Shown here: positions 1 through 64,000 of the stretch, piece after piece
How positions within the stretch are numbered: position 1 is the first letter of the stretch
Layout: every line of letters starts with the position of its first letter
Origin: Paludibacter sp.
GTDB taxonomy: Bacteria; Bacteroidota; Bacteroidia; Bacteroidales; Paludibacteraceae
Direction: 5' to 3'
Length of the DNA stretch: 64,000 bases
Assembly (NCBI GenBank): GCA_028710415.1
Contig: JAQTUE010000012.1
Span: 62,001-126,000, forward strand
Notes under the pieces: generated by a model
What the model saw: the letters and a program-made list of their open reading frames with translations, nothing else
Told to the model about the DNA's origin: nothing
Database searches by the model: none
Made by a program: the position numbers and the translations under genes

Positions 1-89
1 ATCGTTTTCCCCTTACCAGAGAGGGGAACGATTGCTGTGATATGATAGGTATCACTCCCGTCCATAACTGGCATCTTTCCCCCTTTCAT
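1..89 (-). CDS. Partial CDS at left edge, start only
   Basis: An ATG at 87-89 (minus) overlaps the TGA stop of the upstream gene as ATGA, the usual coupling in this operon, and the frame stays open for 29 codons to the edge. The visible N-terminus reads MKGGKMPVMDGSDTYHITAI and soon contains GKGKT, which recalls a P-loop but is too short to judge. Function unknown. The gene continues outside the window. Confidence 0.5.
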   Translation of the reverse strand, partial: MKGGKMPVMDGSDTYHITAIVPLSGKGKT

Positions 90-301
90 TGGAGACCAAA
101 GCGTTTGATGGTTGCTTTGGAATAACGTTTGCCGACGGCTTTGCGCCAAACTCGTAAGAAATGGCGTGCTTTTGGGCTTTGCATTTCGTCTTTACCGATC
201 TGCACCGAAAAAGCGTTTGACTCTTCGAGGAAATTCCCGCTGAATTCAAAAGCATTAACCGCATCTTGAGGCTCTTTTTTCAACAAACCTCCCAATGACA
301 T
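86..301 (-). CDS. Hypothetical 71-residue basic protein
   Basis: A 71-residue ORF, basic in its C-terminal half (KARHFLRVWRKAVGKRYSKA). I chose the internal ATG at 301 because the longer reading frame adds a cysteine/histidine-rich extension of unlikely composition. Its stop overlaps the next start as ATGA, which supports translation. No clear Shine-Dalgarno precedes the ATG. No family recognised; a nucleic-acid-binding role is possible from charge alone. Confidence 0.5.
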   Translation of the reverse strand: MSLGGLLKKEPQDAVNAFEFSGNFLEESNAFSVQIGKDEMQSPKARHFLRVWRKAVGKRYSKATIKRFGLQ

Positions 302-402
302 GAGCGTTTTGGTTCTCAGACAGTGGATAAGGTACGAATACGGCGTAGTCAGATGCGGGTGGGCTCTCGCCACCGCTGGGATTGAACTCACGATACAACT
401 TC

Positions 403-1020
403 TTACTTGCATGATGCACCGCCGATCACCACGATCTCATCGCTATCGTATGGTTCAATTTCTTTGTCGCATTTTGGACAGCGATCATTGCACATACAAT
501 CCCATTCGTCCGACCACTCTTGACCGCATGGGCAACGATAGTGATTTCGGTATCGGATTGTTTCTGACGGCTCAGGCGTTTGTGCATTCATCAAAACGTC
601 AAATTCTTCCTCAGTGAAGACGATCGTATCAATGATTCCGCTCTCATGTTCATAGGTAGCTTCTTTCCACGCTTCCAATGCCTGAGCGTATGTCGGGGAT
701 TCAATCCCACCAAGCAGCTCTTTAACAACCGAATAGCTTTGCACCATGTCGATGTAGCCGTGCTCCGCTTTATCTTTATCGATATAGAGATCGGCGCGAG
801 TCCCCTCGTTCGTATCGGATACCACCGCATACACGGCAATTTTGTCTTTAATGACGGGAATATTGGCGAACGTATCACAATTGATCGATTCGCAAAGTTC
901 GTTAATCTGTTCTTTGCCAAGCTCACCTGCTTCCTCGTATTCTTTCGGATACCCGTAGCGTTGCAAAAGGCGAAGCCCTGCAAGGATCGCCCCAACTTCA
1001 ATGTTGTTAATGATTTTCAT
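403..1020 (-). CDS. Hypothetical protein with C-terminal zinc ribbon
   Basis: A 205-residue protein. The N-terminus (EVGAILAGLRLLQRYG) resembles a short helix common at the start of phage/plasmid hypothetical proteins. The C-terminus carries a cysteine-rich zinc-binding segment with CPCG, then WDCMCNDRCPKC, followed by EIEPYDSDE, an arrangement I associate with small conserved proteins of phages and plasmids. The start at 1020 lies inside the end of the preceding gene (14 nt overlap), so the two are probably co-translated. Specific function unknown. Confidence 0.8.
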   Translation of the reverse strand: MKIINNIEVGAILAGLRLLQRYGYPKEYEEAGELGKEQINELCESINCDTFANIPVIKDKIAVYAVVSDTNEGTRADLYIDKDKAEHGYIDMVQSYSVVKELLGGIESPTYAQALEAWKEATYEHESGIIDTIVFTEEEFDVLMNAQTPEPSETIRYRNHYRCPCGQEWSDEWDCMCNDRCPKCDKEIEPYDSDEIVVIGGASCK

Positions 1021-1357
1021 GGCGGTTAATCCCCTCATCTGCTTTGAAATCAAGATAGGCAACCAACGTCGAGGATGAGCAATGCTTGTTTTTCCCGAAA
1101 ATGCAAACTGCTGCCAGATCAGTCACTTCGACACAGTAATCGTATGGAGCTTCGATCTCATTCCCATCTTCATCATATTCGGCAAGAACAGGAGAATAGA
1201 CCGAACGGATGCTTCGTGCTTCCGCAAGGTTAAGAACGCCATATAAACGTTTCGCGACGTTTGCAACGTCGTTGAGATTCACCGCTACTGATGCGGGGCA
1301 ATTAATGTCGTAGTCCGCATCGCCTTGCGTTACGGTTTTTAAAATAGTTTTTTCCAT
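1007..1357 (-). CDS. Hypothetical protein, first gene of leftward operon
   Basis: A 116-residue soluble, acidic protein with no recognised motif. The ATG at 1357 is preceded by a good ribosome-binding site (AGGAGA, about 7 nt upstream). It is the first gene of the leftward operon driven by the consensus promoter at 1523-1551. Its 3' end overlaps the start of the zinc-ribbon gene. Confidence 0.75.
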   Translation of the reverse strand: MEKTILKTVTQGDADYDINCPASVAVNLNDVANVAKRLYGVLNLAEARSIRSVYSPVLAEYDEDGNEIEAPYDYCVEVTDLAAVCIFGKNKHCSSSTLVAYLDFKADEGINRHENH

Positions 1358-1512
1358 CTGAATATCTCCTATAGGAAGTTTGTAATTTAGCTTGATTCAA
1401 TGCCGCAGATAAGAATCTCTGCAGCCACTTTGGTTGTATAAAGTCTTTGGCTTTTTTCTTTATATGTGTAGGACAATGGCTATTCAAAAAAACGCAAGGG
1501 GGCTTCCCTTTA

Positions 1513-1532
1513 ATGTTACGTTATTGTAACAT
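1513..1532. promoter_or_regulatory. Inverted repeat over -10, possible operator
   Basis: ATGTTAC and GTAACAT form a perfect 7-bp inverted repeat around a 6-bp spacer. It overlaps the -10 of the leftward promoter, where a repressor could block RNA polymerase. The binding protein is unknown; the CI-like regulator at 20491 is one candidate by inference only. Confidence 0.5.
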
Positions 1533-1551
1533 ATTATTATATTAATGTCAA
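1523..1551 (-). promoter_or_regulatory. Sigma70 promoter of leftward operon
   Basis: On the minus strand TTGACA (1546-1551) and TACAAT (1523-1528) are separated by exactly 17 bp. The -10 lies within an inverted repeat (1513-1532), and the promoter is back to back with the rightward promoter at 1577-1605. Confidence 0.75.
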
Positions 1552-1576
1552 GTATTTTATTATTCGTAATATGTGG

Positions 1577-1605
1577 TTGACATTCTTTTTTTTATTCGTT
1601 ATACT
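1577..1605 (+). promoter_or_regulatory. Sigma70 promoter of rightward operon
   Basis: TTGACA (1577-1582) and TATACT (1600-1605) with a 17-bp spacer. The bases directly upstream (TATTCGTAATATGTGG, 1561-1576) recur almost unchanged upstream of the promoter at 10227-10255, which suggests a shared activator or UP-type element. Confidence 0.8.
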
Positions 1606-1639
1606 GCTCTTATCAATCGAATAGCTACAGGAGTTTTAG

Positions 1640-1876
1640 ATGTTGATCGATCGTGTAAACCTTACATTGAGTATGAATAGCGATGCTGAAAAAGTTCGTT
1701 TGGTCGAGGATTTCATTAAAACAGATATTGGGGTTAAAGCTCAAGAGTGTGGTCATATTGTCATTTGCAATAACGACAATAACTATTGGGTAGAAATCAA
1801 TAAAGTCGTATCAGAGCCTATGGCTTCCGATAACCAATCCATCGCATTAAAACGTCTATTGCTGACACTGATCTGA
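1640..1876 (+). CDS. Hypothetical 78-residue protein
   Basis: First gene of the rightward operon, 35 nt after the -10 at 1600-1605, with a strong ribosome-binding site (CAGGAG) before the ATG. The small acidic protein has a central CGHIVICNNDNNYWVEI segment. No family recognised. Confidence 0.75.
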   Translation: MLIDRVNLTLSMNSDAEKVRLVEDFIKTDIGVKAQECGHIVICNNDNNYWVEINKVVSEPMASDNQSIALKRLLLTLI

Positions 1877-1902
1877 TAAACGTGATAAAAGGAGATGACA
1901 CC

Positions 1903-2118
1903 ATGGCTAATGCACAAAATAAACTCAAAGACCAGCTTGAGAGAATCAAGCTCATTACAGGCATAAAAATGGAATCGACCGATTACACGGTTTCGGTAGA
2001 GTGCGACGAGTGCAATGAAGCTGCCGATTACAGTTTCGATAATGCGGGTGATTTTGCAGAGGGGGTTATGTTTGTCCTTGACCTCATCCAAAACGGTTAC
2101 ATGAAAGTGAGATCATAA
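1903..2118 (+). CDS. Hypothetical protein with CDEC motif
   Basis: A 71-residue protein with one Cys-x-x-Cys (VECDECNEAADYS) that could bind a metal. The ATG at 1903 is preferred over the upstream GTG because AAAGGAG lies 8-9 nt before it. It is 2 nt from the next gene, so part of the same operon. Function unknown. Confidence 0.75.
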   Translation: MANAQNKLKDQLERIKLITGIKMESTDYTVSVECDECNEAADYSFDNAGDFAEGVMFVLDLIQNGYMKVRS

Positions 2119-2120
2119 CG

Positions 2121-2348
2121 ATGCAATACTATCTTTCCAACAACGACGGACGATTGACCATAGCAATCAGCAAGTTTACGGCAATCCGCTACCTCTTAAT
2201 GCGATCGTTTCCATGTAGTATGGAGTTTGGTGAAGTGCGTTATGTTGAGGACGAGAACGGGAAGCTGCATTACAAAAAAGCTTGGTTTGAAAAGCGCCCT
2301 ACTAAAGTACCTCCGTATAAATTGGATGATGAAGAGGAGGCATCATGA
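2121..2348 (+). CDS. Hypothetical 75-residue protein
   Basis: Starts 2 nt after the preceding stop and ends in an ATGA overlap with the next gene, so it is translationally coupled on both sides. The C-terminus is charged (PPYKLDDEEEAS). No recognised family. Confidence 0.75.
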   Translation: MQYYLSNNDGRLTIAISKFTAIRYLLMRSFPCSMEFGEVRYVEDENGKLHYKKAWFEKRPTKVPPYKLDDEEEAS

Positions 2349-2710
2349 GACAATCTATCGGACAAATTCACTTGGCGAATAAGGCATTTTTCGATGCCAA
2401 AGCCACTGAGTTCATAGAAAAACATCTTGCTTCCATCGGGAGCGTTTGTTATCCGCCTGATGGGATGAAAACCCATTATTCCAGACGGCTTATCAAAAAG
2501 ATTGGTGATGATAGTTTCATGTTCTTTACCGGGTATGTTTCAAATATCGTTGAAATCGATGAGGTTTTGTCCTATGAAGGGGAAGCGTACGCTGAAGACA
2601 CAAATTCTTATGTCGATCGTGAGGAAGCGATCAACCGAATAGGGTTTGGATTATGCTTTTCGAATCGCTATTTAGATCAACTCAAAAAGGAGGAATGCAC
2701 CAATGAATAA
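2345..2710 (+). CDS. Hypothetical 121-residue protein
   Basis: Coupled to the preceding gene by an ATGA overlap and preceded by GAGGAGGC inside that gene. A mixed alpha/beta soluble protein by composition; no signal peptide, membrane segment or known motif seen. Overlaps the next gene by 8 nt. Confidence 0.75.
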   Translation: MRQSIGQIHLANKAFFDAKATEFIEKHLASIGSVCYPPDGMKTHYSRRLIKKIGDDSFMFFTGYVSNIVEIDEVLSYEGEAYAEDTNSYVDREEAINRIGFGLCFSNRYLDQLKKEECTNE

Positions 2711-2930
2711 AAGCGGATACGTCATGGTGCAGGTCACAGCTTGTCTCCCGGTAGAAAACGGGGCAAACGGCAAACCTCGCGTTCACGTATTCATGCAATG
2801 CGGTCACAGCTCTACACCAACCGTTCAGAGCTGGAACAAAACACGGTATATCGTAAATATGCCGGCAACCTACTACATTGAAGAAAAAATCAAAGCGCGT
2901 TGTTATAAATGCGCACAAAATAAGGAGTAA
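2703..2930 (+). CDS. Small protein with CGH and CYKC motifs
   Basis: A 75-residue protein with a candidate metal-binding set: CGH near residue 34 and a C-terminal RCYKC. AAAGGAGG precedes the ATG. Possibly a small zinc-binding protein; no family recognised. Part of the 1640-3709 operon. Confidence 0.7.
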   Translation: MNKSGYVMVQVTACLPVENGANGKPRVHVFMQCGHSSTPTVQSWNKTRYIVNMPATYYIEEKIKARCYKCAQNKE

Positions 2931-2933
2931 CCC

Positions 2934-3377
2934 ATGAAAAAAGATGTTGTTTTTAAAGCACAGATTAATTTGATTCGAGCCCTTCCTATTCCAAGTAATA
3001 AAGGGGAATCATTGGCAATAATGGCGGAGAGTCTCATTGACATCCGTGAACATATCAGTTCTTTGCGTATCCGCAGCGAGCAAGGTCAGCAAAGAGTGCT
3101 TGAAGTAGAACTCGCACGGCGCTTGCATAAAGAGATTTTTGGGGATTCGGTTCCGTTTGAAGGGGTTCCAAGTGCTCATGGTCTTTGCACCGTCATCGCC
3201 GAACGTTTCAATGATGTCGGAGCATTCGCTTTTGAAAATCTTCACAGCGATCATGTAGAGTTTCCGGAGAAATTCAGTTATGCAGACCGTGATTTTTGGG
3301 AGGTAAAAAAAGTTGTCGAAGCGGTGCTCGATGAGGTACAATATGGAGAACTTATTGGGCTGCATGCACAACAATAG
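2934..3377 (+). CDS. Hypothetical 147-residue protein
   Basis: Begins 3 nt after the previous stop, with AAGGAG at the end of that gene as its ribosome-binding site. Mostly helical by composition (a long stretch around residues 20-70), acidic C-terminus. No recognised domain. Confidence 0.75.
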   Translation: MKKDVVFKAQINLIRALPIPSNKGESLAIMAESLIDIREHISSLRIRSEQGQQRVLEVELARRLHKEIFGDSVPFEGVPSAHGLCTVIAERFNDVGAFAFENLHSDHVEFPEKFSYADRDFWEVKKVVEAVLDEVQYGELIGLHAQQ

Positions 3378-3391
3378 GCATAAAGGAAAAA

Positions 3392-3709
3392 ATGACCATG
3401 AATACATCCGCTTTCGAATTCCTCGATACGTGTCTCGTTGAAAAAGTATCGGACAAGGTAAACCTCGATTATTATCTGTCTTTGATTACAGCGACAGGAA
3501 ATCATTACCATTATGCTACGAATTTTTCTGCAGATAAAGAACTGGCTGCTTGGTTGTTTTATGCGCTCACCAGCGAACTGGATTCTTTTTTATCAATTTC
3601 AAAATATTCGAGCATTGAAGAGCTTGAGAAAAATAAAGCTGAAGCGGCTTCTATAATGGCGTCCGGTGAGACATACACGAGATCGAGTGGAATGCGAATC
3701 CCTGCTTGA
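3392..3709 (+). CDS. Hypothetical protein, 3' end overlaps antisense gene
   Basis: A 105-residue ORF after an AAAGGA ribosome-binding site (ATG at 3392 or 3398). Its last 50 codons lie on the opposite strand of the nucleotidyltransferase gene at 3559-3888. The C-terminal residues (TYTRSSGMRIPA) are the antisense of conserved nucleotidyltransferase sequence. This gene may therefore have been truncated and extended by a convergent neighbour. Function unknown. Confidence 0.6.
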   Translation: MTMNTSAFEFLDTCLVEKVSDKVNLDYYLSLITATGNHYHYATNFSADKELAAWLFYALTSELDSFLSISKYSSIEELEKNKAEAASIMASGETYTRSSGMRIPA

Positions 3710-3888
3710 TACAGCTCGCGACGTACAAGAACATCTTCATCGTTGCAATGATCGGTCACAACCATAATATCCAGATCGCTTTCATCATTTACCTCTCCTC
3801 GTGCCGCGCTGCCGAATAGATAGATTTGCTCAGGGTGTACGATGCGGACTATAGTCTCACAGATCACGTCAATAATGCCGGTATTCAT
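3559..3888 (-). CDS. Minimal nucleotidyltransferase (MNT-like)
   Basis: A 109-residue protein with the nucleotidyltransferase signature GSAARGEVNDESDLDIMVV (GS...G...SDxD) and a third candidate catalytic Asp in IPLDLVYV. Stand-alone proteins of this size are the MNT half of HEPN-MNT toxin-antitoxin modules, where they AMPylate the HEPN toxin; no HEPN partner is visible here. The start at 3888 is preferred because a GGAG lies upstream, giving MNTGIIDV. The last 17 or so residues (SSSSMLEYFEIDKKESSSLVSA) may be read-through into the neighbour's antisense. Possibly an orphan or relic. Confidence 0.75.
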   Translation of the reverse strand: MNTGIIDVICETIVRIVHPEQIYLFGSAARGEVNDESDLDIMVVTDHCNDEDVLVRRELYQAGIRIPLDLVYVSPDAIIEAASALFFSSSSMLEYFEIDKKESSSLVSA

Positions 3889-4067
3889 CAATTCTCCTTT
3901 ACAGGGTGACCACAAAAAGTATAACACACAATTTTCATATAAGATTTATACTAAAAAAATCAGTAAACCAGTAAAATTATTAACTTTTTCACATACTAAA
4001 TATGTAAATTACATAGTTTTCCATGTGGATCACACTTCAAAATAGTATATTACTTCAAGGTACCCGG

Positions 4068-5165
4068 ATGATTTTGAAAAGTTTCGACACTGACAAAATT
4101 AAAGCAGCTCGCTCTGATAAAGAACGCAAAGGCTTTGAGAATGAAAAACAATCAGCATACCTGATCAATTTTGAGCTTAGGGATTCAAAGGACCACGCAG
4201 TTTTTCATGACATCCGGCTCGAATACAAAGGTCGCACAGCACAGATAGATCACCTCATCATGAGCAAGAACTTTATATTCGTCATTGAAAGCAAATTCTT
4301 CGGGGGAAATCTTGAAATCAACAAAGAGAGCTGGACTGTCGACTATGGAAGCAAAAAGTTTTCTATCCCCTCCCCTGTCAAACAAAACGAACGTCATATC
4401 AAGGTACTTCAAGACCTGATCGACAATGAGGCTATTTTCCCAAAGGACAAGATAGTACCCTCAATAATGAACATCGTTCTAATATCCAATAAAACGATCA
4501 TCAAAGGGGAGCGTCCAAAAGAGCTTGTCTATGCTGATGCACTTGAAGACAAGATCACCTCATCGATCTTGCGTTGGATTGCGAAGAATCCTTTACGCCT
4601 GTTTTCGCTCAAGCAAAATTTTTCATCAGAAGAACTCCCGAGTATAGGTAAAAAGCTTTTGATGTTTGATAAGCCGGTTATGAAGAATACGCCGATCGTT
4701 CCGGATCCGGAAATCATCGAAACGTCTATACCGGATCCAATAGAGGAACCGGCAGTAATAGAGCCAGAACCCCTACAGGCTGATGAGGTATTATTGATCT
4801 CTTTAAAGACGCTACGCAAAGAGCTCGCTAAAGAATTTAATGTCACCATGATCCATCATGTCTTTGAAGATAGGACACTGCAGGAATTGGCTACAATGAA
4901 GCCGAAAGACAAAGCAGAGATGCTTAAAATATTTGGCGTCGGCGAGGTAAAGTTCTCTCGGTTCGGTCAACGTTTCCTTGATGCGATCAATTCACCCAAA
5001 GAGCCGGTAACCGCTAAAGCGGATGTATCGCCCACATGTGACAAATGCGGGAGCAATATGGTGTTGCGTAAAGGCAAAGACGGCCGAGGCGACTTCTATG
5101 GATGCAGCAGCTATCCAAAATGCAAACATATCATTAAAATCAACACAACAGGAATCGCTTCATGA
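4068..5165 (+). CDS. NERD nuclease-related protein with HRDC and zinc finger
   Basis: A 365-residue three-domain protein. Residues about 20-130 form a NERD domain with the nuclease-like set D61, E74, K76 (QIDHLIMS and VIESK). An acidic proline-rich linker (about 215-245) follows, then an HRDC-like helical domain (about 250-325), then a topoisomerase-type zinc finger (CDKCG...YGCSSYPKC, about 333-360). HRDC and this zinc finger bind nucleic acid, so a DNA-processing or defence nuclease is likely; the substrate is unknown. I chose the ATG at 4068 for its AAGG ribosome-binding site. The next gene overlaps by 4 nt. Confidence 0.85.
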   Translation: MILKSFDTDKIKAARSDKERKGFENEKQSAYLINFELRDSKDHAVFHDIRLEYKGRTAQIDHLIMSKNFIFVIESKFFGGNLEINKESWTVDYGSKKFSIPSPVKQNERHIKVLQDLIDNEAIFPKDKIVPSIMNIVLISNKTIIKGERPKELVYADALEDKITSSILRWIAKNPLRLFSLKQNFSSEELPSIGKKLLMFDKPVMKNTPIVPDPEIIETSIPDPIEEPAVIEPEPLQADEVLLISLKTLRKELAKEFNVTMIHHVFEDRTLQELATMKPKDKAEMLKIFGVGEVKFSRFGQRFLDAINSPKEPVTAKADVSPTCDKCGSNMVLRKGKDGRGDFYGCSSYPKCKHIIKINTTGIAS

Positions 5166-5509
5166 AAATAATTACATCTTTCTGGTGCAAAAAACCAACA
5201 CACATTACCCGGATAATCATCGGCGATACTTACGAGTATCAACCGTCAAACCCTGCGGCAACAAGAAATCGAGGACGACAATGTATTCTGCTCTCTTACG
5301 ATGACGGCACGAAATATGAAAATTCAGATAACAACGCAACTGTAAAATGGCTCGATACAAAGCGTCAGGGCTACGTAAATATCACTAACCTCATCCACAT
5401 CGATGATATGAAGAAAACACCGGAGGATCGTGCCGGTGATGCGCAGAAACGATCAAATGCCGCACGAGCGCAAATGATAGAGATGCTCACCAAAGAAGGT
5501 GAGTTGTAG
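5162..5509 (+). CDS. Hypothetical protein coupled to NERD gene
   Basis: A 115-residue protein joined to the NERD gene by an ATGA overlap, so probably a functional partner. The N-terminus is beta-like and the C-terminal 35 residues are a charged helix (DRAGDAQKRSNAARAQMIEML). No signal peptide and no recognised family. Confidence 0.7.
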   Translation: MKIITSFWCKKPTHITRIIIGDTYEYQPSNPAATRNRGRQCILLSYDDGTKYENSDNNATVKWLDTKRQGYVNITNLIHIDDMKKTPEDRAGDAQKRSNAARAQMIEMLTKEGEL

Positions 5510-5552
5510 TCTTTGCATTAATCACCCAAAAGAAATTTTCCATAGAAATATA

Positions 5553-6434
5553 TTACTTTTTACAAATTAATTGGGCTTTTTTAATAATGCGGGAATATCT
5601 TCCGCTGGCCTTTTTATATGTATGACATTTTTGCTCGTAATCAATGCATAGTTCATGACAATCTATATTGGGGTTTGCCTGATATACCCAATAAAAATAA
5701 GGACGAATCTCGTTACCATTTTTATTGATTAAACTCCCATATCTAATCCCCACCACCCTGTCAATGAACGCAGTACCTCCTAAATATTTTTCAACTACTA
5801 CGACATCAACGAATCCCGAAGGATATTTTTTTTTAAATTCGAAATCATCTCTAATATTTAAAGGTTCGAACCCTGTAAAAAAACCTATAACATCATTCTC
5901 TTTCATTTTTTTATACTCTATATATGCCAAATCGATTTGAGTTCTCACAGCCTTAAAGCATTCAATGTTATATGGAATTTCCTTGTATTCAGCACCATGT
6001 GATAATGGGACTAATTTACCTCGCGCTGTGATCCCGTAAGTTCTGCTCCCATGAGCGATAATACGATCATAGAGAAAAATTAAGTTCGGTTCATCGAATG
6101 ATTCAATTACGAAAGATATTGGTTCACATGAAAATTGTATTGGCTCATCATTGATTTTAAGGTCAGTTATAACATCAACCCACATCTCATGGTGGTATCT
6201 AAAACTTTTAATTTGCATAAGGTTGACTTTGACAAATTTTACAGATTGATTAAAATCCTCAAGAGTAATAGATCCATTTGGTTCATATATATAAGCAAAT
6301 TCTTTCCCAGTGGTACCTACACATCTATCAAAGTGAAATGCGAACTCAGGAAATGCTTTACAAAGAAATTCACTATCTTTTTGGGAAAGACATTTGAAGC
6401 CAAAGTTATATTCACAATCTTGATTACCCCTCAT
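5553..6434 (-). CDS. Hypothetical 293-residue protein
   Basis: A soluble protein with an AAAGGA ribosome-binding site before the ATG. Rich in aromatic residues, with several cysteines spread along the chain and at the C-terminus (CHELCIDYEQKC). It is noticeably more AT-rich in codon choice than the neighbouring operon, which may indicate separate acquisition. No family recognised. Confidence 0.7.
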   Translation of the reverse strand: MRGNQDCEYNFGFKCLSQKDSEFLCKAFPEFAFHFDRCVGTTGKEFAYIYEPNGSITLEDFNQSVKFVKVNLMQIKSFRYHHEMWVDVITDLKINDEPIQFSCEPISFVIESFDEPNLIFLYDRIIAHGSRTYGITARGKLVPLSHGAEYKEIPYNIECFKAVRTQIDLAYIEYKKMKENDVIGFFTGFEPLNIRDDFEFKKKYPSGFVDVVVVEKYLGGTAFIDRVVGIRYGSLINKNGNEIRPYFYWVYQANPNIDCHELCIDYEQKCHTYKKASGRYSRIIKKAQLICKK

Positions 6435-6455
6435 ATCTTCGTCCTTTATTAAATA

Positions 6456-6827
6456 TCATCCTACTGCAGGTTGTGCCCCGTATGCCCCGTACTGAATATA
6501 GATATCCTCACATTGAATCATGATGTCAGCCTTTGTCATATTCAGTAACGGATTGAGTATTTCATCAATAAGTGCTTGGTCTCGCTCTTTTTGGTATTGC
6601 CCGGATGTGATCCATTCATCTCCATGAAACATAATTCCTGCAGACATCATGATCCCATCACCGATCCATTGATAAACGGAGCACCCAAAAATTGATGTCA
6701 TTAACTTTATATCAGAAAACTTTACATCACTCGATACGCTATTGTAAAGAGGATGTTCCAATAGTTTGCTTATATTGATTATCGCGTTATTACGCACGAC
6801 ATCTTTGTGTTCATCAGTTAAATTCAT
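6456..6827 (-). CDS. Hypothetical 123-residue protein
   Basis: Located 9 nt downstream of the 6837-7205 gene and 21 nt upstream of the 293-residue gene, in the same leftward run. AAGGAT precedes the ATG. A soluble protein with a short Gly/Ala-rich C-terminus (YGAYGAQPAVG). No recognised motif. Confidence 0.65.
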   Translation of the reverse strand: MNLTDEHKDVVRNNAIINISKLLEHPLYNSVSSDVKFSDIKLMTSIFGCSVYQWIGDGIMMSAGIMFHGDEWITSGQYQKERDQALIDEILNPLLNMTKADIMIQCEDIYIQYGAYGAQPAVG

Positions 6828-6836
6828 ATAATATCC

Positions 6837-7205
6837 TTAATCAAAATGGTTTACAATAATGCCCCGTTTCATTTTTGGGCTGCTATTGGGAAACTTTTTT
6901 AGAACAAAACAGTTGATATTGTCTTCAATAACATCAACTTCTTTGTTAAAGGCAGATTCATCTCGATTTGGGTTAAGGATGTCACTTTGGGATCTTTGCA
7001 GATAGCGTTCCGGCAGTAGTTCTCTTCCGCAAACAATTGATACTGTTTTGTCTTCGTCGTTGTGGTCGGTCACAATGGCATACCCTTTTTCCTCCATCTC
7101 TTTTTCCAATTCAAGATAGTCAGAATCTTTTAAAAACATTTCTACCTCATCATTACCCATCTTAAAAGACACAACTACCCCATCTATTATGTAAATCCAA
7201 GCCAT
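6837..7205 (-). CDS. Hypothetical 122-residue protein
   Basis: The longest open frame begins at 7397, but its N-terminus is cysteine/arginine-rich and antisense-like. The ATG at 7205 follows AAAGGTG and gives a plausible acidic protein (MAWIYIIDGVVVSFKMGNDE). No family recognised. Member of the leftward operon that begins at 10200. Confidence 0.7.
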   Translation of the reverse strand: MAWIYIIDGVVVSFKMGNDEVEMFLKDSDYLELEKEMEEKGYAIVTDHNDEDKTVSIVCGRELLPERYLQRSQSDILNPNRDESAFNKEVDVIEDNINCFVLKKFPNSSPKMKRGIIVNHFD

Positions 7206-7222
7206 TTTTTCACCTTTTAAAT

Positions 7223-7501
7223 TTATTTTTTTGCTAATGCAGGTTTGATCTTGGCATACCATGCAATCTGTCCAAGCCAAAACGTATTGACACATACAAT
7301 TGCGAGTCCGCCGGCGAAGCTGTACCATTGTCCCAAATGTGGATAGAAGTATAAATTCCAAAGACCCCAACAACTGAATAGGACCGTTGGTGCCCAATGC
7401 ACCCCGTTGAGCTCTTTGTCTTTATAGAGCTGTCGAACGTTAAGCAGAAGAAAAAATGCACCCATTAGCTCGAAGCTTCCATTGATCATGTCCGGAGTCA
7501 T
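7223..7501 (-). CDS. Small membrane protein, phage-associated type
   Basis: A 92-residue protein with about three membrane segments and the layout FELMGAFFLLLNVRQLYKDK ... HWAPTVLFSCWGLWNLYFYP. I associate this pattern with a small conserved membrane protein encoded by phages and prophages (about 80-90 residues). That link is from memory of the family pattern, not a search. The start overlaps the stop of the upstream 26-residue ORF (ATGA). Confidence 0.75.
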   Translation of the reverse strand: MTPDMINGSFELMGAFFLLLNVRQLYKDKELNGVHWAPTVLFSCWGLWNLYFYPHLGQWYSFAGGLAIVCVNTFWLGQIAWYAKIKPALAKK

Positions 7502-7578
7502 TGTGCTTCACCATTTTGTGTTATTTCTTCATTGATTACACCCATCTTTAAGAGTTTTTCGATTTTTTCAGGTGTCAT
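7498..7578 (-). CDS. Very small ORF, 26 residues
   Basis: ATG at 7578, 9 nt after AAAGGA, reading MTPEKIEKLLKMGVINEEIT and then six more residues. Its TGA overlaps the start of the membrane protein as ATGA. It fills the only gap between two coupled genes and keeps the operon's coupling pattern, so it is probably translated. Function unknown. Confidence 0.6.
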   Translation of the reverse strand: MTPEKIEKLLKMGVINEEITQNGEAQ

Positions 7579-7583
7579 TTTTT

Positions 7584-8273
7584 TCATTCCTTTAAAAACT
7601 TCTGTTTTACCTCTTCTCTAAACACCGGATCACCGATTTCAGAGAGTTTTGAAAAAAGAGAATCCATCGTCGATAACACCTCTGCTTTTTTATGTTCAAG
7701 CAATAAATCTTTCACTTTTGACAATTCGGCTTTGATCTCTTTGTGAAAGAGATCTTTTTGTTCCCCATCTTTCATGTAGTGATCGATTTGATTGTCGAGA
7801 AATTGCAACCATTGAACCGCTTTGGCTTTTCCACCCTTAAACTCTTTCACAACACTCTTAAAAAAAGACAGGTCTTTAAGATGAAAAATAGCACCAATCA
7901 TATTGTCAGTTACAGGGTAGGAATTAAATGATGTCAGAGCTTCATAGAATGTTTGCAGATAGTTATATGTGTCACCGGTTGCGTATACAAATTCTTTATT
8001 AATGCGATCACTATATGTCGAATAGTACGCGTCGGAAACAGCAGTATCATTCATACCCAAAAGCATATAGATTGAAAGAGGGAGATATCGGAAACAACTA
8101 CACACATGATCCTCCACTAATGGATCGCCGTCAATCTTCATCTCCTCAAAACGTTTTAAAAACGTCTCGGCGTTTTCTTTTGATTTAGACCAATCTTTTA
8201 TTCCACTACTGTCGGCGATGAGCTGATCAACTGCACTCTTTTGGTCAGGAGTAAGTATTACAGGTGTTTCCAT
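7584..8273 (-). CDS. Hypothetical 229-residue helical protein
   Basis: A soluble, mostly helical protein; residues about 150-229 are lysine/glutamate-rich and could form coiled coil. The ATG lies 4 nt after the stop of the upstream gene. No signal peptide, no recognised family. Confidence 0.75.
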   Translation of the reverse strand: METPVILTPDQKSAVDQLIADSSGIKDWSKSKENAETFLKRFEEMKIDGDPLVEDHVCSCFRYLPLSIYMLLGMNDTAVSDAYYSTYSDRINKEFVYATGDTYNYLQTFYEALTSFNSYPVTDNMIGAIFHLKDLSFFKSVVKEFKGGKAKAVQWLQFLDNQIDHYMKDGEQKDLFHKEIKAELSKVKDLLLEHKKAEVLSTMDSLFSKLSEIGDPVFREEVKQKFLKE

Positions 8274-8277
8274 TCTC

Positions 8278-8796
8278 TCATTCCTTTGCGCCGATTGCAG
8301 ACAATACGGACTTGATTGATTCTTCGCCGGTATATTGACCCAAAAAAGTCAAACCATGAAGCTCAGTGGCCGTATGAGTGGTATAGTTTTTGAGGTTGTT
8401 CGTATACCCTTTTTTATGCATCGAGCTGTAGATGATTCTTGATTTGATACCGCCGTCGTGATACGTTAACGCATAGAGAATACATCCGGATTGATCGCGT
8501 TCCGCATATATGCTCCCGCAAAGCCCTTTTTCGTTTAAAGATACAAAACATCCCTCTGGCATATCAAACATGTGCGTGGCAATCGTATTGGCATACACAT
8601 AACCGCTATCAAAGGAAGAATCTCCGTTGCTCTCAAGAATTTCAAATGTTTGTGATGCAGGAATAGCGATGCAATCCCCACAATCAAGAAGAGAGGGGCC
8701 GCTATAGCCCGGGTTATGCTCTTCTATCAAGCTTCCGGTCAATACGTTATTGGAATCAATATCGATCCCGCAGAATGTCGGCATTAGTCTTTTCAT
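8278..8796 (-). CDS. Hypothetical 172-residue protein
   Basis: Coupled to the ASCH gene upstream by a 4-nt ATGA overlap. The N-terminal part has cysteines in CGDC. No signal peptide or membrane segment. Function unknown. Confidence 0.75.
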   Translation of the reverse strand: MKRLMPTFCGIDIDSNNVLTGSLIEEHNPGYSGPSLLDCGDCIAIPASQTFEILESNGDSSFDSGYVYANTIATHMFDMPEGCFVSLNEKGLCGSIYAERDQSGCILYALTYHDGGIKSRIIYSSMHKKGYTNNLKNYTTHTATELHGLTFLGQYTGEESIKSVLSAIGAKE

Positions 8797-9536
8797 TGTA
8801 TTCCCTCTTTATCTATAAGCTTATACACGTATACGAAGACATATTGATCTCCAAACGTTCCTTTACCGCCGATAGATTCCCAAAGGCTCTTAAACGATTT
8901 GACGGCTTCATGCTCATAGTAGTATGGAAATAGGCTTTTAAGACCGTATTTTGGGTAGAACACACCTTCGAGGATCGGATCGCTCATTGGCTCTATCCCC
9001 TCCGCCTTAGCATCTTCATTGCTGATTTCGTTAAGTTTCTCAAGTCGGACATCGACGATACGCACAAACGTCCGCAGCATTTCAGTGATACACCCGTTCG
9101 GCACTCCGCCCATGTGTTTTAACACCCAGTTGGTCGGTATGCCGTGCACCTCATCAAAGAACCGTTCAGGAAGTTCCATTGTCTCAGGTGTGCGTCGCTC
9201 ATAATCCTCATCGGCTCTATAGAGGTATTTGATAGTATATTTGCCGCTCGCTGCATCGAGGGAATAGCTCTCGATTACGGCGGGTTCTCGTATCGCCACT
9301 ATATCGCCTATTTTGTATGACAACTTTGCCCAAATGCTGTCTTTATGTTCTTCGCTATACCAAAGCGCACATGGATTTTCAAACCCCTGTATTCCCATAA
9401 AAACGTACGAATCATCTGGCGGTGAACATTTCTTTTTTTGATTGTTGAAGAATTTAACTATCCCTCTTCGTGTCTGTGTTTTGTCCCCTCGACGTGTAGC
9501 GGCGGTAAGCGGTGCGGTCATAGCTATGGTTTTCAT
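8793..9536 (-). CDS. Phage-type ASCH (PUA-like) domain protein
   Basis: A 247-residue protein resembling ASCH-domain proteins of phages: an early GDKTQTRR segment, a central YKIGDIVAIREPAV strand-turn, then TEMLRTFVRIVDVRLEKLNEIS with NEDAKAEGI, and a late FKSLWESI. ASCH domains are PUA-like and are thought to bind RNA or modified nucleotides. The frame is open to a TTG at 9578. I chose the ATG at 9536 (MKTIAMTAPL), where homology-like sequence starts; 9548 is also possible. Confidence 0.8.
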   Translation of the reverse strand: MKTIAMTAPLTAATRRGDKTQTRRGIVKFFNNQKKKCSPPDDSYVFMGIQGFENPCALWYSEEHKDSIWAKLSYKIGDIVAIREPAVIESYSLDAASGKYTIKYLYRADEDYERRTPETMELPERFFDEVHGIPTNWVLKHMGGVPNGCITEMLRTFVRIVDVRLEKLNEISNEDAKAEGIEPMSDPILEGVFYPKYGLKSLFPYYYEHEAVKSFKSLWESIGGKGTFGDQYVFVYVYKLIDKEGIQ

Positions 9537-9583
9537 ATCATCAACCATGCATCGGTATATAAGGGCGATATGCCTCAACAGGA

Positions 9584-9802
9584 CTATGCGGCTCGTTGCT
9601 CATGGTGTCCCTCTATATCACTAAACATTTTTAGTATTTCACAGCTTGCTTGAGTTAGAGAAACAACGTTGTCTTGGTTTTCTTGATCCAACAATTGTGC
9701 GTTATCCATGAGTAATTTCCGCTCCATGGAGTGTTTCTCTTTCATAAGCCGTCTATAGATCAATGCTTGATCGGCACATATTTCAAAAGCGAAGGATTTC
9801 AT
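9584..9802 (-). CDS. Hypothetical 72-residue protein
   Basis: The ATG at 9802 follows GGAAGG and overlaps the upstream stop as ATGA. This favours it over an upstream start inside that gene. A helical, charged protein (RRLMKEKHSMERKLLMDNAQLL). Function unknown. Confidence 0.7.
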   Translation of the reverse strand: MKSFAFEICADQALIYRRLMKEKHSMERKLLMDNAQLLDQENQDNVVSLTQASCEILKMFSDIEGHHEQRAA

Positions 9803-10200
9803 ACGGTGAGTCCCTTCCCACAGTATGGACAATACTTAAAATGATTGTCTTGCGGAGTACCCTCAAAGAATTGGTGAACATTCATGCATCCTGTATCATA
9901 GACATTTCCATCTTCCATAGGCGAAGACATCCATCGGCATGTATCGTCGGAGCTTTCATTGCCGGCCATTGCATCGTACGCTTCTGTAAGAGCTGCCATT
10001 AGACGCGGGTTTTTGAACGATGCACCTCCGTCACGACAAATACGAACTTTCATTCCCATTTGGGCACCCTGCTTGCGTACTCCAAAATACAAATCGCCAT
10101 TGCCTGCGTTATAAGCATAGAGCTCGTGCTTATCACCGCCCATATTGTCTTTATCGTCATCGCTTGGGTAGATTACGGTTTCAGTCCATTTCTCACGCAT
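9799..10200 (-). CDS. Hypothetical protein with C-terminal CPYC zinc knuckle
   Basis: A 133-residue protein and first gene of the leftward operon. AGGAGAG lies just before the ATG. The C-terminus FKYCPYCGKGL, with upstream cysteines (TCRW, TGC), makes a candidate zinc-ribbon of the type seen in many small phage proteins. Specific role unknown. Confidence 0.75.
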   Translation of the reverse strand: MREKWTETVIYPSDDDKDNMGGDKHELYAYNAGNGDLYFGVRKQGAQMGMKVRICRDGGASFKNPRLMAALTEAYDAMAGNESSDDTCRWMSSPMEDGNVYDTGCMNVHQFFEGTPQDNHFKYCPYCGKGLTV

Positions 10201-10226
10201 GACTCTCTCCTGCTATAGATAAAAAA

Positions 10227-10255
10227 ATGATAACGTAAAAATTGTTTATTGTCAA
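10227..10255 (-). promoter_or_regulatory. Sigma70 promoter of leftward 10.2-5.5 kb operon
   Basis: On the minus strand TTGACA (10250-10255), 17-bp spacer, TATCAT (10227-10232), 27 nt before the start codon. Directly upstream lies TATTCGTAATATATGG (minus), differing at one base from the sequence upstream of the promoter at 1577. Confidence 0.8.
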
Positions 10256-10258
10256 CCA

Positions 10259-10273
10259 TATATTACGAATATA
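10259..10273. promoter_or_regulatory. 15-bp palindrome upstream of -35
   Basis: TATATTACGAATATA is a perfect inverted repeat with a 3-bp centre, ending 4 bp upstream of the -35. The matching site at 1561 has the same core (TATT, CGT, AATA). Position suggests an activator site. Confidence 0.5.
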
Positions 10274-10379
10274 GTATATTTTCTTTTTGTGACTTTTTTA
10301 TTTAATATTCCCCGCTATTTTAGTGTAATTGACAGTATAAATATTTATAAAAATGTTTTTTAATTTTTTTGTTTTTTTG

Positions 10380-10385
10380 TATAAT
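10380..10385 (+). promoter_or_regulatory. -10 element of the 10417 gene
   Basis: TATAAT preceded by a long T-rich tract and no clear -35, the epsilonproteobacterial promoter style. It lies 31 nt before the start codon. Confidence 0.55.
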
Positions 10386-10416
10386 GATGTCTAATTAATC
10401 AATCAAAGGATGTGAA

Positions 10417-11235
10417 ATGAATACATCTCTTTCACAAGAAATAGTCTCAAAAATAAATAGTGAGCTTGTAAGGGCTTTACGTTGCTCTGACGCAGAAAAC
10501 ATCTGTCTCGACTGTGCACAGAAACAAAATAATTCTATTGTTTTAAACTCGCATTATAAATCTCCATGGACAATGGCTGATACTGGGGTATGTCTTACTT
10601 GCGGAGCAATTACAGATGTATTTTGTGAAGCTGTTATCAAAGTACAACAGAATTCAGAATTGGAAACAAAAGATTTTTTCGGTAATTTTCCACGTATACT
10701 CGGCGGAAGTGAATCCTTAAAACGCCACAATATATTTGCGAGTAAGCCTCATGCTAATTACGTAATATTCGATGTGAAGAGTAAGATCTATGATAGCAAG
10801 CCATCCAAAAATCAGTTTAATTGGAAAAGATGGACGTTTTTTGTGGGTGTGGCAGCGGGTATCGTTATTTCTGTTGCTTCAGTAATTAACTCTGAAAATT
10901 ATCGAACCGATACGATTGTGGCTTTACAAGGACTTGAACCTACCAGAATAAAAGCGAACAATTTCATGTTGCATGATTATGAACAAATCAGCAATGCAAA
11001 TATTCAACTCCCAATTAGTCAGGCCTTAAAAAAAGAACACCTTGAAACAATTCTCAAAAATGAAAAAAATGCTCTTGATGATGTTAAGACTTCTTTACAA
11101 CCTCTCAACTATTACCGATCTCCAGAAAATGTAGCTTTGTTAATGAATGACGTAGCTGTAATTGATGCAGACAAAATGAGAATGCTTTATATGCTTATGC
11201 AGTATAAAAATGCTTATTTAAAATCACAAAAATAA
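10417..11235 (+). CDS. Membrane protein with two CxxC pairs
   Basis: A 272-residue protein. The N-terminal 65 residues hold two Cys-x-x-Cys pairs (CLDC and CLTC) that could form a zinc ribbon. A single membrane segment (about 145-163, WTFFVGVAAGIVISVASVI) follows, then a helical C-terminal domain. AAAGGA precedes the ATG. It stands alone between two operons under its own promoter. No family recognised. Confidence 0.75.
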   Translation: MNTSLSQEIVSKINSELVRALRCSDAENICLDCAQKQNNSIVLNSHYKSPWTMADTGVCLTCGAITDVFCEAVIKVQQNSELETKDFFGNFPRILGGSESLKRHNIFASKPHANYVIFDVKSKIYDSKPSKNQFNWKRWTFFVGVAAGIVISVASVINSENYRTDTIVALQGLEPTRIKANNFMLHDYEQISNANIQLPISQALKKEHLETILKNEKNALDDVKTSLQPLNYYRSPENVALLMNDVAVIDADKMRMLYMLMQYKNAYLKSQK

Positions 11236-11313
11236 TCCGCAATATAAAGTAGCAGGTCTTTGCCCGGCTACCCATACATTACCTATTAATATTTAATATC
11301 TGTATAGAAATAG

Positions 11314-11322
11314 TGCTATAAT
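11314..11322 (+). promoter_or_regulatory. Extended -10 promoter of the zeta-like module
   Basis: TGCTATAAT, an extended -10, lies 27 nt upstream of the 54-residue ORF. Confidence 0.6.
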
Positions 11323-11348
11323 ATATCAGATCAAAAAAGGAGTAATGA

Positions 11349-11513
11349 ATGAAACAACAAGTCGCAAAACAACGCGTTGCTGTGCGTCCTTATTTCAGCG
11401 GAAAAAATGTCAATGAAGCTCTAAAAGAAGCTGATATTGCACCAAAAAGCTTTTTTTCAAAATACGCGATTAACGCGATAGCAAAAACTACTCCTTGTCT
11501 CAAGAAATGGTGA
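11349..11513 (+). CDS. 54-residue ORF, candidate antitoxin
   Basis: An ORF reading MKQQVAKQRVAVRPYFSGKN and ending PCLKKW, preceded by AAAAGGAG. Its stop lies within the start region of the zeta-like kinase gene (TGATG), so the two are translationally coupled. A small basic protein in front of a zeta-type kinase is what an antitoxin would look like, but it does not resemble the classical epsilon antitoxin. Confidence 0.65.
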   Translation: MKQQVAKQRVAVRPYFSGKNVNEALKEADIAPKSFFSKYAINAIAKTTPCLKKW

Positions 11514-12328
11514 TGAGACCTAAAGCTTTTATCTTTGCCGGGGCTAATGCATCCGGTAAATCCACATTTATTAGTACCCTTTATGCCAACGGCTTGTTAT
11601 CAGGGGAATTTATTAATCCGGACAAGATACTCAAAGAAGAGCTCAAATTAGAAGAGACTATAGAAAATTACCAAAAAGCTTTCAACATTGGCGAAGAGCG
11701 TCGAGAACAATGTTTGCGTGAAAAACGGGACATGGTGATAGAGACTGTATACTCTACGCAAGACAAAATTGATTATGTTGAACGCCTGAAAAAAGAAGGC
11801 TATCAAACAACATTGGTTTATACAGGAGTTGAAAATGTACAGATCAATGCTCTTTATCTCGTAAATCGAGTTCTTAAAGGCGGTCATGATGTTCCAATTA
11901 GAAAACTCATCGATCGCAGAATAAGATCGTTCGATAATGCTTCTAAGAGTCTGCATCTTTTTGACTGTGCAATTTTTGTTGATAATTCAATGCCCGGAGA
12001 AACCCCAGTTGTATTGAAAAGTATTGCCATGGGGAATATTTGCTATCTTGGTGATAATTCGCGTGATTTAACATGGCTTGAAAACATTATAAAAGGACCA
12101 TTGTCGGCAATGGATGAATCAATGAAGTCACACCCAATAGCTAAAGAACATTTGGCTTTCTGTGAACTCATCAGAGTTACGATTAATGACAACTTCATGT
12201 CCACGACTGAAATGTCATACGAAGAAGTTAATGCGGCTCTTGGAATAAGTGTACAACAAAGCAATGGCTTCTTTGATAAAAAATCACCAACCCCGAATCA
12301 TACTCATACAGCAACGCGAAAATTATAA
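11507..12328 (+). CDS. Zeta-toxin-like P-loop kinase
   Basis: A 273-residue protein with Walker A GANASGKST near the start, FINPDKI shortly after, ETVYST, and the downstream basic helix RRIRSFDNA. This is the order seen in zeta toxins and related kinases, which phosphorylate UDP-N-acetylglucosamine. The start is ATG 11507 or ATG 11513; the latter overlaps the upstream stop. The C-terminal 90 residues, including a possible helix-turn-helix-like EEVNAALGISVQQS, are extra. Toxicity is inferred from family and gene order only. Confidence 0.8.
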   Translation: MVMRPKAFIFAGANASGKSTFISTLYANGLLSGEFINPDKILKEELKLEETIENYQKAFNIGEERREQCLREKRDMVIETVYSTQDKIDYVERLKKEGYQTTLVYTGVENVQINALYLVNRVLKGGHDVPIRKLIDRRIRSFDNASKSLHLFDCAIFVDNSMPGETPVVLKSIAMGNICYLGDNSRDLTWLENIIKGPLSAMDESMKSHPIAKEHLAFCELIRVTINDNFMSTTEMSYEEVNAALGISVQQSNGFFDKKSPTPNHTHTATRKL

Positions 12329-12339
12329 CCCTTTAAAAT

Positions 12340-12364
12340 ATTCTCGCGGCTATTGCCCGAGAAT
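12340..12364. terminator. Hairpin between convergent genes
   Basis: ATTCTCG (12340-12346) pairs with CGAGAAT (12358-12364), and the loop contains a further GGC/GCC. It lies between the convergent zeta-like gene and the leftward operon end. No clear T-run follows on the plus strand, so intrinsic termination is uncertain. Confidence 0.45.
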
Positions 12365-12382
12365 GAGCTTGGTCCCATTTCG

Positions 12383-12694
12383 TTACGCTGCGTATACATC
12401 TCCCGACTTTTCAAGATCCAGCACTAAATAGTCAGCTCCGGATTTAATCGCTTTTTCAATCATCTTGAGAAGACGATGAGGTACCTCATCGTTAACCCCT
12501 TCACTCAGTTCTTCATTGATCTCTTCAAGCAGATATGCGATTATCCCATCTCCTCTGATCTCTCCGCCGGCATATCCTTCAAGTTCTGCGATACGCATAT
12601 ATTCAATGCACTGAATATAAGTGCTTTCTGCTACACGAATATGTGCCTCACGACCGATAATTTCTTCATCTGCAATAATGTCTTTTAAAACCAT
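12383..12694 (-). CDS. Hypothetical 103-residue acidic protein
   Basis: Last gene of the leftward operon that starts near 17975. A soluble acidic helical protein (LLEEINEELSEGVNDEVPHR). AAGGTAC lies upstream of the ATG. No recognised family. Confidence 0.7.
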   Translation of the reverse strand: MVLKDIIADEEIIGREAHIRVAESTYIQCIEYMRIAELEGYAGGEIRGDGIIAYLLEEINEELSEGVNDEVPHRLLKMIEKAIKSGADYLVLDLEKSGDVYAA

Positions 12695-12716
12695 TTGAAA
12701 ATAAGTACCTTTTTAT

Positions 12717-13106
12717 TTATGATCTCATCTCGTTTTTAGTCATATTCGTGACCACTTCAATTGTAAGAACCGTTGCATCCGGAAATTTCTTTGACACTTT
12801 TTCCAGTTCGTGTAAGGCGTTCTTATGAGTGTCATAAAAAGGGACCTTTGCATAGATTCCAACTTCACTTTCCTGAACGATTGCTTCGATGCTCTTAAAG
12901 CGCTCTTGAGTGTGTTTCACATTGATTGATCGTGCAGTATAGTGATCTCCGAGTTCTCGGGCTCTTACGTTCGCTACATGGAGCCGGAAACGGAAATATT
13001 CCGCCGATTCTATCTTCTCTTTATTCGCAATGTGCTCAGGAGTTTTTAAAACGGCATATACTGTCCCAAACGGTTTGGTAGGCATTTTATTTTCATTGGA
13101 TTGCAT
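12717..13106 (-). CDS. Hypothetical 129-residue protein
   Basis: AAAGGGG precedes the ATG by about 6 nt. A mixed alpha/beta protein with a basic centre (VNVRARELGDHYTARSINVKH). 14 nt from the upstream gene in the same operon. Function unknown. Confidence 0.7.
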   Translation of the reverse strand: MQSNENKMPTKPFGTVYAVLKTPEHIANKEKIESAEYFRFRLHVANVRARELGDHYTARSINVKHTQERFKSIEAIVQESEVGIYAKVPFYDTHKNALHELEKVSKKFPDATVLTIEVVTNMTKNEMRS

Positions 13107-13120
13107 AGATATCCCCTTTC

Positions 13121-13402
13121 TCAGTTCATAAGAATTTTGGCCGTTGCGATACCACGGTAACGCTCATCGATCAAAGTCAGCAGCGTAGTGACAAAAGTGC
13201 GGTACTCGATGCTCAGACCGCGTACAAACATTTTATTTTGCGATCGAAGGAATGTTTCAAATGACTGCACAGAATTCATCAGCATGTCGACACCAAGAAA
13301 ATCATTGATATCAAACATCATATTGATAATTTCGGCTTCGAGTTTACATAACCCCTTTATCATCTCAATGTCTTCTATTGGTGATGTTTCTATTTCTCGC
13401 AT
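13121..13402 (-). CDS. Hypothetical 93-residue protein
   Basis: A small helical protein starting 6 nt after the preceding stop, with GGAG upstream. No motif recognised. Confidence 0.7.
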   Translation of the reverse strand: MREIETSPIEDIEMIKGLCKLEAEIINMMFDINDFLGVDMLMNSVQSFETFLRSQNKMFVRGLSIEYRTFVTTLLTLIDERYRGIATAKILMN

Positions 13403-13408
13403 ACTTTT

Positions 13409-14011
13409 TCACTCCTCAAACGCAAATTGCTCTGCAGTATCTTCAACGATCCGCTTGGCAATAATTTCGTATTTTTTTGCAATACCTTGTGTTGCTTCGT
13501 CCACTTCTTTTAGATACTCTTCTCGGTTTTTGTTGAGCCGATCCACAAGACACTGCGCACCTTTCTCCGATGCAAAATAATCGGTCACCGCTTGCTTCGG
13601 CATCTGTTTACGAGAGGTATCCGTAGCACAAAAACCGATTCGATAGTTATTGCCGGTCTCTGAGCCGATATAAGCAAAGTAATGTTCGGACAAAAGCCCT
13701 TTGCATGGGGCAGATTTGGCGACGGCGATTTTGAGCTTTTTTCGAACATCAATTGTCTCTTTAACCTCATCGATGATTTGCCCGAGATCCTCAAGAGAAA
13801 ACTTTTCGGCTTTTTTTAAAAATGAGATCTTCTCAAATTCTCTTTGACACTCCGGACAAAAATCAACACGTCCCCCAAGTATCATCATCTCGGTTGATCG
13901 AAAAGTTTCAAACTTGACATCCGTAAACGAATGGGGAGTAATCCCGCATAAATAAGTGCCGTCTATTGCAACATGTGTTACTTTGTCGACTGAATATAAT
14001 GTAGTTTCCAA
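13409..14011 (-). CDS. Hypothetical protein, TTG start
   Basis: A 200-residue protein beginning at TTG 14011 (METTLYSVDKVTHVAIDGTY). AAGGAG sits 6 nt upstream and the codon follows the previous stop by one base; the longer frame would lie almost entirely in the upstream gene. One candidate metal pair, CPEC, lies in the first third (VDFCPECQREF). Lysine-rich helices at the C-terminus. Function unknown. Confidence 0.7.
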   Translation of the reverse strand: METTLYSVDKVTHVAIDGTYLCGITPHSFTDVKFETFRSTEMMILGGRVDFCPECQREFEKISFLKKAEKFSLEDLGQIIDEVKETIDVRKKLKIAVAKSAPCKGLLSEHYFAYIGSETGNNYRIGFCATDTSRKQMPKQAVTDYFASEKGAQCLVDRLNKNREEYLKEVDEATQGIAKKYEIIAKRIVEDTAEQFAFEE

Positions 14012-14012
14012 C

Positions 14013-15392
14013 TTACGCTCCTTCCAATTGGGTATCTTGATAACCGGAACCAGCAGAAGGAACTTGATTTTTTTTCTTATTACGTTTACGCTCGCCGTCT
14101 TTTCTCCACTTCTCACGCATCTTTTCAGCACCTTCAGGATTTTGCATCTTGTTTTGATATTGTGCGCGCCCTCTTTCGCGTGAACGTTCTATCGCTGCAG
14201 GATCCTCTTTGACCTTGGCCGTACGCTTCGGTTGCCGGGATCGGTCATACTCTCGAATCTTTTCAATATTTTTATTCCGATATTCACGAGCTTTGGCACG
14301 ATGTTCCTCCCACTGCTCAGGGGTCCAATCTTTGCGCTTTTCACGCTGTTTACGATTGTACTCAGCAACTTTATCTTTATTGCTCTGTGCATACTCACGA
14401 TTTTTTTCAAGCACCTTTTTTTTGTTATTCTCGTAATATTTTTTAAAATAACCGCTTCCTCGGCGACTATCTCGTTTTTGTTCGTCGATACGTTCTTTAT
14501 TCTTTTGATAATACTCAGAAGAATAAGCATTTGATTTACTCTTCTTTTCCTCATCGCTCAGTCGAACCATCGGTTTCATCCCCATCGAGCGACGCTTCTT
14601 CTCAGCAAGAAGTCGATTTTGTTCACGACGGCGATCCGCTTTTTGTTCAGGGGTTAAATCCTCTTTGACTTTACCCTCTTCCTGACGCTTTTGATGGTAC
14701 CGTAGGCGCGCCTGCTCTTTGCGATGCTCTATTCTCTCCTCATCATTTGAAAATACAATTCGGCGCGATGTACGGTTAGTCTCATATCTTTCTTTTGCTT
14801 TTCGTTTTTGTTCTTCACTGCGAAGAGCTTTTTCCTCATCAGTAAGTCTGGTCCGCGTGCCGGTTGTTTTTTTGGTTCGTTCGTAGTATTCTTTTGCATA
14901 TTTCCGCTGACGTTCCGCGCGCTCTTCAGGAGACAACTGAACACGAGAAAGTTTTTCTTTTTTTTCTTTAGGCTCTTTTTTAAGACGGGGTTGCGCACCT
15001 GTTGCTTCTCTACGCTGCCGTTGATACTCCCGTGCACGTTCTTTCTTTTGTTCAGGTGTCAATGGGACACGCTTGATTTTTTCAACCTTTTGAGCCTTCA
15101 CAGGCTTCGGTTTTTCAACCTTTACTGAAACAGGTTTATTTTTAACGGCCGGAGCAGTTCTCTTTCTTTTGCCTCTAACTTTTTGAATGGTTTCAATTGC
15201 CGACTTTGCCATTTCGCTCAGTACAGGTGCGGGGGCTTTTCTTGCTTTTGACGCTTCCTCTATGCTTATACGCTGTTCCTCGCGTTCCTCTTCTTCAATA
15301 AGGCTTCCAAATACGCTTCGCTTGCTTCCGGGCTTAATCTTGAGCTCTCTACACTTTGCGACATATTGGGCATAAAGTTGGTCAATTTTCAC
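14013..15392 (-). CDS. Lys/Arg-rich repeat protein
   Basis: A 459-residue, very basic and charged protein with a GTG start after AAAGGGG. A roughly 31-residue repeat begins with L-[TS]-x-E-[EQ]-[KR] at residues 111, 153, 183, 214 (degenerate), 246, 278 and 356 (WTPEQ). After each start follow charged helices such as ERAREYQRQRREATG. Residues 80-105 are K/P/V-rich. The composition predicts long single helices and nucleic-acid binding; similar repeats occur near phage endonuclease VII-like proteins, but no nuclease motif is seen here. Confidence 0.75.
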   Translation of the reverse strand: MKIDQLYAQYVAKCRELKIKPGSKRSVFGSLIEEEEREEQRISIEEASKARKAPAPVLSEMAKSAIETIQKVRGKRKRTAPAVKNKPVSVKVEKPKPVKAQKVEKIKRVPLTPEQKKERAREYQRQRREATGAQPRLKKEPKEKKEKLSRVQLSPEERAERQRKYAKEYYERTKKTTGTRTRLTDEEKALRSEEQKRKAKERYETNRTSRRIVFSNDEERIEHRKEQARLRYHQKRQEEGKVKEDLTPEQKADRRREQNRLLAEKKRRSMGMKPMVRLSDEEKKSKSNAYSSEYYQKNKERIDEQKRDSRRGSGYFKKYYENNKKKVLEKNREYAQSNKDKVAEYNRKQREKRKDWTPEQWEEHRAKAREYRNKNIEKIREYDRSRQPKRTAKVKEDPAAIERSRERGRAQYQNKMQNPEGAEKMREKWRKDGERKRNKKKNQVPSAGSGYQDTQLEGA

Positions 15393-15407
15393 GGCACACC
15401 CCTTTAT

Positions 15408-15698
15408 TCAATTGCGATAAAAATGTTTTTTAATTTTTGCATCAGCGGTAGAATTTACTTTCGGTTCAATGATCCCGTTCTCGGTAGAATATTTTTTACG
15501 ACTGATGCTATTCACAAAATCAAGAGACTTTTGAGTTCCACATACGGAATAACGAATTGGATAGGTTAAGTCTTTGAATATCCTCTTCGCCTTACTGTAT
15601 GAAACCGATTCAGAATCCATGTCTTCATATTGAACATAGACGTCACTTGCATTAAATTCAATCAGCATGATTTTTTTGCCGTCAACATTTGTGCTCAT
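15408..15698 (-). CDS. Hypothetical 96-residue protein
   Basis: Its ATG overlaps the stop of the upstream 41-residue ORF as ATGA. A basic C-terminal half (SISRKKYSTENG). No family recognised. Confidence 0.7.
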   Translation of the reverse strand: MSTNVDGKKIMLIEFNASDVYVQYEDMDSESVSYSKAKRIFKDLTYPIRYSVCGTQKSLDFVNSISRKKYSTENGIIEPKVNSTADAKIKKHFYRN

Positions 15699-15820
15699 TG
15701 GCGTTTTCCTTTTTTGGCTTTTTTATCTTTTTTTGTTTTTTGACTTGAACGATCAAGAAGCGCACGAATCAACATCGCTTCATGTTTTTGAGCAGGCATC
15801 AGTGCTGTATCAGGTTTCAT
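15695..15820 (-). CDS. Small basic ORF, 41 residues
   Basis: The ORF runs from ATG 15820 to TGA 15695 and ends in a lysine-rich tail (QKTKKDKKAKKGKRQ). Both ends share ATGA overlaps with the genes on either side, strong positional evidence that it is translated. Probably a nucleic-acid-binding small protein, from charge only. Confidence 0.65.
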   Translation of the reverse strand: MKPDTALMPAQKHEAMLIRALLDRSSQKTKKDKKAKKGKRQ

Positions 15821-16086
15821 CGTTTGCCATGCCCTCGAAGGTATGTGATACGGGCTTCTTGCGGAATTGTATACATGCCGTCTTTTTTGGTGAGCTGGAT
15901 TTGCAGTCCTGTATATCCGCTGTGCAGATCAAGTTTGGAAACGATGTTGTCAAAAGGCAACATCCCAAGCATGTGCCCCTCGATAATATCTCTGCGACTG
16001 AATACAAGCGTTAAGGTGCCGGTATGGACGTTTTCGTTGAACATGTTCAACAGCTTGCGGTTGGTATGAACTCTTTTTTTAAACAT
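15817..16086 (-). CDS. Hypothetical protein containing parS-like site in its DNA
   Basis: An 89-residue protein. ATG 16086 is chosen because GGGAG lies just upstream and the longer frame is antisense-like. The codons for LLNMFNE contain the palindrome GTTGAACATGTTCAAC (16036-16051), identical to the centre of the parS-like sites beside parA. Protein function unknown. Confidence 0.7.
   Translation of the reverse strand: MFKKRVHTNRKLLNMFNENVHTGTLTLVFSRRDIIEGHMLGMLPFDNIVSKLDLHSGYTGLQIQLTKKDGMYTIPQEARITYLRGHGKR
16036..16051. other. Third parS-like palindrome, inside a gene
   Basis: GTTGAACATGTTCAAC is a perfect 16-bp palindrome, the same core as the two sites at 44733 and 44827. It lies about 28.7 kb from the par locus. 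Occurrence of this exact 16-mer by chance in 64 kb is unlikely. Confidence 0.6.
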
Positions 16087-17050
16087 GCGCACTCCCTGCA
16101 AAATTAAAATGATCAAACAGCGTCGGCCGATGAATACGCCGCGCCAAGTTGCCTTCATGAAAGGCGTGAAGCTTCGGAAGGATGAAGTTATCGATCGCAT
16201 TCGAACAAATTTCTACCAAGTGGGCTTTGCGCCCTACCCCGAGAGCTGCTTCAAGCATATTTCCGGATCCGGCGAATAGATCAAGAACCCATTGACCTTT
16301 TTCAGTAGCCTGAGCGACCATTTGCTGAAGCATGGCAACCGGCTTTGCAGTCGGGTATCCGCCGTAACGGGCAAGCTTCGGGCGTTCCAGAGCGAAGTCG
16401 AGGCGATAGCTTCCATCGTCGGTGCAGTCGCGGACTTTTCCGTCGGTGGAGAATGCCATGATGATCTCAGGCGGCATATCGTGCTGCGCCATATTGCAAA
16501 CCTTTCCGGTCGAGGTGAGCTTCATGTAGCTGCCGATATCGTTACATTGGGGTGACGTCTGATCAAACATACGGATATATCTCTGAGCTTGAGGGGCGGA
16601 GCTTTTGCCGCCTGCCATCATAAAATACACTTGACTGTTACTACTTCTCAACATCCCTTCGATCGCTTTAAGTATTTCGCCGAACTCCTCGGGATCGATG
16701 AGGTTGTAGTCGGCCATATTACGTTTAGGGTTGGACCCGCCGCCGCGTTGTCCACCGGTGCGATAAGGTACGTCGAGAAAGATGAGGTCATAGAAGATAT
16801 TCGCTTTCTTGATCTCAAAAACGTGTTTGCGGCTGTCAGCCTGCTCAACGATCGCTTCAATCTCCGCTCCGGCAAGAATATAACTCCCTTTGCCGGTACG
16901 GATGACGGTACCTTTTAGATTTTCATATACACGGGCACGGATTGAATGTTTTTTATATGCATCTCCGAACTCTCGATAGAGATCAGACATCGTGAATTGT
17001 TTATGATCCTCGATGTAATGCAAAATTTTGGAAGCAAGTGTCGTTTTCAT
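16079..17050 (-). CDS. Orphan adenine DNA methyltransferase, DVPY type
   Basis: A 323-residue protein. Residues about 5-60 look like a winged helix (SKILHYIEDHKQFTMSDLYREF). The catalytic motif IV is FLDVPY (93-96, instead of the usual DPPY). Motif X-like KP (236-237) and the AdoMet-binding motif I DLFAGSG (257-263) follow, i.e. beta-class order. No restriction enzyme gene is adjacent, so it is probably a modification or anti-restriction enzyme. ATG 17050 is used because the upstream gene stops at 17053. Target sequence unknown. Confidence 0.85.
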   Translation of the reverse strand: MKTTLASKILHYIEDHKQFTMSDLYREFGDAYKKHSIRARVYENLKGTVIRTGKGSYILAGAEIEAIVEQADSRKHVFEIKKANIFYDLIFLDVPYRTGGQRGGGSNPKRNMADYNLIDPEEFGEILKAIEGMLRSSNSQVYFMMAGGKSSAPQAQRYIRMFDQTSPQCNDIGSYMKLTSTGKVCNMAQHDMPPEIIMAFSTDGKVRDCTDDGSYRLDFALERPKLARYGGYPTAKPVAMLQQMVAQATEKGQWVLDLFAGSGNMLEAALGVGRKAHLVEICSNAIDNFILPKLHAFHEGNLARRIHRPTLFDHFNFAGSAHV

Positions 17051-17052
17051 AT

Positions 17053-17658
17053 TTATGCGCTTTTTAAGCAACCGCTTTGTACTTGTTGTTGGGCAATATA
17101 TTTCCCGAGGAACGAGAAAAAATCGAGTACATTCCCATTTACAAAATCGATTTCAACGATTTTTTGCTTGACGGTCTCCTTCGTATGTGCATCCGAGTAA
17201 CATACTTGATCTACGATTGCACCGACAGATACCATGACGAAGTTATTGCTGATATCGTATTCAAACGTATGCTCTACGCCAATCCCTTTTTCATCCAAGA
17301 AAGTTTCGAGCCACCCCCGAAACGGATCCGCATTGAAATTGATTTTTGCGCCCAATTCTTCGATAGAAATTTCAGGGGTATCAAACAATGATCCTCTCGT
17401 TCCAACATAAAGCGCTTTTCCATAGAGCTTTAACCCATCTGTGTAAAAACACGCTTGGTCTTCTTTAAACAACCCCTCTTCGTCGACTACTAATCGATCG
17501 CCGTTATTGCCGAACGAAGGACTGACTGTTTCAATCATGCTGCATCCAAGCAATGAATAAATATTTTTTAGCTCATTTTTCCCGCGTTCCACATTTACGG
17601 ATAATATGGTTTGCGTAAACGGATCGATCAAGATCGCCGAATAAGTAGACTTTGTCAT
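17053..17658 (-). CDS. DUF3846-like protein
   Basis: A 201-residue protein. The N-terminal half has the pattern AILIDPFTQTILSVNV ... GDRLVVDEEGLFK seen in DUF3846-type phage/plasmid proteins. AGAGGAG precedes ATG 17658. The C-terminal half is unrecognised. Biochemical role unknown. Confidence 0.7.
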   Translation of the reverse strand: MTKSTYSAILIDPFTQTILSVNVERGKNELKNIYSLLGCSMIETVSPSFGNNGDRLVVDEEGLFKEDQACFYTDGLKLYGKALYVGTRGSLFDTPEISIEELGAKINFNADPFRGWLETFLDEKGIGVEHTFEYDISNNFVMVSVGAIVDQVCYSDAHTKETVKQKIVEIDFVNGNVLDFFSFLGKYIAQQQVQSGCLKSA

Positions 17659-17672
17659 GTTTTCTCCTCTGC

Positions 17673-17975
17673 TCATAGGCTTCCGCCGATTGAATTGCGC
17701 AACCGTTGCAACGCCGGTACATCATTTTTTGGTGTACAGCTTGGATACACTCCGCTGCACCACGCTTCTCTCAATGCACTTCGCCAATGGTGACCCTGCG
17801 TTTTAACAAAGTTAGCAAGTGCCGCGCTGTACTCATATACAGTTCGTCCGATTGTTACGGCATCTTCTATTTCGATAGCTTCTTTGATCCCTATACGGTC
17901 CGTTTTGTTTTTGGCCTGATCTTCATTAGAAACAACGTACATCTCATCTCCGTCGATTAAATGTATTACTACCAT
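17673..17975 (-). CDS. Hypothetical 100-residue protein, first gene of operon
   Basis: ATG 17975 follows GAAGGAG. First gene of the leftward 18.0-12.4 kb operon. Contains WCSGVYPSC. No family recognised. Confidence 0.7.
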   Translation of the reverse strand: MVVIHLIDGDEMYVVSNEDQAKNKTDRIGIKEAIEIEDAVTIGRTVYEYSAALANFVKTQGHHWRSALREAWCSGVYPSCTPKNDVPALQRLRNSIGGSL

Positions 17976-18022
17976 TGTATTCACTCCTTCACTCAAAAAT
18001 AGATTTTTTTTATGATTTGAAA

Positions 18023-18051
18023 ATTTTACTACTTTATTTTTTATTTGTCAA
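18023..18051 (-). promoter_or_regulatory. Sigma70 promoter of leftward 18.0-12.4 kb operon
   Basis: Minus strand TTGACA (18046-18051), 17-bp spacer, TAAAAT (18023-18028). Divergent from the recA promoter, with a shared palindrome between them. Confidence 0.75.
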
Positions 18052-18060
18052 TATATTATT

Positions 18061-18076
18061 ACCTATTTGGATAGGT
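18061..18076. promoter_or_regulatory. Palindrome between divergent recA and 17975 promoters
   Basis: ACCTAT and ATAGGT form a perfect 6-bp inverted repeat around TTGG. It lies 5 bp from the recA -35 on one side and 9 bp from the leftward -35 on the other. This is a good position for a regulator controlling both promoters. It does not resemble the classical LexA box. Confidence 0.55.
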
Positions 18077-18081
18077 TTATA

Positions 18082-18110
18082 TTGACATTTATATTTTTTT
18101 ACATTAATAT
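18082..18110 (+). promoter_or_regulatory. Sigma70 promoter of recA
   Basis: TTGACA (18082-18087), 17-bp spacer, TAATAT (18105-18110), 33 nt before the recA start. Confidence 0.8.
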
Positions 18111-18143
18111 TGTGTCACTCAAAATCAGAAGGAGTCGACAAAC

Positions 18144-19184
18144 ATGGATGCAAATAAACTAAAGTCGCTTGATCTCGCGATGAAGCAAATCGATAAAACA
18201 TTTGGAAAAGGAACACTTATGCGTCTCGGTGATAAAGAGATTGAACCCATTAACGCGATCAGTACCGGTTCTCTCGGTTTGGATCTCGCACTTGGAATTG
18301 GGGGCGTTCCGGAAGGACGCGTTATCGAGATCTATGGACCAGAGAGTTCGGGAAAAACAACGCTTAGTCTTCAGATTACGGCAGAGTGCCAAAAGAACGG
18401 CGGCATTTGTGCGTTTATCGATGCGGAACATGCGCTTGATATCGGATATGCAAAAAATCTCGGGGTTGACGTAGAAAACCTCTTAGTATCTCAACCGGAT
18501 TACGGTGAGCAAGCCCTTGATATAGTTGAAACAATTGTGCGCAGCGGAGCGGTAGACCTCATCGTAGTGGATTCCGTTGCGGCGCTTACCCCTAAAGTGG
18601 AGCTTGAAGGGGAAATGACAGATCAGCAAGTGGGCGTACAAGCACGTTTAATGTCAAAAGCTCTTCGCAAACTCACGGGGATCCTTCATAAAATGAACTG
18701 CACCATCATCTTTATTAACCAGATCCGCATGAAGATCGGAACCATGGGGTATGGCTCTCCTGAAACAACAACGGGTGGGAACGCTCTTAAATTCTATGCA
18801 TCGGTCCGCATCGATATCCGTAAAGTAGCTACATTGAAAAATGGTGATGCTCAAATCGGTAACCGAGTTAAAGCAAAAGTTATCAAAAACAAAGTTGCCC
18901 CTCCATTCCGTCAGGCAGAATTTGATATTATGTTCGGCGAAGGAATCTCCAAAGAAGGAGAGCTTGTTGATTACGGCGTCAAACTGGATGTCATCGACAA
19001 AAGCGGCGCTTGGTTCAGCTACGAGGATGTAAAACTCGGGCAAGGACGTGAAAACGTCAAACAAAAATTTAAAGATGAACCAGAACTCGCCAAAGCAATT
19101 GAAGGCAAAATCAAAGCGGTCATGAGCGGATCGGAAATCATGGTTATGAGCGAAACGGAAGCTGCTGAAGCAGATGAACAATAG
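18144..19184 (+). CDS. recA: RecA recombinase
   Basis: A full-length 346-residue RecA. It polymerises on single-stranded DNA and drives ATP-dependent strand exchange. Visible signatures are GPESSGKTT (Walker A), [22 protein letters not shown] (Walker B region), the loop L2 region [19 protein letters not shown], and an acidic C-terminus ([10 protein letters not shown]). AGAAGGAG precedes the ATG. It is surrounded by hypothetical plasmid genes rather than chromosomal neighbours, so it is probably an element-borne copy. Expression from a consensus promoter may be controlled through the palindrome at 18061. Confidence 0.97.
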
Positions 19185-19196
19185 AAGGGGTTTAGC

Positions 19197-19340
19197 ATGA
19201 AAAACGGTGGTAAATTACCAGTGGGGAAACTTCCATGGCAAAAAAGTGAAATAATTGTTGTTGCCAGTCTTGCATTAATATTTTTGGGGACTATAGTATA
19301 TGCGCTTTCCCATATTGTTGCTTTGGGTGGATGGAAGTGA
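19197..19340 (+). CDS. Small single-span membrane protein
   Basis: A 47-residue ORF starting 12 nt after recA with AGAAGGGG upstream. Residues about 19-43 form one hydrophobic segment (IIVVASLALIFLGTIVYALS). It probably shares the recA transcript. Function unknown. Confidence 0.6.
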   Translation: MKNGGKLPVGKLPWQKSEIIVVASLALIFLGTIVYALSHIVALGGWK

Positions 19341-19386
19341 GAAAACTATTTTTTGGAGACCCATTAAATCAAAAAGGATCAAGTAG

Positions 19387-19731
19387 ATGCCCACGGTAAT
19401 CGAACTCGACCCATCTTTCCGAAAAAATGGAGTTTGGGATACTCACACCGCCCTAAAAACCGTGAATCATGCACACTATTCAGCGTATGATTCAGATCCA
19501 TCGTGTGATTTGATGATTATTGAAACAGGAGATGGCAAATTTTACATCGGTGAATCATTTGACGGTGATGGGCGGGGGCATCCAAAAGTTTTTAGTGAAA
19601 CATGTGAGAACGGCGTTGTAGAACTGTATGATTCACTCAAAGAGGCGCAAGACATAATTCTTTTAGTGCTTTCAGAACTGACGGGCAAGTCTTTCAACCG
19701 AAATTCAGCCTTAGATAGTCTGTTGGTTTAA
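19387..19731 (+). CDS. Hypothetical 114-residue protein
   Basis: A soluble acidic protein with a beta-rich centre (CDLMIIETGDGKFYIGESFDGD). AAAAGGATC lies about 8 nt upstream. Co-directional with recA. No family recognised. Confidence 0.7.
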   Translation: MPTVIELDPSFRKNGVWDTHTALKTVNHAHYSAYDSDPSCDLMIIETGDGKFYIGESFDGDGRGHPKVFSETCENGVVELYDSLKEAQDIILLVLSELTGKSFNRNSALDSLLV

Positions 19732-19750
19732 CCTAAAAAAGGAAATTCAG

Positions 19751-20002
19751 ATGGAGCAAGATCCAAAGCGAAAAATTCGAAGAAAAGACCTTATAAAAAA
19801 ATTATCCGAGATGCAGGACAATAAGGTCGTCAACGTCGATTACATGCAAATTATGATAGCTTTGACACCATACGTTTATGGTCGCTTTAATATTGACGAC
19901 AAAGACGAAAATATTATCTGGTTGACCGAAACAATACAGAACGTGGGATATGATGTCACTTATAACGATAAAGAGGAGTTGTTTTGCATCCAAAAGCACT
20001 AA
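19751..20002 (+). CDS. Hypothetical 83-residue protein
   Basis: AAAAAAGGAA precedes the ATG. Basic N-terminus (KRKIRRKDLIKK), acidic C-terminal half. It overlaps the start of the GNAT-like gene by 19 nt. Confidence 0.65.
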   Translation: MEQDPKRKIRRKDLIKKLSEMQDNKVVNVDYMQIMIALTPYVYGRFNIDDKDENIIWLTETIQNVGYDVTYNDKEELFCIQKH

Positions 20003-20436
20003 TTGAAAGTATAAACAACGCTCTAATGCATGAACCGATGTTTTTGGAATATTTTCAAGAATTCCATCATATCAACGGTCGGACCCATACTGAAGTTCAT
20101 AATGATTGTGACATTGAGGTCTTGGAAATTCGCGGTCAGGAATCGGATAGTGAATTGACAAGTTTTAAAATGTTAAGAGTATATATCCCAAACAATCATG
20201 AAGTCGTTATTCCAAATATTATAATGATGGGGAGAATGCGTAAAAAAGGGTTTGGTATGAAAATGATTGAAATCATATACAACTTATCGACCGAACATGG
20301 TTATCGCCTTTTTATTGATGAAATGGTGCCAAGCTTCTATAATAAGATGTTACGAAAAGGTGCCGTGCCAATAAACGACGAAGCCGTAGAAATTGTCGAA
20401 AACACACAATTGTTTTCAAATAGAGAAATTCAATAA
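19984..20436 (+). CDS. GNAT-like acetyltransferase, TTG start
   Basis: A 150-residue protein. RMRKKGFGMKMIEIIYNLS matches the acetyl-CoA-binding motif A (R/Q-x-x-G-x-G) of GNAT enzymes, followed by LFIDEMVPSFYNKMLRKGAVPI, typical of motif B. The TTG at 19984 is supported by GAGGAG 6 nt upstream and by the lack of a better ATG before the domain. The substrate is unknown; overlap with the preceding gene suggests a two-gene unit. Confidence 0.65.
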   Translation: MHPKALIESINNALMHEPMFLEYFQEFHHINGRTHTEVHNDCDIEVLEIRGQESDSELTSFKMLRVYIPNNHEVVIPNIIMMGRMRKKGFGMKMIEIIYNLSTEHGYRLFIDEMVPSFYNKMLRKGAVPINDEAVEIVENTQLFSNREIQ

Positions 20437-20490
20437 GATTAAACATGAGTATAACTGATCGCAAGCCTGTGCAAAGAAGGATATTTAGTT

Positions 20491-20880
20491 GTGAAGACTG
20501 ATTCCACGAAACCCATCAACATCCAATCGATTATCAATGATATGGTATTTGATCTTGGACTCAGCAGTGAAACACAGCTATGTGATGTCCTTGAAATCTC
20601 TCAAGGGGCGATATCGCAATGGAAAAAGCGAGGTTCTATTCCGGGCAAATACAAAAAGATTATTGATTCTATAGTAGAAAATAGACAAAAAGCGGCAGAA
20701 ATAATCACTTCTGTAAAAGTATCGACCTCAGAAGTTGGAAATGCCATGGGGATGAAAGGAGAAAATTCAATCTACAAATTTAGATCAAGAAACCCCTACC
20801 TCTATAAACTCATCGAAGATGGTCTTCGGTTGGAAAAAGTTTCCGGAATAAGCTACGCCAAAAAGATGAAGAAAAAGTAG
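20491..20880 (+). CDS. CI-like helix-turn-helix regulator
   Basis: A 129-residue protein with a GTG start after AAGGA. Residues about 25-60 (ETQLCDVLEISQGAISQWKKRGSIPGKY) form a helix-turn-helix like phage CI-type repressors. A second possible HTH (TSEVGNAMGMKGENSIYKFRSR) occupies the C-terminal part. It lacks a peptidase domain, so it would not be cleaved like LexA. It is the only obvious transcription regulator in the left half and could act on the palindromes at 1513, 10259 or 18061. Confidence 0.8.
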   Translation: MKTDSTKPINIQSIINDMVFDLGLSSETQLCDVLEISQGAISQWKKRGSIPGKYKKIIDSIVENRQKAAEIITSVKVSTSEVGNAMGMKGENSIYKFRSRNPYLYKLIEDGLRLEKVSGISYAKKMKKK

Positions 20881-20900
20881 GAGCACGCGCTCCCCTACTT
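20875..20900. terminator. Bidirectional terminator between convergent genes
   Basis: AAGTAGGAGC pairs with GCTCCCCTACTT (one 2-nt bulge) around ACGC. GTTTTGT follows on the plus strand and an A-rich stretch lies on the other side. It separates the HTH gene from the convergent secreted-protein gene. Confidence 0.7.
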
Positions 20901-21158
20901 GTTTTGTGATAGTAGCAGAGGTGCCGTTACATCAAGCTCTTTGCAAGAACGAAGCTCCTCGTAGGATTGAGCGGTGTTTACGCATGACTGCATTTTCTGA
21001 ATTAAGACCTGTCGTTGTTTAACCTTCTGCAAAACATCCAATTTATATTTGAAAAATTCAGGGTTAGCATTTGAAACGTGCGGTACATTCGCATGGGTAT
21101 ATCCGGTTACAGCTAACGCCAGCGCAAATGTCATTAATATCGCCAATAGTATTTTCAT
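20895..21158 (-). CDS. Small exported protein, C-EELRSC type
   Basis: An 87-residue protein with a signal peptide (MKILLAILMTFALALAVTGYTHA). The mature part contains FKYKLDVLQKVKQRQVLIQK followed by C(x)nEELRSC, where the two cysteines may form a disulfide. The same pattern occurs in the next gene, so these are paralogues. Periplasmic or secreted; function unknown. Confidence 0.7.
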   Translation of the reverse strand: MKILLAILMTFALALAVTGYTHANVPHVSNANPEFFKYKLDVLQKVKQRQVLIQKMQSCVNTAQSYEELRSCKELDVTAPLLLSQNK

Positions 21159-21167
21159 GACTAAAAA

Positions 21168-21611
21168 TTAATACTCAGGCGAAAAATTATTACTATTGCC
21201 AGATTGATTAACGGTTTGAGTGACCCCGTTATTCAACTGCATTGTGCTGGTGGTCCCCATTGGGCTCATTCTCCGTTCATCGCCGATACGATGAGGTTCG
21301 CATTGTTGTAACTCTTCACGGCTCGTTGCGCTTGCAATACAGTTTTGACGTATTTGGATACGCTGAAGCATCTGCGCTTTATGTTGTTGAAAATTCATCC
21401 CCTGATCCATCACACGATTATTCATCATCCCGGAACTGTTTTGCAGGTTGCGACGATATTCATTGATATTGATCGGCTGTGGTCGGGACGGTTGAACTTG
21501 CTGTACCTGTTGAATTTGCTGATCCTGATCGGAGCCATATTCCTCCGCCGAAACGACACTGGACAAAGAAAGCGCCGTCATGAGCGCAACAGACTTTAAT
21601 ACGTTTTTCAT
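21168..21611 (-). CDS. Exported Gln-rich protein, paralogue of neighbour
   Basis: A 147-residue protein with a signal peptide (MKNVLKSVALMTALSLSSVVSA). A Gln-rich segment follows, then FQQHKAQMLQRIQIRQNCIASATSREELQQC, which matches the repeat of the 20895 gene. The C-terminus is Asn/Gln/Ser-rich. Probably periplasmic; function unknown. Confidence 0.7.
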   Translation of the reverse strand: MKNVLKSVALMTALSLSSVVSAEEYGSDQDQQIQQVQQVQPSRPQPININEYRRNLQNSSGMMNNRVMDQGMNFQQHKAQMLQRIQIRQNCIASATSREELQQCEPHRIGDERRMSPMGTTSTMQLNNGVTQTVNQSGNSNNFSPEY

Positions 21612-21641
21612 CGTGAATCCTTTTTGGTAATTTTGATGTTG

Positions 21642-21953
21642 TTATTCTGCGATCTGCAGATCAAGATAACGGTATAAACCGACTTGTTCAAGGCACTGCA
21701 AAGACAGACCTGACTTGATGACATGGGTAACAATATTTTCCTTGTTTACATGACTGTAAATATACTCACGGATAAAATCGTTGATCGTCTCATAATTGCT
21801 TATATCGCCGATCCGTTGAAGCATCGATACGCCGGTTAAATTATCAATCGTCATCGCAATACTCATCAGAATTTTATGTGCTTCATTTTGTGGAAGTTCA
21901 CTGTAGGTATTGAGCGGCGGGATGGTGTATTTCAGCATCGAGCGTCTATTCAT
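21642..21953 (-). CDS. Hypothetical 103-residue protein
   Basis: A soluble helical protein in the same leftward run as the two exported proteins. GGAGT lies upstream of the ATG. No motif recognised. Confidence 0.65.
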   Translation of the reverse strand: MNRRSMLKYTIPPLNTYSELPQNEAHKILMSIAMTIDNLTGVSMLQRIGDISNYETINDFIREYIYSHVNKENIVTHVIKSGLSLQCLEQVGLYRYLDLQIAE

Positions 21954-22011
21954 AAATTTTTACTCCTTCCGACGGTAACCACATACTTAAACACCATATT
22001 TTGACCAATCT

Positions 22012-23475
22012 CTACACTCGTTCGTTTTGCGGATTTGCTTCAAGAAGCATTCGATCAAGTAACGAAAAGAGCTCAGAGCTGCTTTTTTCCATCTCGGTGA
22101 CATAAGAAAGTATGTTCCCTTTTGACTCAGCGGTCAGACAATCCTGTTTAATGATACATTCGGATGCTTTTTTGGCACTGTCATGCACCATGGCGTGATG
22201 CCGATCAATTGTTTTAAAAGATGGTGTTTGACCGAAAGAGGATGAACCTACCCCCGAGTGATACCATTTACCGAAACGGCACTCGGTGTGTCCGACAATC
22301 TTTTTCGATTTTTCCTGATCCATATTGACGATCGCCGAATAAACGGTATGCTTAAAAACAATATGATCAATCTTCGCCGTCATAATAAATAAAGCGTCAT
22401 TGATAAGTTTTGCCCAATGCCCTACTTTGCTTGAGGTTTGAGCAGCTTGACGCAGTACGACTTCAAAGTCGGTGATCCCTTTTTGGGCACCGGAAGCAAT
22501 ATCGGAGATTTTTTCCGCATTTTCGTTCACGGCTTCGGATTCTTGACGCAATGTTTGAACCGTAATGGATATCTCTTGCGTTGCTTTTTGTGTCCGTTCC
22601 GCAAGTTTGCGGACCTCATCGGCTACAACCGCAAACCCTCTTCCATGTTCCCCTGCTCTTGCCGCTTCGATTGCTGCATTCAACGCAAGCAGATTGGTTT
22701 GATCCGCAATGTCTTTAATAAGGTCGGCAACCGTTCCGATTTCACTTGTACGCTGGTTTAACGCGTGAATCGTATCTTGTGAACCGACAATCAGTTCAAT
22801 CAAATAATCAAGGTTATGAACAATTTGTTCGATCTCTCCGACACTGGCCGATGACTCTTCCGCCGATTGCATCGCAACCTCATTGATTGTATTTGCGTGA
22901 CCGGCACTGACTGTGATGTCGCCTTGAATCATTCCAAGCCCAACTGCAATACCGCCGCTGGCTTTATCGAAAGCATGAGAGAGCTCGCCCTTCATTTTTT
23001 CACGAAACGACTCCGCAATACTGACGGCGGCATTGCGAAACATTGTGCCTGCAACTTTAATCCCTCCGCGATAACCGGATGTAAATACGGTTCGGTCTTG
23101 ATTTCCCGCATCCGCTGAAATAATTGTTGCCTGTACATCGCGAAGGAACTGCTCCATCTGATCGAGTAGATCATTCAGCCCCCATGCGACGGATGAAAGA
23201 ATATGTTCATCGGGAATGGACGTAACACGATTTGATAAATCACCGCCGCCCGCTTTAACGAGAACGTCACGCATTTGGCTAATAACACTATCGTTTAAAA
23301 TCTTCGTGCATGCATCCCGATTCCCATCGGGGATAAGAAACCCTGCAGCAAGAAGCACAATGCCGATAGCGCCGGGTATATATAAACCGACAATCAGCAG
23401 ATACACCGATAAAGACAGAAGCGCGAACGCAAAAAGGATCTTTTGATTACTTTTGAAGACGGAGGACAAAGTCAT
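22012..23475 (-). CDS. Methyl-accepting chemotaxis protein with CZB domain
   Basis: A 487-residue chemoreceptor. Two adjacent hydrophobic segments (about 12-48) form a short membrane anchor without a periplasmic sensor. A HAMP/linker region and the conserved signalling tip [38 protein letters not shown] follow. The C-terminal part is a CZB zinc-binding domain (H ... [11 protein letters not shown] ... HHAMVH). CZB domains bind zinc and respond to oxidants such as hypochlorous acid. It overlaps the PAS gene by 29 nt, so the pair probably works like a split Aer-type receptor. Confidence 0.92.
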
Positions 23476-23962
23476 GATAGGTTAATCCCTTTTCTGTGAG
23501 TATGGTGTTTAGTAGTTTTTCGGATGCGGTTACTTCGCCACGTTGTTCGGCTTCATGCAACTGCCTGTAAAGGTCAGGTATAACCCGTAGCGCTTGATCG
23601 CTCGGCCGACGTCTCACCGAATGATAGTCCTTGAAAATACCAGATTCATCGAATGTGCAGGTGACATTGGCAAAAACCCAATAATAAGACCCGTCTTTTG
23701 CAAGATTTTTTACATAGGCGAATATCTCTTCTTTTTTATTGATCGTTTCCCATAACAGCTTGAAAACTGCTTTTGGCATATCTGGATGACGCAGGATTGA
23801 ATGTGGTGATCCGATTAATTCAGATTCGTGATAACCGGAAATTTTGATGAAGTGTTTATTTCCGTAAGTAATGCGGCCGTTACGATCGGTTTTTGAAACG
23901 ATAAAATCATTTTCCTGCAACCGTATTTCGTTGGATGTTGGACGCGGCGACTGATGATGCAT
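23447..23962 (-). CDS. Aer-like PAS domain protein
   Basis: A 171-residue protein. PAS domain with the Aer signature: [21 protein letters not shown] and [19 protein letters not shown], typical of FAD-binding PAS domains that sense redox state. ATG 23962 follows AAAGGAGG. No membrane segment. It directly precedes and overlaps the chemoreceptor gene, so it likely passes a redox signal to that receptor. Confidence 0.9.
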
Positions 23963-23972
23963 TCTTCCTCCT

Positions 23973-24152
23973 TTATTCAATTGAATTGGTACGATCACTT
24001 CCACTTAGCCGATAGGGTCCAGATATTCCAAGAGTCGAAGGGACAAGTGTAATCGTGGCAAATACGGTGGTGTTTTTCCGTGGGTCAATAATCGCTACGA
24101 CCCCTTTTCGAGGAAAAGGAGCAACATTAGGGTTGGGTTCGGTTTTTTTCAT
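23973..24152 (-). CDS. Hypothetical 59-residue protein
   Basis: An ORF just upstream of the PAS gene, chosen at the second ATG. Pro/Thr/Val-rich (NTTVFATITLVPSTLGISGPY). No strong ribosome-binding site is seen, so it may be spurious, but it fills the gap and is co-directional. Confidence 0.35.
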   Translation of the reverse strand: MKKTEPNPNVAPFPRKGVVAIIDPRKNTTVFATITLVPSTLGISGPYRLSGSDRTNSIE

Positions 24153-24257
24153 ATCAGGTACTCTACAATAAAATGCACGTAAGAATAACAAAAAAAATAT
24201 AAAAGTATTTTTTTATTTATTTTTTGTATCATTTGATGAACAAAAAAAAGGAATAAA

Positions 24258-24797
24258 ATGGCTGGCGGTACATCCATGAAATCTTTTGCATCAGCTTATG
24301 CTCAGGCAAACGGTCTGCTTCCCAATTCATCACCGGCCAAGGGCGGACGCAATAAACATGGTGCTAAAAAAACCAACGTTGATGGGATCACTTTTCATTC
24401 AAGAACGGAAGCACGCTTTTACACCCGTCTAAACATGCTTTTAAAAGCGCGGCAGTTGGTCAAACTTGAGTTGCAGCCAAAGTTCATGCTGCAGGAGGAA
24501 TTTATTGATGGAATCGGTGAAAAACACAAGCCGATCTATTATGTAGCTGATTTCAAAGTGACGTTTCCAGATGGCAGAACAAAGGTTTATGATACCAAAG
24601 GAGATAAGACACCCGACTATGTCTTGAAAAAGAAAATGTTCATTTTCAGATATCGCGATGAGGTATTTGAAGAAGTTTTTTTTCCCGATGAACATCCAGT
24701 CGTTCCGGATCCATTACTACTCGATAAAATTCTTGAAATACGTTCTGCTGCCAAGCAACGTTCGACAGAGTGGGAAAACAAATACATTAAAAAATGA
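24258..24797 (+). CDS. DUF1064 family phage-type nuclease-like protein
   Basis: A 179-residue protein with the DUF1064 pattern: DGITFHSRTEARFYTRLNML, then LELQPKFMLQEEF, IYYVADFKVTFPDG and YDTKGDKTPDYVLKKKMF. The E, D and D-x-K residues recall the PD-(D/E)XK nuclease fold. Members are mostly phage-encoded and have been proposed to act as Holliday-junction-type nucleases. AAAAGGA precedes the ATG. A role with the local recA is possible. Confidence 0.88.
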   Translation: MAGGTSMKSFASAYAQANGLLPNSSPAKGGRNKHGAKKTNVDGITFHSRTEARFYTRLNMLLKARQLVKLELQPKFMLQEEFIDGIGEKHKPIYYVADFKVTFPDGRTKVYDTKGDKTPDYVLKKKMFIFRYRDEVFEEVFFPDEHPVVPDPLLLDKILEIRSAAKQRSTEWENKYIKK

Positions 24798-24807
24798 TCT
24801 TATTTTC

Positions 24808-24832
24808 AAGGAGGAATCAAATGATTACATAA
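24808..24832 (+). other. Strong ribosome-binding site with 3-codon ORF before HU gene
   Basis: AAGGAGG is followed 6 nt later by ATG ATT ACA TAA, a start-stop minimal ORF. A second short frame follows from 24835 to 24876. It lies in the 104-nt gap upstream of the HU gene. It could be a translated leader or a decayed gene start. Confidence 0.3.
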
Positions 24833-24901
24833 AAATGCGCATAGCATTTCCAAATCTTCAGCTATCATTTCAATAAATTTTACACCGAAAGGATTCATAT
24901 C

Positions 24902-25189
24902 ATGAATAAAGCACAATTCGTAGAGTTGGTTCAAAAAAGTGGCGGATACAAAACAAAAGTTGAAGCAGAAACAGCGATCAAAGCATTCACCGATGCAGTA
25001 ACAGAAGCGCTTGTCGCAAAAGAAGAAGTTTCTCTTGTAGGGTTCGGATCGTTTAAAGCGGTACCTCAAGCGGCAAAATCGGGAAGTGTTCCGGGTAAAC
25101 CGGGACAAACCTATTCAAAACCTGCGACTACTATTCCAAAATTTTCTGCAGGCAAAGGGCTTAAAGATTCCGTGGCGTCAGGTCAATAA
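24902..25189 (+). CDS. HU family DNA-binding protein
   Basis: A 95-residue histone-like protein. MNKAQFVELVQKSGGYKTKVEAE is the N-terminal helix pair and VSLVGFGSFKAVPQAAKSGSVPGKPGQTYSKPA the DNA-binding arm region; the arm has GKPGQT rather than the usual GRNPxTG. GAAAGGA precedes the ATG. It bends and compacts DNA; the sequence does not distinguish HU from IHF roles. Confidence 0.92.
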   Translation: MNKAQFVELVQKSGGYKTKVEAETAIKAFTDAVTEALVAKEEVSLVGFGSFKAVPQAAKSGSVPGKPGQTYSKPATTIPKFSAGKGLKDSVASGQ

Positions 25190-25210
25190 ATACTGCTAAC
25201 ATTCGTTAAA

Positions 25211-25228
25211 GCTCCGGGCACCCGGAGC
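25211..25228 (+). terminator. GC hairpin after HU gene
   Basis: GCTCCGGG and CCCGGAGC form an 8-bp hairpin around CA, 22 nt after the HU stop. A T-rich stretch follows only about 25 nt later, so termination may be imperfect. Confidence 0.6.
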
Positions 25229-25288
25229 ACTCTCCATTCTTCCATGTCTCCCCTTTTTTTAATAAAATAAAAAAAATTATTTTTTATA

Positions 25289-25297
25289 TGCTAAAAT
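25289..25297 (+). promoter_or_regulatory. Extended -10 promoter of leader A
   Basis: TGC followed by TAAAAT (25292-25297), an extended -10. It places the transcript start near 25304, giving a leader of about 175 nt before the ATG at 25480. Confidence 0.55.
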
Positions 25298-25303
25298 ACT
25301 TTT

Positions 25304-25479
25304 AGGCACAGAAAGGCCGGCCGCTTCCGCCGTTATGGTATGGTGAATTTTCTGATCGTATTACAAAATTGGTTGCTTTAAGCGTTATTCGCGAAAACAC
25401 ACATTGAAACGGAAGCATCATTGTATTTAACTCCGACAGGAGTGGTTTTCGCTACTGAATAACTTTAAAGGAGCCTATT
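25304..25479 (+). ncRNA. Structured 5' leader A, conserved pseudoknot
   Basis: The leader can form helix P1 (GCTTCCG 25323-25329 with CGGAAGC 25410-25416) and P2 (GCGAAAAC 25391-25398 with GTTTTCGC 25445-25452). P2's 5' strand lies inside P1 and its 3' strand outside, i.e. a pseudoknot. A hairpin CTCC/GGAG (25431-25442) sits between the P1 and P2 3' strands. AATTTT/AAAATT (25345-25350 region with 25366-25371 region) gives an internal hairpin. It shares GGTATGGT, GTTGCTTTAAGCGTT and the end AAAGGAGC with leader B, whose helices have different bases but the same arrangement. P2 closes 27 nt before the start codon, so it could control translation. Confidence 0.6.
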
Positions 25480-26709
25480 ATGGCACACAAAGACGATACC
25501 CACCCAATCCTCCAAGAAATCAAAAACACCGCCAAAGATCATCAGGCATTCGAAAAAGAAAGAGGCAAAGACCTCATCTATGGCCATGCTCTTGATATTG
25601 CATCGAAGCGACTCGTAAACGTCGATTGGAACACCGCTTGCGCCATGGCAAAGAACGGCACTCTATCATTAAACAATGAGCCGATCAAAAACGAACCATT
25701 GTTCCAGATCCATTACCCAGAAGTTCGCGAAGGGGTTTTATTCCCTCATCAGATTGAAGCGATGAGCCGTCAAATGGAACTCGGGACTTTTGATGGCAAG
25801 GGTAAAACAATGTTTATCCCTGAATTTGTAACTTCACCATCAAAAGAAGTTACTGAAGCTACAAGGGAAACGTTGAAAGGTTTAGTGGAGAGCGGCGAGA
25901 TGATAGATACTGCCGGAATAAGTGGAGTCGAGTTTATTAAAGCTTTTAAAAATATGGCTGATCAACAAAATGAAAATCTTCAACCTTTCCATAGAGAGAG
26001 CAGAACTCCTTATGTCATTACTGCAGATGGGGCTTATCCTTTATTTGAAAAAGCTGCTCCTCCACCAGTTCTTTATGAAGATGTAACAAATGCAATAACT
26101 CATGCTGGAAGAACGACTATCGTTCATAATGTAGATATCCCAAATGCTAACGCCCCAATGCACACTGCCGCATTACCGCAATATTTGGAAGCGGTAGAGC
26201 GGATTTTTAAAGAGTATGCCCAAAGATATGACAAAAATATACTTTTCCCAATAAACTTAAAGGATCTATTCCAAGTCTTAGAAAGTGATGATGATATAGC
26301 TGCCATTATTGAGCAGATTTATGAATCAGCGAGAAAAAACAATATAGGGCTGTTATTGAATATTACCTCAACTGATGACTTAAAAGCAAAAATTGATATA
26401 CCTGAAATTGTTCTAATAAATGAGCATCAAAAACGGACAGCGTTCAAGCCATTCGACATCCCTGAGAAGATGCTCACCGAGTTTAGAAAATACGCAGGGT
26501 TGATAACGAATCATTCGTTGGTTATTGGCAAAACCAGAGACGCAGGCAAATCATTCTTTCCTGATGACATTGGAATGCATAAACAGCTTATTCATAAAAT
26601 GCTGACTGATTTAAGAAAGCATGGGGGGAGTCAACAAAAAGGCAATCAGAGCTTTTTCAATCACATAAACAGCAAACACATAAAGTCTAATTTCCGAAAA
26701 CCAAGATAA
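25480..26709 (+). CDS. Leader-controlled protein with DWN motif, 409 residues
   Basis: A 409-residue soluble protein. Residues about 30-65 (YGHALDIASKRLVNVDWNTACAMAKNG) resemble the small 'ALELVAK-LGY-DWN' domain annotated as glyoxalase-related in plasmid and conjugation proteins. The same type of segment occurs in the 28540 gene. The rest is not recognised; a helical central part and a basic C-terminus (KHIKSNFRKPR) are visible. AAAGGAG precedes the ATG, directly after the structured leader. A convergent terminator follows. Confidence 0.75.
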   Translation: MAHKDDTHPILQEIKNTAKDHQAFEKERGKDLIYGHALDIASKRLVNVDWNTACAMAKNGTLSLNNEPIKNEPLFQIHYPEVREGVLFPHQIEAMSRQMELGTFDGKGKTMFIPEFVTSPSKEVTEATRETLKGLVESGEMIDTAGISGVEFIKAFKNMADQQNENLQPFHRESRTPYVITADGAYPLFEKAAPPPVLYEDVTNAITHAGRTTIVHNVDIPNANAPMHTAALPQYLEAVERIFKEYAQRYDKNILFPINLKDLFQVLESDDDIAAIIEQIYESARKNNIGLLLNITSTDDLKAKIDIPEIVLINEHQKRTAFKPFDIPEKMLTEFRKYAGLITNHSLVIGKTRDAGKSFFPDDIGMHKQLIHKMLTDLRKHGGSQQKGNQSFFNHINSKHIKSNFRKPR

Positions 26710-26730
26710 AGGGCGGCTCAATCGCCCTTT
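26708..26730. terminator. Bidirectional terminator
   Basis: AAAGGGCG and CGCCCTTT form a perfect 8-bp hairpin around 7 nt, with AATTTAT after it. It lies exactly between the convergent genes ending at 26709 and 26734. Confidence 0.85.
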
Positions 26731-26733
26731 AAT

Positions 26734-28128
26734 TTATATGGAACGGATTGAACGAACCGCGTCTTGTATTTGATCAAAGTATTCAATCACTCCGGAGAGA
26801 ATATACTGGATCGTTTTTCTCATATCGTGATGCCACATATCATGATCACGATCGAGCAGATATTGATGAGTAATCCCGCAGAGCTCAAAAGCTCTGTTAT
26901 CAACAGACCCATCAAAATCGAATTTAACCACCCTCCCCTCTTTCACCTTTGGAAGCTGAGTTTCGATCGCCGCGTCCAGTATAGTTCGAAGAATCTTCCC
27001 GATGCTCTTGCCGGTATGTCGTTCAATGTGTTCGATATAAGGACGCATGCCCTCTTCCATTTGAAACAGGTGCACAGCATTGCTATGTCGTCGGGCGACC
27101 TCATCGGCGCTTTCGCCCGCGATCTTCTTACGGAGAAGGTACTCTTCACGATTATCGATATCGAACAATTGAGACATAGGAACACCGGGACCGGAGAACG
27201 TATGCAATCGATCGGCAATCGGTATATTGAGCAACACTTGAATAACATTGACCTCGAATGTACTGTCCCCGTCAATATTCAACATAGTGTCCAGTATATT
27301 GAGTATCGTCTTGGATGGCATATCGCATGCAAGATCACCGATCGCAAACATATCAGGCGCAAGGATCCGCGCCTTATCATAGACTATCGGGAGAATCGCA
27401 CCGGGCGTAATCGATTCAAGCCGTCCGGAAACAATCTTCCAATTCGGGAAAAAGAACGTATTGTACATGCTGATAAGCTCTATTGCCGGGCGCGGATCTT
27501 CTTCTGAATAAGCAACCGGCAACACCATAAAGTTTTTGTACATCGGAACCCCGATCGCTTTCATAAACGAATTGAGCTCTTTTTGAAAATCGCTTCCATT
27601 CATATATGAGTTGAGTTTTTTTTGAAGATCATTCCCGATGTCATCGGATCTGTCCGTTTCAAGATGGACTCTAATCTCTTTTTTGCCCCCACTATATGAC
27701 AAAGTGCCGATCTTCATCCCCCTGCTCTTTAAAAATTGGATGATCTCTTTTTTATGAATGATGAGCTTTGCGAGAGGCTGACCGGATCCGACAAACTTAG
27801 GTGCATTATTGAGAGATTCAGGCTGCAGCGCAAAAGATTGTTTCAATGCATGATGGTTTGAATGACCAAGGGTTTTTGAAAGCATATCAAGCAGCTCGGT
27901 TCGTTTGATGTCGATCGGCGGCGTCATGGATTTAAGTCTGCTGTGAAATCTTCCGTTAGCGGCTTTTAATAACTCGTAGGTAGATTCTCGGCCGGAGAAT
28001 GAGACATCGAAGAGCAATTTGGTTTCGTCTTCATTGATCGGATAGCCTGCTTTGAGTAATTGTTGTGTGATTGAGTCTGCCATGGCAGAAATGTTAATTG
28101 TAGGCATGTGGGTATGTGCGTGTTGCAT
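26734..28128 (-). CDS. Leader-controlled 464-residue protein
   Basis: A soluble protein with GGAG before the ATG. The N-terminal 110 residues contain TELLDMLSKTLGHSNHHALKQSFAL, a weak match to the DWN-type segment of its two neighbours. Central and C-terminal parts are unrecognised; LLRKKIAGESADEVARRHSNAVHLFQM could be helix-turn-helix-like. It is transcribed divergently from the P-loop gene at 28540 and has its own long leader with a similar possible pseudoknot. Function unknown. Confidence 0.75.
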   Translation of the reverse strand: MQHAHTHMPTINISAMADSITQQLLKAGYPINEDETKLLFDVSFSGRESTYELLKAANGRFHSRLKSMTPPIDIKRTELLDMLSKTLGHSNHHALKQSFALQPESLNNAPKFVGSGQPLAKLIIHKKEIIQFLKSRGMKIGTLSYSGGKKEIRVHLETDRSDDIGNDLQKKLNSYMNGSDFQKELNSFMKAIGVPMYKNFMVLPVAYSEEDPRPAIELISMYNTFFFPNWKIVSGRLESITPGAILPIVYDKARILAPDMFAIGDLACDMPSKTILNILDTMLNIDGDSTFEVNVIQVLLNIPIADRLHTFSGPGVPMSQLFDIDNREEYLLRKKIAGESADEVARRHSNAVHLFQMEEGMRPYIEHIERHTGKSIGKILRTILDAAIETQLPKVKEGRVVKFDFDGSVDNRAFELCGITHQYLLDRDHDMWHHDMRKTIQYILSGVIEYFDQIQDAVRSIRSI

Positions 28129-28285
28129 GGTTGTATCTCCATAGATATTTCATAAAGGTCTGATATTCGGATTTTTCCCCACTACCCGTATGACCTTATA
28201 TCCAGTCAATACGACAACATCAACAATATCAAGACTTTTCAGCAACCGAACATTCGGCGGGGAAGCAGGCCAAGTCAAAAGCACC
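28129..28285 (-). ncRNA. Structured 5' leader C, possible same pseudoknot
   Basis: Read on the minus strand, TTCCCC (28264-28259) can pair with GGGGAA (28180-28175) as P1, and AAGGTC (28197-28192) with GACCTT (28160-28155) as P2. This is the same interleaved order as leaders A and B. The 11-nt gap between P2-5' and P1-3' matches theirs (11 and 10 nt), as does the 26-nt distance from P2 to the ATG. A CCGAA/TTCGG hairpin is followed by GGTTGCT, matching the shared GTTGCT block. Sequence identity to A and B is otherwise low. Confidence 0.4.
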
Positions 28286-28291
28286 GCATAA

Positions 28292-28300
28292 ATTATAGCA
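28292..28300 (-). promoter_or_regulatory. Extended -10 promoter of leader C
   Basis: On the minus strand TGCTATAAT (28300-28292) forms an extended -10. It gives a transcript starting near 28285. Confidence 0.55.
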
Positions 28301-28331
28301 TATAGAACTTGTACACTTTTTTTAAAAGGCA

Positions 28332-28340
28332 TGATATAAT
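28332..28340 (+). promoter_or_regulatory. Extended -10 promoter of leader B
   Basis: TGATATAAT (28332-28340) is an extended -10 and predicts a start near 28347. It is divergent from the promoter of leader C, only about 35 bp away. Confidence 0.6.
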
Positions 28341-28346
28341 TCTTAT

Positions 28347-28539
28347 CGGCCGACAGAAGCCTATCCGTTCCCGCCTCGATGAGGTATGGTAAACCTGTTA
28401 TAACTTTTTTGGTTCGTCTCTTTGTTGCTTTAAGCGTTTACGATGAAAGCACAAACTGAAATCCAATGGGAACTGTTTCATATTGCAATCGCAATACATA
28501 GTTTGTGTTACACATCATTAACATTTAAAGGAGCATAGA
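28347..28539 (+). ncRNA. Structured 5' leader B, conserved pseudoknot
   Basis: P1 is GTTCCC (28367-28372) with GGGAAC (28468-28473). P2 is CACAAACT (28450-28457) with AGTTTGTG (28500-28507). Between the two 3' strands sits the hairpin ATTGC-AATC-GCAAT (28482-28495). The order and spacing equal those of leader A, while the paired bases differ, which is covariation. Shared unpaired blocks are GGTATGGT, GTTGCTTTAAGCGTT, GAAAGCACA and the final TTTAAAGGAGC. A small AGGT/ACCT hairpin encloses GGTATGGT. Confidence 0.6.
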
Positions 28540-29496
28540 ATGCAACCCCTTTTCCCAAATCTTACATTCGAACAACTGCGTCAGGCAAAGAAAAATGCCC
28601 AATCATCACTCGGAGCTCTCGGGATCGATTTAACCAGCTCGACTATCGGCAATCATGTCGCAAATATCTTTGGTTATCATGACTGGAACGCTGCAAGTGC
28701 AATTACGAAGAAAAATTCTACTGTGAGTTCCATGGCGTCAAATGTTGCTTACAACGCATCGATTACACAGGCGACTAAGACAGAACCCCTACTCTATCAA
28801 TTTAGAAAACCAAAGCGAAGCGGCATAATGGATTATTATAGAGAACTTGTCAATCATGAGCTATCATTTTCCGAAGAAAACCTTTGGAATGCGAAAGATA
28901 TCCACTTTGTTCCTACTGAATCAAATGCCTTATTCGGTGTTACAGGTCATGGGAAGACATTCATCATGTTGGATTGGGCTAATGCACTCATAAGCGATCC
29001 AAAAGGTATGCCATTTGTATACTTTCTCAAACAAGGCCATTTTATGCGAGGTGAAAATGGTAATCTTAAAATGTATGATGCGTCAGAAGATGTTCAAGCG
29101 AGGATTGTTCCGATTGAATCTTATCCTATAGGACAAAGGTCTGCAGTATTTGCCATACCTGATGATATGGAATATTCAATAATCTTGAATGCTCTTCGAT
29201 CCGCCATGAGACACGGATACCATGTATTTATCGACGAAAACAAATTTTTATTTGAAATGCTCGATGAGGTAGTCAATGCTGGATATAAAAACTTTACGGT
29301 TGCGATTCAGCCAGTTCGAGAATTATTTGAACACAATATGGATGAAATATCCAAATATGCATTTACAAACATACTGATAGGTAAGCAGTTAGACCTTGGT
29401 TCAGATCGGTATTTTCAACACATGAATATTGATATAGAACAAAAAGAATTGTCTAATTTGAATAAGGGTCAATTTTTTTGGGCGCATGCTCAATAA
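28540..29496 (+). CDS. P-loop ATPase with N-terminal GY-DWN domain
   Basis: A 318-residue protein. Residues 8-55 (FEQLRQAKKNAQSSLGALGI ... NHVANIFGYHDWNAASA) match the small glyoxalase-related DWN domain found in plasmid ATPases. A P-loop follows (GVTGHGKTFIMLDWANAL, about 130-140), then a Walker B-like YHVFIDENKF and the closing LSNLNKGQFFWAHAQ. The last motif is typical of the HerA/VirD4-like group that moves DNA or protein. It has no membrane segment, so it is not a complete VirD4 coupling protein. Its leader may control translation. Confidence 0.75.
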   Translation: MQPLFPNLTFEQLRQAKKNAQSSLGALGIDLTSSTIGNHVANIFGYHDWNAASAITKKNSTVSSMASNVAYNASITQATKTEPLLYQFRKPKRSGIMDYYRELVNHELSFSEENLWNAKDIHFVPTESNALFGVTGHGKTFIMLDWANALISDPKGMPFVYFLKQGHFMRGENGNLKMYDASEDVQARIVPIESYPIGQRSAVFAIPDDMEYSIILNALRSAMRHGYHVFIDENKFLFEMLDEVVNAGYKNFTVAIQPVRELFEHNMDEISKYAFTNILIGKQLDLGSDRYFQHMNIDIEQKELSNLNKGQFFWAHAQ

Positions 29497-29515
29497 ACAA
29501 ACAAGGAGTCATTCC

Positions 29516-30136
29516 ATGACGAAGCAGATTATTTTAGGAATTTTATTGATTAGTCAAAGCCTCATGGCAGATGCTTTTGCTCTTGCTCAAGGATCTTTTG
29601 ACAAAGGTGATTATAAAAACGCTGTGAAGCTTTATGAAAAGTCTTGTGCCGAAAATAATCCGGATGGCTGCTTTGAAAGCGGTCGGATATATTATGATGG
29701 TCAAATTGCAAAGATCGACTACAAAAAAGCGCTGAAATACTATGAGAAAGCGTGTGACGGCGGGAACGGTGAAAGCTGTGCACGCTTGGGAACTGTGTAC
29801 TACAAGGGTGAGTTAGCCAACAAAGACCTCGCTAAAGCATTAGATCGTTTTTCAAAAGCATGTAAAAAAGACAATCCATCAGGATGTTCTGGACTTGGGA
29901 TGATGAGCTATAAAGGTGAAGGTACACCTCAAGATTTACGATCGGCGTTTGATCTTTTCAAATTTGCAGCGAAAAATGGTGATCCAGATGGATTAAACGG
30001 TTTGGCGATGATGACCGAAAGCGGCCAAATTGCAAAACAAGACTCAGTAAAAGCTATGAAGATGTATGACAAAGCCTGTAAAGATGGTAGCGATGCCGCA
30101 TGTGAGAATTTATACCGGATGCAGGGAGCGCAGTAA
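29516..30136 (+). CDS. Exported Sel1-repeat protein
   Basis: A 206-residue protein with a signal peptide (MTKQIILGILLISQSLMADA). About five Sel1-like repeats of 36 residues follow, with paired cysteines (CAENNPDGCFESGRIYYDG and similar) as in the Helicobacter cysteine-rich protein family. Such repeats form solenoids that bind other proteins. ATG 29516 follows AAGGAG. It is co-directional with the P-loop gene and ends at a strong terminator. Confidence 0.88.
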   Translation: MTKQIILGILLISQSLMADAFALAQGSFDKGDYKNAVKLYEKSCAENNPDGCFESGRIYYDGQIAKIDYKKALKYYEKACDGGNGESCARLGTVYYKGELANKDLAKALDRFSKACKKDNPSGCSGLGMMSYKGEGTPQDLRSAFDLFKFAAKNGDPDGLNGLAMMTESGQIAKQDSVKAMKMYDKACKDGSDAACENLYRMQGAQ

Positions 30137-30159
30137 ATATTTGGGTTTCCTAAATATTT
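30135..30159 (+). terminator. Terminator hairpin after Sel1 gene
   Basis: AAATATTTGGG pairs with CCTAAATATTT (one G-T pair) around TTT and is followed by ATTTG. It starts at the stop codon of the Sel1 gene. Confidence 0.65.
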
Positions 30160-30264
30160 ATTTGACTGCAAAAATCAGCTCTAAGTGATTCTACTCCGGA
30201 TGTTTTTAGCTCCCAGCATCCGCTATTAACCTGAAAGGTGTGAATGCGCCCATTGACACAAGCA

Positions 30265-30378
30265 TCAATCCACTTTATTTGCTTTGTGAGCCACTATAGA
30301 TAAAAAATCTTCAAACTCGGTCCCGGAAGTAATATCAAGACCGATATCGGACAAATGAAATTCTTTCCGTACGCTCAT
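30265..30378 (-). CDS. Small ORF at end of pilus operon, 37 residues
   Basis: Starts 2 nt after the stop of the 30381 gene and reads MSVRKEFHLSDIGLDITSGT, then FEDFLSIVAHKANKVD. No Shine-Dalgarno of its own, so it would be translated by coupling. Acidic; function unknown. Confidence 0.5.
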   Translation of the reverse strand: MSVRKEFHLSDIGLDITSGTEFEDFLSIVAHKANKVD

Positions 30379-30380
30379 TT

Positions 30381-30692
30381 TTAATGGTTCTTTGAAAAAT
30401 CTTCGGCAATTTGCTTATACAATCGTTTAAGAGCTGGTGGTGGTTTTAGATTGCCGGACATCTCTTCTCGGAAAAAAGCTGAAAGCATGTAAACTTTTTC
30501 TTTTTCTTCATCTTCGGAAGCAAGCATCTTTCCGGTACGGATTGCGCTTTTCAACTCATCATCTTCAGTCAAACGATAGAGAACGACCATTGCTTCTTTT
30601 AAAACAGAGAGGACCCATTTCCCCTCATTCTGCCCTATGATGATCCCTTCAAGGTCTTCATCAAAAATATGGTTTTCTTCTGCTGAACTCAT
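30381..30692 (-). CDS. Hypothetical 103-residue protein of pilus operon
   Basis: Joined to the PilT-like gene by an ATGA overlap. An acidic N-terminus and a helical body; no signal peptide or membrane segment. Possibly a cytoplasmic partner of the ATPase. No family recognised. Confidence 0.7.
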   Translation of the reverse strand: MSSAEENHIFDEDLEGIIIGQNEGKWVLSVLKEAMVVLYRLTEDDELKSAIRTGKMLASEDEEKEKVYMLSAFFREEMSGNLKPPPALKRLYKQIAEDFSKNH

Positions 30693-31978
30693 GCTTTCTC
30701 CTGCTCTCCGTTATATCCATGGAACAACCCAATATTGGAATCCAAAATACGAAGACGATCTGCTGGTAGAATCTTTTCATTACGTTGGAGTTCTTTTAAT
30801 GATTCCATGAAGGTGCACTTGTCAAGGCCATCGCCGCCGTCTTGGTAGATGACACGGAAAAGGTTGTCGAGGTCTCCATCAAGAAGGTACTTACGTAAAG
30901 TACCGGAAATGATAACAATTTCAAGAAGTGGATAAATTTTACCTTCTGAATTTCGAATCAGCTTGTGAGCAACAACGGCTTTTAGAGCTGAAAGCAAACT
31001 ACGGTCATTGCCTACAGCTACCAAAAGGTTAGAAATCGCTTCGGCAAAATTTATAGCGTGAATCGTGCTGAATACCAAGTGTCCTCTTGAAGCGACATCC
31101 AATACGATCTTCATCTCTTCGTGATTGCGGGCTTCTCCGATCAAAACGGCTGCAGGATAATTTCGCAACAAATGACCGGGAATTTCTTCAAAATCGCTTC
31201 TACCTGTTGGTGCTTTCAAATTGATACCAAGCTCAAATTGAGATACGGGTGCTTTTGTATCAGGGTATCGATATTCAACCGGGTTTTCATACGTCAGCAT
31301 TCTGCCGGTTGTGCTTTCAGCAAGAAGACCAAACTCTGCAGCGATTGCCGTCGTTTTACCGGATCCAGTTGGTCCGATATGTAATATCAACCCACCGCCA
31401 TGAATTTCAGCCGTTTTATAATTAATCATCTCTACTGCATCACCATCATTTTCATTCATTCGCTTTGGTGAAGGGATTTTTAAAGATGTTTCATTGACAA
31501 ACGACTTGATATACTTCACAAAAAATTGAGGGTATCCAATTTGCCCGATTTGTGGAATTGTATGAGGGTGTATCCGAATAGCAAGACACGCCCCTTCATT
31601 ATCATTGGAGAAGTTTATTCGGAATGACCCAACGCCTGCAATCGATATGCTAAAGTTGATAACTTTACCTTGAAGATCAAAATCATCACCTGTGTCGACG
31701 AAACACGAAACAATGTTTTTGATCTCACGATCAGTGATATGTTTTCTCTTTGTTGGAGGAGAATACGGTATATGGGTCTTAATCGACCCAAGATAGATTT
31801 GTTGTTCTTGTCGAACAAGAATATCGGTGATATTCAAACCATTATCATTCCATCGATGTTTAATATCATAAAGCATTTCTCCGAACCAAGCGTTATCTGC
31901 ACCAAGTGCTATAAAAAACTTTTGCTCCGTTGCTTTGTGATCGTCTTCATCAAAATTAGTAATGCGTTTGTTTGCCAT
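30689..31978 (-). CDS. PilT-like pilus retraction ATPase
   Basis: A 429-residue secretion ATPase of the PilT/GspE superfamily. Walker A is GPTGSGKTT (about residue 203), then RMLTYENPVEYRYP (Asp box region), AVLIGEARNHEEM (Walker B) and RGHLVFSTIHAI (His box). The tetracysteine zinc motif of PilB/GspE is absent, so it groups with the retraction type. It works at the base of the type IVb pilus together with the PilQ-like extension ATPase at 36676. Confidence 0.85.
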   Translation of the reverse strand: MANKRITNFDEDDHKATEQKFFIALGADNAWFGEMLYDIKHRWNDNGLNITDILVRQEQQIYLGSIKTHIPYSPPTKRKHITDREIKNIVSCFVDTGDDFDLQGKVINFSISIAGVGSFRINFSNDNEGACLAIRIHPHTIPQIGQIGYPQFFVKYIKSFVNETSLKIPSPKRMNENDGDAVEMINYKTAEIHGGGLILHIGPTGSGKTTAIAAEFGLLAESTTGRMLTYENPVEYRYPDTKAPVSQFELGINLKAPTGRSDFEEIPGHLLRNYPAAVLIGEARNHEEMKIVLDVASRGHLVFSTIHAINFAEAISNLLVAVGNDRSLLSALKAVVAHKLIRNSEGKIYPLLEIVIISGTLRKYLLDGDLDNLFRVIYQDGGDGLDKCTFMESLKELQRNEKILPADRLRILDSNIGLFHGYNGEQEKA

Positions 31979-31999
31979 GGGTTATCCTTTCTGTTGGGT

Positions 32000-33169
32000 T
32001 TAATAAGCAATATAATTGCGACAATAATTCGGTCTTGTGACAGAAGTATCTTTGCAGCTGGCCGTAAAAAGTACACTTGCATAAGGTGGTTTTATCGCAC
32101 CTGCATAATAATTGTCAGCGGGGACAGACGGAGCAGAAGGCAGTGCCGTATCGGTACATACACTCAAATCCGTATTGGTGCATAAGCTTGAGATGGGGAG
32201 CATCCGAACCATATTACCAAATCCATCGAGAGAAATGGCAGCATTTGTTGCAGATACATTAGCAATCACGTTTTTCATAACGGTAGCACGATGTGGAGTT
32301 GTTGTTTGCCAAATGGCTGGCGAAGTCAAATTGGTACAGGTACCTGCGGTATCTGTACATACTGCGGAACTAACACTTGCAGGTGTGCCTCCAAGAGCTT
32401 CCCAATGCCACGGGACAAATTCATCATCTACACTATTTAATCCTGTAGGAGCAGTATTCTGCGATTCCCGAATTAACTTTGCATTGAAAAATGCTTTCAT
32501 CGATCGCGAAAATGTATTGAATTTTTCCAGCGAATAATTACGGCGTTTTTGCCACAGATCAGCAAATGTACCATTATACGTGACAATATTTACCTGATTG
32601 CTTCTGGCATTTTGTTGTCGATAAGAGATTGTAAACGACGGAACCACAAGAGGATTTATATCCGATCCCGCTGTGTGTGCACTGGCAACAGCACCGGCTC
32701 CAAGATCGTAAGTTAATCCAGTAAGATTACCGCATCTCAAGGTAAGGCTTGATGCTCCTTTTGATACCTCCTGACAATAGGGTGCGTACGATTGAACAAT
32801 TGACTGTTCAAGCGTTGTTTGTTCTTGCGCACTAAGGGTAGACCACTGTATGGAGTAAATGATTTGATCTCCTGTCCCGGCAGAACTAAAAACCGGCAGT
32901 GGGGAAGTTGCATTACAAGACGAATGACCCCATCCCCAACTCGCTTGAGTTCCTGTGGTAATAGAAGAACAATACGGCTCGAAGGTATCCGTAATGGATT
33001 CAAACGTTGTTTTTAAACCATTATCAAAATCCCGATAGAAATTCAGTTCTTTTTGAAATCTGGTTGCTTCATTCATTGAACTCATACCTATGATTGCTGA
33101 TGTTGCCAACAATGTCAATATGAAAATCCCGATAACGATTTCAACCATCGCAAATCCACTACGCTTCAT
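32000..33169 (-). CDS. PilV-like minor prepilin
   Basis: A 389-residue protein. The N-terminus MKRSG-FAMVEIVIGIFILTLLA is a type IV prepilin leader with Gly at -1 and Glu at +5. A large Thr/Ser-rich globular part with several cysteines follows. The size and operon position fit the tip-adhesin-like PilV of R64 thin pili. No shufflon-type repeats or recombinase gene are seen. The leader would be cleaved by a prepilin peptidase not found in the window. Confidence 0.8.
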   Translation of the reverse strand: MKRSGFAMVEIVIGIFILTLLATSAIIGMSSMNEATRFQKELNFYRDFDNGLKTTFESITDTFEPYCSSITTGTQASWGWGHSSCNATSPLPVFSSAGTGDQIIYSIQWSTLSAQEQTTLEQSIVQSYAPYCQEVSKGASSLTLRCGNLTGLTYDLGAGAVASAHTAGSDINPLVVPSFTISYRQQNARSNQVNIVTYNGTFADLWQKRRNYSLEKFNTFSRSMKAFFNAKLIRESQNTAPTGLNSVDDEFVPWHWEALGGTPASVSSAVCTDTAGTCTNLTSPAIWQTTTPHRATVMKNVIANVSATNAAISLDGFGNMVRMLPISSLCTNTDLSVCTDTALPSAPSVPADNYYAGAIKPPYASVLFTASCKDTSVTRPNYCRNYIAY

Positions 33170-33171
33170 TG

Positions 33172-34263
33172 TTACTTCTCCGCCGATTTTTTATACAAAA
33201 CAAGTGTTCCGGAATAGCTGCTATCAGCTCCATTCAACGACCGAAGATAGACAGGACAAATGTCTGCAGCGATCAAATACTTCGTCAAGAATAATGATGG
33301 TTTGATATTTTTAAAATCGTATACGATTTCATTATCTTGTCGAGATCCAATTGAAATATTTTCAACATCCGTTATGGAATTGATTGCGTATAAGCATTCT
33401 TCACTTAGTGTCTTCTGCGTATTTTTGTGCAAATCATCAATCTTGGATGTTTCTTCAATTTTTACATTTTGAACGTAAAGATCGTTACCCGCATTAAGAG
33501 TGCCTTTTGCAGGGAAGTCATATTCAAAAACTATTTCACCTTTCCCGATCATAGCTGGGTATTGACCACTCTCACCGGTTCCTTGATCGATTTGCCCAAC
33601 CACAAAAGATTTAATCTTTTCATGTTTTGATAAAAAAGGATCATTAGTGATATTTCTCGCCTCTTTTAATAGTTTTTCGGCAAATTTTTTGCTTATATCA
33701 TCTTTTAATAAGAGGATTTGGTCTTCGTCCAAAACAAGCGGTGGTGGTGGTGGCGCTTGTACGACTTTCGGTTTTTCTTCCGTTAATGCCGGCACAATAA
33801 CGGCGAGAATTGCAAGGATAAGCACACCAAGTATTCCGAATTTGATAATGTTCTGATTACGCCCATAAGTTGACCGTATTTCTGCAGGGCTCATTTCAAT
33901 GTGAAGGTGCCCATGTCCGCCGAAATGCGTTTCAATTGACGAAATTAATTTCATCTCATCATCAGGATCTTCAAGAATCAAACGATAAATAAAATAAGCA
34001 TGATATGATTGTGAAGAATCAAGGAGATACAATGCATCACCGACACGATAATATGCACGCAATTGTTCTTCATTCGCTACATACAAAACTGCATATATAA
34101 CGTCTTCAACAACCTCCAACATGGATTCATCACTGACGACGACACCAAGGTGCTTGTTATCCCCGCCAAAACGGATTTTTTTCACTATTGAATATGAACT
34201 CTTTTCAGTTTCCATATCAGGATCAATAATGAATACTTCTCCAAGTTTTATAGCTTTGTTCAT
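33172..34263 (-). CDS. PilO-like pilus assembly protein
   Basis: A 363-residue bitopic membrane protein. A cytoplasmic domain spans about 1-135, a membrane segment about 140-160 (IIKFGILGVLILAILAVIVPAL), then a proline tract (APPPPPLVLDEDQ) and a periplasmic domain with few cysteines. Position between the PilP-like and PilV-like genes and topology fit PilO of type IVb systems. Sequence similarity was not tested. Confidence 0.6.
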   Translation of the reverse strand: MNKAIKLGEVFIIDPDMETEKSSYSIVKKIRFGGDNKHLGVVVSDESMLEVVEDVIYAVLYVANEEQLRAYYRVGDALYLLDSSQSYHAYFIYRLILEDPDDEMKLISSIETHFGGHGHLHIEMSPAEIRSTYGRNQNIIKFGILGVLILAILAVIVPALTEEKPKVVQAPPPPPLVLDEDQILLLKDDISKKFAEKLLKEARNITNDPFLSKHEKIKSFVVGQIDQGTGESGQYPAMIGKGEIVFEYDFPAKGTLNAGNDLYVQNVKIEETSKIDDLHKNTQKTLSEECLYAINSITDVENISIGSRQDNEIVYDFKNIKPSLFLTKYLIAADICPVYLRSLNGADSSYSGTLVLYKKSAEK

Positions 34264-34272
34264 CGTGAATCC

Positions 34273-34911
34273 TTATTTCTTTTGTGCTTTCGGCAAAGGT
34301 GCGATTTTTCTATATCCTTGCGTTGTAAGCTCCCCACAATCGCCATCTGCACAAAATACAACTTTTGTTTTCACTGGTTCAGGCGCAGGAGGGGGAGTCA
34401 TTCCTTGATTGGCAGAACCCGGTCCAAACATAACCATTTGTTCTCCACTACCGATTGACGCACCTGTAACAGGCAAAATCTTTCTTTCCGATGTGAATCG
34501 CGGCGGAGCCATGGAAACCGATGATGAGTCAGGCGTTTTTTTGGCATCTTTTGAATTGGCCTCAGCTTTATTTTTTTGAGCACTAAATGTCAGAAAAACA
34601 TTATCAAGTCCTTTATCATCCAAGACTCCACCCGAAGATGTAATAGATGGAGACATAATAGTTACACTGGATGATGCAGGGCCGCTCATTGTTACCGTCT
34701 CAGCAGAATTTGAGTCAATTGTCGGAGGTGGCACATGATTAGCGATATCAAGCGGCGCACTCGGTCTTGCCGCTTCAGCCGACACCGATGGTGTCGCTGT
34801 TACAGGCGAAGAAGTAGTTGCAAAGTAGTTTGTATAAACAATTACGCCTATTGCGATCAGCAGACCTATCAATAAGATGATTTTCCCCGTATTCTTTTTT
34901 GCACTACTCAT
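34273..34911 (-). CDS. PilP-like periplasmic pilus protein
   Basis: A 212-residue protein. ATG 34911 is chosen over 34944, which lies in the secretin gene. Residues about 10-28 form a membrane anchor (IILLIGLLIAIGVIVYTNYF). A long Pro/Ser/Thr-rich linker and a small C-terminal domain (KVVFCADGDCGELTTQGYRKI) follow. It follows the secretin gene, where PilP-type pilotin/linker proteins are found. Assignment is by position and architecture. Confidence 0.55.
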   Translation of the reverse strand: MSSAKKNTGKIILLIGLLIAIGVIVYTNYFATTSSPVTATPSVSAEAARPSAPLDIANHVPPPTIDSNSAETVTMSGPASSSVTIMSPSITSSGGVLDDKGLDNVFLTFSAQKNKAEANSKDAKKTPDSSSVSMAPPRFTSERKILPVTGASIGSGEQMVMFGPGSANQGMTPPPAPEPVKTKVVFCADGDCGELTTQGYRKIAPLPKAQKK

Positions 34912-34912
34912 T

Positions 34913-36655
34913 TTACAGCTCCTCGATTGTTGAAGGTGAGACAATGATCGCTAATTCACTTACAGTGTCAGCATCACTTTCTTTACCGAATAACCATCCA
35001 AAGCTTGGAACATTGATCGCTCCCGGAAGCCCTTCTTTGTTGTTTTGTTTTTTAGACATTTTGAAACCGGTAAGAATCAACATTTGATCCATGTTGATTT
35101 TTGCAGGAACATTGATTTCATTTGAATTGATTTTAGGTAATTTAAACTCGCCGCTCGCCATGCTGAAGGTGACCATCTCTACAAGCTCTGAAACGGTAAT
35201 GCTGGTTGACATATCCAATACTTCCCCACTTTCATCGATGCGAGGGGTGACATTGATAATAATCCCAGCTTCCGCTTCTCTGGCTTCAAGGTTAGCTTGG
35301 GTTGTTGTTCCGGTCGATGTTACTACAGATGTCATATACGGTATTTTTTCAACCGTTTTGAATGAGTTCATTACCCCCATTTTTGAAACAGAAGAAAATT
35401 CGCGAATAATGTTTGTTTTGCCGTATGACTCAAGTGCCGAAATAACAGTTGGCATTCTGGCCGAATCGACGACCAAGCTTGACCCGCCACTCACTGATGA
35501 CGAATAATTCCAACCAAAATTTACTTTTGTACCGAGAAGTGTTTGATTAATCGCGCTCCAATCTACCCCTGCACTGACACCATTATTCAGATCGATTCGG
35601 AGAATTGAAATTTTTAAATTGAATGGGCGTTGTTTCTCGATTTCTTTCATAAGAAGTTTTTTGGCCGCTCTGATGTTGTCAGGGGTGTCTACAAGGGTAA
35701 TATATCCACGTTGTGAAACGTCGACACTTCCCTTGGACGAGATGTATTTTTTGATGTATTTTTCAAGATCTTCTTTTTGATTCTCTGAATCTGAAACAAT
35801 GACACCTGATGACCCGCTCATACCGGAAGATGATGAAGATGATGAAGACCCACTGCTTCCGGATGATGAACGAGAGGCGGAAGAAGCAGAAGTAAATTTG
35901 TAATTAAAATACAAAGGGATATCGATGGTAGCGATTTCATAATCCATAACCGTGTAAGCTTTTGGTCCTGTTTGCTCGACAACGAGGTTATTGGCTTTTA
36001 AAAATGTTCGAAAAGCCTCCTCTTTATCACATCCGCTATAAAAGAACGTTACTTTTTTTGCAGGAGCTAAAGTATCCTGAGCCAACCCATTCAATTCATA
36101 AAAACGCGTTTTATAAACAAAACTCATGCCGAAGCGATCGGCAAATATTTTTAAAATTTCTCCGGGATAAACAGGCTCATTGACATTGATCGTTACATTG
36201 GCCGGCGTATTATTTCCACATGTTGTTCCGTTAATATTCTCTTCAATCAGGCTTTTGTTTGCCACGATCAAAGAATTATCTCGAAACCGATAATCAATCC
36301 CAGAAGTTTTTCGTATACGCTTCAGAAAATCGCCCATTGACGAATTAACATCTCCACTAAAAAGATAGGAATCAGAAGGAATAAAACTCTGATCTACCGT
36401 AACATCAACTTGTTCCGCCATTTGATTGACCGCTTTATTTACAGGCATTTTGTAAAAAGTACCGGATACGTTCTTATCCATAACAACCTTGGCCTTATCG
36501 ACCGCAGGAGTATGCAGTGATAGCTTTTCTTTATCAGGATAGTTTTCATGATTAATAACAGGCAGTGATTGTTCTTTGACGGACACATGTGCACATCCTG
36601 TCAATAAGATAAGTCCAAGAGCCCCAGATAATGCAATTTTGTTTACGTGATGCAT
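34913..36655 (-). CDS. PilN-like outer-membrane lipoprotein secretin
   Basis: A 580-residue lipoprotein (signal ends in LLTGC, so Cys is lipidated). Two N-terminal secretin N-type domains (about 50-250) are followed by a Ser-rich linker (SSSGSSGSSSSSSSSGMSGS, about 265-285) and an N3-like domain. The C-terminal secretin core (about 370-575) contains the EKIPYMTSVV and VTPRIDESGEVLDMSTSI motifs. It would form the outer-membrane pore of the type IVb pilus, as PilN of R64 or BfpB does. Confidence 0.88.
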   Translation of the reverse strand: MHHVNKIALSGALGLILLTGCAHVSVKEQSLPVINHENYPDKEKLSLHTPAVDKAKVVMDKNVSGTFYKMPVNKAVNQMAEQVDVTVDQSFIPSDSYLFSGDVNSSMGDFLKRIRKTSGIDYRFRDNSLIVANKSLIEENINGTTCGNNTPANVTINVNEPVYPGEILKIFADRFGMSFVYKTRFYELNGLAQDTLAPAKKVTFFYSGCDKEEAFRTFLKANNLVVEQTGPKAYTVMDYEIATIDIPLYFNYKFTSASSASRSSSGSSGSSSSSSSSGMSGSSGVIVSDSENQKEDLEKYIKKYISSKGSVDVSQRGYITLVDTPDNIRAAKKLLMKEIEKQRPFNLKISILRIDLNNGVSAGVDWSAINQTLLGTKVNFGWNYSSSVSGGSSLVVDSARMPTVISALESYGKTNIIREFSSVSKMGVMNSFKTVEKIPYMTSVVTSTGTTTQANLEAREAEAGIIINVTPRIDESGEVLDMSTSITVSELVEMVTFSMASGEFKLPKINSNEINVPAKINMDQMLILTGFKMSKKQNNKEGLPGAINVPSFGWLFGKESDADTVSELAIIVSPSTIEEL

Positions 36656-36675
36656 GGTATGTTTTCCTTTCAGTG

Positions 36676-38382
36676 TTAAAGTATTGCGTCTAAGATTGCA
36701 GGTGAGGTATCAACCTCGCCATCAATCAACCGTTGGATGAATGTATCAAGTCTGTTTTGGCCGAGCTTTCGCGTACACGCATATTTTTCAATGTCGTAAT
36801 TTGTTGGTTTGGTTTTTAAAATGTATTCAATCAACTCAACAGAAGGCTCAAAATATTCATACATTGGAACACGTCCTCCTGAATACCCTGAATACCCACA
36901 TTTCGGACATCCTTTCGGATTATGCAGATAGGTTTTGAATCCGTCTTTATTTTGAACAAAACGCATAGCGCTTTCTTTGTGTTCATACCGAAATTTCGGC
37001 ATCATCTCATTTATTTTGGTCACATTTACTTTCTCGGTATCCTCTTTTTTACATTCACATAAGCGCTTAGTCAGCTTCATATTGACAGATAAAAAGACCA
37101 GAGGGACCAAGCTCTCTTTATTCATTTTGAATACATGCTCAAGCGCATGAAAAACTTCAAAGCAGCTACGAATATGGATTGTGGTATAAACAAGTTGACC
37201 TGCGTAAGCCATTTCAAAAACGGCATCGACAAGCTGACTGTCATTTCTCATCTCTCCGATACTCAATACGTTTGGGTCCGCACGTTTTGCTGCCTTAGTG
37301 AACTCATGGTATCCCATTCGATCTTCTTTGGGATCAGGCGGAAGATAAAGCTGATGCTGTGTAATATTTTTACCGCTTTGAACATACTCAATCGGATCTT
37401 CAATAGACAAGATACGCCGATGTTTATCGATAGAAGCAAGGACTTCAGCGAGGAATGTGGATTTTCCGGATCCGGTAATCCCGGATATTACGACAAAGCC
37501 CCCATCAAGTCTTGAAGTTCTTATAACTGAATCGATGATGGGGGCATGGAACCCTTTAGCTTTTAAATCAGGTTTGCTGATAACCGTTTTTTTAATGACA
37601 CGAGCGATGACGGACATCCGTCTTCCGTTTAAACCATCGGGTATAAATACAAGACGCAAATCAATATCTCCATATATGATCCTTGCGTCCATGGGCGCAG
37701 TATGTTTATCTGCTTTAAAACTTCCCTTTGAACTTCGTGATGCGTCGAGTTTAATCTGGGTTACAAATTCCCACCCTTGGTCGATATCGAGAAGATATTT
37801 TTCTTGCTCTATCAAATCACCATTTTTTCGAAAAAACATATAGTAGAAATTTTCTTTTGGGATAATATGAATATCACTTGCACCCTGATTGGCTGCATCC
37901 CGCGCTACCGTTTCAAACGAAAAAGATACAGTAGTCTCTTTATGAACACCGCCGGAATTGGCTACAGCAGTATGGATACGCTCATCCATAATTAAATAGT
38001 CATCATAATCTAAGATAAACTGTGGTCTTAATTCCGAAAGCACGGGATGAAAGCAAGGTACCACTTCACGATCATCATAGAAATATCTGGTTTTTCCATC
38101 TTCATCGCGAACAATAAGCTGGCTACTATGCCCACGAATTAATTCCGCAGAATTACCAAAAATTTCCATCATAAATTCAGCAAAATCACCATACTTTACA
38201 TACCCAAGCTCATAAAGAATTTGCATGATATGTTGCGAATTTTTCAAACTTTTACGTTTGTTATATGCCGTACTATACTGATTCATCGTCATTTTTTTCT
38301 TATAGACCAGCATTTGCAGAACATAGTTCCACTCTTCACCCTGTTTAAGTACCGGTTCTGGTAACATCATCAAATCCTTCAT
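36676..38382 (-). CDS. PilQ-like pilus extension ATPase
   Basis: A 568-residue GspE/PilB superfamily ATPase. Walker A is ISGITGSGKSTFLAE (about 305), then RRILSIEDPIEYV, VLSIGEMRNDSQL (Walker B) and AGQLVYTTIHI. A CxC-type and CPKCGYSGYSGGR zinc motif near the C-terminus is characteristic of assembly ATPases. It would power pilus extension; PilQ plays this role in R64. Confidence 0.88.
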   Translation of the reverse strand: MKDLMMLPEPVLKQGEEWNYVLQMLVYKKKMTMNQYSTAYNKRKSLKNSQHIMQILYELGYVKYGDFAEFMMEIFGNSAELIRGHSSQLIVRDEDGKTRYFYDDREVVPCFHPVLSELRPQFILDYDDYLIMDERIHTAVANSGGVHKETTVSFSFETVARDAANQGASDIHIIPKENFYYMFFRKNGDLIEQEKYLLDIDQGWEFVTQIKLDASRSSKGSFKADKHTAPMDARIIYGDIDLRLVFIPDGLNGRRMSVIARVIKKTVISKPDLKAKGFHAPIIDSVIRTSRLDGGFVVISGITGSGKSTFLAEVLASIDKHRRILSIEDPIEYVQSGKNITQHQLYLPPDPKEDRMGYHEFTKAAKRADPNVLSIGEMRNDSQLVDAVFEMAYAGQLVYTTIHIRSCFEVFHALEHVFKMNKESLVPLVFLSVNMKLTKRLCECKKEDTEKVNVTKINEMMPKFRYEHKESAMRFVQNKDGFKTYLHNPKGCPKCGYSGYSGGRVPMYEYFEPSVELIEYILKTKPTNYDIEKYACTRKLGQNRLDTFIQRLIDGEVDTSPAILDAIL

Positions 38383-38922
38383 TTATTTACCAACAATTTC
38401 TGTATATCCGCATACATCACCGATATAGCTATCATTTAGTCCGCTCAAATTGTATGTATAGTTTTTTCCGGTCACAAACGACAGAGGGATTGTATTGGCG
38501 AATAGATACTTCCCGTATGCTTGCATATTGGAACAATCAGCGGCCAGTGTAGGCGACGTCGTACCTGAATAAATATTGGTTATTAAACCACTTGTGCCGG
38601 ACGTTCCTACAAAAGCCCACACTTGTGACGGCGTTCTCCATGTGGAACACCCGTTTGAATGGGCTATCGTCGAAACGGTACGGCATGTCCGTATTAATGC
38701 TGTTTCGATCTGCTCTTTCTCTGTGTCATCAGCGGAGGCATTAGCCTCCTCGTACCCGCCGATAGATTTGTATTCCCCTACTCGATAATGAAAGGTTCGA
38801 CTTGCTGGGTCAATATAACTATGATGGTTTTCAGATACGATGTTTGAATCAACCCTTGAACTCTCAAGGCTGTAGTATCCAACTCCAAGCATCAGCATTA
38901 AAAAAACTACGGCGGGCAACAT
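38383..38922 (-). CDS. Pilin-like or exported protein in pilus operon
   Basis: A 179-residue protein with a hydrophobic N-terminus (MLPAVVFLMLMLGVGYYSLES) but no prepilin cleavage motif. The rest has four cysteines and Gly/Thr/Ser-rich stretches like a minor pilin or a pilus-associated periplasmic protein. It lies directly between pilS-like and pilQ-like genes. Family not recognised. Confidence 0.6.
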   Translation of the reverse strand: MLPAVVFLMLMLGVGYYSLESSRVDSNIVSENHHSYIDPASRTFHYRVGEYKSIGGYEEANASADDTEKEQIETALIRTCRTVSTIAHSNGCSTWRTPSQVWAFVGTSGTSGLITNIYSGTTSPTLAADCSNMQAYGKYLFANTIPLSFVTGKNYTYNLSGLNDSYIGDVCGYTEIVGK

Positions 38923-38937
38923 GACTGGTATACTCGA

Positions 38938-39495
38938 TTAGTTACAAGTAACGTTTGTTTTCGTAATCGTTACAGCATTGGTACCACTCGCTGCGGCAGT
39001 CCATGGCAATGCACGTCCATTGATTTTATCAACCAAAGATGACTGAACTTCAGCACTTTCAAACGGAGTCGTGACGATTGTCATCGTTTTACCACTACCG
39101 GCGGTACATGAATACGTCCATCCGGTTAAATCTTTTGTAGCAGTAGCACCACCAAGTGCGTTATATAGAGATGTGGTTGTTGAAATAGCTCCTGTCCCTG
39201 AAGGGTAAGCCGCACCGTTGCTGTTGTAAACATCCACAAGCGCTGTATCGATCGATTTAAAAGAGGCAAACCCGATGTCCGATTTACGACCGACCATCAT
39301 TTTTGGTCCATAGACAACTGCGGCAGCAATAATCAAACTGACGATCGCGATACCGATAACGATTTCAAGCATCGCGAAACCTGAACGCATTTTTGAACGA
39401 TAAGCTTGTTTTGTACTGTCAGTGTGACAAACTTGATTCTCAATTTGAGCATCGATGGGTGGAGCGATTAAAGCATTATTTGCTTTATCCATTGT
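38938..39495 (-). CDS. PilS-like major type IVb prepilin
   Basis: A 185-residue prepilin. An unusually long leader (38 residues) ends in KMRSG, then mature FAMLEIVIGIAIVSLIIAAAVV with Glu at +5. Two cysteines (YSCTAGSG and the C-terminal VTCN) can form the D-region disulfide. ATG 39495 follows AAAAAGGA. A start at the internal Met just before RSG would give a short leader instead. Likely the main pilus subunit. Confidence 0.85.
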   Translation of the reverse strand, partial: TMDKANNALIAPPIDAQIENQVCHTDSTKQAYRSKMRSGFAMLEIVIGIAIVSLIIAAAVVYGPKMMVGRKSDIGFASFKSIDTALVDVYNSNGAAYPSGTGAISTTTSLYNALGGATATKDLTGWTYSCTAGSGKTMTIVTTPFESAEVQSSLVDKINGRALPWTAAASGTNAVTITKTNVTCN

Positions 39496-39598
39496 GTATC
39501 CTTTTTGTATGGTATGATGTTTTACGATTGTGAAAAAGAGGCAATGCTTTTTCATGGTGACTGACCACAATAAAAAAGTCTATAGGATAGATACGTTT

Positions 39599-40588
39599 TC
39601 ATCCGCCCGCTCCTTGTGCCAATGCAACGGCAGCCTGCAACATAGAGCTGAGTGCAGAGACCATAAATAAAATTGGAGTTGCCATCATAAAAAGAGTGAT
39701 TGTATTAACCATCTTCCCCGCCATTTGGGTTAGATTTTCAGCTTCTTTCTTCCTGTCATTAACAAGCATTTCGATAGCTTTTTTTGGATCTGATTGAGTT
39801 GTAGTAACTTTTAGTTCAGCAGCTTCAAGCGCGGTAACTAATTTGCCGACCGTCAAAATTTCAATTAATCCGTCTATATCTTGCCGTTTCGGTGAAAAGG
39901 TTATTGCAAACTGCTTTTTTAATACCGGGATGATTTCAATAGAAGCGTAGTTAACCTTTAAAAGAGTGTTTATGAGCGCGAGAGCTTGCATGGCATCGAG
40001 TTCACGATAAACTTTATTGAGAATTGGAACATATCGCGGGAACACGAACAGCAAAACGGCAAAGAAACCAACGAAAGAAAGATTCATAAGATAAAAATGA
40101 TCCATTAACATATACGATGTGTCACTAATATGCATCATTCCGGAATCAACAATCTTTTTGAGTTCTCCGTTAACATACCCCAAAGCAATAATGACAAGCA
40201 ATGTTATTGCGGTAGGCATTACTAAATTCTTTTTGATCGTGTTACGATATTCAGAGGTAATGCGTTTGATTGGAAGGTAATCTTCAATGATCTTCCCTGC
40301 TGTGATATTTTTTTCTGATGCCATTTTTAAAAGCATCAAAATATCTTGATCAAGAAAATCACGATAAACATTCCATCTCTTACCACCACCGGCAAGTTTT
40401 CTTGAAATATTTATAGCTTTTGCAGATAGTGTCGGCTCGCTCTTTTTAAGGCTCGCGGCATACTCTTCGAGGATTTGCATGTGGTCGGTACCTGCTCTTG
40501 AGGCAACCGACTCAGCTCGAAGAATAATCTCCTCCATTTTACGCTTATAAAGAAACTTATTGAGCAGAGTTTCAGTGTTATTTTTCAT
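39599..40588 (-). CDS. PilR-like inner-membrane pilus platform protein
   Basis: A 329-residue polytopic membrane protein of the GspF/PilC/PilR superfamily. Membrane segments lie at about 123-145 (NLVMPTAITLLVIIALGYV), 170-190 and 300-325, with two cytoplasmic helical domains (the repeated GspF fold) between them. It would anchor the pilus ATPases. It is the first gene of the leftward pil operon. ATG 40588 is preferred over 40594. Confidence 0.8.
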   Translation of the reverse strand: MKNNTETLLNKFLYKRKMEEIILRAESVASRAGTDHMQILEEYAASLKKSEPTLSAKAINISRKLAGGGKRWNVYRDFLDQDILMLLKMASEKNITAGKIIEDYLPIKRITSEYRNTIKKNLVMPTAITLLVIIALGYVNGELKKIVDSGMMHISDTSYMLMDHFYLMNLSFVGFFAVLLFVFPRYVPILNKVYRELDAMQALALINTLLKVNYASIEIIPVLKKQFAITFSPKRQDIDGLIEILTVGKLVTALEAAELKVTTTQSDPKKAIEMLVNDRKKEAENLTQMAGKMVNTITLFMMATPILFMVSALSSMLQAAVALAQGAGG

Positions 40589-40594
40589 ATACAT

Positions 40595-40920
40595 ACGCCT
40601 TACTTAAAGCATTTGCCTGTGATTATAACAGAAAAAAAACTTTTTAAATATTTTTTTTATTTTTTATGAAAATTTGAATAAATATTTTATTGTATAAAAA
40701 CTTTTATTTATTGTCATCGATAAGACAAGGATGTCTGCGTTCTATGGGGAGTATACGGTATTTGAAGGATTTGATTATTTAAAAAATATGCATTTCTACA
40801 TTCTTTTTGGATGTGTCACTTTTTCTCTTGTGTAATCCAAAAATGAAGACACTGAAAGACGAAGGGGGTGCAAGGTAAAACTCAATTGCGCGTCTTCCTT
40901 CTCATTGAACCCTCATCTCA
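40595..40920. other. Intergenic region upstream of pil operon
   Basis: No gene found. It contains a minus-strand TATAAT (40622-40627) 34 nt before the pilR-like start, embedded in long A/T tracts, which is the likely pil promoter. Downstream of this the region holds an ordinary-composition 150-bp stretch of unknown origin running into the IS remnant. No iterons were seen. Confidence 0.5.
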
Positions 40921-40978
40921 CGCATTCCCCGTCTTATTAGGCGGGGTCAAGTGAGATCAATGTTGCCGCAGGCTGTAT

Positions 40979-41095
40979 TTAATGCTTAGGCCTGTCTTGG
41001 TTCCGTACATACTGAGCAACAATATCTAACGGTGCCCCTCCTGTCGAAACAATACAATAACTATTACTCCAAAACTTTGGGGATCGATGAAGGTG
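40979..41095 (-). pseudogene. tnpA: tnpA (IS200-type transposase) 3' fragment
   Basis: The frame reads RSPKFWSNSYCIVSTGGAPL, then DIVAQYVRNQ. This matches the C-terminal end of Y1-type IS200/IS605 transposases. The catalytic HUH and tyrosine regions are missing. Start position of the remnant is approximate. Confidence 0.7.
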
Positions 41096-41122
41096 CCAAA
41101 AGGATTCTTTGGGGCTAAACGA

Positions 41123-41560
41123 CTTCGCTTCAAACTTCAATTCTGGTCGAAAATGAGAATTCAAAACAAGGTTATGGAGAAAGCCCATAGCCTTGGAATT
41201 CGATATTCAAAAGTCTTAGCGAGAGGTACGTCTATGTACGCCTACGACGGATCAGGGGCTGTCGAGCGAAGTCCAAGGAAAGATATCTGCAAATTCACAA
41301 ACAATAAAACCTACAACGCCGATCTCTCGGCATCCTACAATATAGCTGCACGCTACTTCATACGCGAATACCTTAAACCCTTGTCTGAAAAGAGAAGGTT
41401 GCAAGCAGAGGCAAAAGTCCCTTCGCTTGCAGACAGAACCCGTCAAACTTTGTCTTCGTTAATTAGGCTTCACGAAGTGCTGTCCACGACAGCAATGCTT
41501 CCGAATTCCCCTATCCATGACAAAGAAGCCCCAATCCAAGCCGTAGGTTTGGTTGGGTGA
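41123..41560 (+). pseudogene. tnpB: tnpB 3' fragment, nuclease dead
   Basis: The frame 41087-41560 keeps only the TnpB C-terminus: FWSKMRIQNKVMEKAHSLGI, then GTSMYAYDGSG, and the RuvC-III segment YNADLSASYNIAARYF. The first two RuvC acidic residues and the N-terminal half are absent, so no RNA-guided nuclease activity is expected. The 3' part also covers the region where an omega-RNA is usually encoded, including a clear nested hairpin around TGCTGTC/GACAGCA near 41480. Confidence 0.8.
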
Positions 41561-41566
41561 GGTTCA

Positions 41567-42169
41567 CTATATGATATTCTCGATCGTTTTAATGCGGCGT
41601 ACTTTTTCTGCAAGATCAAATGCAGCCATATATGATTTTCGATTTATACTGCTAAGGAATTCTTTTCCATCAGAATCAATAGCCGTAATGCATGTTAGAG
41701 TTTCACTTGTTGTAGAAGTGGTAATGAGATCATGTTTCCCGCAATAATATTTGAATTCTTCAGCTAATGCATATAAACTCCGAAACAAAACTGTCCCATC
41801 AACAAATTGAATAGTCACAGTTTCCCGTTCATATATTGGAAAATGGCCTAAATCATCGTATATAACACGTATTGTATGTATGGAGCGGTTATAGAGTAAT
41901 GCAATAATCTCTTGGCTTGGCTCTATAATCTGATTTGAATCAATCATCGAACGATCTATATAGGTTGATTTTGGTTCAGCACCAGCAGAAAATCTTTCTT
42001 TAGATTCGTATGTTTCGATGAGGATTTTATCTTGTTCGCTTGGGATAGAAACTACGTAATAACCATTTTTGCCATGAGCAAAGGTTTTTCCATACCACGA
42101 ATTTTCTATTTCATGAATGGTATCTCCGGTTATTAATGAAAGAGTTGTTTTATCGAAATTATTTTGCAT
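41567..42169 (-). CDS. Hypothetical 200-residue protein beside IS remnant
   Basis: ATG 42169 follows AAGGCG. A soluble protein with no recognised motif. Its TAG stop is at 41567-41569, exactly where the IS right end meets the flank. The insertion may therefore have replaced or just missed the original C-terminus. Function unknown. Confidence 0.6.
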   Translation of the reverse strand: MQNNFDKTTLSLITGDTIHEIENSWYGKTFAHGKNGYYVVSIPSEQDKILIETYESKERFSAGAEPKSTYIDRSMIDSNQIIEPSQEIIALLYNRSIHTIRVIYDDLGHFPIYERETVTIQFVDGTVLFRSLYALAEEFKYYCGKHDLITTSTTSETLTCITAIDSDGKEFLSSINRKSYMAAFDLAEKVRRIKTIENII

Positions 42170-42349
42170 AAGTGCGCCTTTTTCATACCAAACGTATGTA
42201 ATTGTGCACATCCTTATTTCAATGCTTACCGAACATCTTTGAAGTACATGTATTGCGATTCACCGTACTATTTCAAATAAGGCTATTTTATCAAATTAAT
42301 TTGCCTTTATATAGGGAAAAACTAGCTACTTATTTACATTCGGTATAAA

Positions 42350-42955
42350 TTAAAACGGAATTTCATCTTCATCTATATTGATATCAGGCAGGTTCGACAC
42401 ATTTGTAAAGCCCCTACCTACGCTTGACGGAGGATGAGAATAACCGGAGTCTTGTTGTTGTGATGTACCATTTACTCCTCCGTTGTTATGCTGAGGCGCT
42501 GATTGCGGAGTTGTGCCGCCCTCCCCTCTTCTGCTTTCTGGTGCACTGTAACTATGGTTTTGTGGTGTGTACCCTTGTGCAGAATGTCCATAATCCCCAT
42601 AACCATCCTGATGACCACTATTGCTTTCCCCTCTTGAATCAAGCATTTGCATCGTTTCCACGATAACAGAGTGTTTAGAGCGCTTTTGACCGTTTGTTTG
42701 GTCAACCCATTGCTCAAAGCTAAGTCGTCCCTCTACAAGTATTTTAGAGCCCTTGCGGAGGTATTGATTGGCAACTTCACCTGAACGGCCGAAAAATGTA
42801 ATGTCAACAAAACAGGTCTCTTCTTTTTTCTCACCATTTAAAGTGAACTTCCGAGATGTAGCAATTGCTGTTTTTGCAATTGCTGCCCCATTTTGCGAAT
42901 ATCTAATATCGATATCACGCGTTAGATTCCCAACAAGAATAACTTTATTATACAT
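42350..42955 (-). CDS. ssb: Single-stranded DNA-binding protein
   Basis: A 201-residue SSB. OB-fold at 1-110 (MYNKVILVGNLTRDIDIRYS ... FVDITFFGRSGEVANQYLRKGS), a long Gln/Ser/Gly/Tyr-rich linker, and the acidic tip DEDEIPF that recruits partner proteins. It lies 6 nt downstream of parB, in the parAB-ssb operon, as expected for a plasmid-borne SSB. Confidence 0.95.
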   Translation of the reverse strand: MYNKVILVGNLTRDIDIRYSQNGAAIAKTAIATSRKFTLNGEKKEETCFVDITFFGRSGEVANQYLRKGSKILVEGRLSFEQWVDQTNGQKRSKHSVIVETMQMLDSRGESNSGHQDGYGDYGHSAQGYTPQNHSYSAPESRRGEGGTTPQSAPQHNNGGVNGTSQQQDSGYSHPPSSVGRGFTNVSNLPDINIDEDEIPF

Positions 42956-42961
42956 ACCGCC

Positions 42962-43870
42962 CTACCCTTCTAAACTTTCAGACAAGAGCTTATCAATAAA
43001 CTCCTTTAACTCATTTTCCTGCTTTTCAGATAGCGCTGCCATTTTTATACTACAACCTTTGGAGGTATTTTTAAATGTATAATCAGTTTTCTTTACAACT
43101 TTTCCGTCCCAATATTGCTTTAATTTTTGAAGAAATGCTTCACGAGACGGCTTCTCAAGAACATACCAATCATAAAATTCTTGACATTTTAATTCTGGTT
43201 CAACTTTGCGTAAGCCGTCAAGGACAATGCGATCTAAAATTGTCCGATTAACCGCAATGTCATTTAATATTTTTTCTGGAAGAGAAAGAATACTGATTGT
43301 TCTCGAAATTTCGGATGAATCTTTACTTATTGATCTTGCCAATTCTCTCAGGCTTTTATATGCTCCACATTCTATCGCCCGCTGATACGCCAAAGCTGTA
43401 TCAATGATATTCATATCATCACGTTGAAGATTTTCAATCAGTGATTGCGCAATAAGTGTTTGAATCTCGTGTTTGCCATTTTTTATAATAGCTTTTATGG
43501 TGGTCTTTCCAGCTTTTTCAGAAGCTTTAACTCTTCGATGACCGAAATTGATCATATAGGTTCCGTCTTCAAGAGGAGTAACAATAATAGGCTGCAATAC
43601 TCCATGCTCTTTAATAGATGCCGCCAATTCATAAAGCTTTTCTTCATCCATGTTCAACCGTGGTTGATAAGGATTTGGGACCAGCTTATCAATAGACACT
43701 TCTACAATAGAATCTTCAGGGATAATGTCAACCAATGTTTTTTGACTTGAATTATCTTTAGCCTGCGTTGGTGTTACCTTGGGTGTCCCCATCCCTACGC
43801 GTTTTTGCATAGCATCGACGCGGCTATTTATTGGTTTGTCATTTTTATGTGTATCAAGTTCAATTTCCAC
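42962..43870 (-). CDS. parB: ParB partition protein
   Basis: A 302-residue ParB/Spo0J family CTPase and DNA-binding protein. The N-terminal domain shows VPNPYQPRLNMDEEKLYELAASIKEHGVLQPIIV and the nucleotide-binding GHRR box (GHRRVKASEKAG; usually GERR). A central helix-turn-helix (about 170-200, SLRELARSISKDSSEISRTI) reads parS, and the C-terminus dimerises. It would load at the palindromes near 44733 and 44827. Downstream of parA in one operon. Confidence 0.93.
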   Translation of the reverse strand: MEIELDTHKNDKPINSRVDAMQKRVGMGTPKVTPTQAKDNSSQKTLVDIIPEDSIVEVSIDKLVPNPYQPRLNMDEEKLYELAASIKEHGVLQPIIVTPLEDGTYMINFGHRRVKASEKAGKTTIKAIIKNGKHEIQTLIAQSLIENLQRDDMNIIDTALAYQRAIECGAYKSLRELARSISKDSSEISRTISILSLPEKILNDIAVNRTILDRIVLDGLRKVEPELKCQEFYDWYVLEKPSREAFLQKLKQYWDGKVVKKTDYTFKNTSKGCSIKMAALSEKQENELKEFIDKLLSESLEG

Positions 43871-43884
43871 TTCGCCCTCCTCTT

Positions 43885-44718
43885 TTAGTTAAGTCCCAAG
43901 TGTTCTTCAATTTGGGCACATAATGAAGTTAATTTTTTAGTTACAGTTTTATAAGCAGATCTGTTTTCCCGATCTAATTGAAAAATAGATTTCCCGGTAT
44001 TTTCTGCTGTACTGATTGCTTTTGATGAATCAAATGCCCCAAGCTTTGCTCGTAGTTCCAGTCCTTTTTTTGGTTGAAAACTGCTATATGCTTTTTTGAA
44101 GTCATCAATGGCCTCAGCCCGCTTTTGACGATCTGTACAATTGTTGAAGAAGAAATAGACATCGTACTTGCCTTCCAAATCCGAACCATCACCAAAAAAT
44201 GTCATCAAGGTCGATGTAGTAGCTTCTATTGCTCGTGCACCAATGGTCATTGGAATAATAAGTTTATTCGTGATCTTTAAGACTTCAAGTACATCAGAAT
44301 TCAACTCCCCCGGAGTATCCACAATTATATATCGATATTCTTGTGAAAGCTCTTCAATGAGCTCAATGATGGTTTTTTCGTTCATCACATCGGCATAATC
44401 AACAGTAGGGCATGCATTAATTTTAGACGCAGGTTGCCCGAGGTCTGAGTTAAGCACAATTGTATCATCAAGGTAAAACCCAAGAGCATCACTAATTGTT
44501 GACTTTCCGACACCACCTTTAAAGCTTAGGGTTACAACTATAGTACTATTGGCATCTTTTTTATCTTCCTTTGCAGTAACATGCTTTTGATATTCCTCAA
44601 GCATAATCGCAAATTTTGATTCCTTTTCAGTTGCCCATCGTCTCAGAGTTCTTTCGCTCTTGATAAAATATTCAGCCATACCAGCAAAATCAATATCTTT
44701 ACTTCCAACCGTAGACAT
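43885..44718 (-). CDS. parA: ParA partition ATPase with N-terminal helical domain
   Basis: A 277-residue Walker-type ATPase. Deviant Walker A is KGGVGKST (about 70), Walker B region YRYIIVDTPGELNSD. The N-terminal 45 residues (EYFIKSERTLRRWATEKESK) look like a helix-turn-helix, so it may also repress its own promoter as ParA of P1 does. It segregates the element with ParB. Confidence 0.93.
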   Translation of the reverse strand: MSTVGSKDIDFAGMAEYFIKSERTLRRWATEKESKFAIMLEEYQKHVTAKEDKKDANSTIVVTLSFKGGVGKSTISDALGFYLDDTIVLNSDLGQPASKINACPTVDYADVMNEKTIIELIEELSQEYRYIIVDTPGELNSDVLEVLKITNKLIIPMTIGARAIEATTSTLMTFFGDGSDLEGKYDVYFFFNNCTDRQKRAEAIDDFKKAYSSFQPKKGLELRAKLGAFDSSKAISTAENTGKSIFQLDRENRSAYKTVTKKLTSLCAQIEEHLGLN

Positions 44719-44732
44719 TTATCCCCCCTTAG

Positions 44733-44750
44733 TGTTGAACATGTTCAACA
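44733..44750. other. parS-like palindrome, proximal site
   Basis: TGTTGAACATGTTCAACA is a perfect 18-bp palindrome between the parA start and its -10 element. ParB bound here would sit on the transcript start and could autoregulate parAB. Confidence 0.75.
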
Positions 44751-44763
44751 TTATTTTCAAGAC

Positions 44764-44792
44764 ATAATGACAAATAAAAATGATTTTGTCAA
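44764..44792 (-). promoter_or_regulatory. Sigma70 promoter of parAB-ssb
   Basis: Minus strand TTGACA (44787-44792), 17-bp spacer, CATTAT (44764-44769). It lies between the two parS-like palindromes. Confidence 0.75.
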
Positions 44793-44826
44793 TTATTTTT
44801 ATCAAATTGTTTAAAAAGGGGAGGGG

Positions 44827-44848
44827 AGTGTTGAACATGTTCAACACT
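44827..44848. other. parS-like palindrome, distal site
   Basis: The same 18-bp palindrome TGTTGAACATGTTCAACA, extended by AG/CT to a perfect 22-bp inverted repeat. It lies between the parA promoter and the diguanylate cyclase gene. Confidence 0.75.
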
Positions 44849-44852
44849 AATA

Positions 44853-45692
44853 CTAATTAACGATGCATTCGTAACAGTTGCGTCCGTTTGCTTTAGCAGC
44901 ATATAAAGCAGTATCAGAACTTTTCAAAGCACCATCAACATCACATCCAATAAAACTATCGATTGAAGATATGCCAATAGAAACGGTAACCGATAATGAT
45001 GAATCGCTGCCATCAACAACGATTTCTTTTCTTTCTACTGCACCAAGTATCTTTGTTGCAACAGTAGTGGCACCTTTGGAACTCGTGGCAGGCAATAATA
45101 CAAGAAATTCTTCGCCCCCAAGTCTACCGATGGAATCCGATTCACGCAAAGCTCCCTTGATTGTAGCTGCAACATTTTTCAGAACGATATCTCCTACATC
45201 ATGACCATATCGGTCATTTACATGTTTAAAATGATCAATATCGATCATAAGAAATGAACAGACGTGAAGACCGTCTTTGCATTTAGTACCATTGCGCTCT
45301 GCGGCCTCAAGGATGCTTCTTCGGCTCAATACGCCGGTTAAGTAGTCAGAGGATAATTCGTTTTTCAATTTGTCGTATATTGAAGATTGGGTAGGGGAGG
45401 GGACGAACGAAAAAATAACAGTTCCGTCAACCATCTGTTCGGAATATAGAAAATGTTTTCTTTCTCTCTCTTTTTGAAATTCAACAAAATTTGACGTTCC
45501 ATGCACTAAATATTCAGCAATGCTCGATCGGAAGAGGGGAAGGCAGTCCATCGAGAGGTTGAAACTATGCAATTCAGAACCATGATTTGTCCCAATAAGA
45601 GCACCAGATTCCCCATTAAATGCGATAATTTGGGAAGAGGGGAAAAGTTGCAATAAAGATAAATGGTCTATTTCAGTTTTTGAGTTTATCAT
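44853..45692 (-). CDS. Diguanylate cyclase (GGDEF)
   Basis: A 279-residue protein making c-di-GMP from two GTP. The N-terminal 110 residues are an unassigned sensory-like region without membrane segments. The GGDEF domain shows DYLTGVLSRRS, FLMIDIDHFKHVNDRYGHDVGD, the active GGEEF, and an inhibitory I-site RESD five residues before it. ATG 45692 is chosen for its GGA upstream. Its stop lies next to the distal parS-like site. Likely a host-behaviour gene carried by the element; c-di-GMP could affect pilus use. Confidence 0.9.
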   Translation of the reverse strand: MINSKTEIDHLSLLQLFPSSQIIAFNGESGALIGTNHGSELHSFNLSMDCLPLFRSSIAEYLVHGTSNFVEFQKERERKHFLYSEQMVDGTVIFSFVPSPTQSSIYDKLKNELSSDYLTGVLSRRSILEAAERNGTKCKDGLHVCSFLMIDIDHFKHVNDRYGHDVGDIVLKNVAATIKGALRESDSIGRLGGEEFLVLLPATSSKGATTVATKILGAVERKEIVVDGSDSSLSVTVSIGISSIDSFIGCDVDGALKSSDTALYAAKANGRNCYECIVN

Positions 45693-45760
45693 TTTCAATC
45701 CGTCCGGAGTAAATTGTGGAAACTTTTATAGAATGGTTCAAGACTTTCCTTTAGAAGTAG

Positions 45761-46264
45761 TTATGGGTTAGAAGCTAATAGTTGATCAGGAGGAGTGAAT
45801 AAACTGTCAGGAACACTCTTATAGGCAGAAATAAAACGATTTATATACTCACTACTGTTCTGTGCGTTTTTAGGACCTTTATTGTAACAATCAATACTTT
45901 TCCAACTTTGCCCATAAGTATTGATACATTGCCGAAGGACCCATGCCCCAACGCGCACATTATAATCAGGAATGTATAGATCTTTTGGATTGTATAAACC
46001 GTGTCGTTGTAAGGTAGGTATCCAGCTTGAGTTTATTTGCATTAAGCCCATATCTGCTGTACGGTTTCGATTTGATCCGTTAAAGGCATAGGCATTATGA
46101 CCGCTTTCAATTTTACTGATTGTATATATCACTTTGGGGGGGATATTACTCTCTTGGCCTGCAGAAATGGCGAGTTTAGCCATATCTTGAGGTGAAATTT
46201 TCCATACATACTCTGCATTTAAGATTGATGTAAATGCAATGATTGAGAATACAACTCTTTTCAT
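45761..46264 (-). CDS. VirB1-like lytic transglycosylase
   Basis: A 167-residue exported protein with signal peptide MKRVVFSIIAFTSILNAEY. SLT domain with catalytic Glu in SKIESGHNAYA, then MGLMQINSSWI and a late YNKGP. Such enzymes open peptidoglycan for a secretion or conjugation machine (VirB1/TraL-type). It is the last gene of the leftward envelope cluster, which supports a type IV secretion setting. Confidence 0.88.
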   Translation of the reverse strand: MKRVVFSIIAFTSILNAEYVWKISPQDMAKLAISAGQESNIPPKVIYTISKIESGHNAYAFNGSNRNRTADMGLMQINSSWIPTLQRHGLYNPKDLYIPDYNVRVGAWVLRQCINTYGQSWKSIDCYNKGPKNAQNSSEYINRFISAYKSVPDSLFTPPDQLLASNP

Positions 46265-46267
46265 GGC

Positions 46268-46759
46268 TTATTTTAGTGGGCTTATAACTTCAAAATTGAC
46301 TTGATGAGCAATTTTAGGCAATGAATCAAAAGGATATTTGATCCCTATGCGGTTGAATTGCAAATAAGCTAGTTCGCCAATTTCATCTGACCCAAGCAAA
46401 GATTCTGGAACTGGAACTTCATCGAAACCAAAAAAACAATTTTTTACATTTACGATCGCTTTTAGAACCGGTTGTATGAATTGTTCTGCGTGCTCTTCAG
46501 GAACGGTAAGCATGTTTATCGCCCCGACCGTCCAATCTGCTTCGGCAAGGCTCTTGATACGCTTGATCTTGTCTTTTGTACTGTTAAAAAGTACACTTAG
46601 TTTTTCATCAATATTATTCTCTTTAACGATATACAAAACGCTAAAACCATTGTCTGAATGCCATTTTACCGAGGAGGCAATTGCGTTTGCCCCAAAAAAC
46701 GATTCACCGGAACGAACCAGAAAATGTTTCATATCTGTTTTCCAAGCTTCCATTGCCAT
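46268..46759 (-). CDS. Hypothetical cytoplasmic protein of envelope cluster
   Basis: A 163-residue soluble protein; the start overlaps the upstream stop (TAATG), and a second ATG 6 nt further on is also well placed after GGA. No motif recognised. It lies between the transglycosylase and a small exported protein. Confidence 0.7.
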   Translation of the reverse strand: MAMEAWKTDMKHFLVRSGESFFGANAIASSVKWHSDNGFSVLYIVKENNIDEKLSVLFNSTKDKIKRIKSLAEADWTVGAINMLTVPEEHAEQFIQPVLKAIVNVKNCFFGFDEVPVPESLLGSDEIGELAYLQFNRIGIKYPFDSLPKIAHQVNFEVISPLK

Positions 46760-47145
46760 TATTCCTTTTTCTCAAATTGTTCTAATTCTTTTTCTGTATC
46801 CGCCCCATAATCCATCTGAAGATTATGAAGCTTTGCTTCTGATTGGACAAGCAACTCTTGCGCAATTGCCGATTTTAAATCTGCACGCAATTCGGTATTT
46901 TTTTTCATTGCGTATAATTCATTCAATACACGTTCTTTTTCGAGTGTAACAGCCATAGCTTCCTGAACGGCCGCTCTGCTGTATTTTACGGATTTATCAA
47001 GTTCAGCATTATATTGCTTCAAATTGCCGATAACGACATTTGCCTGATTCACTACAACACCTTCTTGAGCCGCGCAACAACCAGCAGAAAGTTTTGTAAT
47101 GGTTATCATACTGAAAAAAATAGAGAGTAAAAAATTTTTTTTCAT
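46759..47145 (-). CDS. Exported coiled-coil protein
   Basis: A 128-residue protein with signal peptide (MKKNFLLSIFFSMITITKLSAG), then CC near the mature start and a long charged coiled coil (about 45-125, ending EKELEQFEKKE). Architecture recalls TrbJ/VirB5-like exported components; no family confirmed. Coupled by ATGA to the upstream gene. Confidence 0.65.
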   Translation of the reverse strand: MKKNFLLSIFFSMITITKLSAGCCAAQEGVVVNQANVVIGNLKQYNAELDKSVKYSRAAVQEAMAVTLEKERVLNELYAMKKNTELRADLKSAIAQELLVQSEAKLHNLQMDYGADTEKELEQFEKKE

Positions 47146-47594
47146 TTTTTTGCCTTTTTGAACTCATTTTCTATGGAATTTCCATATTCTTCACGCAACG
47201 GGAGCATCAAGGTCTCTGATTCAAGAATATTTTGCTGAATCATTGCACTGAGCAAATCCGAATGAAGATTTTTAATCGTTTGAACTTTTGCAGTCGCATC
47301 GATACTACGATAGAGATACATTAACTCAACAGGAATGGCGTTGTTGAACTTCTGTAAATTGGTAGTTTGAATAGAATTAACCCCTGATGCAATCCTGCTA
47401 TATTGAGATGCTGAAAGCAATTTTTGCGAAGCAGGGGAGGGGGCCGGAATAAAATTCTTTTGCCCGCTGATGTAAGCATTGATATTATTGGTGATTTTGG
47501 AGCCGTTGTATATATTTGCAATCGCTTCAGGCGTGCCAGCCAATAGCGGAACGGCTACAATAAAAGAAGCAAATATTAGACTTCCGGGTTTCAT
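47142..47594 (-). CDS. Exported helical protein
   Basis: A 150-residue protein with signal peptide (MKPGSLIFASFIVAVPLLAG). The mature part is Ala/Ser-rich and helical, ending in EYGNSIENEFKKAKK. Together with the 46759 gene it may be a pair of related periplasmic components. Family unknown. Confidence 0.65.
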   Translation of the reverse strand: MKPGSLIFASFIVAVPLLAGTPEAIANIYNGSKITNNINAYISGQKNFIPAPSPASQKLLSASQYSRIASGVNSIQTTNLQKFNNAIPVELMYLYRSIDATAKVQTIKNLHSDLLSAMIQQNILESETLMLPLREEYGNSIENEFKKAKK

Positions 47595-47597
47595 TGT

Positions 47598-48362
47598 TTA
47601 TCGCTTTTTTAAGAACGTTGGTTTCAATGAGGTAAATTTGATTCCAATCGGGTTAATTGGAGTCCCAATTTGCGGATCAAATTTCCCTGACACTACGATA
47701 TCGATTTTCCCAGCACGATCGACTGTACGATCACTCTCCATTAAATATAGGCTTTGATTTACGTTAATTGTCATAGTCATTTTAAATTCAAGGCCTTTGA
47801 CCTCATAATCATTAACGGTAACACCGCTCGCCGTTATTTTTTCAGGCAAATTATCCGTGCTCATTAGATAGAGTAGTGTTTTCTCGTATGAGAGAAAATC
47901 AAGCTGTGCCTCTTTTGAACTATCGACATAATTTTCTTTAAATTCAACAAGATCGGGATTTTTGGCTTCAAGCTCTTCGATCGTGCTAATTTTTTCGCTG
48001 TAATTACGAGAGAGAGTTTGCCAGTCTTTAACCATATAAAAGCGCAATGCGTTTGTTACGGCCGCCTTAAACCCTACGCTGGTAGAATCGATTGTTTTTT
48101 TATCAATATAAGCTGTCCACCCGCTGTAATCGAGCACAACTACACCTTTAGCGGTCGTCTTCACCTCATCGAGCAATTCCCCTACGCGATTTGAAACATA
48201 TTGCAATACAAGCAAAGACAAAACGATATTTGCCAGAGTAAGGATCCAAAGGACCCACCAATTTGTAGCCATAATCTCTTTGGCTTTATCCGTTGCCGTT
48301 TTTTTTACTTCAAGACCCACGTCGTACTCCTCTTTAGCTTCCAGCCGATATTTGTGATTCAT
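47598..48362 (-). CDS. Bitopic membrane protein, possibly VirB8-like
   Basis: A 254-residue protein. A short cytoplasmic N-terminus, one membrane segment at about 33-55 (WWVLWILTLANIVLSLLVL), then a periplasmic alpha/beta domain ending FTSLKPTFLKKR. Size and topology match VirB8/DotI-type scaffold proteins (NTF2-like periplasmic domain). ATG 48362 gives a 29-nt overlap with the upstream gene. Assignment is by topology only. Confidence 0.55.
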   Translation of the reverse strand: MNHKYRLEAKEEYDVGLEVKKTATDKAKEIMATNWWVLWILTLANIVLSLLVLQYVSNRVGELLDEVKTTAKGVVVLDYSGWTAYIDKKTIDSTSVGFKAAVTNALRFYMVKDWQTLSRNYSEKISTIEELEAKNPDLVEFKENYVDSSKEAQLDFLSYEKTLLYLMSTDNLPEKITASGVTVNDYEVKGLEFKMTMTINVNQSLYLMESDRTVDRAGKIDIVVSGKFDPQIGTPINPIGIKFTSLKPTFLKKR

Positions 48363-49143
48363 TAAGCCGTCTTGTTTCGGCTTCAATATGCTTTAGCATT
48401 TCGCCGGTATGTGTTGCGGTCTGTGCTAACTTTTGCTGAAGCCTGTAAAGTTTTACTTTTTCAAAGTAAGCCTCTTTGAAACGACTCAGTCCATCTTTAA
48501 TTTCATCAAAACTAAGTGGCTTATATGAAACAGGCGTCGGATCATTGTTTTCGGCTTTCTTTTCTCTTTCGTCTTTTGTCTTTGAGGCATAATCCCACAT
48601 CGTCATAGTTTTCAAAAGTGATGCACCGCGAGAAGGTGATGCTATCCCGATGTTTTCAGGCGGACGAATAAAAAGGTAGTCTTTTGTAGCGAAAAAGAGC
48701 AACCCAGCGGCTTCCGCATCTGACGCATCAGAATAGAATTTTTTAGGCATCCGCATAAGTTCTGCAATCGTTAGCTGCTCTTCTTGCATGTAAGCCTCAA
48801 ATTCATTAGATATCGCACTGTAAATCTGTTCATGTTTAGGTGTTCTGAAAGTCAGATCATCATTAAAATATTCATCAATCATTTCTGAAATAGAATGGAC
48901 TCCTGATGGTTTAATCGAACGGATCAAAGACAAGAAGAGAATTGCGTTATTCTTGTTTACTTCATACTTTTCTCGCTTCACTGGTCCCATTTGAGGCACT
49001 AAGCGTCTCATGGGGGGATGAGGAAAAAGATCATATCTCTGAGCAGTTACAAAGTTATTATCAACCCTTGGATAATCAATGGCATTGCATCGGTACGCAG
49101 TTTGCAGAATTGTCATCCCTTTTTTTACTTTCTTAGAGATCAT
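48334..49143 (-). CDS. Hypothetical cytoplasmic protein, 269 residues
   Basis: No signal peptide or membrane segment. The C-terminal third is a charged helix (KEAYFEKVKLYRLQQKLAQT). Coupled to the upstream gene by an ATGA overlap. No family recognised; a cytoplasmic component of the envelope machine is likely from context. Confidence 0.75.
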   Translation of the reverse strand: MISKKVKKGMTILQTAYRCNAIDYPRVDNNFVTAQRYDLFPHPPMRRLVPQMGPVKREKYEVNKNNAILFLSLIRSIKPSGVHSISEMIDEYFNDDLTFRTPKHEQIYSAISNEFEAYMQEEQLTIAELMRMPKKFYSDASDAEAAGLLFFATKDYLFIRPPENIGIASPSRGASLLKTMTMWDYASKTKDEREKKAENNDPTPVSYKPLSFDEIKDGLSRFKEAYFEKVKLYRLQQKLAQTATHTGEMLKHIEAETRRLNESQISAGS

Positions 49144-50372
49144 TTTTTCTCCCTTGTAAAATATTCAATATATGCATCACGAAGAATTTCAGAAAGCATC
49201 CGTGTAAAATTCTCAGACGAAAGCTCTTTAGGATCGGTTGGGAGTAGGGCGTATTGAGTATTGGCCGCAAAAAGAGCAGCAATTTTTTCAAGCAAAGTGG
49301 AAAATACGACTTTATGTATCTCCGCAATTTTAGCTTTATCCGCAGTGTGAAGTTTTTTCTTGTGGCGCTCAAGTTCATTATGCACAATAGTGCGGATCTT
49401 TTCCTTGTAGTGGCTAATTACCTCTTCATTGTATGCACGGGCAAGAAAAGCTTCCGCCTCGCCGTCATCTTTTAAGACATCAGCAGAAAGGCTGAAAAAA
49501 TTACCGGACACGGTTTTTTCTTCAATCATTTTGACAGTGATTTTTTTAAGCAGATGACTTCTGACATTCCCAAGCGTTACAGCGTTCTGCCCAAAATAAA
49601 GACGCAATATTTCGATGAAATGAATCATTCGGTGTTCTTCGCCGTTTGTAAAGACCATGCTGTACATACCGTGCTCAGAATTGTTGATCCATGCCATTCC
49701 GTCTTTGAAAATACCGAGATACTGATTTTCACAAAAATCAGCATTAGCGTTAGCTACTTGCAGCACTTCTTTTAACTCTTTTGTAAATGGGAAAAATTGA
49801 TCAGCAATACCGCTTTTCATATACACATCAAGACTATCGAATATCATAGGTGCGTATTCGTATATTTTAGACAAAACGGCAGAACGCTGAACTTGGCTAA
49901 TTGCTGCAAAAATATCATTAATGAAATAGTTCGGATCCGTGAAGTAAAGCTCGCGCATAAGCTGTGAACACATTTGCTGCCCTATAACAAACAGCGTATT
50001 CATACTGTCAACACCCTTCTTGTATATGGTGTTTTCAAAATGATCCTGCATCGCAGAAAATCCGCCCTCAGTCGCAATAGCTCCGGCTCCGAACAACGCG
50101 GCCGTTCGAAGCACAAAACGAAGCCTTGCTTGAGCATTTTCTTCATTAAGGATCCGTGCTCGATCAGAAGTCTCATATAATTGAGCAATTTCGTCAAAAA
50201 GAACATATATAGCAACGCTTGATTTTGCAAATTCCGGTTTTTCCCAAAGAGCTATCTCGTCAGAGCTTGTATAAGCGAAACGTGTGAAAGTCTTAATTGG
50301 AATCTTTTTACGAAATGTTTCTTCGATGGCTGACCAATAATACCACTCGGTTTGAAGTTCTGCGCCGGTCAT
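49140..50372 (-). CDS. Hypothetical 410-residue cytoplasmic protein
   Basis: A large soluble helical protein, start at ATG 50372 (MTGAELQTEWYYW) overlapping the upstream stop. A Gly/Ala-rich hydrophobic patch lies about residue 115 (AALFGAGAIATEGGF). No nucleotide-binding motif seen. Function unknown. Confidence 0.75.
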   Translation of the reverse strand: MTGAELQTEWYYWSAIEETFRKKIPIKTFTRFAYTSSDEIALWEKPEFAKSSVAIYVLFDEIAQLYETSDRARILNEENAQARLRFVLRTAALFGAGAIATEGGFSAMQDHFENTIYKKGVDSMNTLFVIGQQMCSQLMRELYFTDPNYFINDIFAAISQVQRSAVLSKIYEYAPMIFDSLDVYMKSGIADQFFPFTKELKEVLQVANANADFCENQYLGIFKDGMAWINNSEHGMYSMVFTNGEEHRMIHFIEILRLYFGQNAVTLGNVRSHLLKKITVKMIEEKTVSGNFFSLSADVLKDDGEAEAFLARAYNEEVISHYKEKIRTIVHNELERHKKKLHTADKAKIAEIHKVVFSTLLEKIAALFAANTQYALLPTDPKELSSENFTRMLSEILRDAYIEYFTREKK

Positions 50373-50734
50373 TGGATTACCTTCCAAGTTTTTTCAATTT
50401 CGTTATTGATATTACGGTACCCGGTATTAATCCCTTCGGCTTGGTTCTGATCGAGAAGGATAGATTTTATCTTTGCGTTCTGGACGTCTGTATTAAAATC
50501 AGCACCTCTGGCTATTTGCTGAAGCGTTTCAGCTATTTCGGATTCCAGAAGAGCATTCTTGGCAGATAAATTTCGGAGTTTTTCAAAATTGGATGCCAAC
50601 TCTGCACGTTTGCTATTAATAGCTGTTAGTTCACTTTCGATCTGACCAAAAGGCCCGATAAAAGCAGCTTCACTGCCAAAAAGCGAAAAGGAGAATAGGG
50701 CTGATAGGATAAATATTTTACTGAGCACCGGCAT
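50369..50734 (-). CDS. Exported coiled-coil protein, 121 residues
   Basis: Start at ATG 50734 (MPVLSKIFILSALFSFSLFG, a signal peptide) supported by GAGG upstream. The mature part is a helical heptad-like region (ESELTAINSKRAELASNFEKL). It resembles the exported coiled-coil proteins at 46759 and 47142 in architecture, so may be a VirB5-type component. Confidence 0.65.
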   Translation of the reverse strand: MPVLSKIFILSALFSFSLFGSEAAFIGPFGQIESELTAINSKRAELASNFEKLRNLSAKNALLESEIAETLQQIARGADFNTDVQNAKIKSILLDQNQAEGINTGYRNINNEIEKTWKVIQ

Positions 50735-51950
50735 TACTAAGAGCCTCGTTGATTTTTTTTGCTTCAATTGAAGAGTAATAAGGCTTTGCGGCCAATTCAG
50801 TTTTTTGCATCATCAGATTAGCAAGCTCCTTTTTTGATTCACTGATCCGACGGTTAAATACGCCGATTAAAGTGTCTTGTGCCATGGCCTTAGCCGCCGT
50901 CCCTGTATAGGCATTACGCATTTCGACAGGTAGTGTTTTGCGATAATCTTCAGTAGGGTGTGTAATCGTTTTCTGGTGCGTTGTTGCACTCTCAAATAGA
51001 TAGCTGCGAGCCGCTTCTTTAGACTCGATTTCAGAAACAACCGTTTGGAGCTTCTCTTTCATTTTGTATTGATCGTTGATTACCGAAGTCGCACATGATT
51101 GTGCTTCTGCTTCGGTTGTCTTATTTGCACACTTGCTGGATATCCAATTTCGGAGCTGTACTTCATCCATAAAAGATCCACTGGCGGCATTACGCAAAGG
51201 ACTGGCCATCGTCTCTCTGGCTGTTTTAAAAGACTCTATTTCAACATCACTGTGTGTTTGCCCGGAACCAGATGATCCGATTGACTGAGGGGAACAATAA
51301 CGTGCTGCAGATGCAGTGTTCTGTCCAGCCTTCAACATCGCCTCATAACATTCACTGCTATCTTTAAAAAGCCGTGTGTTGGTTATGGATCCGTATGCCG
51401 GAGAATTACTCAATTGAGTCACTGATTTATATGCTTTTGCCGCTTCCGGGAAACGCTCTTCAACAGTTGGTAAAACACCGCACCCGGTTTGTTTGGCATA
51501 CTGTTCACCACCGGTTATAATAACTTTCTTGCGGCCTGCATCAATAACATTGTTTTCTCCCCTTCTAATCCCGCCCACAACATCAGAAATAGGCTTCTTA
51601 GCTCGGTCTTGACAGTATTTTTTAATGGAACTTGACGTACATGACAAAGGATTTCCACCACCGATGTCGCAAGGCCCGATTTTAAATGCTATAGATTTTT
51701 GGGCAAGAGTGTCAAGCGAATTGATCGTTTTACACAGATCAGGGGTCGGAAGATTAAAACTGGTCACATTTGGATTACATTGAAGGGAAACATCTGTTTT
51801 GCCAAGAACAGGGGGGAGAGAAAACCCATTCTTTACAAGCTGCTCAATCCCGCCGGTAATTCCGCCTGAAATTGCGCTATCAAGCAAAGATGCATTAATT
51901 TGTGAAGACAAAACCAAAGTTAAAACTATTGAAATTCGGCGATTAATCAT
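50718..51950 (-). CDS. Exported cysteine-containing protein, paralogue 3
   Basis: A 410-residue protein with signal peptide (MINRRISIVLTLVLSSQINA). N-terminal domain with spaced cysteines (LQCNPNVT, PDLCKT, GPCDIGGGNPLSC, KYCQD), then a helical C-terminal part (FNRRISESKKELANLMMQKT). The order is shared with the genes at 51947 and 53184. Periplasmic or secreted; possibly a core component of the secretion machine. No known family recognised. Confidence 0.75.
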   Translation of the reverse strand: MINRRISIVLTLVLSSQINASLLDSAISGGITGGIEQLVKNGFSLPPVLGKTDVSLQCNPNVTSFNLPTPDLCKTINSLDTLAQKSIAFKIGPCDIGGGNPLSCTSSSIKKYCQDRAKKPISDVVGGIRRGENNVIDAGRKKVIITGGEQYAKQTGCGVLPTVEERFPEAAKAYKSVTQLSNSPAYGSITNTRLFKDSSECYEAMLKAGQNTASAARYCSPQSIGSSGSGQTHSDVEIESFKTARETMASPLRNAASGSFMDEVQLRNWISSKCANKTTEAEAQSCATSVINDQYKMKEKLQTVVSEIESKEAARSYLFESATTHQKTITHPTEDYRKTLPVEMRNAYTGTAAKAMAQDTLIGVFNRRISESKKELANLMMQKTELAAKPYYSSIEAKKINEALSNAGAQ

Positions 51951-53191
51951 TTTATTGCCCCCGCAATCTCTTTAAGTGCTTGATCTTCAAAAAACGGCCG
52001 AGCTGATTCGGTCATCTTTTGTGTTGAGATACGAATAACTTCTTTTGAAATCGCCGCAGATTCACTCGCTAAAAATCGGTAAGCAGTTTGGAACGCAATT
52101 TGTCTTCTCATTGCAGAAGCATAAATGGCTTTCGACTGAATAGGGAGACTTGAGATAGAATCATCATCATAATGAACGATGAGACGTTTACCACGTCCAG
52201 CATCTTCCATCAATTTTAAAAGCTTTGCGGATTCAAGTTCGGTTTTTGTAACGGTTGAGTCTGTCATAGTTGGAATATCAGTATCACTGCTTGAGGCGAG
52301 CTGTGTATTTTTACAATTTTCATAATCAGTTGAAGCACTGCAATTAGCCAATTTATCAGACAACATCGATTCTGTTTTAACCATTCCGGACGCAAGATTA
52401 TTATTGGCCGGATCCAATTGCATTGTGATGGTCTCATTCATATTTTTTTGCGCGTCTGTTATTGTTTGCGGGAGACCCATACCCTTATTAGCCACCCAAG
52501 CAGCCGATGAGTTGTTAACATTCAATTTGCCGGTAGTAGCACCCATTCTTAATGCATCACGCGCCAACTCAACATCTCTTGTAAATGCGGATTTGCCGGG
52601 TAGACTTTTCATCGTAGTAGCACTATCAATTTTGGATTCACTGCCGGACCCATAATTGATGTTTGAATACAAGCTGTTAACACGAGAATCACATGAGAGC
52701 CTTTTTCCACTCATAACGATATCTCCGCCGGTGAGAATATTATTTCTAACGGAAAGCCCTGTTACATTCAAAGGGGAAAGGACCATCGCCTCACCGTCTT
52801 TAGTCTTTGAAACGATCTTACCCGATAAATTACGACAATAGCTCGCCATATAATTGTTAGCACATCGAGACTGATCACTGTTTAACGTACAGGAACCGAC
52901 ACCATAAGAAAGCTTTGGGATAATGTTGCCGAGCATGCTGCACATGTTGTTAATATCAGAAAGGTAGTTGTGGTCCAATCCTACAGAACAATTGACTTTT
53001 TGTAGATTAAGACCCGGTATAGAAAAGAGGTTGCTAATCGTACCGGTATCAAATAAGCTGTTTACAGATGATGTAACATTTTGAACACCAGTGTTGATCA
53101 TACTTGTTGCGTTATCAAGCAGATCCGCTGATGAAATAACTGCAATAGATAATAAGGGCACAATTAAAGGTATTTTATTTCTACTACTGCG
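51947..53191 (-). CDS. Exported cysteine-containing protein, paralogue 2
   Basis: A 414-residue protein. ATG 53191 gives a signal peptide (MRSSRNKIPLIVPLLSIAVI); the longer frame reads antisense-like sequence. N-terminal cysteines: KVNCSVG, NNMCSMLG, GSCTLNSDQSRC, SYCRNL. The C-terminal helical part is like its neighbours. Coupled to the next gene by ATGA. Confidence 0.75.
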   Translation of the reverse strand, partial: RSSRNKIPLIVPLLSIAVISSADLLDNATSMINTGVQNVTSSVNSLFDTGTISNLFSIPGLNLQKVNCSVGLDHNYLSDINNMCSMLGNIIPKLSYGVGSCTLNSDQSRCANNYMASYCRNLSGKIVSKTKDGEAMVLSPLNVTGLSVRNNILTGGDIVMSGKRLSCDSRVNSLYSNINYGSGSESKIDSATTMKSLPGKSAFTRDVELARDALRMGATTGKLNVNNSSAAWVANKGMGLPQTITDAQKNMNETITMQLDPANNNLASGMVKTESMLSDKLANCSASTDYENCKNTQLASSSDTDIPTMTDSTVTKTELESAKLLKLMEDAGRGKRLIVHYDDDSISSLPIQSKAIYASAMRRQIAFQTAYRFLASESAAISKEVIRISTQKMTESARPFFEDQALKEIAGAIK

Positions 53192-54224
53192 CATTAGCAA
53201 CCTCCGTAATATATTGGTTAATACTGCTTTCCATAAGAGGAGCAGAGGCCATTTTTGATTTATTGATCTGTGCTTCAACCAATCCTTTTTGTGCCAAAGC
53301 CAATTCATACCCATGATAATTCAAAAATGTTTCAACCGCAGATGCTCTATAGGCACCTGAAAAATATTCATTTCGATATTGGGCAGGAACCATATTACGC
53401 CCTTCTTCGCTTCGATCATAAAAATAATAACGCCCCATAGAGGCTTCCTCTACAAGGGTGCTCTCACTTTTTGCCGAATCTTTTAAATGCCCAAGTATTT
53501 CGCCGTTCTCATCCTCATCTTCTTCATAGCTCTTTTGGATGAGGTCGCCAACACATGTTGCAGTAGTACATTTGCCAGTGGCCATATCAGAAACCTTTTG
53601 TTCTTGACCGTATGAACCAGAATAGATACGCCCATGATTGCCGGTAGCCAAAACAATCGCAAGATTTTTGTCCGATTCGGCAGACTCAATATTTGCCGGC
53701 AGAACAAATGCATTCGTACGACATTCGCCAGCATCATTTAAACATCTTCTGTACTGTTCTCCCGTTCGTGATGTGGGCATAAATCCAGCTTGAACAACAC
53801 TGGATGAAGAAGCTATTTGTGGGGTTGTATAGCTACAACCTTTAACGCCGGACACCTGTTCAAATAATGAATTAGAACGCTTCGAAGAATATGATGGATT
53901 TATTGTCCGTTGCGCATGACTTAAAGAGTTAATGCTCGAACCAATACAATTTAATGTCTTTGCATTGGTGCCAACAGTACAGTTTCCGATGTTGATTTTT
54001 GATAATAAATTTGGAATATTAAATCCAAAGTCGTACCCGACTTTCACTCCCGGGCACTGCACTCGGTCAACAATTCCATTAATCGAAGAATTTAATTGAG
54101 CCGAGAGCTCGCTGATCGAACCTACAATAGTAGACAGCGAAGTGTCCTGTGCATCAGCATAGACTGAATTAGTAGAGAGAAAAACGATCGACGCTGTTAG
54201 CGAAAGACGCTTTAAAGGGTGCAT
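53184..54224 (-). CDS. Exported cysteine-containing protein, paralogue 1
   Basis: A 346-residue protein, signal peptide from ATG 54224 (MHPLKRLSLTASIVFLSTNS). N-terminal cysteines: VQCPGVKVGYDFGFNIPNLL, GNCTVGTNAKTLNC. The spacing mirrors the next two genes. C-terminal helices (GLVEAQINKSKMASAPLMES). First of three tandem paralogues. Confidence 0.75.
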   Translation of the reverse strand: MHPLKRLSLTASIVFLSTNSVYADAQDTSLSTIVGSISELSAQLNSSINGIVDRVQCPGVKVGYDFGFNIPNLLSKINIGNCTVGTNAKTLNCIGSSINSLSHAQRTINPSYSSKRSNSLFEQVSGVKGCSYTTPQIASSSSVVQAGFMPTSRTGEQYRRCLNDAGECRTNAFVLPANIESAESDKNLAIVLATGNHGRIYSGSYGQEQKVSDMATGKCTTATCVGDLIQKSYEEDEDENGEILGHLKDSAKSESTLVEEASMGRYYFYDRSEEGRNMVPAQYRNEYFSGAYRASAVETFLNYHGYELALAQKGLVEAQINKSKMASAPLMESSINQYITEVANAQ

Positions 54225-54904
54225 GTATTGTTTCCTGTCACTTTCATGCAAAAATCATTTTTTTCTGCATCGTTAGAAAAGAAGAGATCAAACCCATCTT
54301 TTGTTGAAGCATAATTGATGTTATAACTGTTCAACGCTTGGACAAGACCCTCATTTTTATAAGGGAGATGAACCACGACTTTCTCTTTACGAGTCTCAGG
54401 AGCAGTGTCACGATTGTTTGTAACATCATCTTTTGTAGGAATTGCGAAAGCGTTCTGTCCATATAGCTCTGCAGAAGCATCGATTGATGCTTGCTGCGCC
54501 GTTGGAGCCTCACATTTAGTCAATGAGATCTCGGGAAGCATGTAGAGGTCTTTTTCTGTGAAATATTTTTCGACGGTAGGGGCTTCAATATGTACGGAAT
54601 ACCCATTTTTATCTTTATATCTAAAAACTTTAGGGTAGGTAATCTTGCCGTCATCCACTAAATACTTTCCAGCTTCAAGCGCTTTAATACGTTGTGAATA
54701 TCGAGGAAGAATTATTCCTATAAATTCCTCTTTTGCTTGTCTATATCCCTCATCAAAAGATTTTGCCCGCGCATCTTGGTAGCCTTGTTCATAATAAAAT
54801 CTTTGCATTTCATTTAGACCTGCAAGATCAATCGATGACGTCGGATCAGCACTTAAAGCGGACGCACACATAACCACCGCAATACCAGTCAAAAATCTTT
54901 TCAC
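54212..54904 (-). CDS. Exported 230-residue protein
   Basis: Signal peptide (MKRFLTGIAVVMCASALSAD). A charged helix follows (YYEQGYQDARAKSFDEGYRQAKEEF), then a beta-rich domain and a C-terminal cysteine pair (DFCMKVTGNNTCTL). Overlaps the start of the next gene. Function unknown. Confidence 0.75.
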   Translation of the reverse strand: MKRFLTGIAVVMCASALSADPTSSIDLAGLNEMQRFYYEQGYQDARAKSFDEGYRQAKEEFIGIILPRYSQRIKALEAGKYLVDDGKITYPKVFRYKDKNGYSVHIEAPTVEKYFTEKDLYMLPEISLTKCEAPTAQQASIDASAELYGQNAFAIPTKDDVTNNRDTAPETRKEKVVVHLPYKNEGLVQALNSYNINYASTKDGFDLFFSNDAEKNDFCMKVTGNNTCTL

Positions 54905-54914
54905 GTTAACCCCT

Positions 54915-56387
54915 TTATTTATTTAATTGAGAAACAAGTGCTTCTGTGGACTCAATTTCACTTTTCAACATGCCGTGGATATTCCCACTTACATCACTGA
55001 TGCTAATTACCTTTTCTTCCAGCTCAACAACTTGCTTTTGAATAACTTGAAGCCCCTCTTTGATTGGAGCAACCGCATCTTCTACAATTGTTTTAAATAA
55101 TTTGCTAATAACATCAGGGTCGAAGGAATAAGAAGAAGACTGTTCTTGTGGCACTGACTCCGGTTGTGCCGCTTCCGACATTGCCCCAAAGAGCATCATC
55201 GGGTCATCAGCAGGAAGTTCCAATGAAGTGGAAGTATCATGGGGATGCTTGCCGCCATACGCTTCAAGCATTTTCTCTACGGTAAGAGACAATGATCGAA
55301 TTTCACCGAGAACCTCTTCTTTGTCAAAAGATCCTATTTCGTGCGTCATACCGGTTGGTCTTTTCTGCGGTTGTATATCAGAGAGAAAATCATCTTCAGG
55401 CTCTTTGATTTCATCAATCCGTTTGCGCAAGAGAATCTGATTTTCAAGAACCGAAATAACGTTACGGTCAATTTTTTTAATGGTCTCGTCAAAACCGTTC
55501 GGGAGAGATTCGGGGTTGCCCGTACCAGAAAGCTGATTTACTCGTTCAGTCAACTTATTGAGGGCTTCCACAACAGCATCTTGCTGATTACCGCTTCCAG
55601 CATCTTTTTTATGTTCATTGCTTAAACGCAAAAGCTCATCAATTTTTCCCTCAAGAAATGTTTGTATTCGGATTTTATCGGACTGTCTGAATAATGAAAG
55701 AACACGGTTGGTTTCTCGCTCAAAAATTCTTTCAATGATATTTGAAACCCGTTGCTGCTCTTCACCGGCATTATTGGTTGTCAACATCGCTTGATGGCGC
55801 AACACTTCATCACCCATAACCTTGTCATTTTCATAACATTTTTTGACTGCACGGAAGAAAATGTTTAAAAATTTATCCGGATAAATCAGCTCGCCGGTCA
55901 TCCCCTGCATGGTAATAATTTCACCATTTGCGTAAAGTGGGAAAAAATCAGTTATGAATGCATCAATCAGGTAAGCTTTTGAGTTAAAAATCTGCAAAGT
56001 TGCAGTACCGTCGCGGTATGCATCGTCAATACTGTTTCCAAACAAATTGTAGATTTTTTTGATGATTCCTTTTTGGAGGAACAGTGAAGCAATTTCTCCT
56101 GATTTATCAAGAGCTGCAATTTCTTGAGTAATGATATACAGGAATACCATTCCCTCGGTTTTGTTTCCTGCGATCGACGATGCGGTTGCAACAACAATTT
56201 GATTCAAATTGTCAATGTTTTCCGCTTTGGATTCGAAAATCTGCTTTGCCATTTCTTTGGCCGCATTTCTTACTCGCTCTTCGAGATTACTTGGGTTGAG
56301 ATTTGACAAAATAGCCAAAACCGGTGCAGGAGAACTTTCCTCTATGATAGCGTCTTCAACGTTGTCGAAATCGTCGTTGTGTGCCAT
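54915..56387 (-). CDS. Large cytoplasmic coiled-coil protein
   Basis: A 490-residue acidic protein without signal peptide. An N-terminal helical domain (1-230) is followed by a low-complexity linker and a C-terminal coiled coil (about 425-490, IKEGLQVIQKQVVELEEKVI). A scaffold-type component is possible. No family recognised. Confidence 0.75.
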   Translation of the reverse strand: MAHNDDFDNVEDAIIEESSPAPVLAILSNLNPSNLEERVRNAAKEMAKQIFESKAENIDNLNQIVVATASSIAGNKTEGMVFLYIITQEIAALDKSGEIASLFLQKGIIKKIYNLFGNSIDDAYRDGTATLQIFNSKAYLIDAFITDFFPLYANGEIITMQGMTGELIYPDKFLNIFFRAVKKCYENDKVMGDEVLRHQAMLTTNNAGEEQQRVSNIIERIFERETNRVLSLFRQSDKIRIQTFLEGKIDELLRLSNEHKKDAGSGNQQDAVVEALNKLTERVNQLSGTGNPESLPNGFDETIKKIDRNVISVLENQILLRKRIDEIKEPEDDFLSDIQPQKRPTGMTHEIGSFDKEEVLGEIRSLSLTVEKMLEAYGGKHPHDTSTSLELPADDPMMLFGAMSEAAQPESVPQEQSSSYSFDPDVISKLFKTIVEDAVAPIKEGLQVIQKQVVELEEKVISISDVSGNIHGMLKSEIESTEALVSQLNK

Positions 56388-56397
56388 AGTTGTGCCT

Positions 56398-56637
56398 TTA
56401 TAGATAAATGATGTCGTTTTTATTTTTTACAGAGATCAGCATTGTGATCTCACCTTTATTGTTGAAGACAAGCTCATAATCATTTAGATTGTATTCCTTG
56501 ATCTTTTTACGTCTGTAATAACGTGACATTCGCTTCAACAACATTGCTACAAGTACCATCCCCAGAACGGAGAATATCAAAAAAATAGTGCTTGCAAAAA
56601 ATATATATCCGATTGCGCCTTCATTTCCTGTTGCCAT
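56398..56637 (-). CDS. Small membrane protein, 79 residues
   Basis: One membrane segment (about 11-35, FFASTIFLIFSVLGMVLVAML), then a basic stretch (KRMSRYYRRKKIK) indicating that the C-terminus is cytoplasmic. First gene of its operon after a 267-bp AT-rich gap at 56638-56904 in which I see no gene. Confidence 0.7.
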   Translation of the reverse strand: MATGNEGAIGYIFFASTIFLIFSVLGMVLVAMLLKRMSRYYRRKKIKEYNLNDYELVFNNKGEITMLISVKNKNDIIYL

Positions 56638-56904
56638 AGTGATCCTTCCAGTGAAAAGGAGAATTTTGGCTTCATTCTATCAGAAAACAAACAAAAAAAC
56701 AATATATTATTTTTTTATTTATTTAATTGAATTTTTTTGTTTATATAAAAACTTTATTGCTATATGTTTTTTTGAAGTATTTTGCATTCGCGTAGGCTAT
56801 TGTTGTATATACTGATTCAACTCAGACGAGAATTAAAGATATGGAAAAATGACAGAAAGGAAAAGCCCCTACATTAAGTAAGAGCTGATTATTAAAGAGG
56901 ATTG

Positions 56905-57435
56905 CTAACGTTTTGGGGTTTGATTTTTTTGAATTTTGATAACTTCAAAATCTTGTTTTCTGCGAAAAACGACTCGATCATCAAGAATAGGGCAAGAATC
57001 AAGTGCCGTATCGAGCATGATTGTATTATACGTATCAAATGAAAGATTCAGAATACTATTTAATGCTTCACTTGAAGTTTTATTGATAATTCGATCTACA
57101 AGTACATCAGGTTCATCCCAAAAATTTTCAGGGATTACAATTGAAACAAAATAAATGGATTGTTTTGCGGATACATTGCTGATAGTTTCAACCCAAATTG
57201 GGATGCCCGGACTATCGAAACTCACAATAGTTGTATCACCATCTCCATCTTTTTTAAAAGAAACATATTGCTGCGCTATGTTCATTTGGTTCGATGTATT
57301 TTTTTGTCTTGCTACAACGAAGACATACAGAAGAACTCTTCCAAGTTTTTCTTTTCCATTTTCCATTTTGTCGACACTAACATATAAATAGGGAGAGACA
57401 AAAAATACATTCGGATAAGAATTTTTTTCTGACAA
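56905..57435 (-). CDS. Hypothetical 176-residue protein
   Basis: A soluble mixed alpha/beta protein with a basic C-terminus (FEVIKIQKNQTPKR). AAAGGAGG lies upstream of the start. No recognised motif. Last gene of the 62.5-56.9 kb leftward run. Confidence 0.7.
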   Translation of the reverse strand: MSEKNSYPNVFFVSPYLYVSVDKMENGKEKLGRVLLYVFVVARQKNTSNQMNIAQQYVSFKKDGDGDTTIVSFDSPGIPIWVETISNVSAKQSIYFVSIVIPENFWDEPDVLVDRIINKTSSEALNSILNLSFDTYNTIMLDTALDSCPILDDRVVFRRKQDFEVIKIQKNQTPKR

Positions 57436-57455
57436 AACTAACCTCCTTTGTTTGC

Positions 57456-57836
57456 TTATTGAGAAACAGCGTCTCTCATCATCTGCTCAAGCTCTTTTTT
57501 AAATTGACCATAGTCAAAATTAGGGTAATAATATTTAAAATCCCGTCCTTTTTCAAGTGCAACACGCAAAGCTTTTATAAAATCATCCCGTGTGTCTTCA
57601 TTAGCACCTTGCTTCATAGACTTATTGCCTAAGTCGTTTTCATCTAAACGTCTCGGCATTACATCACTATAAGACGGCACTTTTTCAACTGGGACGACTT
57701 CAACAACTGACTCTTTGTTTTTTGCCGTCGGCGGAACATTCACAATTTTACTTATTGCATCAACATCTATCCCTATGGTTTGAGCAGGAAGCAGTTGAGC
57801 AAAAAGAAAAAATAATCCGAAAAAAAATTTCTTCAT
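57456..57836 (-). CDS. Exported 126-residue protein
   Basis: ATG 57836 follows AAGGAT and gives a signal peptide (MKKFFFGLFFLFAQLLPAQ). The mature part is acidic at first, then helical (FIKALRVALEKGRDFKYYYP). Family unknown. Confidence 0.7.
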   Translation of the reverse strand: MKKFFFGLFFLFAQLLPAQTIGIDVDAISKIVNVPPTAKNKESVVEVVPVEKVPSYSDVMPRRLDENDLGNKSMKQGANEDTRDDFIKALRVALEKGRDFKYYYPNFDYGQFKKELEQMMRDAVSQ

Positions 57837-57864
57837 AATAGTATCCTTATTTTTGTAGTAATTC

Positions 57865-58461
57865 TCATGCAACAGCAAACAAAGTGTCAAATTGAACCGG
57901 TGAAATCATATCCGACGTATTAGCGCCTTTGGCCCCACTGATGTATAAATACATCGCAAGGCTCATAATCCCTGAAGTATCATCACGCATTTCAGTAATA
58001 TAAAAATCGCCGAGAGTGCGCCACATTTCACGATCTCTGCTGTCAACAACTGTGCAGTTTAGGAGAAACCCGTTTAATGCACTTCCGTTGCCGGAATATT
58101 TAATAAGATATGTAAATACGCTAATAGCGAAGAAATCGCGATAGTCTTTGAAATTGCGATCATCTATTGCACTATTGCGCGCATAAACCATACCAAGTGT
58201 TTTTTCGGAGAGATCCATAAAGCCGGAAGCTAAATCGATAGCTTTGCTTTGGTTGATCGCAGCTTTAATCTCTTCCCCGCTGAATACATCTTGCATCGGA
58301 CCAAAAACAATTTTTTGAACCAACTTATCAATAAATTCCGGCAAATTTTCAGTCGCCGGCAGAGATGACTTTATCGGCTCAATTTTTCCAATTTGATTAT
58401 TTATCTGCTCATAATGGTTGGCAAGAAGATGGCCAAGATCAAGCGTTTCGTCATCACTCAT
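57865..58461 (-). CDS. Hypothetical 198-residue cytoplasmic protein
   Basis: ATG 58461 overlaps the upstream gene by 8 nt. A helical protein with acidic N-terminus (MSDDETLDLGHLLANHYEQI). No signal peptide. Function unknown. Confidence 0.7.
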   Translation of the reverse strand: MSDDETLDLGHLLANHYEQINNQIGKIEPIKSSLPATENLPEFIDKLVQKIVFGPMQDVFSGEEIKAAINQSKAIDLASGFMDLSEKTLGMVYARNSAIDDRNFKDYRDFFAISVFTYLIKYSGNGSALNGFLLNCTVVDSRDREMWRTLGDFYITEMRDDTSGIMSLAMYLYISGAKGANTSDMISPVQFDTLFAVA

Positions 58462-58825
58462 TGTCGCTCTTTTTAACTGCAAGCACACCGATCGCTTGTT
58501 TCACAGCATTTGCATCAATGCCGGGAGTGTTTTTCGCATAAGAATACAATGCCGCAAGTATCCGATTGAAATTCTCAATTTTTTGCTCTTTATTGTCGAG
58601 AATGATGGTGATACCATCGCCGCTCATTACAACGTCGTCGCCAGACAAAGAAAAGCTTGAAGCTGGTACAGAATCAAGACGTTTCTCAAAAGCACGAAAG
58701 TTATTTGAAGTCACGTCCCCCACCATCCCAAACGGGACAGAATAAACAGACACCTTTGTTTCGGCTAAAAGAGACAACGGAGTTAGCATAACTGCAGCTA
58801 TTCCAACGGCCAAGATTTTTTTCAT
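58454..58825 (-). CDS. Exported 123-residue protein
   Basis: ATG 58825 follows AAAGG and gives a signal peptide (MKKILAVGIAAVMLTPLSLLA). The mature domain is alpha/beta (YSVPFGMVGDVTSNN ... DVVMSGDGITIILDNKEQK), perhaps STN-like or secretin-like in pattern, but I cannot assign it. Confidence 0.7.
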   Translation of the reverse strand: MKKILAVGIAAVMLTPLSLLAETKVSVYSVPFGMVGDVTSNNFRAFEKRLDSVPASSFSLSGDDVVMSGDGITIILDNKEQKIENFNRILAALYSYAKNTPGIDANAVKQAIGVLAVKKSDNE

Positions 58826-58837
58826 GATTTTCACCTT

Positions 58838-59467
58838 TTATGCAAATCGATGTTGATCGAGTTTGCTTGCTTCACTGTCATTAGTGTTTAAATAATTATG
58901 AATGAAGGTAGCAGTGGATGTTCCATCTGGATTAATAACATCAGGACGCCCACCGATATCGAAAGGACGTCCTCTGTATTTCACCAAACTCAACAAAGCC
59001 GACATTTTCATTAACCCCATTTTTGGCAGACCCTTCGAAACCAAACGTTCCATTACCCTTTGCTGATGCCAAAGATAAACTTTAAACTTCGATGTATCGG
59101 CAAACTCTTTGATAGCGACATATCCACTCTCAGTCAGAGGTACACGAAAAATATCAAAAGGATCTACGCCCGCATCGATTAATGCATCTTTCATGGCTTC
59201 AGCCATAATTTCGCCATTTTCGTCAAGATCAAAAGAGACTAAAACGGAAACATCCGCTCCGCCTTGACGGTATGCGACATATTCGTCAATAATTGCTCGG
59301 AACGTCTTATTATCATTCAGTTCCGCTCGCACCAGATATTCATTATTGATTTTCTCAATACGACTTAAATAAGTAAGAGCATACATCGTTAAATCCGTAC
59401 TTGTACTTCCATCCATCCGATGGCTTCCGATAATACTTTCGGCAATTACGATATAGTGGCCTTTCAT
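58838..59467 (-). CDS. TOPRIM-like protein
   Basis: A 209-residue cytoplasmic protein. It begins KGHYIVIAES like the TOPRIM strand of topoisomerase IA. It then has VLVSFDLDENGEIMAEAMKDAL, recalling the DxD-x-EGE metal site of topoisomerase I (here degenerate), and FRVPLTESGYVAIKEF, matching the following TOPRIM helix. No catalytic tyrosine domain is present. An odd component in an envelope cluster. ATG 59467 overlaps the upstream stop. Confidence 0.55.
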   Translation of the reverse strand: MKGHYIVIAESIIGSHRMDGSTSTDLTMYALTYLSRIEKINNEYLVRAELNDNKTFRAIIDEYVAYRQGGADVSVLVSFDLDENGEIMAEAMKDALIDAGVDPFDIFRVPLTESGYVAIKEFADTSKFKVYLWHQQRVMERLVSKGLPKMGLMKMSALLSLVKYRGRPFDIGGRPDVINPDGTSTATFIHNYLNTNDSEASKLDQHRFA

Positions 59468-60717
59468 AAGACCCCTCCGGAACATTTAGAAGAAAACGTA
59501 TTAAGCGGAATGGCAATTTCAGGTTTGCCGGCACCTTTTACGTATGAATAGCTACCATCTTTATGCGTCAACACAACATTTTCAATGCCAGAGTAGGGGG
59601 TTGATGTAGTCTTCATGCTTTTATCACCGATCTTCAACAAAGAGATTTTGCTAAAATCGCACTGGTAGTCATTTGTACCACTATTAGCGTTAGTGTTTGC
59701 CTTTGATTTTGCATCACCTTCTTTGGGACAAAAACCGCCGTCAAGAGTTGTGGCACCCGAAGAACATGTGATTGTCTTTTTTGAAACATCTTTAATTTTT
59801 GGGACTACAATCTTTTTTGGATACGATTTTGCAGGAACGGGCGTCGTAATTGCTTTTACATGAGCAGAATAAGATGGCTTTGTAGCAACATACTCACGCT
59901 GATCCGCACCGAGGAGAATAATAGAATCCGTATTGGCATAATCGTTATGAATGATATTTTTCAAGACAAAGCATCCGATTTTTTCACCGATAACGTAATA
60001 ATTCTTTTTGCCAATAAGGAAACCAGATACACGCTTGATCGCTATGTAATTAAATGGTTTCCCACCTGTTTCCCCGCCTTTTACCCAAGCATCTTCCAAT
60101 CTATGAAATTCTTCTTCGATTGCTAAACTCGGAAAATTTGACATGGTTTCTGGGAGACGTACCATCGGCTGTACCGGGCACTTAACTTCTCCGCCGTCTT
60201 TAAGAATGGTCCGTTCAATTTTAACAACCCTGACCGGCATATCCTTAATGAGCTCTCGAATGTCACCAAGATATTTTTTGACGATTATCGGGTTTTGCAT
60301 ATATCCATTTTTTGGATCGCTGTTGTAGACCACTTCCGTTTCTACCCCGCTGTCAGCCAATCTATCTTGAATCATGCTTGCATCAGCTTTTCGCTCAAAC
60401 GCACCAAAAACTATAAAGTTTTCACCAGAGCTCACCCTTTTCGCTGTTTTTACATCGAGTATTTGTTGCTGTTGGGCAATGTTCTCATAAAAAATAATGT
60501 CAACAAGGTTCATCTTGTCAAGATTAGCAACAACAAGATATTTGCCTTGGTATTGATCGAGGATGGTTTCTTGCAAACCTTCTCGAAGTTGCTTGTTGAT
60601 AAGGGAGGTGGTGTTGTATACACCTTCTTTGTAATCTTCAAGTGCCTTATTTGGTATCGCCCCGAAGAGGGTGAAGGGGAGGGCAATCAAAGGGGCTAAT
60701 ATCCATCGGGCTTTCAT
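59464..60717 (-). CDS. Exported 417-residue protein with SPOR-like segment
   Basis: ATG 60717 gives a signal peptide (MKARWILAPLIALPFTLFGA). Residues about 90-135 (ENFIVFGAFERKADASMIQDRLADSGVETEVV) resemble a SPOR peptidoglycan-binding fold. Later parts hold cysteines (ITCSSGATTLDGGFCP, YQCDF, SSKCSGG). It may link the machine to peptidoglycan. Family otherwise unknown. Confidence 0.7.
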   Translation of the reverse strand: MKARWILAPLIALPFTLFGAIPNKALEDYKEGVYNTTSLINKQLREGLQETILDQYQGKYLVVANLDKMNLVDIIFYENIAQQQQILDVKTAKRVSSGENFIVFGAFERKADASMIQDRLADSGVETEVVYNSDPKNGYMQNPIIVKKYLGDIRELIKDMPVRVVKIERTILKDGGEVKCPVQPMVRLPETMSNFPSLAIEEEFHRLEDAWVKGGETGGKPFNYIAIKRVSGFLIGKKNYYVIGEKIGCFVLKNIIHNDYANTDSIILLGADQREYVATKPSYSAHVKAITTPVPAKSYPKKIVVPKIKDVSKKTITCSSGATTLDGGFCPKEGDAKSKANTNANSGTNDYQCDFSKISLLKIGDKSMKTTSTPYSGIENVVLTHKDGSYSYVKGAGKPEIAIPLNTFSSKCSGGVL

Positions 60718-60728
60718 ACTATTACCCG

Positions 60729-61142
60729 TTATCGCGCAAAGGTAATTGCTTCGTTCCAGAAGCTTACGACAAGCAGGTTCCATGTATCCATAAACCCTTT
60801 CCCGAAGAAAATTCCGCCGATTATGCCATAAGCTAAAAAAGTGATAGCAACACCGCCAAGTGCTGCAGCAATTAGTTTACCGAGCTTTTGCCATTTCGGT
60901 TCGAATTGGCTTGTCTCTTCTTTGTTTTCAAGATGCTCTTTTGCTGTTTTCCACGCCCAATAGCCGATACCTATCGGAATAAACGCCAGAATCCAAATAG
61001 CATGCCCGATCAATCCCTGAGCAGTTTGTCTTGCACTATCAATCCCATCCTCCATGGATGTAAAGTGTCCATCACCGGCCGCCATAAGATCAGCAGCAAC
61101 TAATAGCAACATCAAGATGAGGGGCCATCGTGTTTTTTGCAT
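60729..61142 (-). CDS. VirB2-like small membrane protein B
   Basis: A 137-residue protein with a cleavable signal (MQKTRWPLILMLLLVAADLMA), then two membrane segments (about 45-65 AIWILAFIPIGIGYWA, and 95-115) around a charged loop, and a C-terminal WNLLVVSFWNEAITF. It is a paralogue of the next gene. Two helices with a charged loop after a signal peptide is the topology of VirB2/TrbC pilins. Confidence 0.65.
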   Translation of the reverse strand: MQKTRWPLILMLLLVAADLMAAGDGHFTSMEDGIDSARQTAQGLIGHAIWILAFIPIGIGYWAWKTAKEHLENKEETSQFEPKWQKLGKLIAAALGGVAITFLAYGIIGGIFFGKGFMDTWNLLVVSFWNEAITFAR

Positions 61143-61217
61143 GTGTTATCCTTTTTTTCTGTGTGGTTTTCTGCCTTTGGGCATTTCTAATGGCTCATAC
61201 AAAGTCATTAAAAATAC

Positions 61218-61640
61218 TCAATGCGCTACATTTGATATTGCTTCTCTCCAAAATGAAACAACCAATTGATTCCATATTTCGAAAAAGCTCATTGAGCCAC
61301 TTGGATCCGCATAGGTTTTTACAAAAATGCCATATATGATAAACACACCGGATAAAGCAAAGACTCCATTTAATGCAATCCCTGACATGTGCTCAAGGAT
61401 TGTATTTTTTTGCTCCATCTTTCCATCAATGTAATGCTTATATTTTTTCATTGTATGAGAAGTCGCCCACCCAAGCAACAATGCAGGGATTACAGCTAAT
61501 ATCCAGACAAGAGAATGAAAAATATGAACAAGCATATTGAACAGCTCTTGCGCATTCGAGGCGAGAGCTTCGGCTCTGTCAACTCCTGCAGCCGATGCAC
61601 TAAGTGCGATCAACGGCAAAAAGCGAATGAACGATTTCAA
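61218..61640 (-). CDS. VirB2-like small membrane protein A
   Basis: A 140-residue protein with signal peptide (MKSFIRFLPLIALSASAAG), first membrane helix LVWILAVIPALLLGWA, charged loop, second helix GVFALSGVFIIYGIF, and end WNQLVVSFWREAI. It shares the IWILA-IP and WN-LVVSFW-EAI blocks with the 60729 gene. Confidence 0.65.
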   Translation of the reverse strand: MKSFIRFLPLIALSASAAGVDRAEALASNAQELFNMLVHIFHSLVWILAVIPALLLGWATSHTMKKYKHYIDGKMEQKNTILEHMSGIALNGVFALSGVFIIYGIFVKTYADPSGSMSFFEIWNQLVVSFWREAISNVAH

Positions 61641-62509
61641 TGTCTCATCCCAGCAACAGCCGACTTAGGGGCTGGATTAGAATTAAACGTATTGAAGAGA
61701 CTGGCCATTTCACCAAGTTCTGTCGGTTCCTCGGACCCATCACCAACAGACGAAACAACTCCACCCTCCGCTTCACGCTTGACCGTTTCACTGATTTGCA
61801 TTAAATCATTCATGGAGAGTTTCACACCATGAGCGGCAGGCTCGTGTATTTTTTCATCCACCGTTGCAGGTGATTCAACATTTGCGGGGCTAAGTAAGTT
61901 TTCAGCGGTCAAATCTTGTGTATTGTTTACCACTACCGCTGGCTCAGAAAGAACTACTGAAGGCAACGTATTTTCGATTTCACTAAGCGCACTGTCAATA
62001 GAATCAAGAACGAGATTGATTTCTTTGATCAATCCATCAAGACTCCCGATGATTTTTGCGAAGAGCATATCGATCTTTGTTTCTTTTACCGGAGGGGTAT
62101 GTGCATCAATATCTTCAAAGATTGCATGAAAAGATTCTTCATCTCTGCCTCCGTTTTCAAAAAAGGTTTTTACCTTTTCAATTTCTTCCGGAGATTCTGC
62201 GATCGATTCAATTCTTTCATTAATCCATTTTTGCATTGACTGTTCAAGTTGAGGCAATACATCACCACTGAAATTTTTAATTTTTAGTTCGGTGTGGTCA
62301 ATTTTACTTACCGTCTCTTCAAGTTTTTGTTGTTCGGATTCACCATCCAACTGCGGAATCTTTTTCGCGCGTGCCTTTAATAGAGCAAGTCGCTCCGTCG
62401 CTTCTTCAATACTCGGATGCTTCTCCTTGTATTGATCCAGTAGTACATAAGCCTCAAACACATCAGCATATTTTTTTATACGATCTGCTTTTTTTAAATC
62501 TTTTTCCAT
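61637..62509 (-). CDS. Hypothetical coiled-coil protein, first gene of cluster
   Basis: A 290-residue cytoplasmic acidic protein with a charged N-terminal helix and several coiled-coil regions (about 40-110). AAAGGAGA precedes the ATG. It heads the leftward envelope cluster, with promoter at 62543-62571, and overlaps the next gene by 4 nt. Function unknown. Confidence 0.75.
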   Translation of the reverse strand: MEKDLKKADRIKKYADVFEAYVLLDQYKEKHPSIEEATERLALLKARAKKIPQLDGESEQQKLEETVSKIDHTELKIKNFSGDVLPQLEQSMQKWINERIESIAESPEEIEKVKTFFENGGRDEESFHAIFEDIDAHTPPVKETKIDMLFAKIIGSLDGLIKEINLVLDSIDSALSEIENTLPSVVLSEPAVVVNNTQDLTAENLLSPANVESPATVDEKIHEPAAHGVKLSMNDLMQISETVKREAEGGVVSSVGDGSEEPTELGEMASLFNTFNSNPAPKSAVAGMRH

Positions 62510-62542
62510 GAAATCTCCTTTATTTTAGGGACTGTGGCAAAA

Positions 62543-62571
62543 ATTGTAGCAAAAAAAATCTTGATTAAGAA
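62543..62571 (-). promoter_or_regulatory. Promoter of leftward envelope cluster
   Basis: Minus strand TTCTTA (62566-62571), 17-bp spacer and TGCTACAAT (extended -10 ending at 62543). Overlaps the divergent rightward promoter. Confidence 0.55.
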
Positions 62572-62589
62572 ATTTTTTTTTGATATAGT
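62561..62589 (+). promoter_or_regulatory. Promoter of rightward membrane-protein operon
   Basis: TTGATT (62561-62566), 17-bp spacer, TATAGT (62584-62589), 29 nt before the ATG at 62618. The -35 overlaps the -35 of the divergent leftward promoter, so the two must compete. Confidence 0.6.
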
Positions 62590-62617
62590 ATTTTTTATTT
62601 TCTTTTTGGAGATTCCG

Positions 62618-63553
62618 ATGCGGAAAAAATTAGCTGCTGCTCACTTATTGTTTACGTCAAAAAACAACGTACAAGAAAAAACTGAACAGCTTGAAGAACA
62701 ACCTACGGAACGGGTTGACACCCCTAAAACGGAACTTGAAGAAGAGACAATCCACAATAATATTGGAGTTGAAACAATGGATAGCGATAAAAACAACCTC
62801 GGCGATCTTGGCGGCTTTGAACCAGATGTAATAAATTACGATGAAAAGGAAGGTGTAAAAACTTCACAGTCCGGTGAAGAAAACAAAGTCGGTCTGGTGC
62901 AAAAGTTTAAAAACTTACCACTTTGGGGAAAAGGTGCTGTCGCAATAGTGGTAGTGTCTATTTTTATGATCGTCCAAGATTATCGCAAGCAATCCAGCAA
63001 ACCTCTCCCCGCTGCTGAAGTTGAAATTACCGCTGAGATGAATACATCAAAAGCACCGGAAGTTGAAACTAAGCCTGTAGCTGAACAAACCCCCGAACAA
63101 GTCAAAATGGAAAAACTCAACTCTTGTTTAATTGCTTCCCCTTTAACTTTCAAGTTTGGTCAAGAGGGTGTTATTCCGATGGTAGGCGAGCAACAAGTCA
63201 GCAATGAAACACCTTTCTGTGAAGAGTTCACCTTGAAAAATTATCACCTCGATGGGGCAAATAACAGTCTGTCTATTGTAGGGGATATTTATTCAGGGAC
63301 AAATCTTGTGAAACATATTTCAGTGGATCCGTTGGCATATTTCAAACCAACCTACTATCTTGAAGGGATAAGCATCCGTCATCCTAAAACTCAGGCTGAA
63401 GTGCAATATATGCCGGGAGACTTTATTTTGAAGTCGCCTTCTGCATCTTTACAATTGACAGGAGTGTTAGATAAAGGGGCGACCGTTGAATACAGCCTAA
63501 TGTTTAATGGTCAAAAAACAGCGATCAGTGTTGATCGTAAATACGTTCAATAA
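62618..63553 (+). CDS. Bitopic membrane protein, 311 residues
   Basis: ATG 62618 follows GGAG; the longer frame has a lysine/phenylalanine-rich extension overlapping the promoter. An acidic cytoplasmic N-terminus (1-105), one membrane segment (about 108-128, AVAIVVVSIFMIV), a proline/glutamate-rich linker and a periplasmic beta-rich domain (about 165-311). VirB10-like topology, but no VirB10 motif seen. Function unknown. Confidence 0.75.
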   Translation: MRKKLAAAHLLFTSKNNVQEKTEQLEEQPTERVDTPKTELEEETIHNNIGVETMDSDKNNLGDLGGFEPDVINYDEKEGVKTSQSGEENKVGLVQKFKNLPLWGKGAVAIVVVSIFMIVQDYRKQSSKPLPAAEVEITAEMNTSKAPEVETKPVAEQTPEQVKMEKLNSCLIASPLTFKFGQEGVIPMVGEQQVSNETPFCEEFTLKNYHLDGANNSLSIVGDIYSGTNLVKHISVDPLAYFKPTYYLEGISIRHPKTQAEVQYMPGDFILKSPSASLQLTGVLDKGATVEYSLMFNGQKTAISVDRKYVQ

Positions 63554-63564
63554 GAGGCGAAAGG

Positions 63565-64000
63565 ATGGAAGCTACAGAAGGAAAAATTCTTGCCTCAACC
63601 GGGCTACTGTTTGGTACGATAGCCATTTTACTATTCTTGCTTCCATTTTTTCTGTACAGTAAAAACAGAGATGAAATCAGACAAGAAGGACCCATAAAGG
63701 TTATTGGCGAAGTCCTTTTTTTTCATGTACTGCTTATGGTTGTGCTTGTTATTTTTACAAGTGCGATAAACACTATAGTATTGAAACCGGAGTTTAGTCC
63801 TGAACAAGGTATCAAGTATTTTTTTGGGAACTCTAACTCAACTGCTATGTGGGACTATTGGTTATCCAAAAGTGTAACTTCTACAACATCATCTTTAAAC
63901 ACAATCGAGTCTGATGTTATGTCTTCTTTCATAGCGGTAATGAAATATTACTCGCTCTTCGTGTTTATTATATGTGTTGCTATCCCTATTGCAGTCTTAT
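63565..64000 (+). CDS. Polytopic membrane protein, 3' end outside window
   Basis: An open frame of 145 codons from ATG 63565 (AAAGG just upstream) to the right edge. At least three membrane segments are visible: about 9-32 (LASTGLLFGTIAILLFLLPF), 50-73 (VIGEVLFFHVLLMVVLVIFT) and 128 to the edge (YYSLFVFIICVAIPIAVL). A TrbL/VirB6- or TraG-N-like polytopic protein is possible. It follows the 62618 gene by 11 nt. Confidence 0.7.
   Translation, partial: MEATEGKILASTGLLFGTIAILLFLLPFFLYSKNRDEIRQEGPIKVIGEVLFFHVLLMVVLVIFTSAINTIVLKPEFSPEQGIKYFFGNSNSTAMWDYWLSKSVTSTTSSLNTIESDVMSSFIAVMKYYSLFVFIICVAIPIAVL

Follow-up and report, generated by a model that had tools for sequence, protein, structure and literature searches.

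Within the 64,000-nt stretch of DNA that we analyzed (the window), two rightward genes are preceded by long leaders that resemble each other and a third leader elsewhere in the assembly, such that a related folded leader precedes three genes in one assembly, two of them inside the window. Gene A (25480-26709, plus strand, as are all window coordinates below except those of the divergent leader C) encodes a protein of 409 aa, and gene B (28540-29496) encodes one of 318 aa with a Walker-type motif and a sub-threshold AAA_25 match (E 0.029). Leader A occupies 25305-25479 (175 nt) and leader B 28348-28539 (192 nt), close to the 175-190 nt given for two rightward genes in the preliminary description, and a covariance model built from the three leaders scores them at 171 and 181 bits, respectively. 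The third homologue, leader D, is on contig C32, 5′ of a 374-codon gene (gene D) whose product is 51% identical to protein B over residues 31-315; it was located by motif search and protein search, and structure played no part. By eye, a -10-like box precedes each leader: TAAAAT at 25292-25297, 7 nt 5′ of the presumed first base of leader A, and TATAAT at 28335-28340 (B) and L010:1018-1023 (D), 7 and 6 nt, respectively, upstream of GGC/GGT. A promoter scan that also required a -35 hexamer listed none of the three boxes. DNA identity between leaders (0.57, 0.56, and 0.65) is above all 20 shuffles for every pair, identity in the 150 nt upstream of the leaders is not above shuffles, and within the opening 180 nt of each gene only the B-D comparison is (0.55 vs a shuffled maximum of 0.53).

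The GGTATGGT and GTTGCTTTAAGCGTT blocks and the ribosome-binding region, described earlier as common to A and B, are all present in both, and GGTATGGT is identical in A, B, and D. A GAAA-CACA block, also described as shared, does occur in A and B, but it is absent from D, and by eye its place among the helices is not the same in A as in B. A conserved GGTATGGTRAA motif sits in the 5′ domain.

The leaders contain two interleaved helices, P1 and P2. P1 pairs GCTTCCG (25323-25329) with CGGAAGC (25410-25416) in leader A and GTTCCC (28367-28372) with GGGAAC (28468-28473) in leader B. P2 pairs GCGAAAAC (25391-25398) with GTTTTCGC (25445-25452; pair probabilities 0.98-1.00) in A and CACAAACT with AGTTTGTG in B, where the complete 5′ strand is GCACAAACT (28449-28457) and its partner lies at 28500-28508. 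All of these strands, and their interleaved order in A and B with 11 nt (A) or 10 nt (B) between P2-5′ and P1-3′, are found as originally claimed. Leader D has the same helix order, with P1 formed by GTCCCC/GGGGAC and P2 by GCAAAGAC/GTTTTTGC with one G-U pair. Because D re-forms both helices with different bases, the P1/P2 pseudoknot is probably real, and this third homologue lends support to the earlier proposal of a selected RNA structure. In constrained folds, P1-3′ sits in the loop of an apical hairpin (P3a; 25401-25424 in A, 28458-28479 in B), from which it pairs back to the 5′ segment; in the unconstrained minimum fold of B, part of P1-3′ pairs locally instead. A second apical hairpin, P3b, is formed in A by ACTCC/GGAGT (25430-25443), and P3b is listed as terminator-like in both A and D. 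The P1 duplexes are calculated at -10.4, -8.0, and -10.4 kcal/mol, vs 4.3, 4.5, and 1.6 kcal/mol to open the strands, with the pseudoknot penalty excluded. The probability of P1 is near zero in plain folding because such folding excludes pseudoknots.

In the predicted folds, P2 forms only the top of a long, imperfect stem, P5-P4-P2′-P2, that covers the ribosome-binding site. The spacing of 27-32 nt between P2 and the ATG holds (27 nt in A, 32 nt in B), but P2 is not an isolated helix, as the stem continues through the conserved core. The conserved GTTGCTTWAAGCGTT block is predicted to pair with the region around the Shine-Dalgarno (SD) sequence AAGGAG in all three leaders, and most of the GTTGCTTTAAGCGTT block belongs to the strand facing the SD region; the conservation of GGTATGGT is not accounted for by this stem. 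In leader A the stem comprises P5 (25367-25374 with 25472-25479; 7 of 8 positions paired), P4 (CTTTAAG of the conserved core, 25376-25382 with 25464-25470; probabilities 0.95-1.00), and P2′ (GTTATTC, 25384-25390 with 25457-25463; probabilities 1.00), and in leader B it includes P5 (28419-28426 with 28532-28539; again 7 of 8) and P4 (CTTTAAG, 28428-28434 with 28524-28530; 0.97-1.00). Vienna probabilities for P4 and P2 pairs are mostly 0.95-1.00 in A, B, and D, the end pair of P2 in B being at 0.78. The SD region of A spans 25464-25479, with AAGGAG at 25468-25473 (pairing 1.00, 1.00, 1.00, 0.00, 0.98, and 1.00 along the hexamer), and five of the six bases of AAGGAG of B (28528-28533) are likewise paired; in the folded leaders, 5/6 SD bases are paired at a probability of at least 0.98. 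This pairing is the same when the P1 strands, which lie outside P5-P4-P2, are reserved for P1. At the level of prediction, then, the SD is paired with upstream sequence and the pairing is conserved in homologues, as in SD-sequestering cis-regulatory leaders generally. SD pairing is not rare on these contigs: by total SD pairing the three genes take places 23-25 of 125, and by long-range SD pairing places 8-10 of 125.

Covariation was tested by pair counting and with our own scripts. Among A, B, and D, pairing-preserving changes on both sides occur in 3/6 pairs of P1, 2/8 of P2, 1/7 of P4 (in D), 3/8 of P5, and 0/3 of P2′. RNAalifold applied to a structure-free MAFFT alignment recovers P5-P4-P2′-P2, with 7 of 35 predicted pairs changed on both sides and a covariation term of merely -0.22 of -16 kcal/mol. 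Pair counting for P1, P4, and P5 in the MAFFT alignment gave 6 both-sided pairs vs 2.3 in shuffles (0/500) and 88.3% of cells paired vs 79.2% in shuffles (1/500), with a slid maximum of 58.3%; these shuffle and slide tests favor the helices, because several helices were chosen from the tested sequences themselves. When strands were swapped between leaders, the value of 94 paired cells out of 96 was reached by 24 of 7776 swaps; in all of these, P1 and P2 either stay unswapped or trade equivalent strands. Folding z scores are -2.99 for A (2 of 200 shuffles as good), -2.64 for B (1 of 200), and -3.97 for D.

An equally good interleaved layout arose in 20 (A) and 73 (B) of 2000 dinucleotide shuffles with the middle loop limited to 15 nt; with no loop limit, the counts were 36 and 189 of 2000. 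Thus, A or B by itself is no more than moderately unusual. Leader D provides a stronger, anchored test: with P1-5′ and P2-3′ fixed and the middle shuffled, both partners appeared in order once in 20,000 shuffles (singly, 0.0018 for the P1 partner and 0.023 for the P2 partner). The evidence comes from three sequences, all in a single bin whose contamination is 6.32%, and therefore from few independent events. That small number, and the fact that interleaved helices by themselves are not very rare in shuffles, would fit recent duplicates with coincidental helices, i.e., chance or shared ancestry without selection. However, sequence similarity ends at the leader edges, the anchored result for D is 1/20,000, and several of the changes are compensatory, and we regard this already disfavored explanation as very unlikely.

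Several further candidates were rejected. A divergent leader, C (28285-28129, minus strand), had been described as able to form the same topology, and its letters do occur in the claimed order, yet its membership is not supported: the layout appears in 441/2000 shuffles of C (225/2000 with a short loop), the covariance model gives at most 0.4 bits with filters off across 27900-28345, and the folding z is +0.18. Intrinsic-terminator attenuation was set aside as a main idea, given that P3b of B is not listed as terminator-like and the T run belongs to P2-3′, as was coding conservation of the core, whose reading frame differs in D. The covariance-model matches that come next in the assembly after the three leaders, weak at 18.2 and 16.8 bits, were judged to be chance.

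The earlier statement that no described RNA family has this layout holds for Rfam 15 within the window: there were no matches at gathering scores, and at E values up to 5 the three matches in the region 25200-28600 scored 13.4-16.3 bits, where the cut-offs are 42.5-45. Exact core patterns found 0, 4, and 0 stretches in viral_contigs and 5 in genome_contigs; in these nine, the rest of the leader is missing by eye and the covariance model gives at most 13.9 bits, from the motif only. Distant blastn searches with leaders A, B, and D in plasmids gave no match, and the literature matches listed included no paper describing the leader. Protein B had no relative in plasmids or phages and protein A none in viral_contigs, and none of the 45 (viral_contigs) and 204 (genome_contigs) stretches found with patterns from protein query A2 was confirmed. 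Both proteins in 100 near genomes, and query A2 in 393 genomes of the order, matched their own assembly only. The PDB sequence search returned a best E of 0.48 (chance) and PHROGs nothing below 0.039, and the predicted protein folds (mean pLDDT 35.0 and 38.4) were too poor to use.

Together, the leaders appear to point to an undescribed RNA control element predicted to hide the ribosome-binding site. Our preferred reading, to which we give a probability of roughly two in three, is that A, B, and D are 5′ untranslated leaders of one RNA family that by default would keep the downstream gene translationally off until opened. Transcription probably starts at the leader GG, just 3′ of the TATAAT-like box. 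As prediction and covariation in the three sequences suggest, the 3′ two thirds would fold into the P5-P4-P2′-P2 stem with the conserved core opposite the SD and two hairpins capping it, and the loop of the first hairpin would pair with the 5′ segment as P1, which may lock the stem's head to the 5′ domain. Translation would then require that the stem be opened or bypassed, whether through binding of a protein or ligand, through an RNA (antisense or other), through cleavage by an RNase, or within a brief interval during transcription.

A pseudoknot in the repZ leader opens an SD-hiding structure. Here, the P1 strands lie outside the SD stem, such that P1 and SD occlusion are compatible, and none of the matches obtained marks the downstream genes as replication initiators. 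As far as the available part of the source goes, ColIb-P9/I-complex repZ has a plasmid mRNA leader with a pseudoknot tied to translation control (PMC10724649), and the leaders described here are similar in linking a leader pseudoknot, putatively, with translation control of a plasmid gene.

The predicted free energies of the leaders (-48.6 to -55.5 kcal/mol) make spontaneous opening unlikely, which raises the possibility of kinetic or processing control, with the finished leader locked and translation confined to nascent transcripts or to those whose stem an RNase has cut. The aapA toxin mRNAs of Helicobacter pylori, a relative of the present host if that host belongs to Campylobacterota, as presumed, provide a precedent: in the part of the source available (PMC6733600), the SD of the primary transcript is sequestered in a stable long-range structure, as predicted here, and a ribonucleolytic step activates it. 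However, the aapA pairing joins 5′ and 3′ ends, whereas these leaders pair internally, with the anti-SD strand upstream inside the leader, and carry a pseudoknot, and the genes here, at 409, 318, and 374 codons, are not small toxin genes like those of aapA/IsoA. We consider this kind of control possible, though clearly a minority prospect.

Somewhat less likely is a switch in which a small molecule or trans RNA binds the GGTATGGTRAA 5′ domain and shifts the stem. The identity of GGTATGGT in three leaders, unexplained by the SD stem, would fit such a switch, and a 5′ domain that P1 docks onto a three-way junction may in outline resemble ligand-binding RNAs. Translational riboswitches likewise have a structured, SD-sequestering leader with a conserved domain, as predicted here, but the window gave no Rfam match, these leaders precede no metabolic gene and come from one assembly only, and any ligand is purely hypothetical. 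A search of contigs C42 and C32 for the exact complement of each of five short motifs placed that of GGTATGGT at three sites on C42 and at none on C32, and the longer pieces tested matched no further; because these complements do not extend, no antisense candidate is evident. Opening of the stem by translation of a short upstream ORF (attenuation) is less likely still, and indeed the least likely explanation that we considered. An ATG GTR AAY string within GGTATGGTRAAY in all three leaders would open an ORF starting with Met-Val-Asn in each, 13 codons long in A, 5 in B, and 32 in D, but these lengths vary widely, by eye no SD stands at a typical spacing, and A and B, though not D, preserve one frame across the interval between GGTATGGT and the core.

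Within the preferred reading of a locked leader, our first guess for the opener is the N-terminal domain shared by the gene products. Proteins A, B, and D all match positions 4-59 of the PF20066 (Glyoxalase_8) profile near the N-terminus, below the 23.7-bit cut-off in the assembly search (20.8, 16.8, and 16.9 bits, respectively) and in separate profile searches (A 19.1 bits, E 0.0014; B 15.6 bits, E 0.017; D 15.3 bits). At E values up to 1, PF20066 has three matches in the assembly, which are exactly the three leader-bearing genes, and these genes also carry the three strong covariance-model matches (171-181 bits; the first pass scored 150 of 848 candidates). Since leader and weak PF20066-like domain mark the same three genes only in this assembly, autoregulation is a testable guess, and since protein A otherwise resembles neither B nor D detectably over its full length, leader and N-terminus look like one cassette. 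Binding of this domain to the folded leader could either stabilize repression or open the stem. Autogenous translational control via pseudoknotted leaders is known from the E. coli alpha operon/S4 and rpsO/S15, according to the available part of PMC10931766, although none of our searches matched the present proteins to a ribosomal protein. Against such control, the PF20066 matches are all under the curated cut-off, A was not significantly recovered by a profile built without it (4.8 bits, E 0.85), the covariance model has no match at any of 30 PF20066-matching loci taken from 289 genomes that belong to another class, and RNA binding by the domain is conjecture; a co-inherited 5′ cassette would explain the association without binding. 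We therefore regard autogenous control as rather unlikely, and the wider idea of a mobile-element cassette, in which a pseudoknot-locked, SD-hiding leader and a small N-terminal domain recognizing it would place unrelated C-terminal fusions under the same self-control, as doubtful.

If our reading is correct, these leaders would represent an undescribed RNA regulator with an unusual union of a long SD-hiding stem and a loop-to-5′-end pseudoknot, repeated before different genes of what appears to be a single mobile element. The leader would link a compact, testable RNA to an otherwise uncharacterized N-terminal domain, and would indicate that such orphan regulators can reside in environmental plasmids, outside present RNA catalogues.

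The leaders in front of genes A (25305-25479) and B (28348-28539) contain the P1 and P2 helices, in the interleaved strand order, that the preliminary description had assigned to them. Interleaved helices of equal quality arose in 20 and 36 of 2000 shuffles of leader A (1-2%) and in 73 and 189 of 2000 shuffles of leader B (4-9%), so A and B by themselves do not settle the matter. A divergent minus-strand stretch (28285-28129; leader C), which had been proposed to share the topology, is not supported as one of them: the layout occurred in 225 and 441 of 2000 shuffles (11-22%), and its folding z-score was +0.18, compared with -2.99 for A, -2.64 for B and -3.97 for the third leader, D.

Leader D (L010:1030-1209, on contig C32 of the same assembly) was located by a motif search that found the conserved core with one mismatch, and an independent protein search placed a homologue of protein B directly behind that core (51% identity, residues 31-315, E 1.1e-71). 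Its helices are GTCCCC/GGGGAC (P1) and GCAAAGAC/GTTTTTGC (P2), and when the middle of the leader was shuffled with P1-5' and P2-3' fixed, both partners appeared in order in 1 of 20000 sequences.

The preliminary description was correct about P1 and P2 of A and B but overlooked a stem at the Shine-Dalgarno sequence (SD, AAGGAG), and the architecture is richer than it proposed. Listing the uninterrupted helices of A, B and D revealed a third common helix, P4, directly at the SD: A and B pair CTTTAAG with TTTAAAG, whereas D pairs CTTAAAG with TTTTAAG, both strands having changed to give A-T in place of T-A. Outward of P4 lies P5, in which 3 of 8 pairs have changed on both strands and one pair is a U-U mismatch in A and B; inward lie P2' and then P2. 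Nearly all pairs of this P5-P4-P2'-P2 stem have a Vienna probability of at least 0.95 (the lowest, 0.78, is at the end of P2 in B), and RNAalifold recovers the same stem from a structure-free alignment. In each folded leader, the bases of AAGGAG pair with probabilities of 1.00, 1.00, 1.00, 0.00, 0.98 and 1.00, and the unpaired base belongs to a G-G mismatch that A, B and D all retain.

Both-sided changes were counted at 6 of 20 pairs, compared with 2.3 (sd 1.1) in shuffled controls, none of 500 shuffles reaching as high, and slid versions gave 0 or 1. In this alignment P1-3' of B is misplaced, which lowers P1 pairing to 72.2% of cells. Among strand swaps between leaders, 24 of 7776 matched the observed 94/96. 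Conservation of the DNA covers the leaders, does not reach the 150 nt upstream and barely extends into the gene starts. Occlusion of the SD alone is not special, since A, B and D rank only 23-25 overall and 8-10 for long-range pairing among 125 genes on C32 and C42 (the contig of A and B); the evidence is the conserved, compensated form of occlusion, not occlusion itself. The SDs of the RecA gene (18144-19184, plus strand) and a divergent gene (17673-17996, minus strand) likewise seem to be completely engaged in long-range pairing, probably for no other reason than that two SDs facing each other are complementary on one strand.

With the P1 strands held open in constrained folds, P1-3' lies in an apical hairpin loop in all three leaders, followed by a second hairpin. 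The computed gain from forming P1 is 10.4, 8.0 and 10.4 kcal/mol, whereas opening its strands costs 4.3, 4.5 and 1.6, pseudoknot penalty excluded. Because SD pairing in the computed folds is unaltered when P1 is held open, P1 and SD occlusion are not mutually exclusive, and P1 resembles a clamp joining the stem head to the 5' domain. What the computation shows is a long, conserved stem that covers the SD, together with P1 pairing and apical hairpins.

None of the encoded proteins (A, 409 aa; B, 318 aa; D, 372 aa from the ATG used, or 374 when counted from the first ATG) has been characterised; B and D are homologous to each other and share a Walker-type motif. Each of the three aligns with the first 60 positions of PF20066 at a score under its cut-off. 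For A, the domain assignment depends chiefly on this Pfam match, since a profile built without A did not recover it. A PF20066 search of the assembly at E up to 1 returned only genes A, B and D, and the strong matches of a covariance model of the three leaders, with 150 of 848 candidates scored, were the leaders of those same genes; in this assembly the leader and the domain therefore occur together. Elsewhere PF20066 is common, occurring in 29 of 289 genomes from another class, with several of the matches limited to the N-terminal part, and the model detected no leader at 30 PF20066 loci fetched from those genomes.

Contamination of the assembly (6,283,671 bases, 104 contigs) is 6.32%, and PF20066 hardly occurs in the phylum of the bin (3 of 395 genomes at E up to 0.01, this assembly included), so C42 and C32 may both derive from another organism. 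The HU, RecA and chemoreceptor genes seem to resemble those of Campylobacterota. C42 (165,113 bases), whose positions 62001-126000 form the window, is probably a plasmid, as it encodes ParA/ParB-like proteins, RecA and PilB/PilT-like ATPases; the cluster with the latter (30381-40594, minus strand) probably specifies a pilus or transfer system. This apparent plasmid also carries a chemoreceptor with MCP signalling and zinc-binding CZB domains (22012-23475, minus strand), adjoined by a gene for a protein that is PAS-like by eye (23447-24004, minus strand). On C32, a reverse transcriptase (RVT_1, E 1.9e-19) and a nearby glycine-rich gene (L012:1072-2379, plus strand, and 9375-10238, minus strand) are possibly, at a guess, a diversity-generating retroelement.

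Rfam gave no match in the window, in agreement with the earlier statement that no described RNA family is known to have such a layout, and none of the papers listed in literature searches describes the A/B/D leader, which is weak evidence of absence. Closest in function are plasmid repZ-type leaders (PMC10724649), aapA toxin mRNAs (PMC6733600) and ribosomal-protein operators (PMC10931766); judged by the features tested, none of them is a fit.

In the mechanism we propose, transcription would start at the GG after a -10-like box, and the gene would be repressed by default through the SD-covering stem, with P1 acting as the clamp. Candidate openers are the N-terminal domain of the encoded proteins and a ligand or RNA that targets the conserved GGTATGGTRAA; alternatively, the stem could be opened by RNase cleavage or bypassed in a co-transcriptional window. 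Opening by a short upstream ORF is less likely: ORFs starting Met-Val-Asn are present in A (25340-25382, 13 codons), B (28385-28402, 5 codons) and D (L010 from about 1072, 32 codons), but they have no obvious SD. On these models and in a small sample, the A/B/D leader is credible as a new cis-regulatory RNA, one whose general kind is already known.
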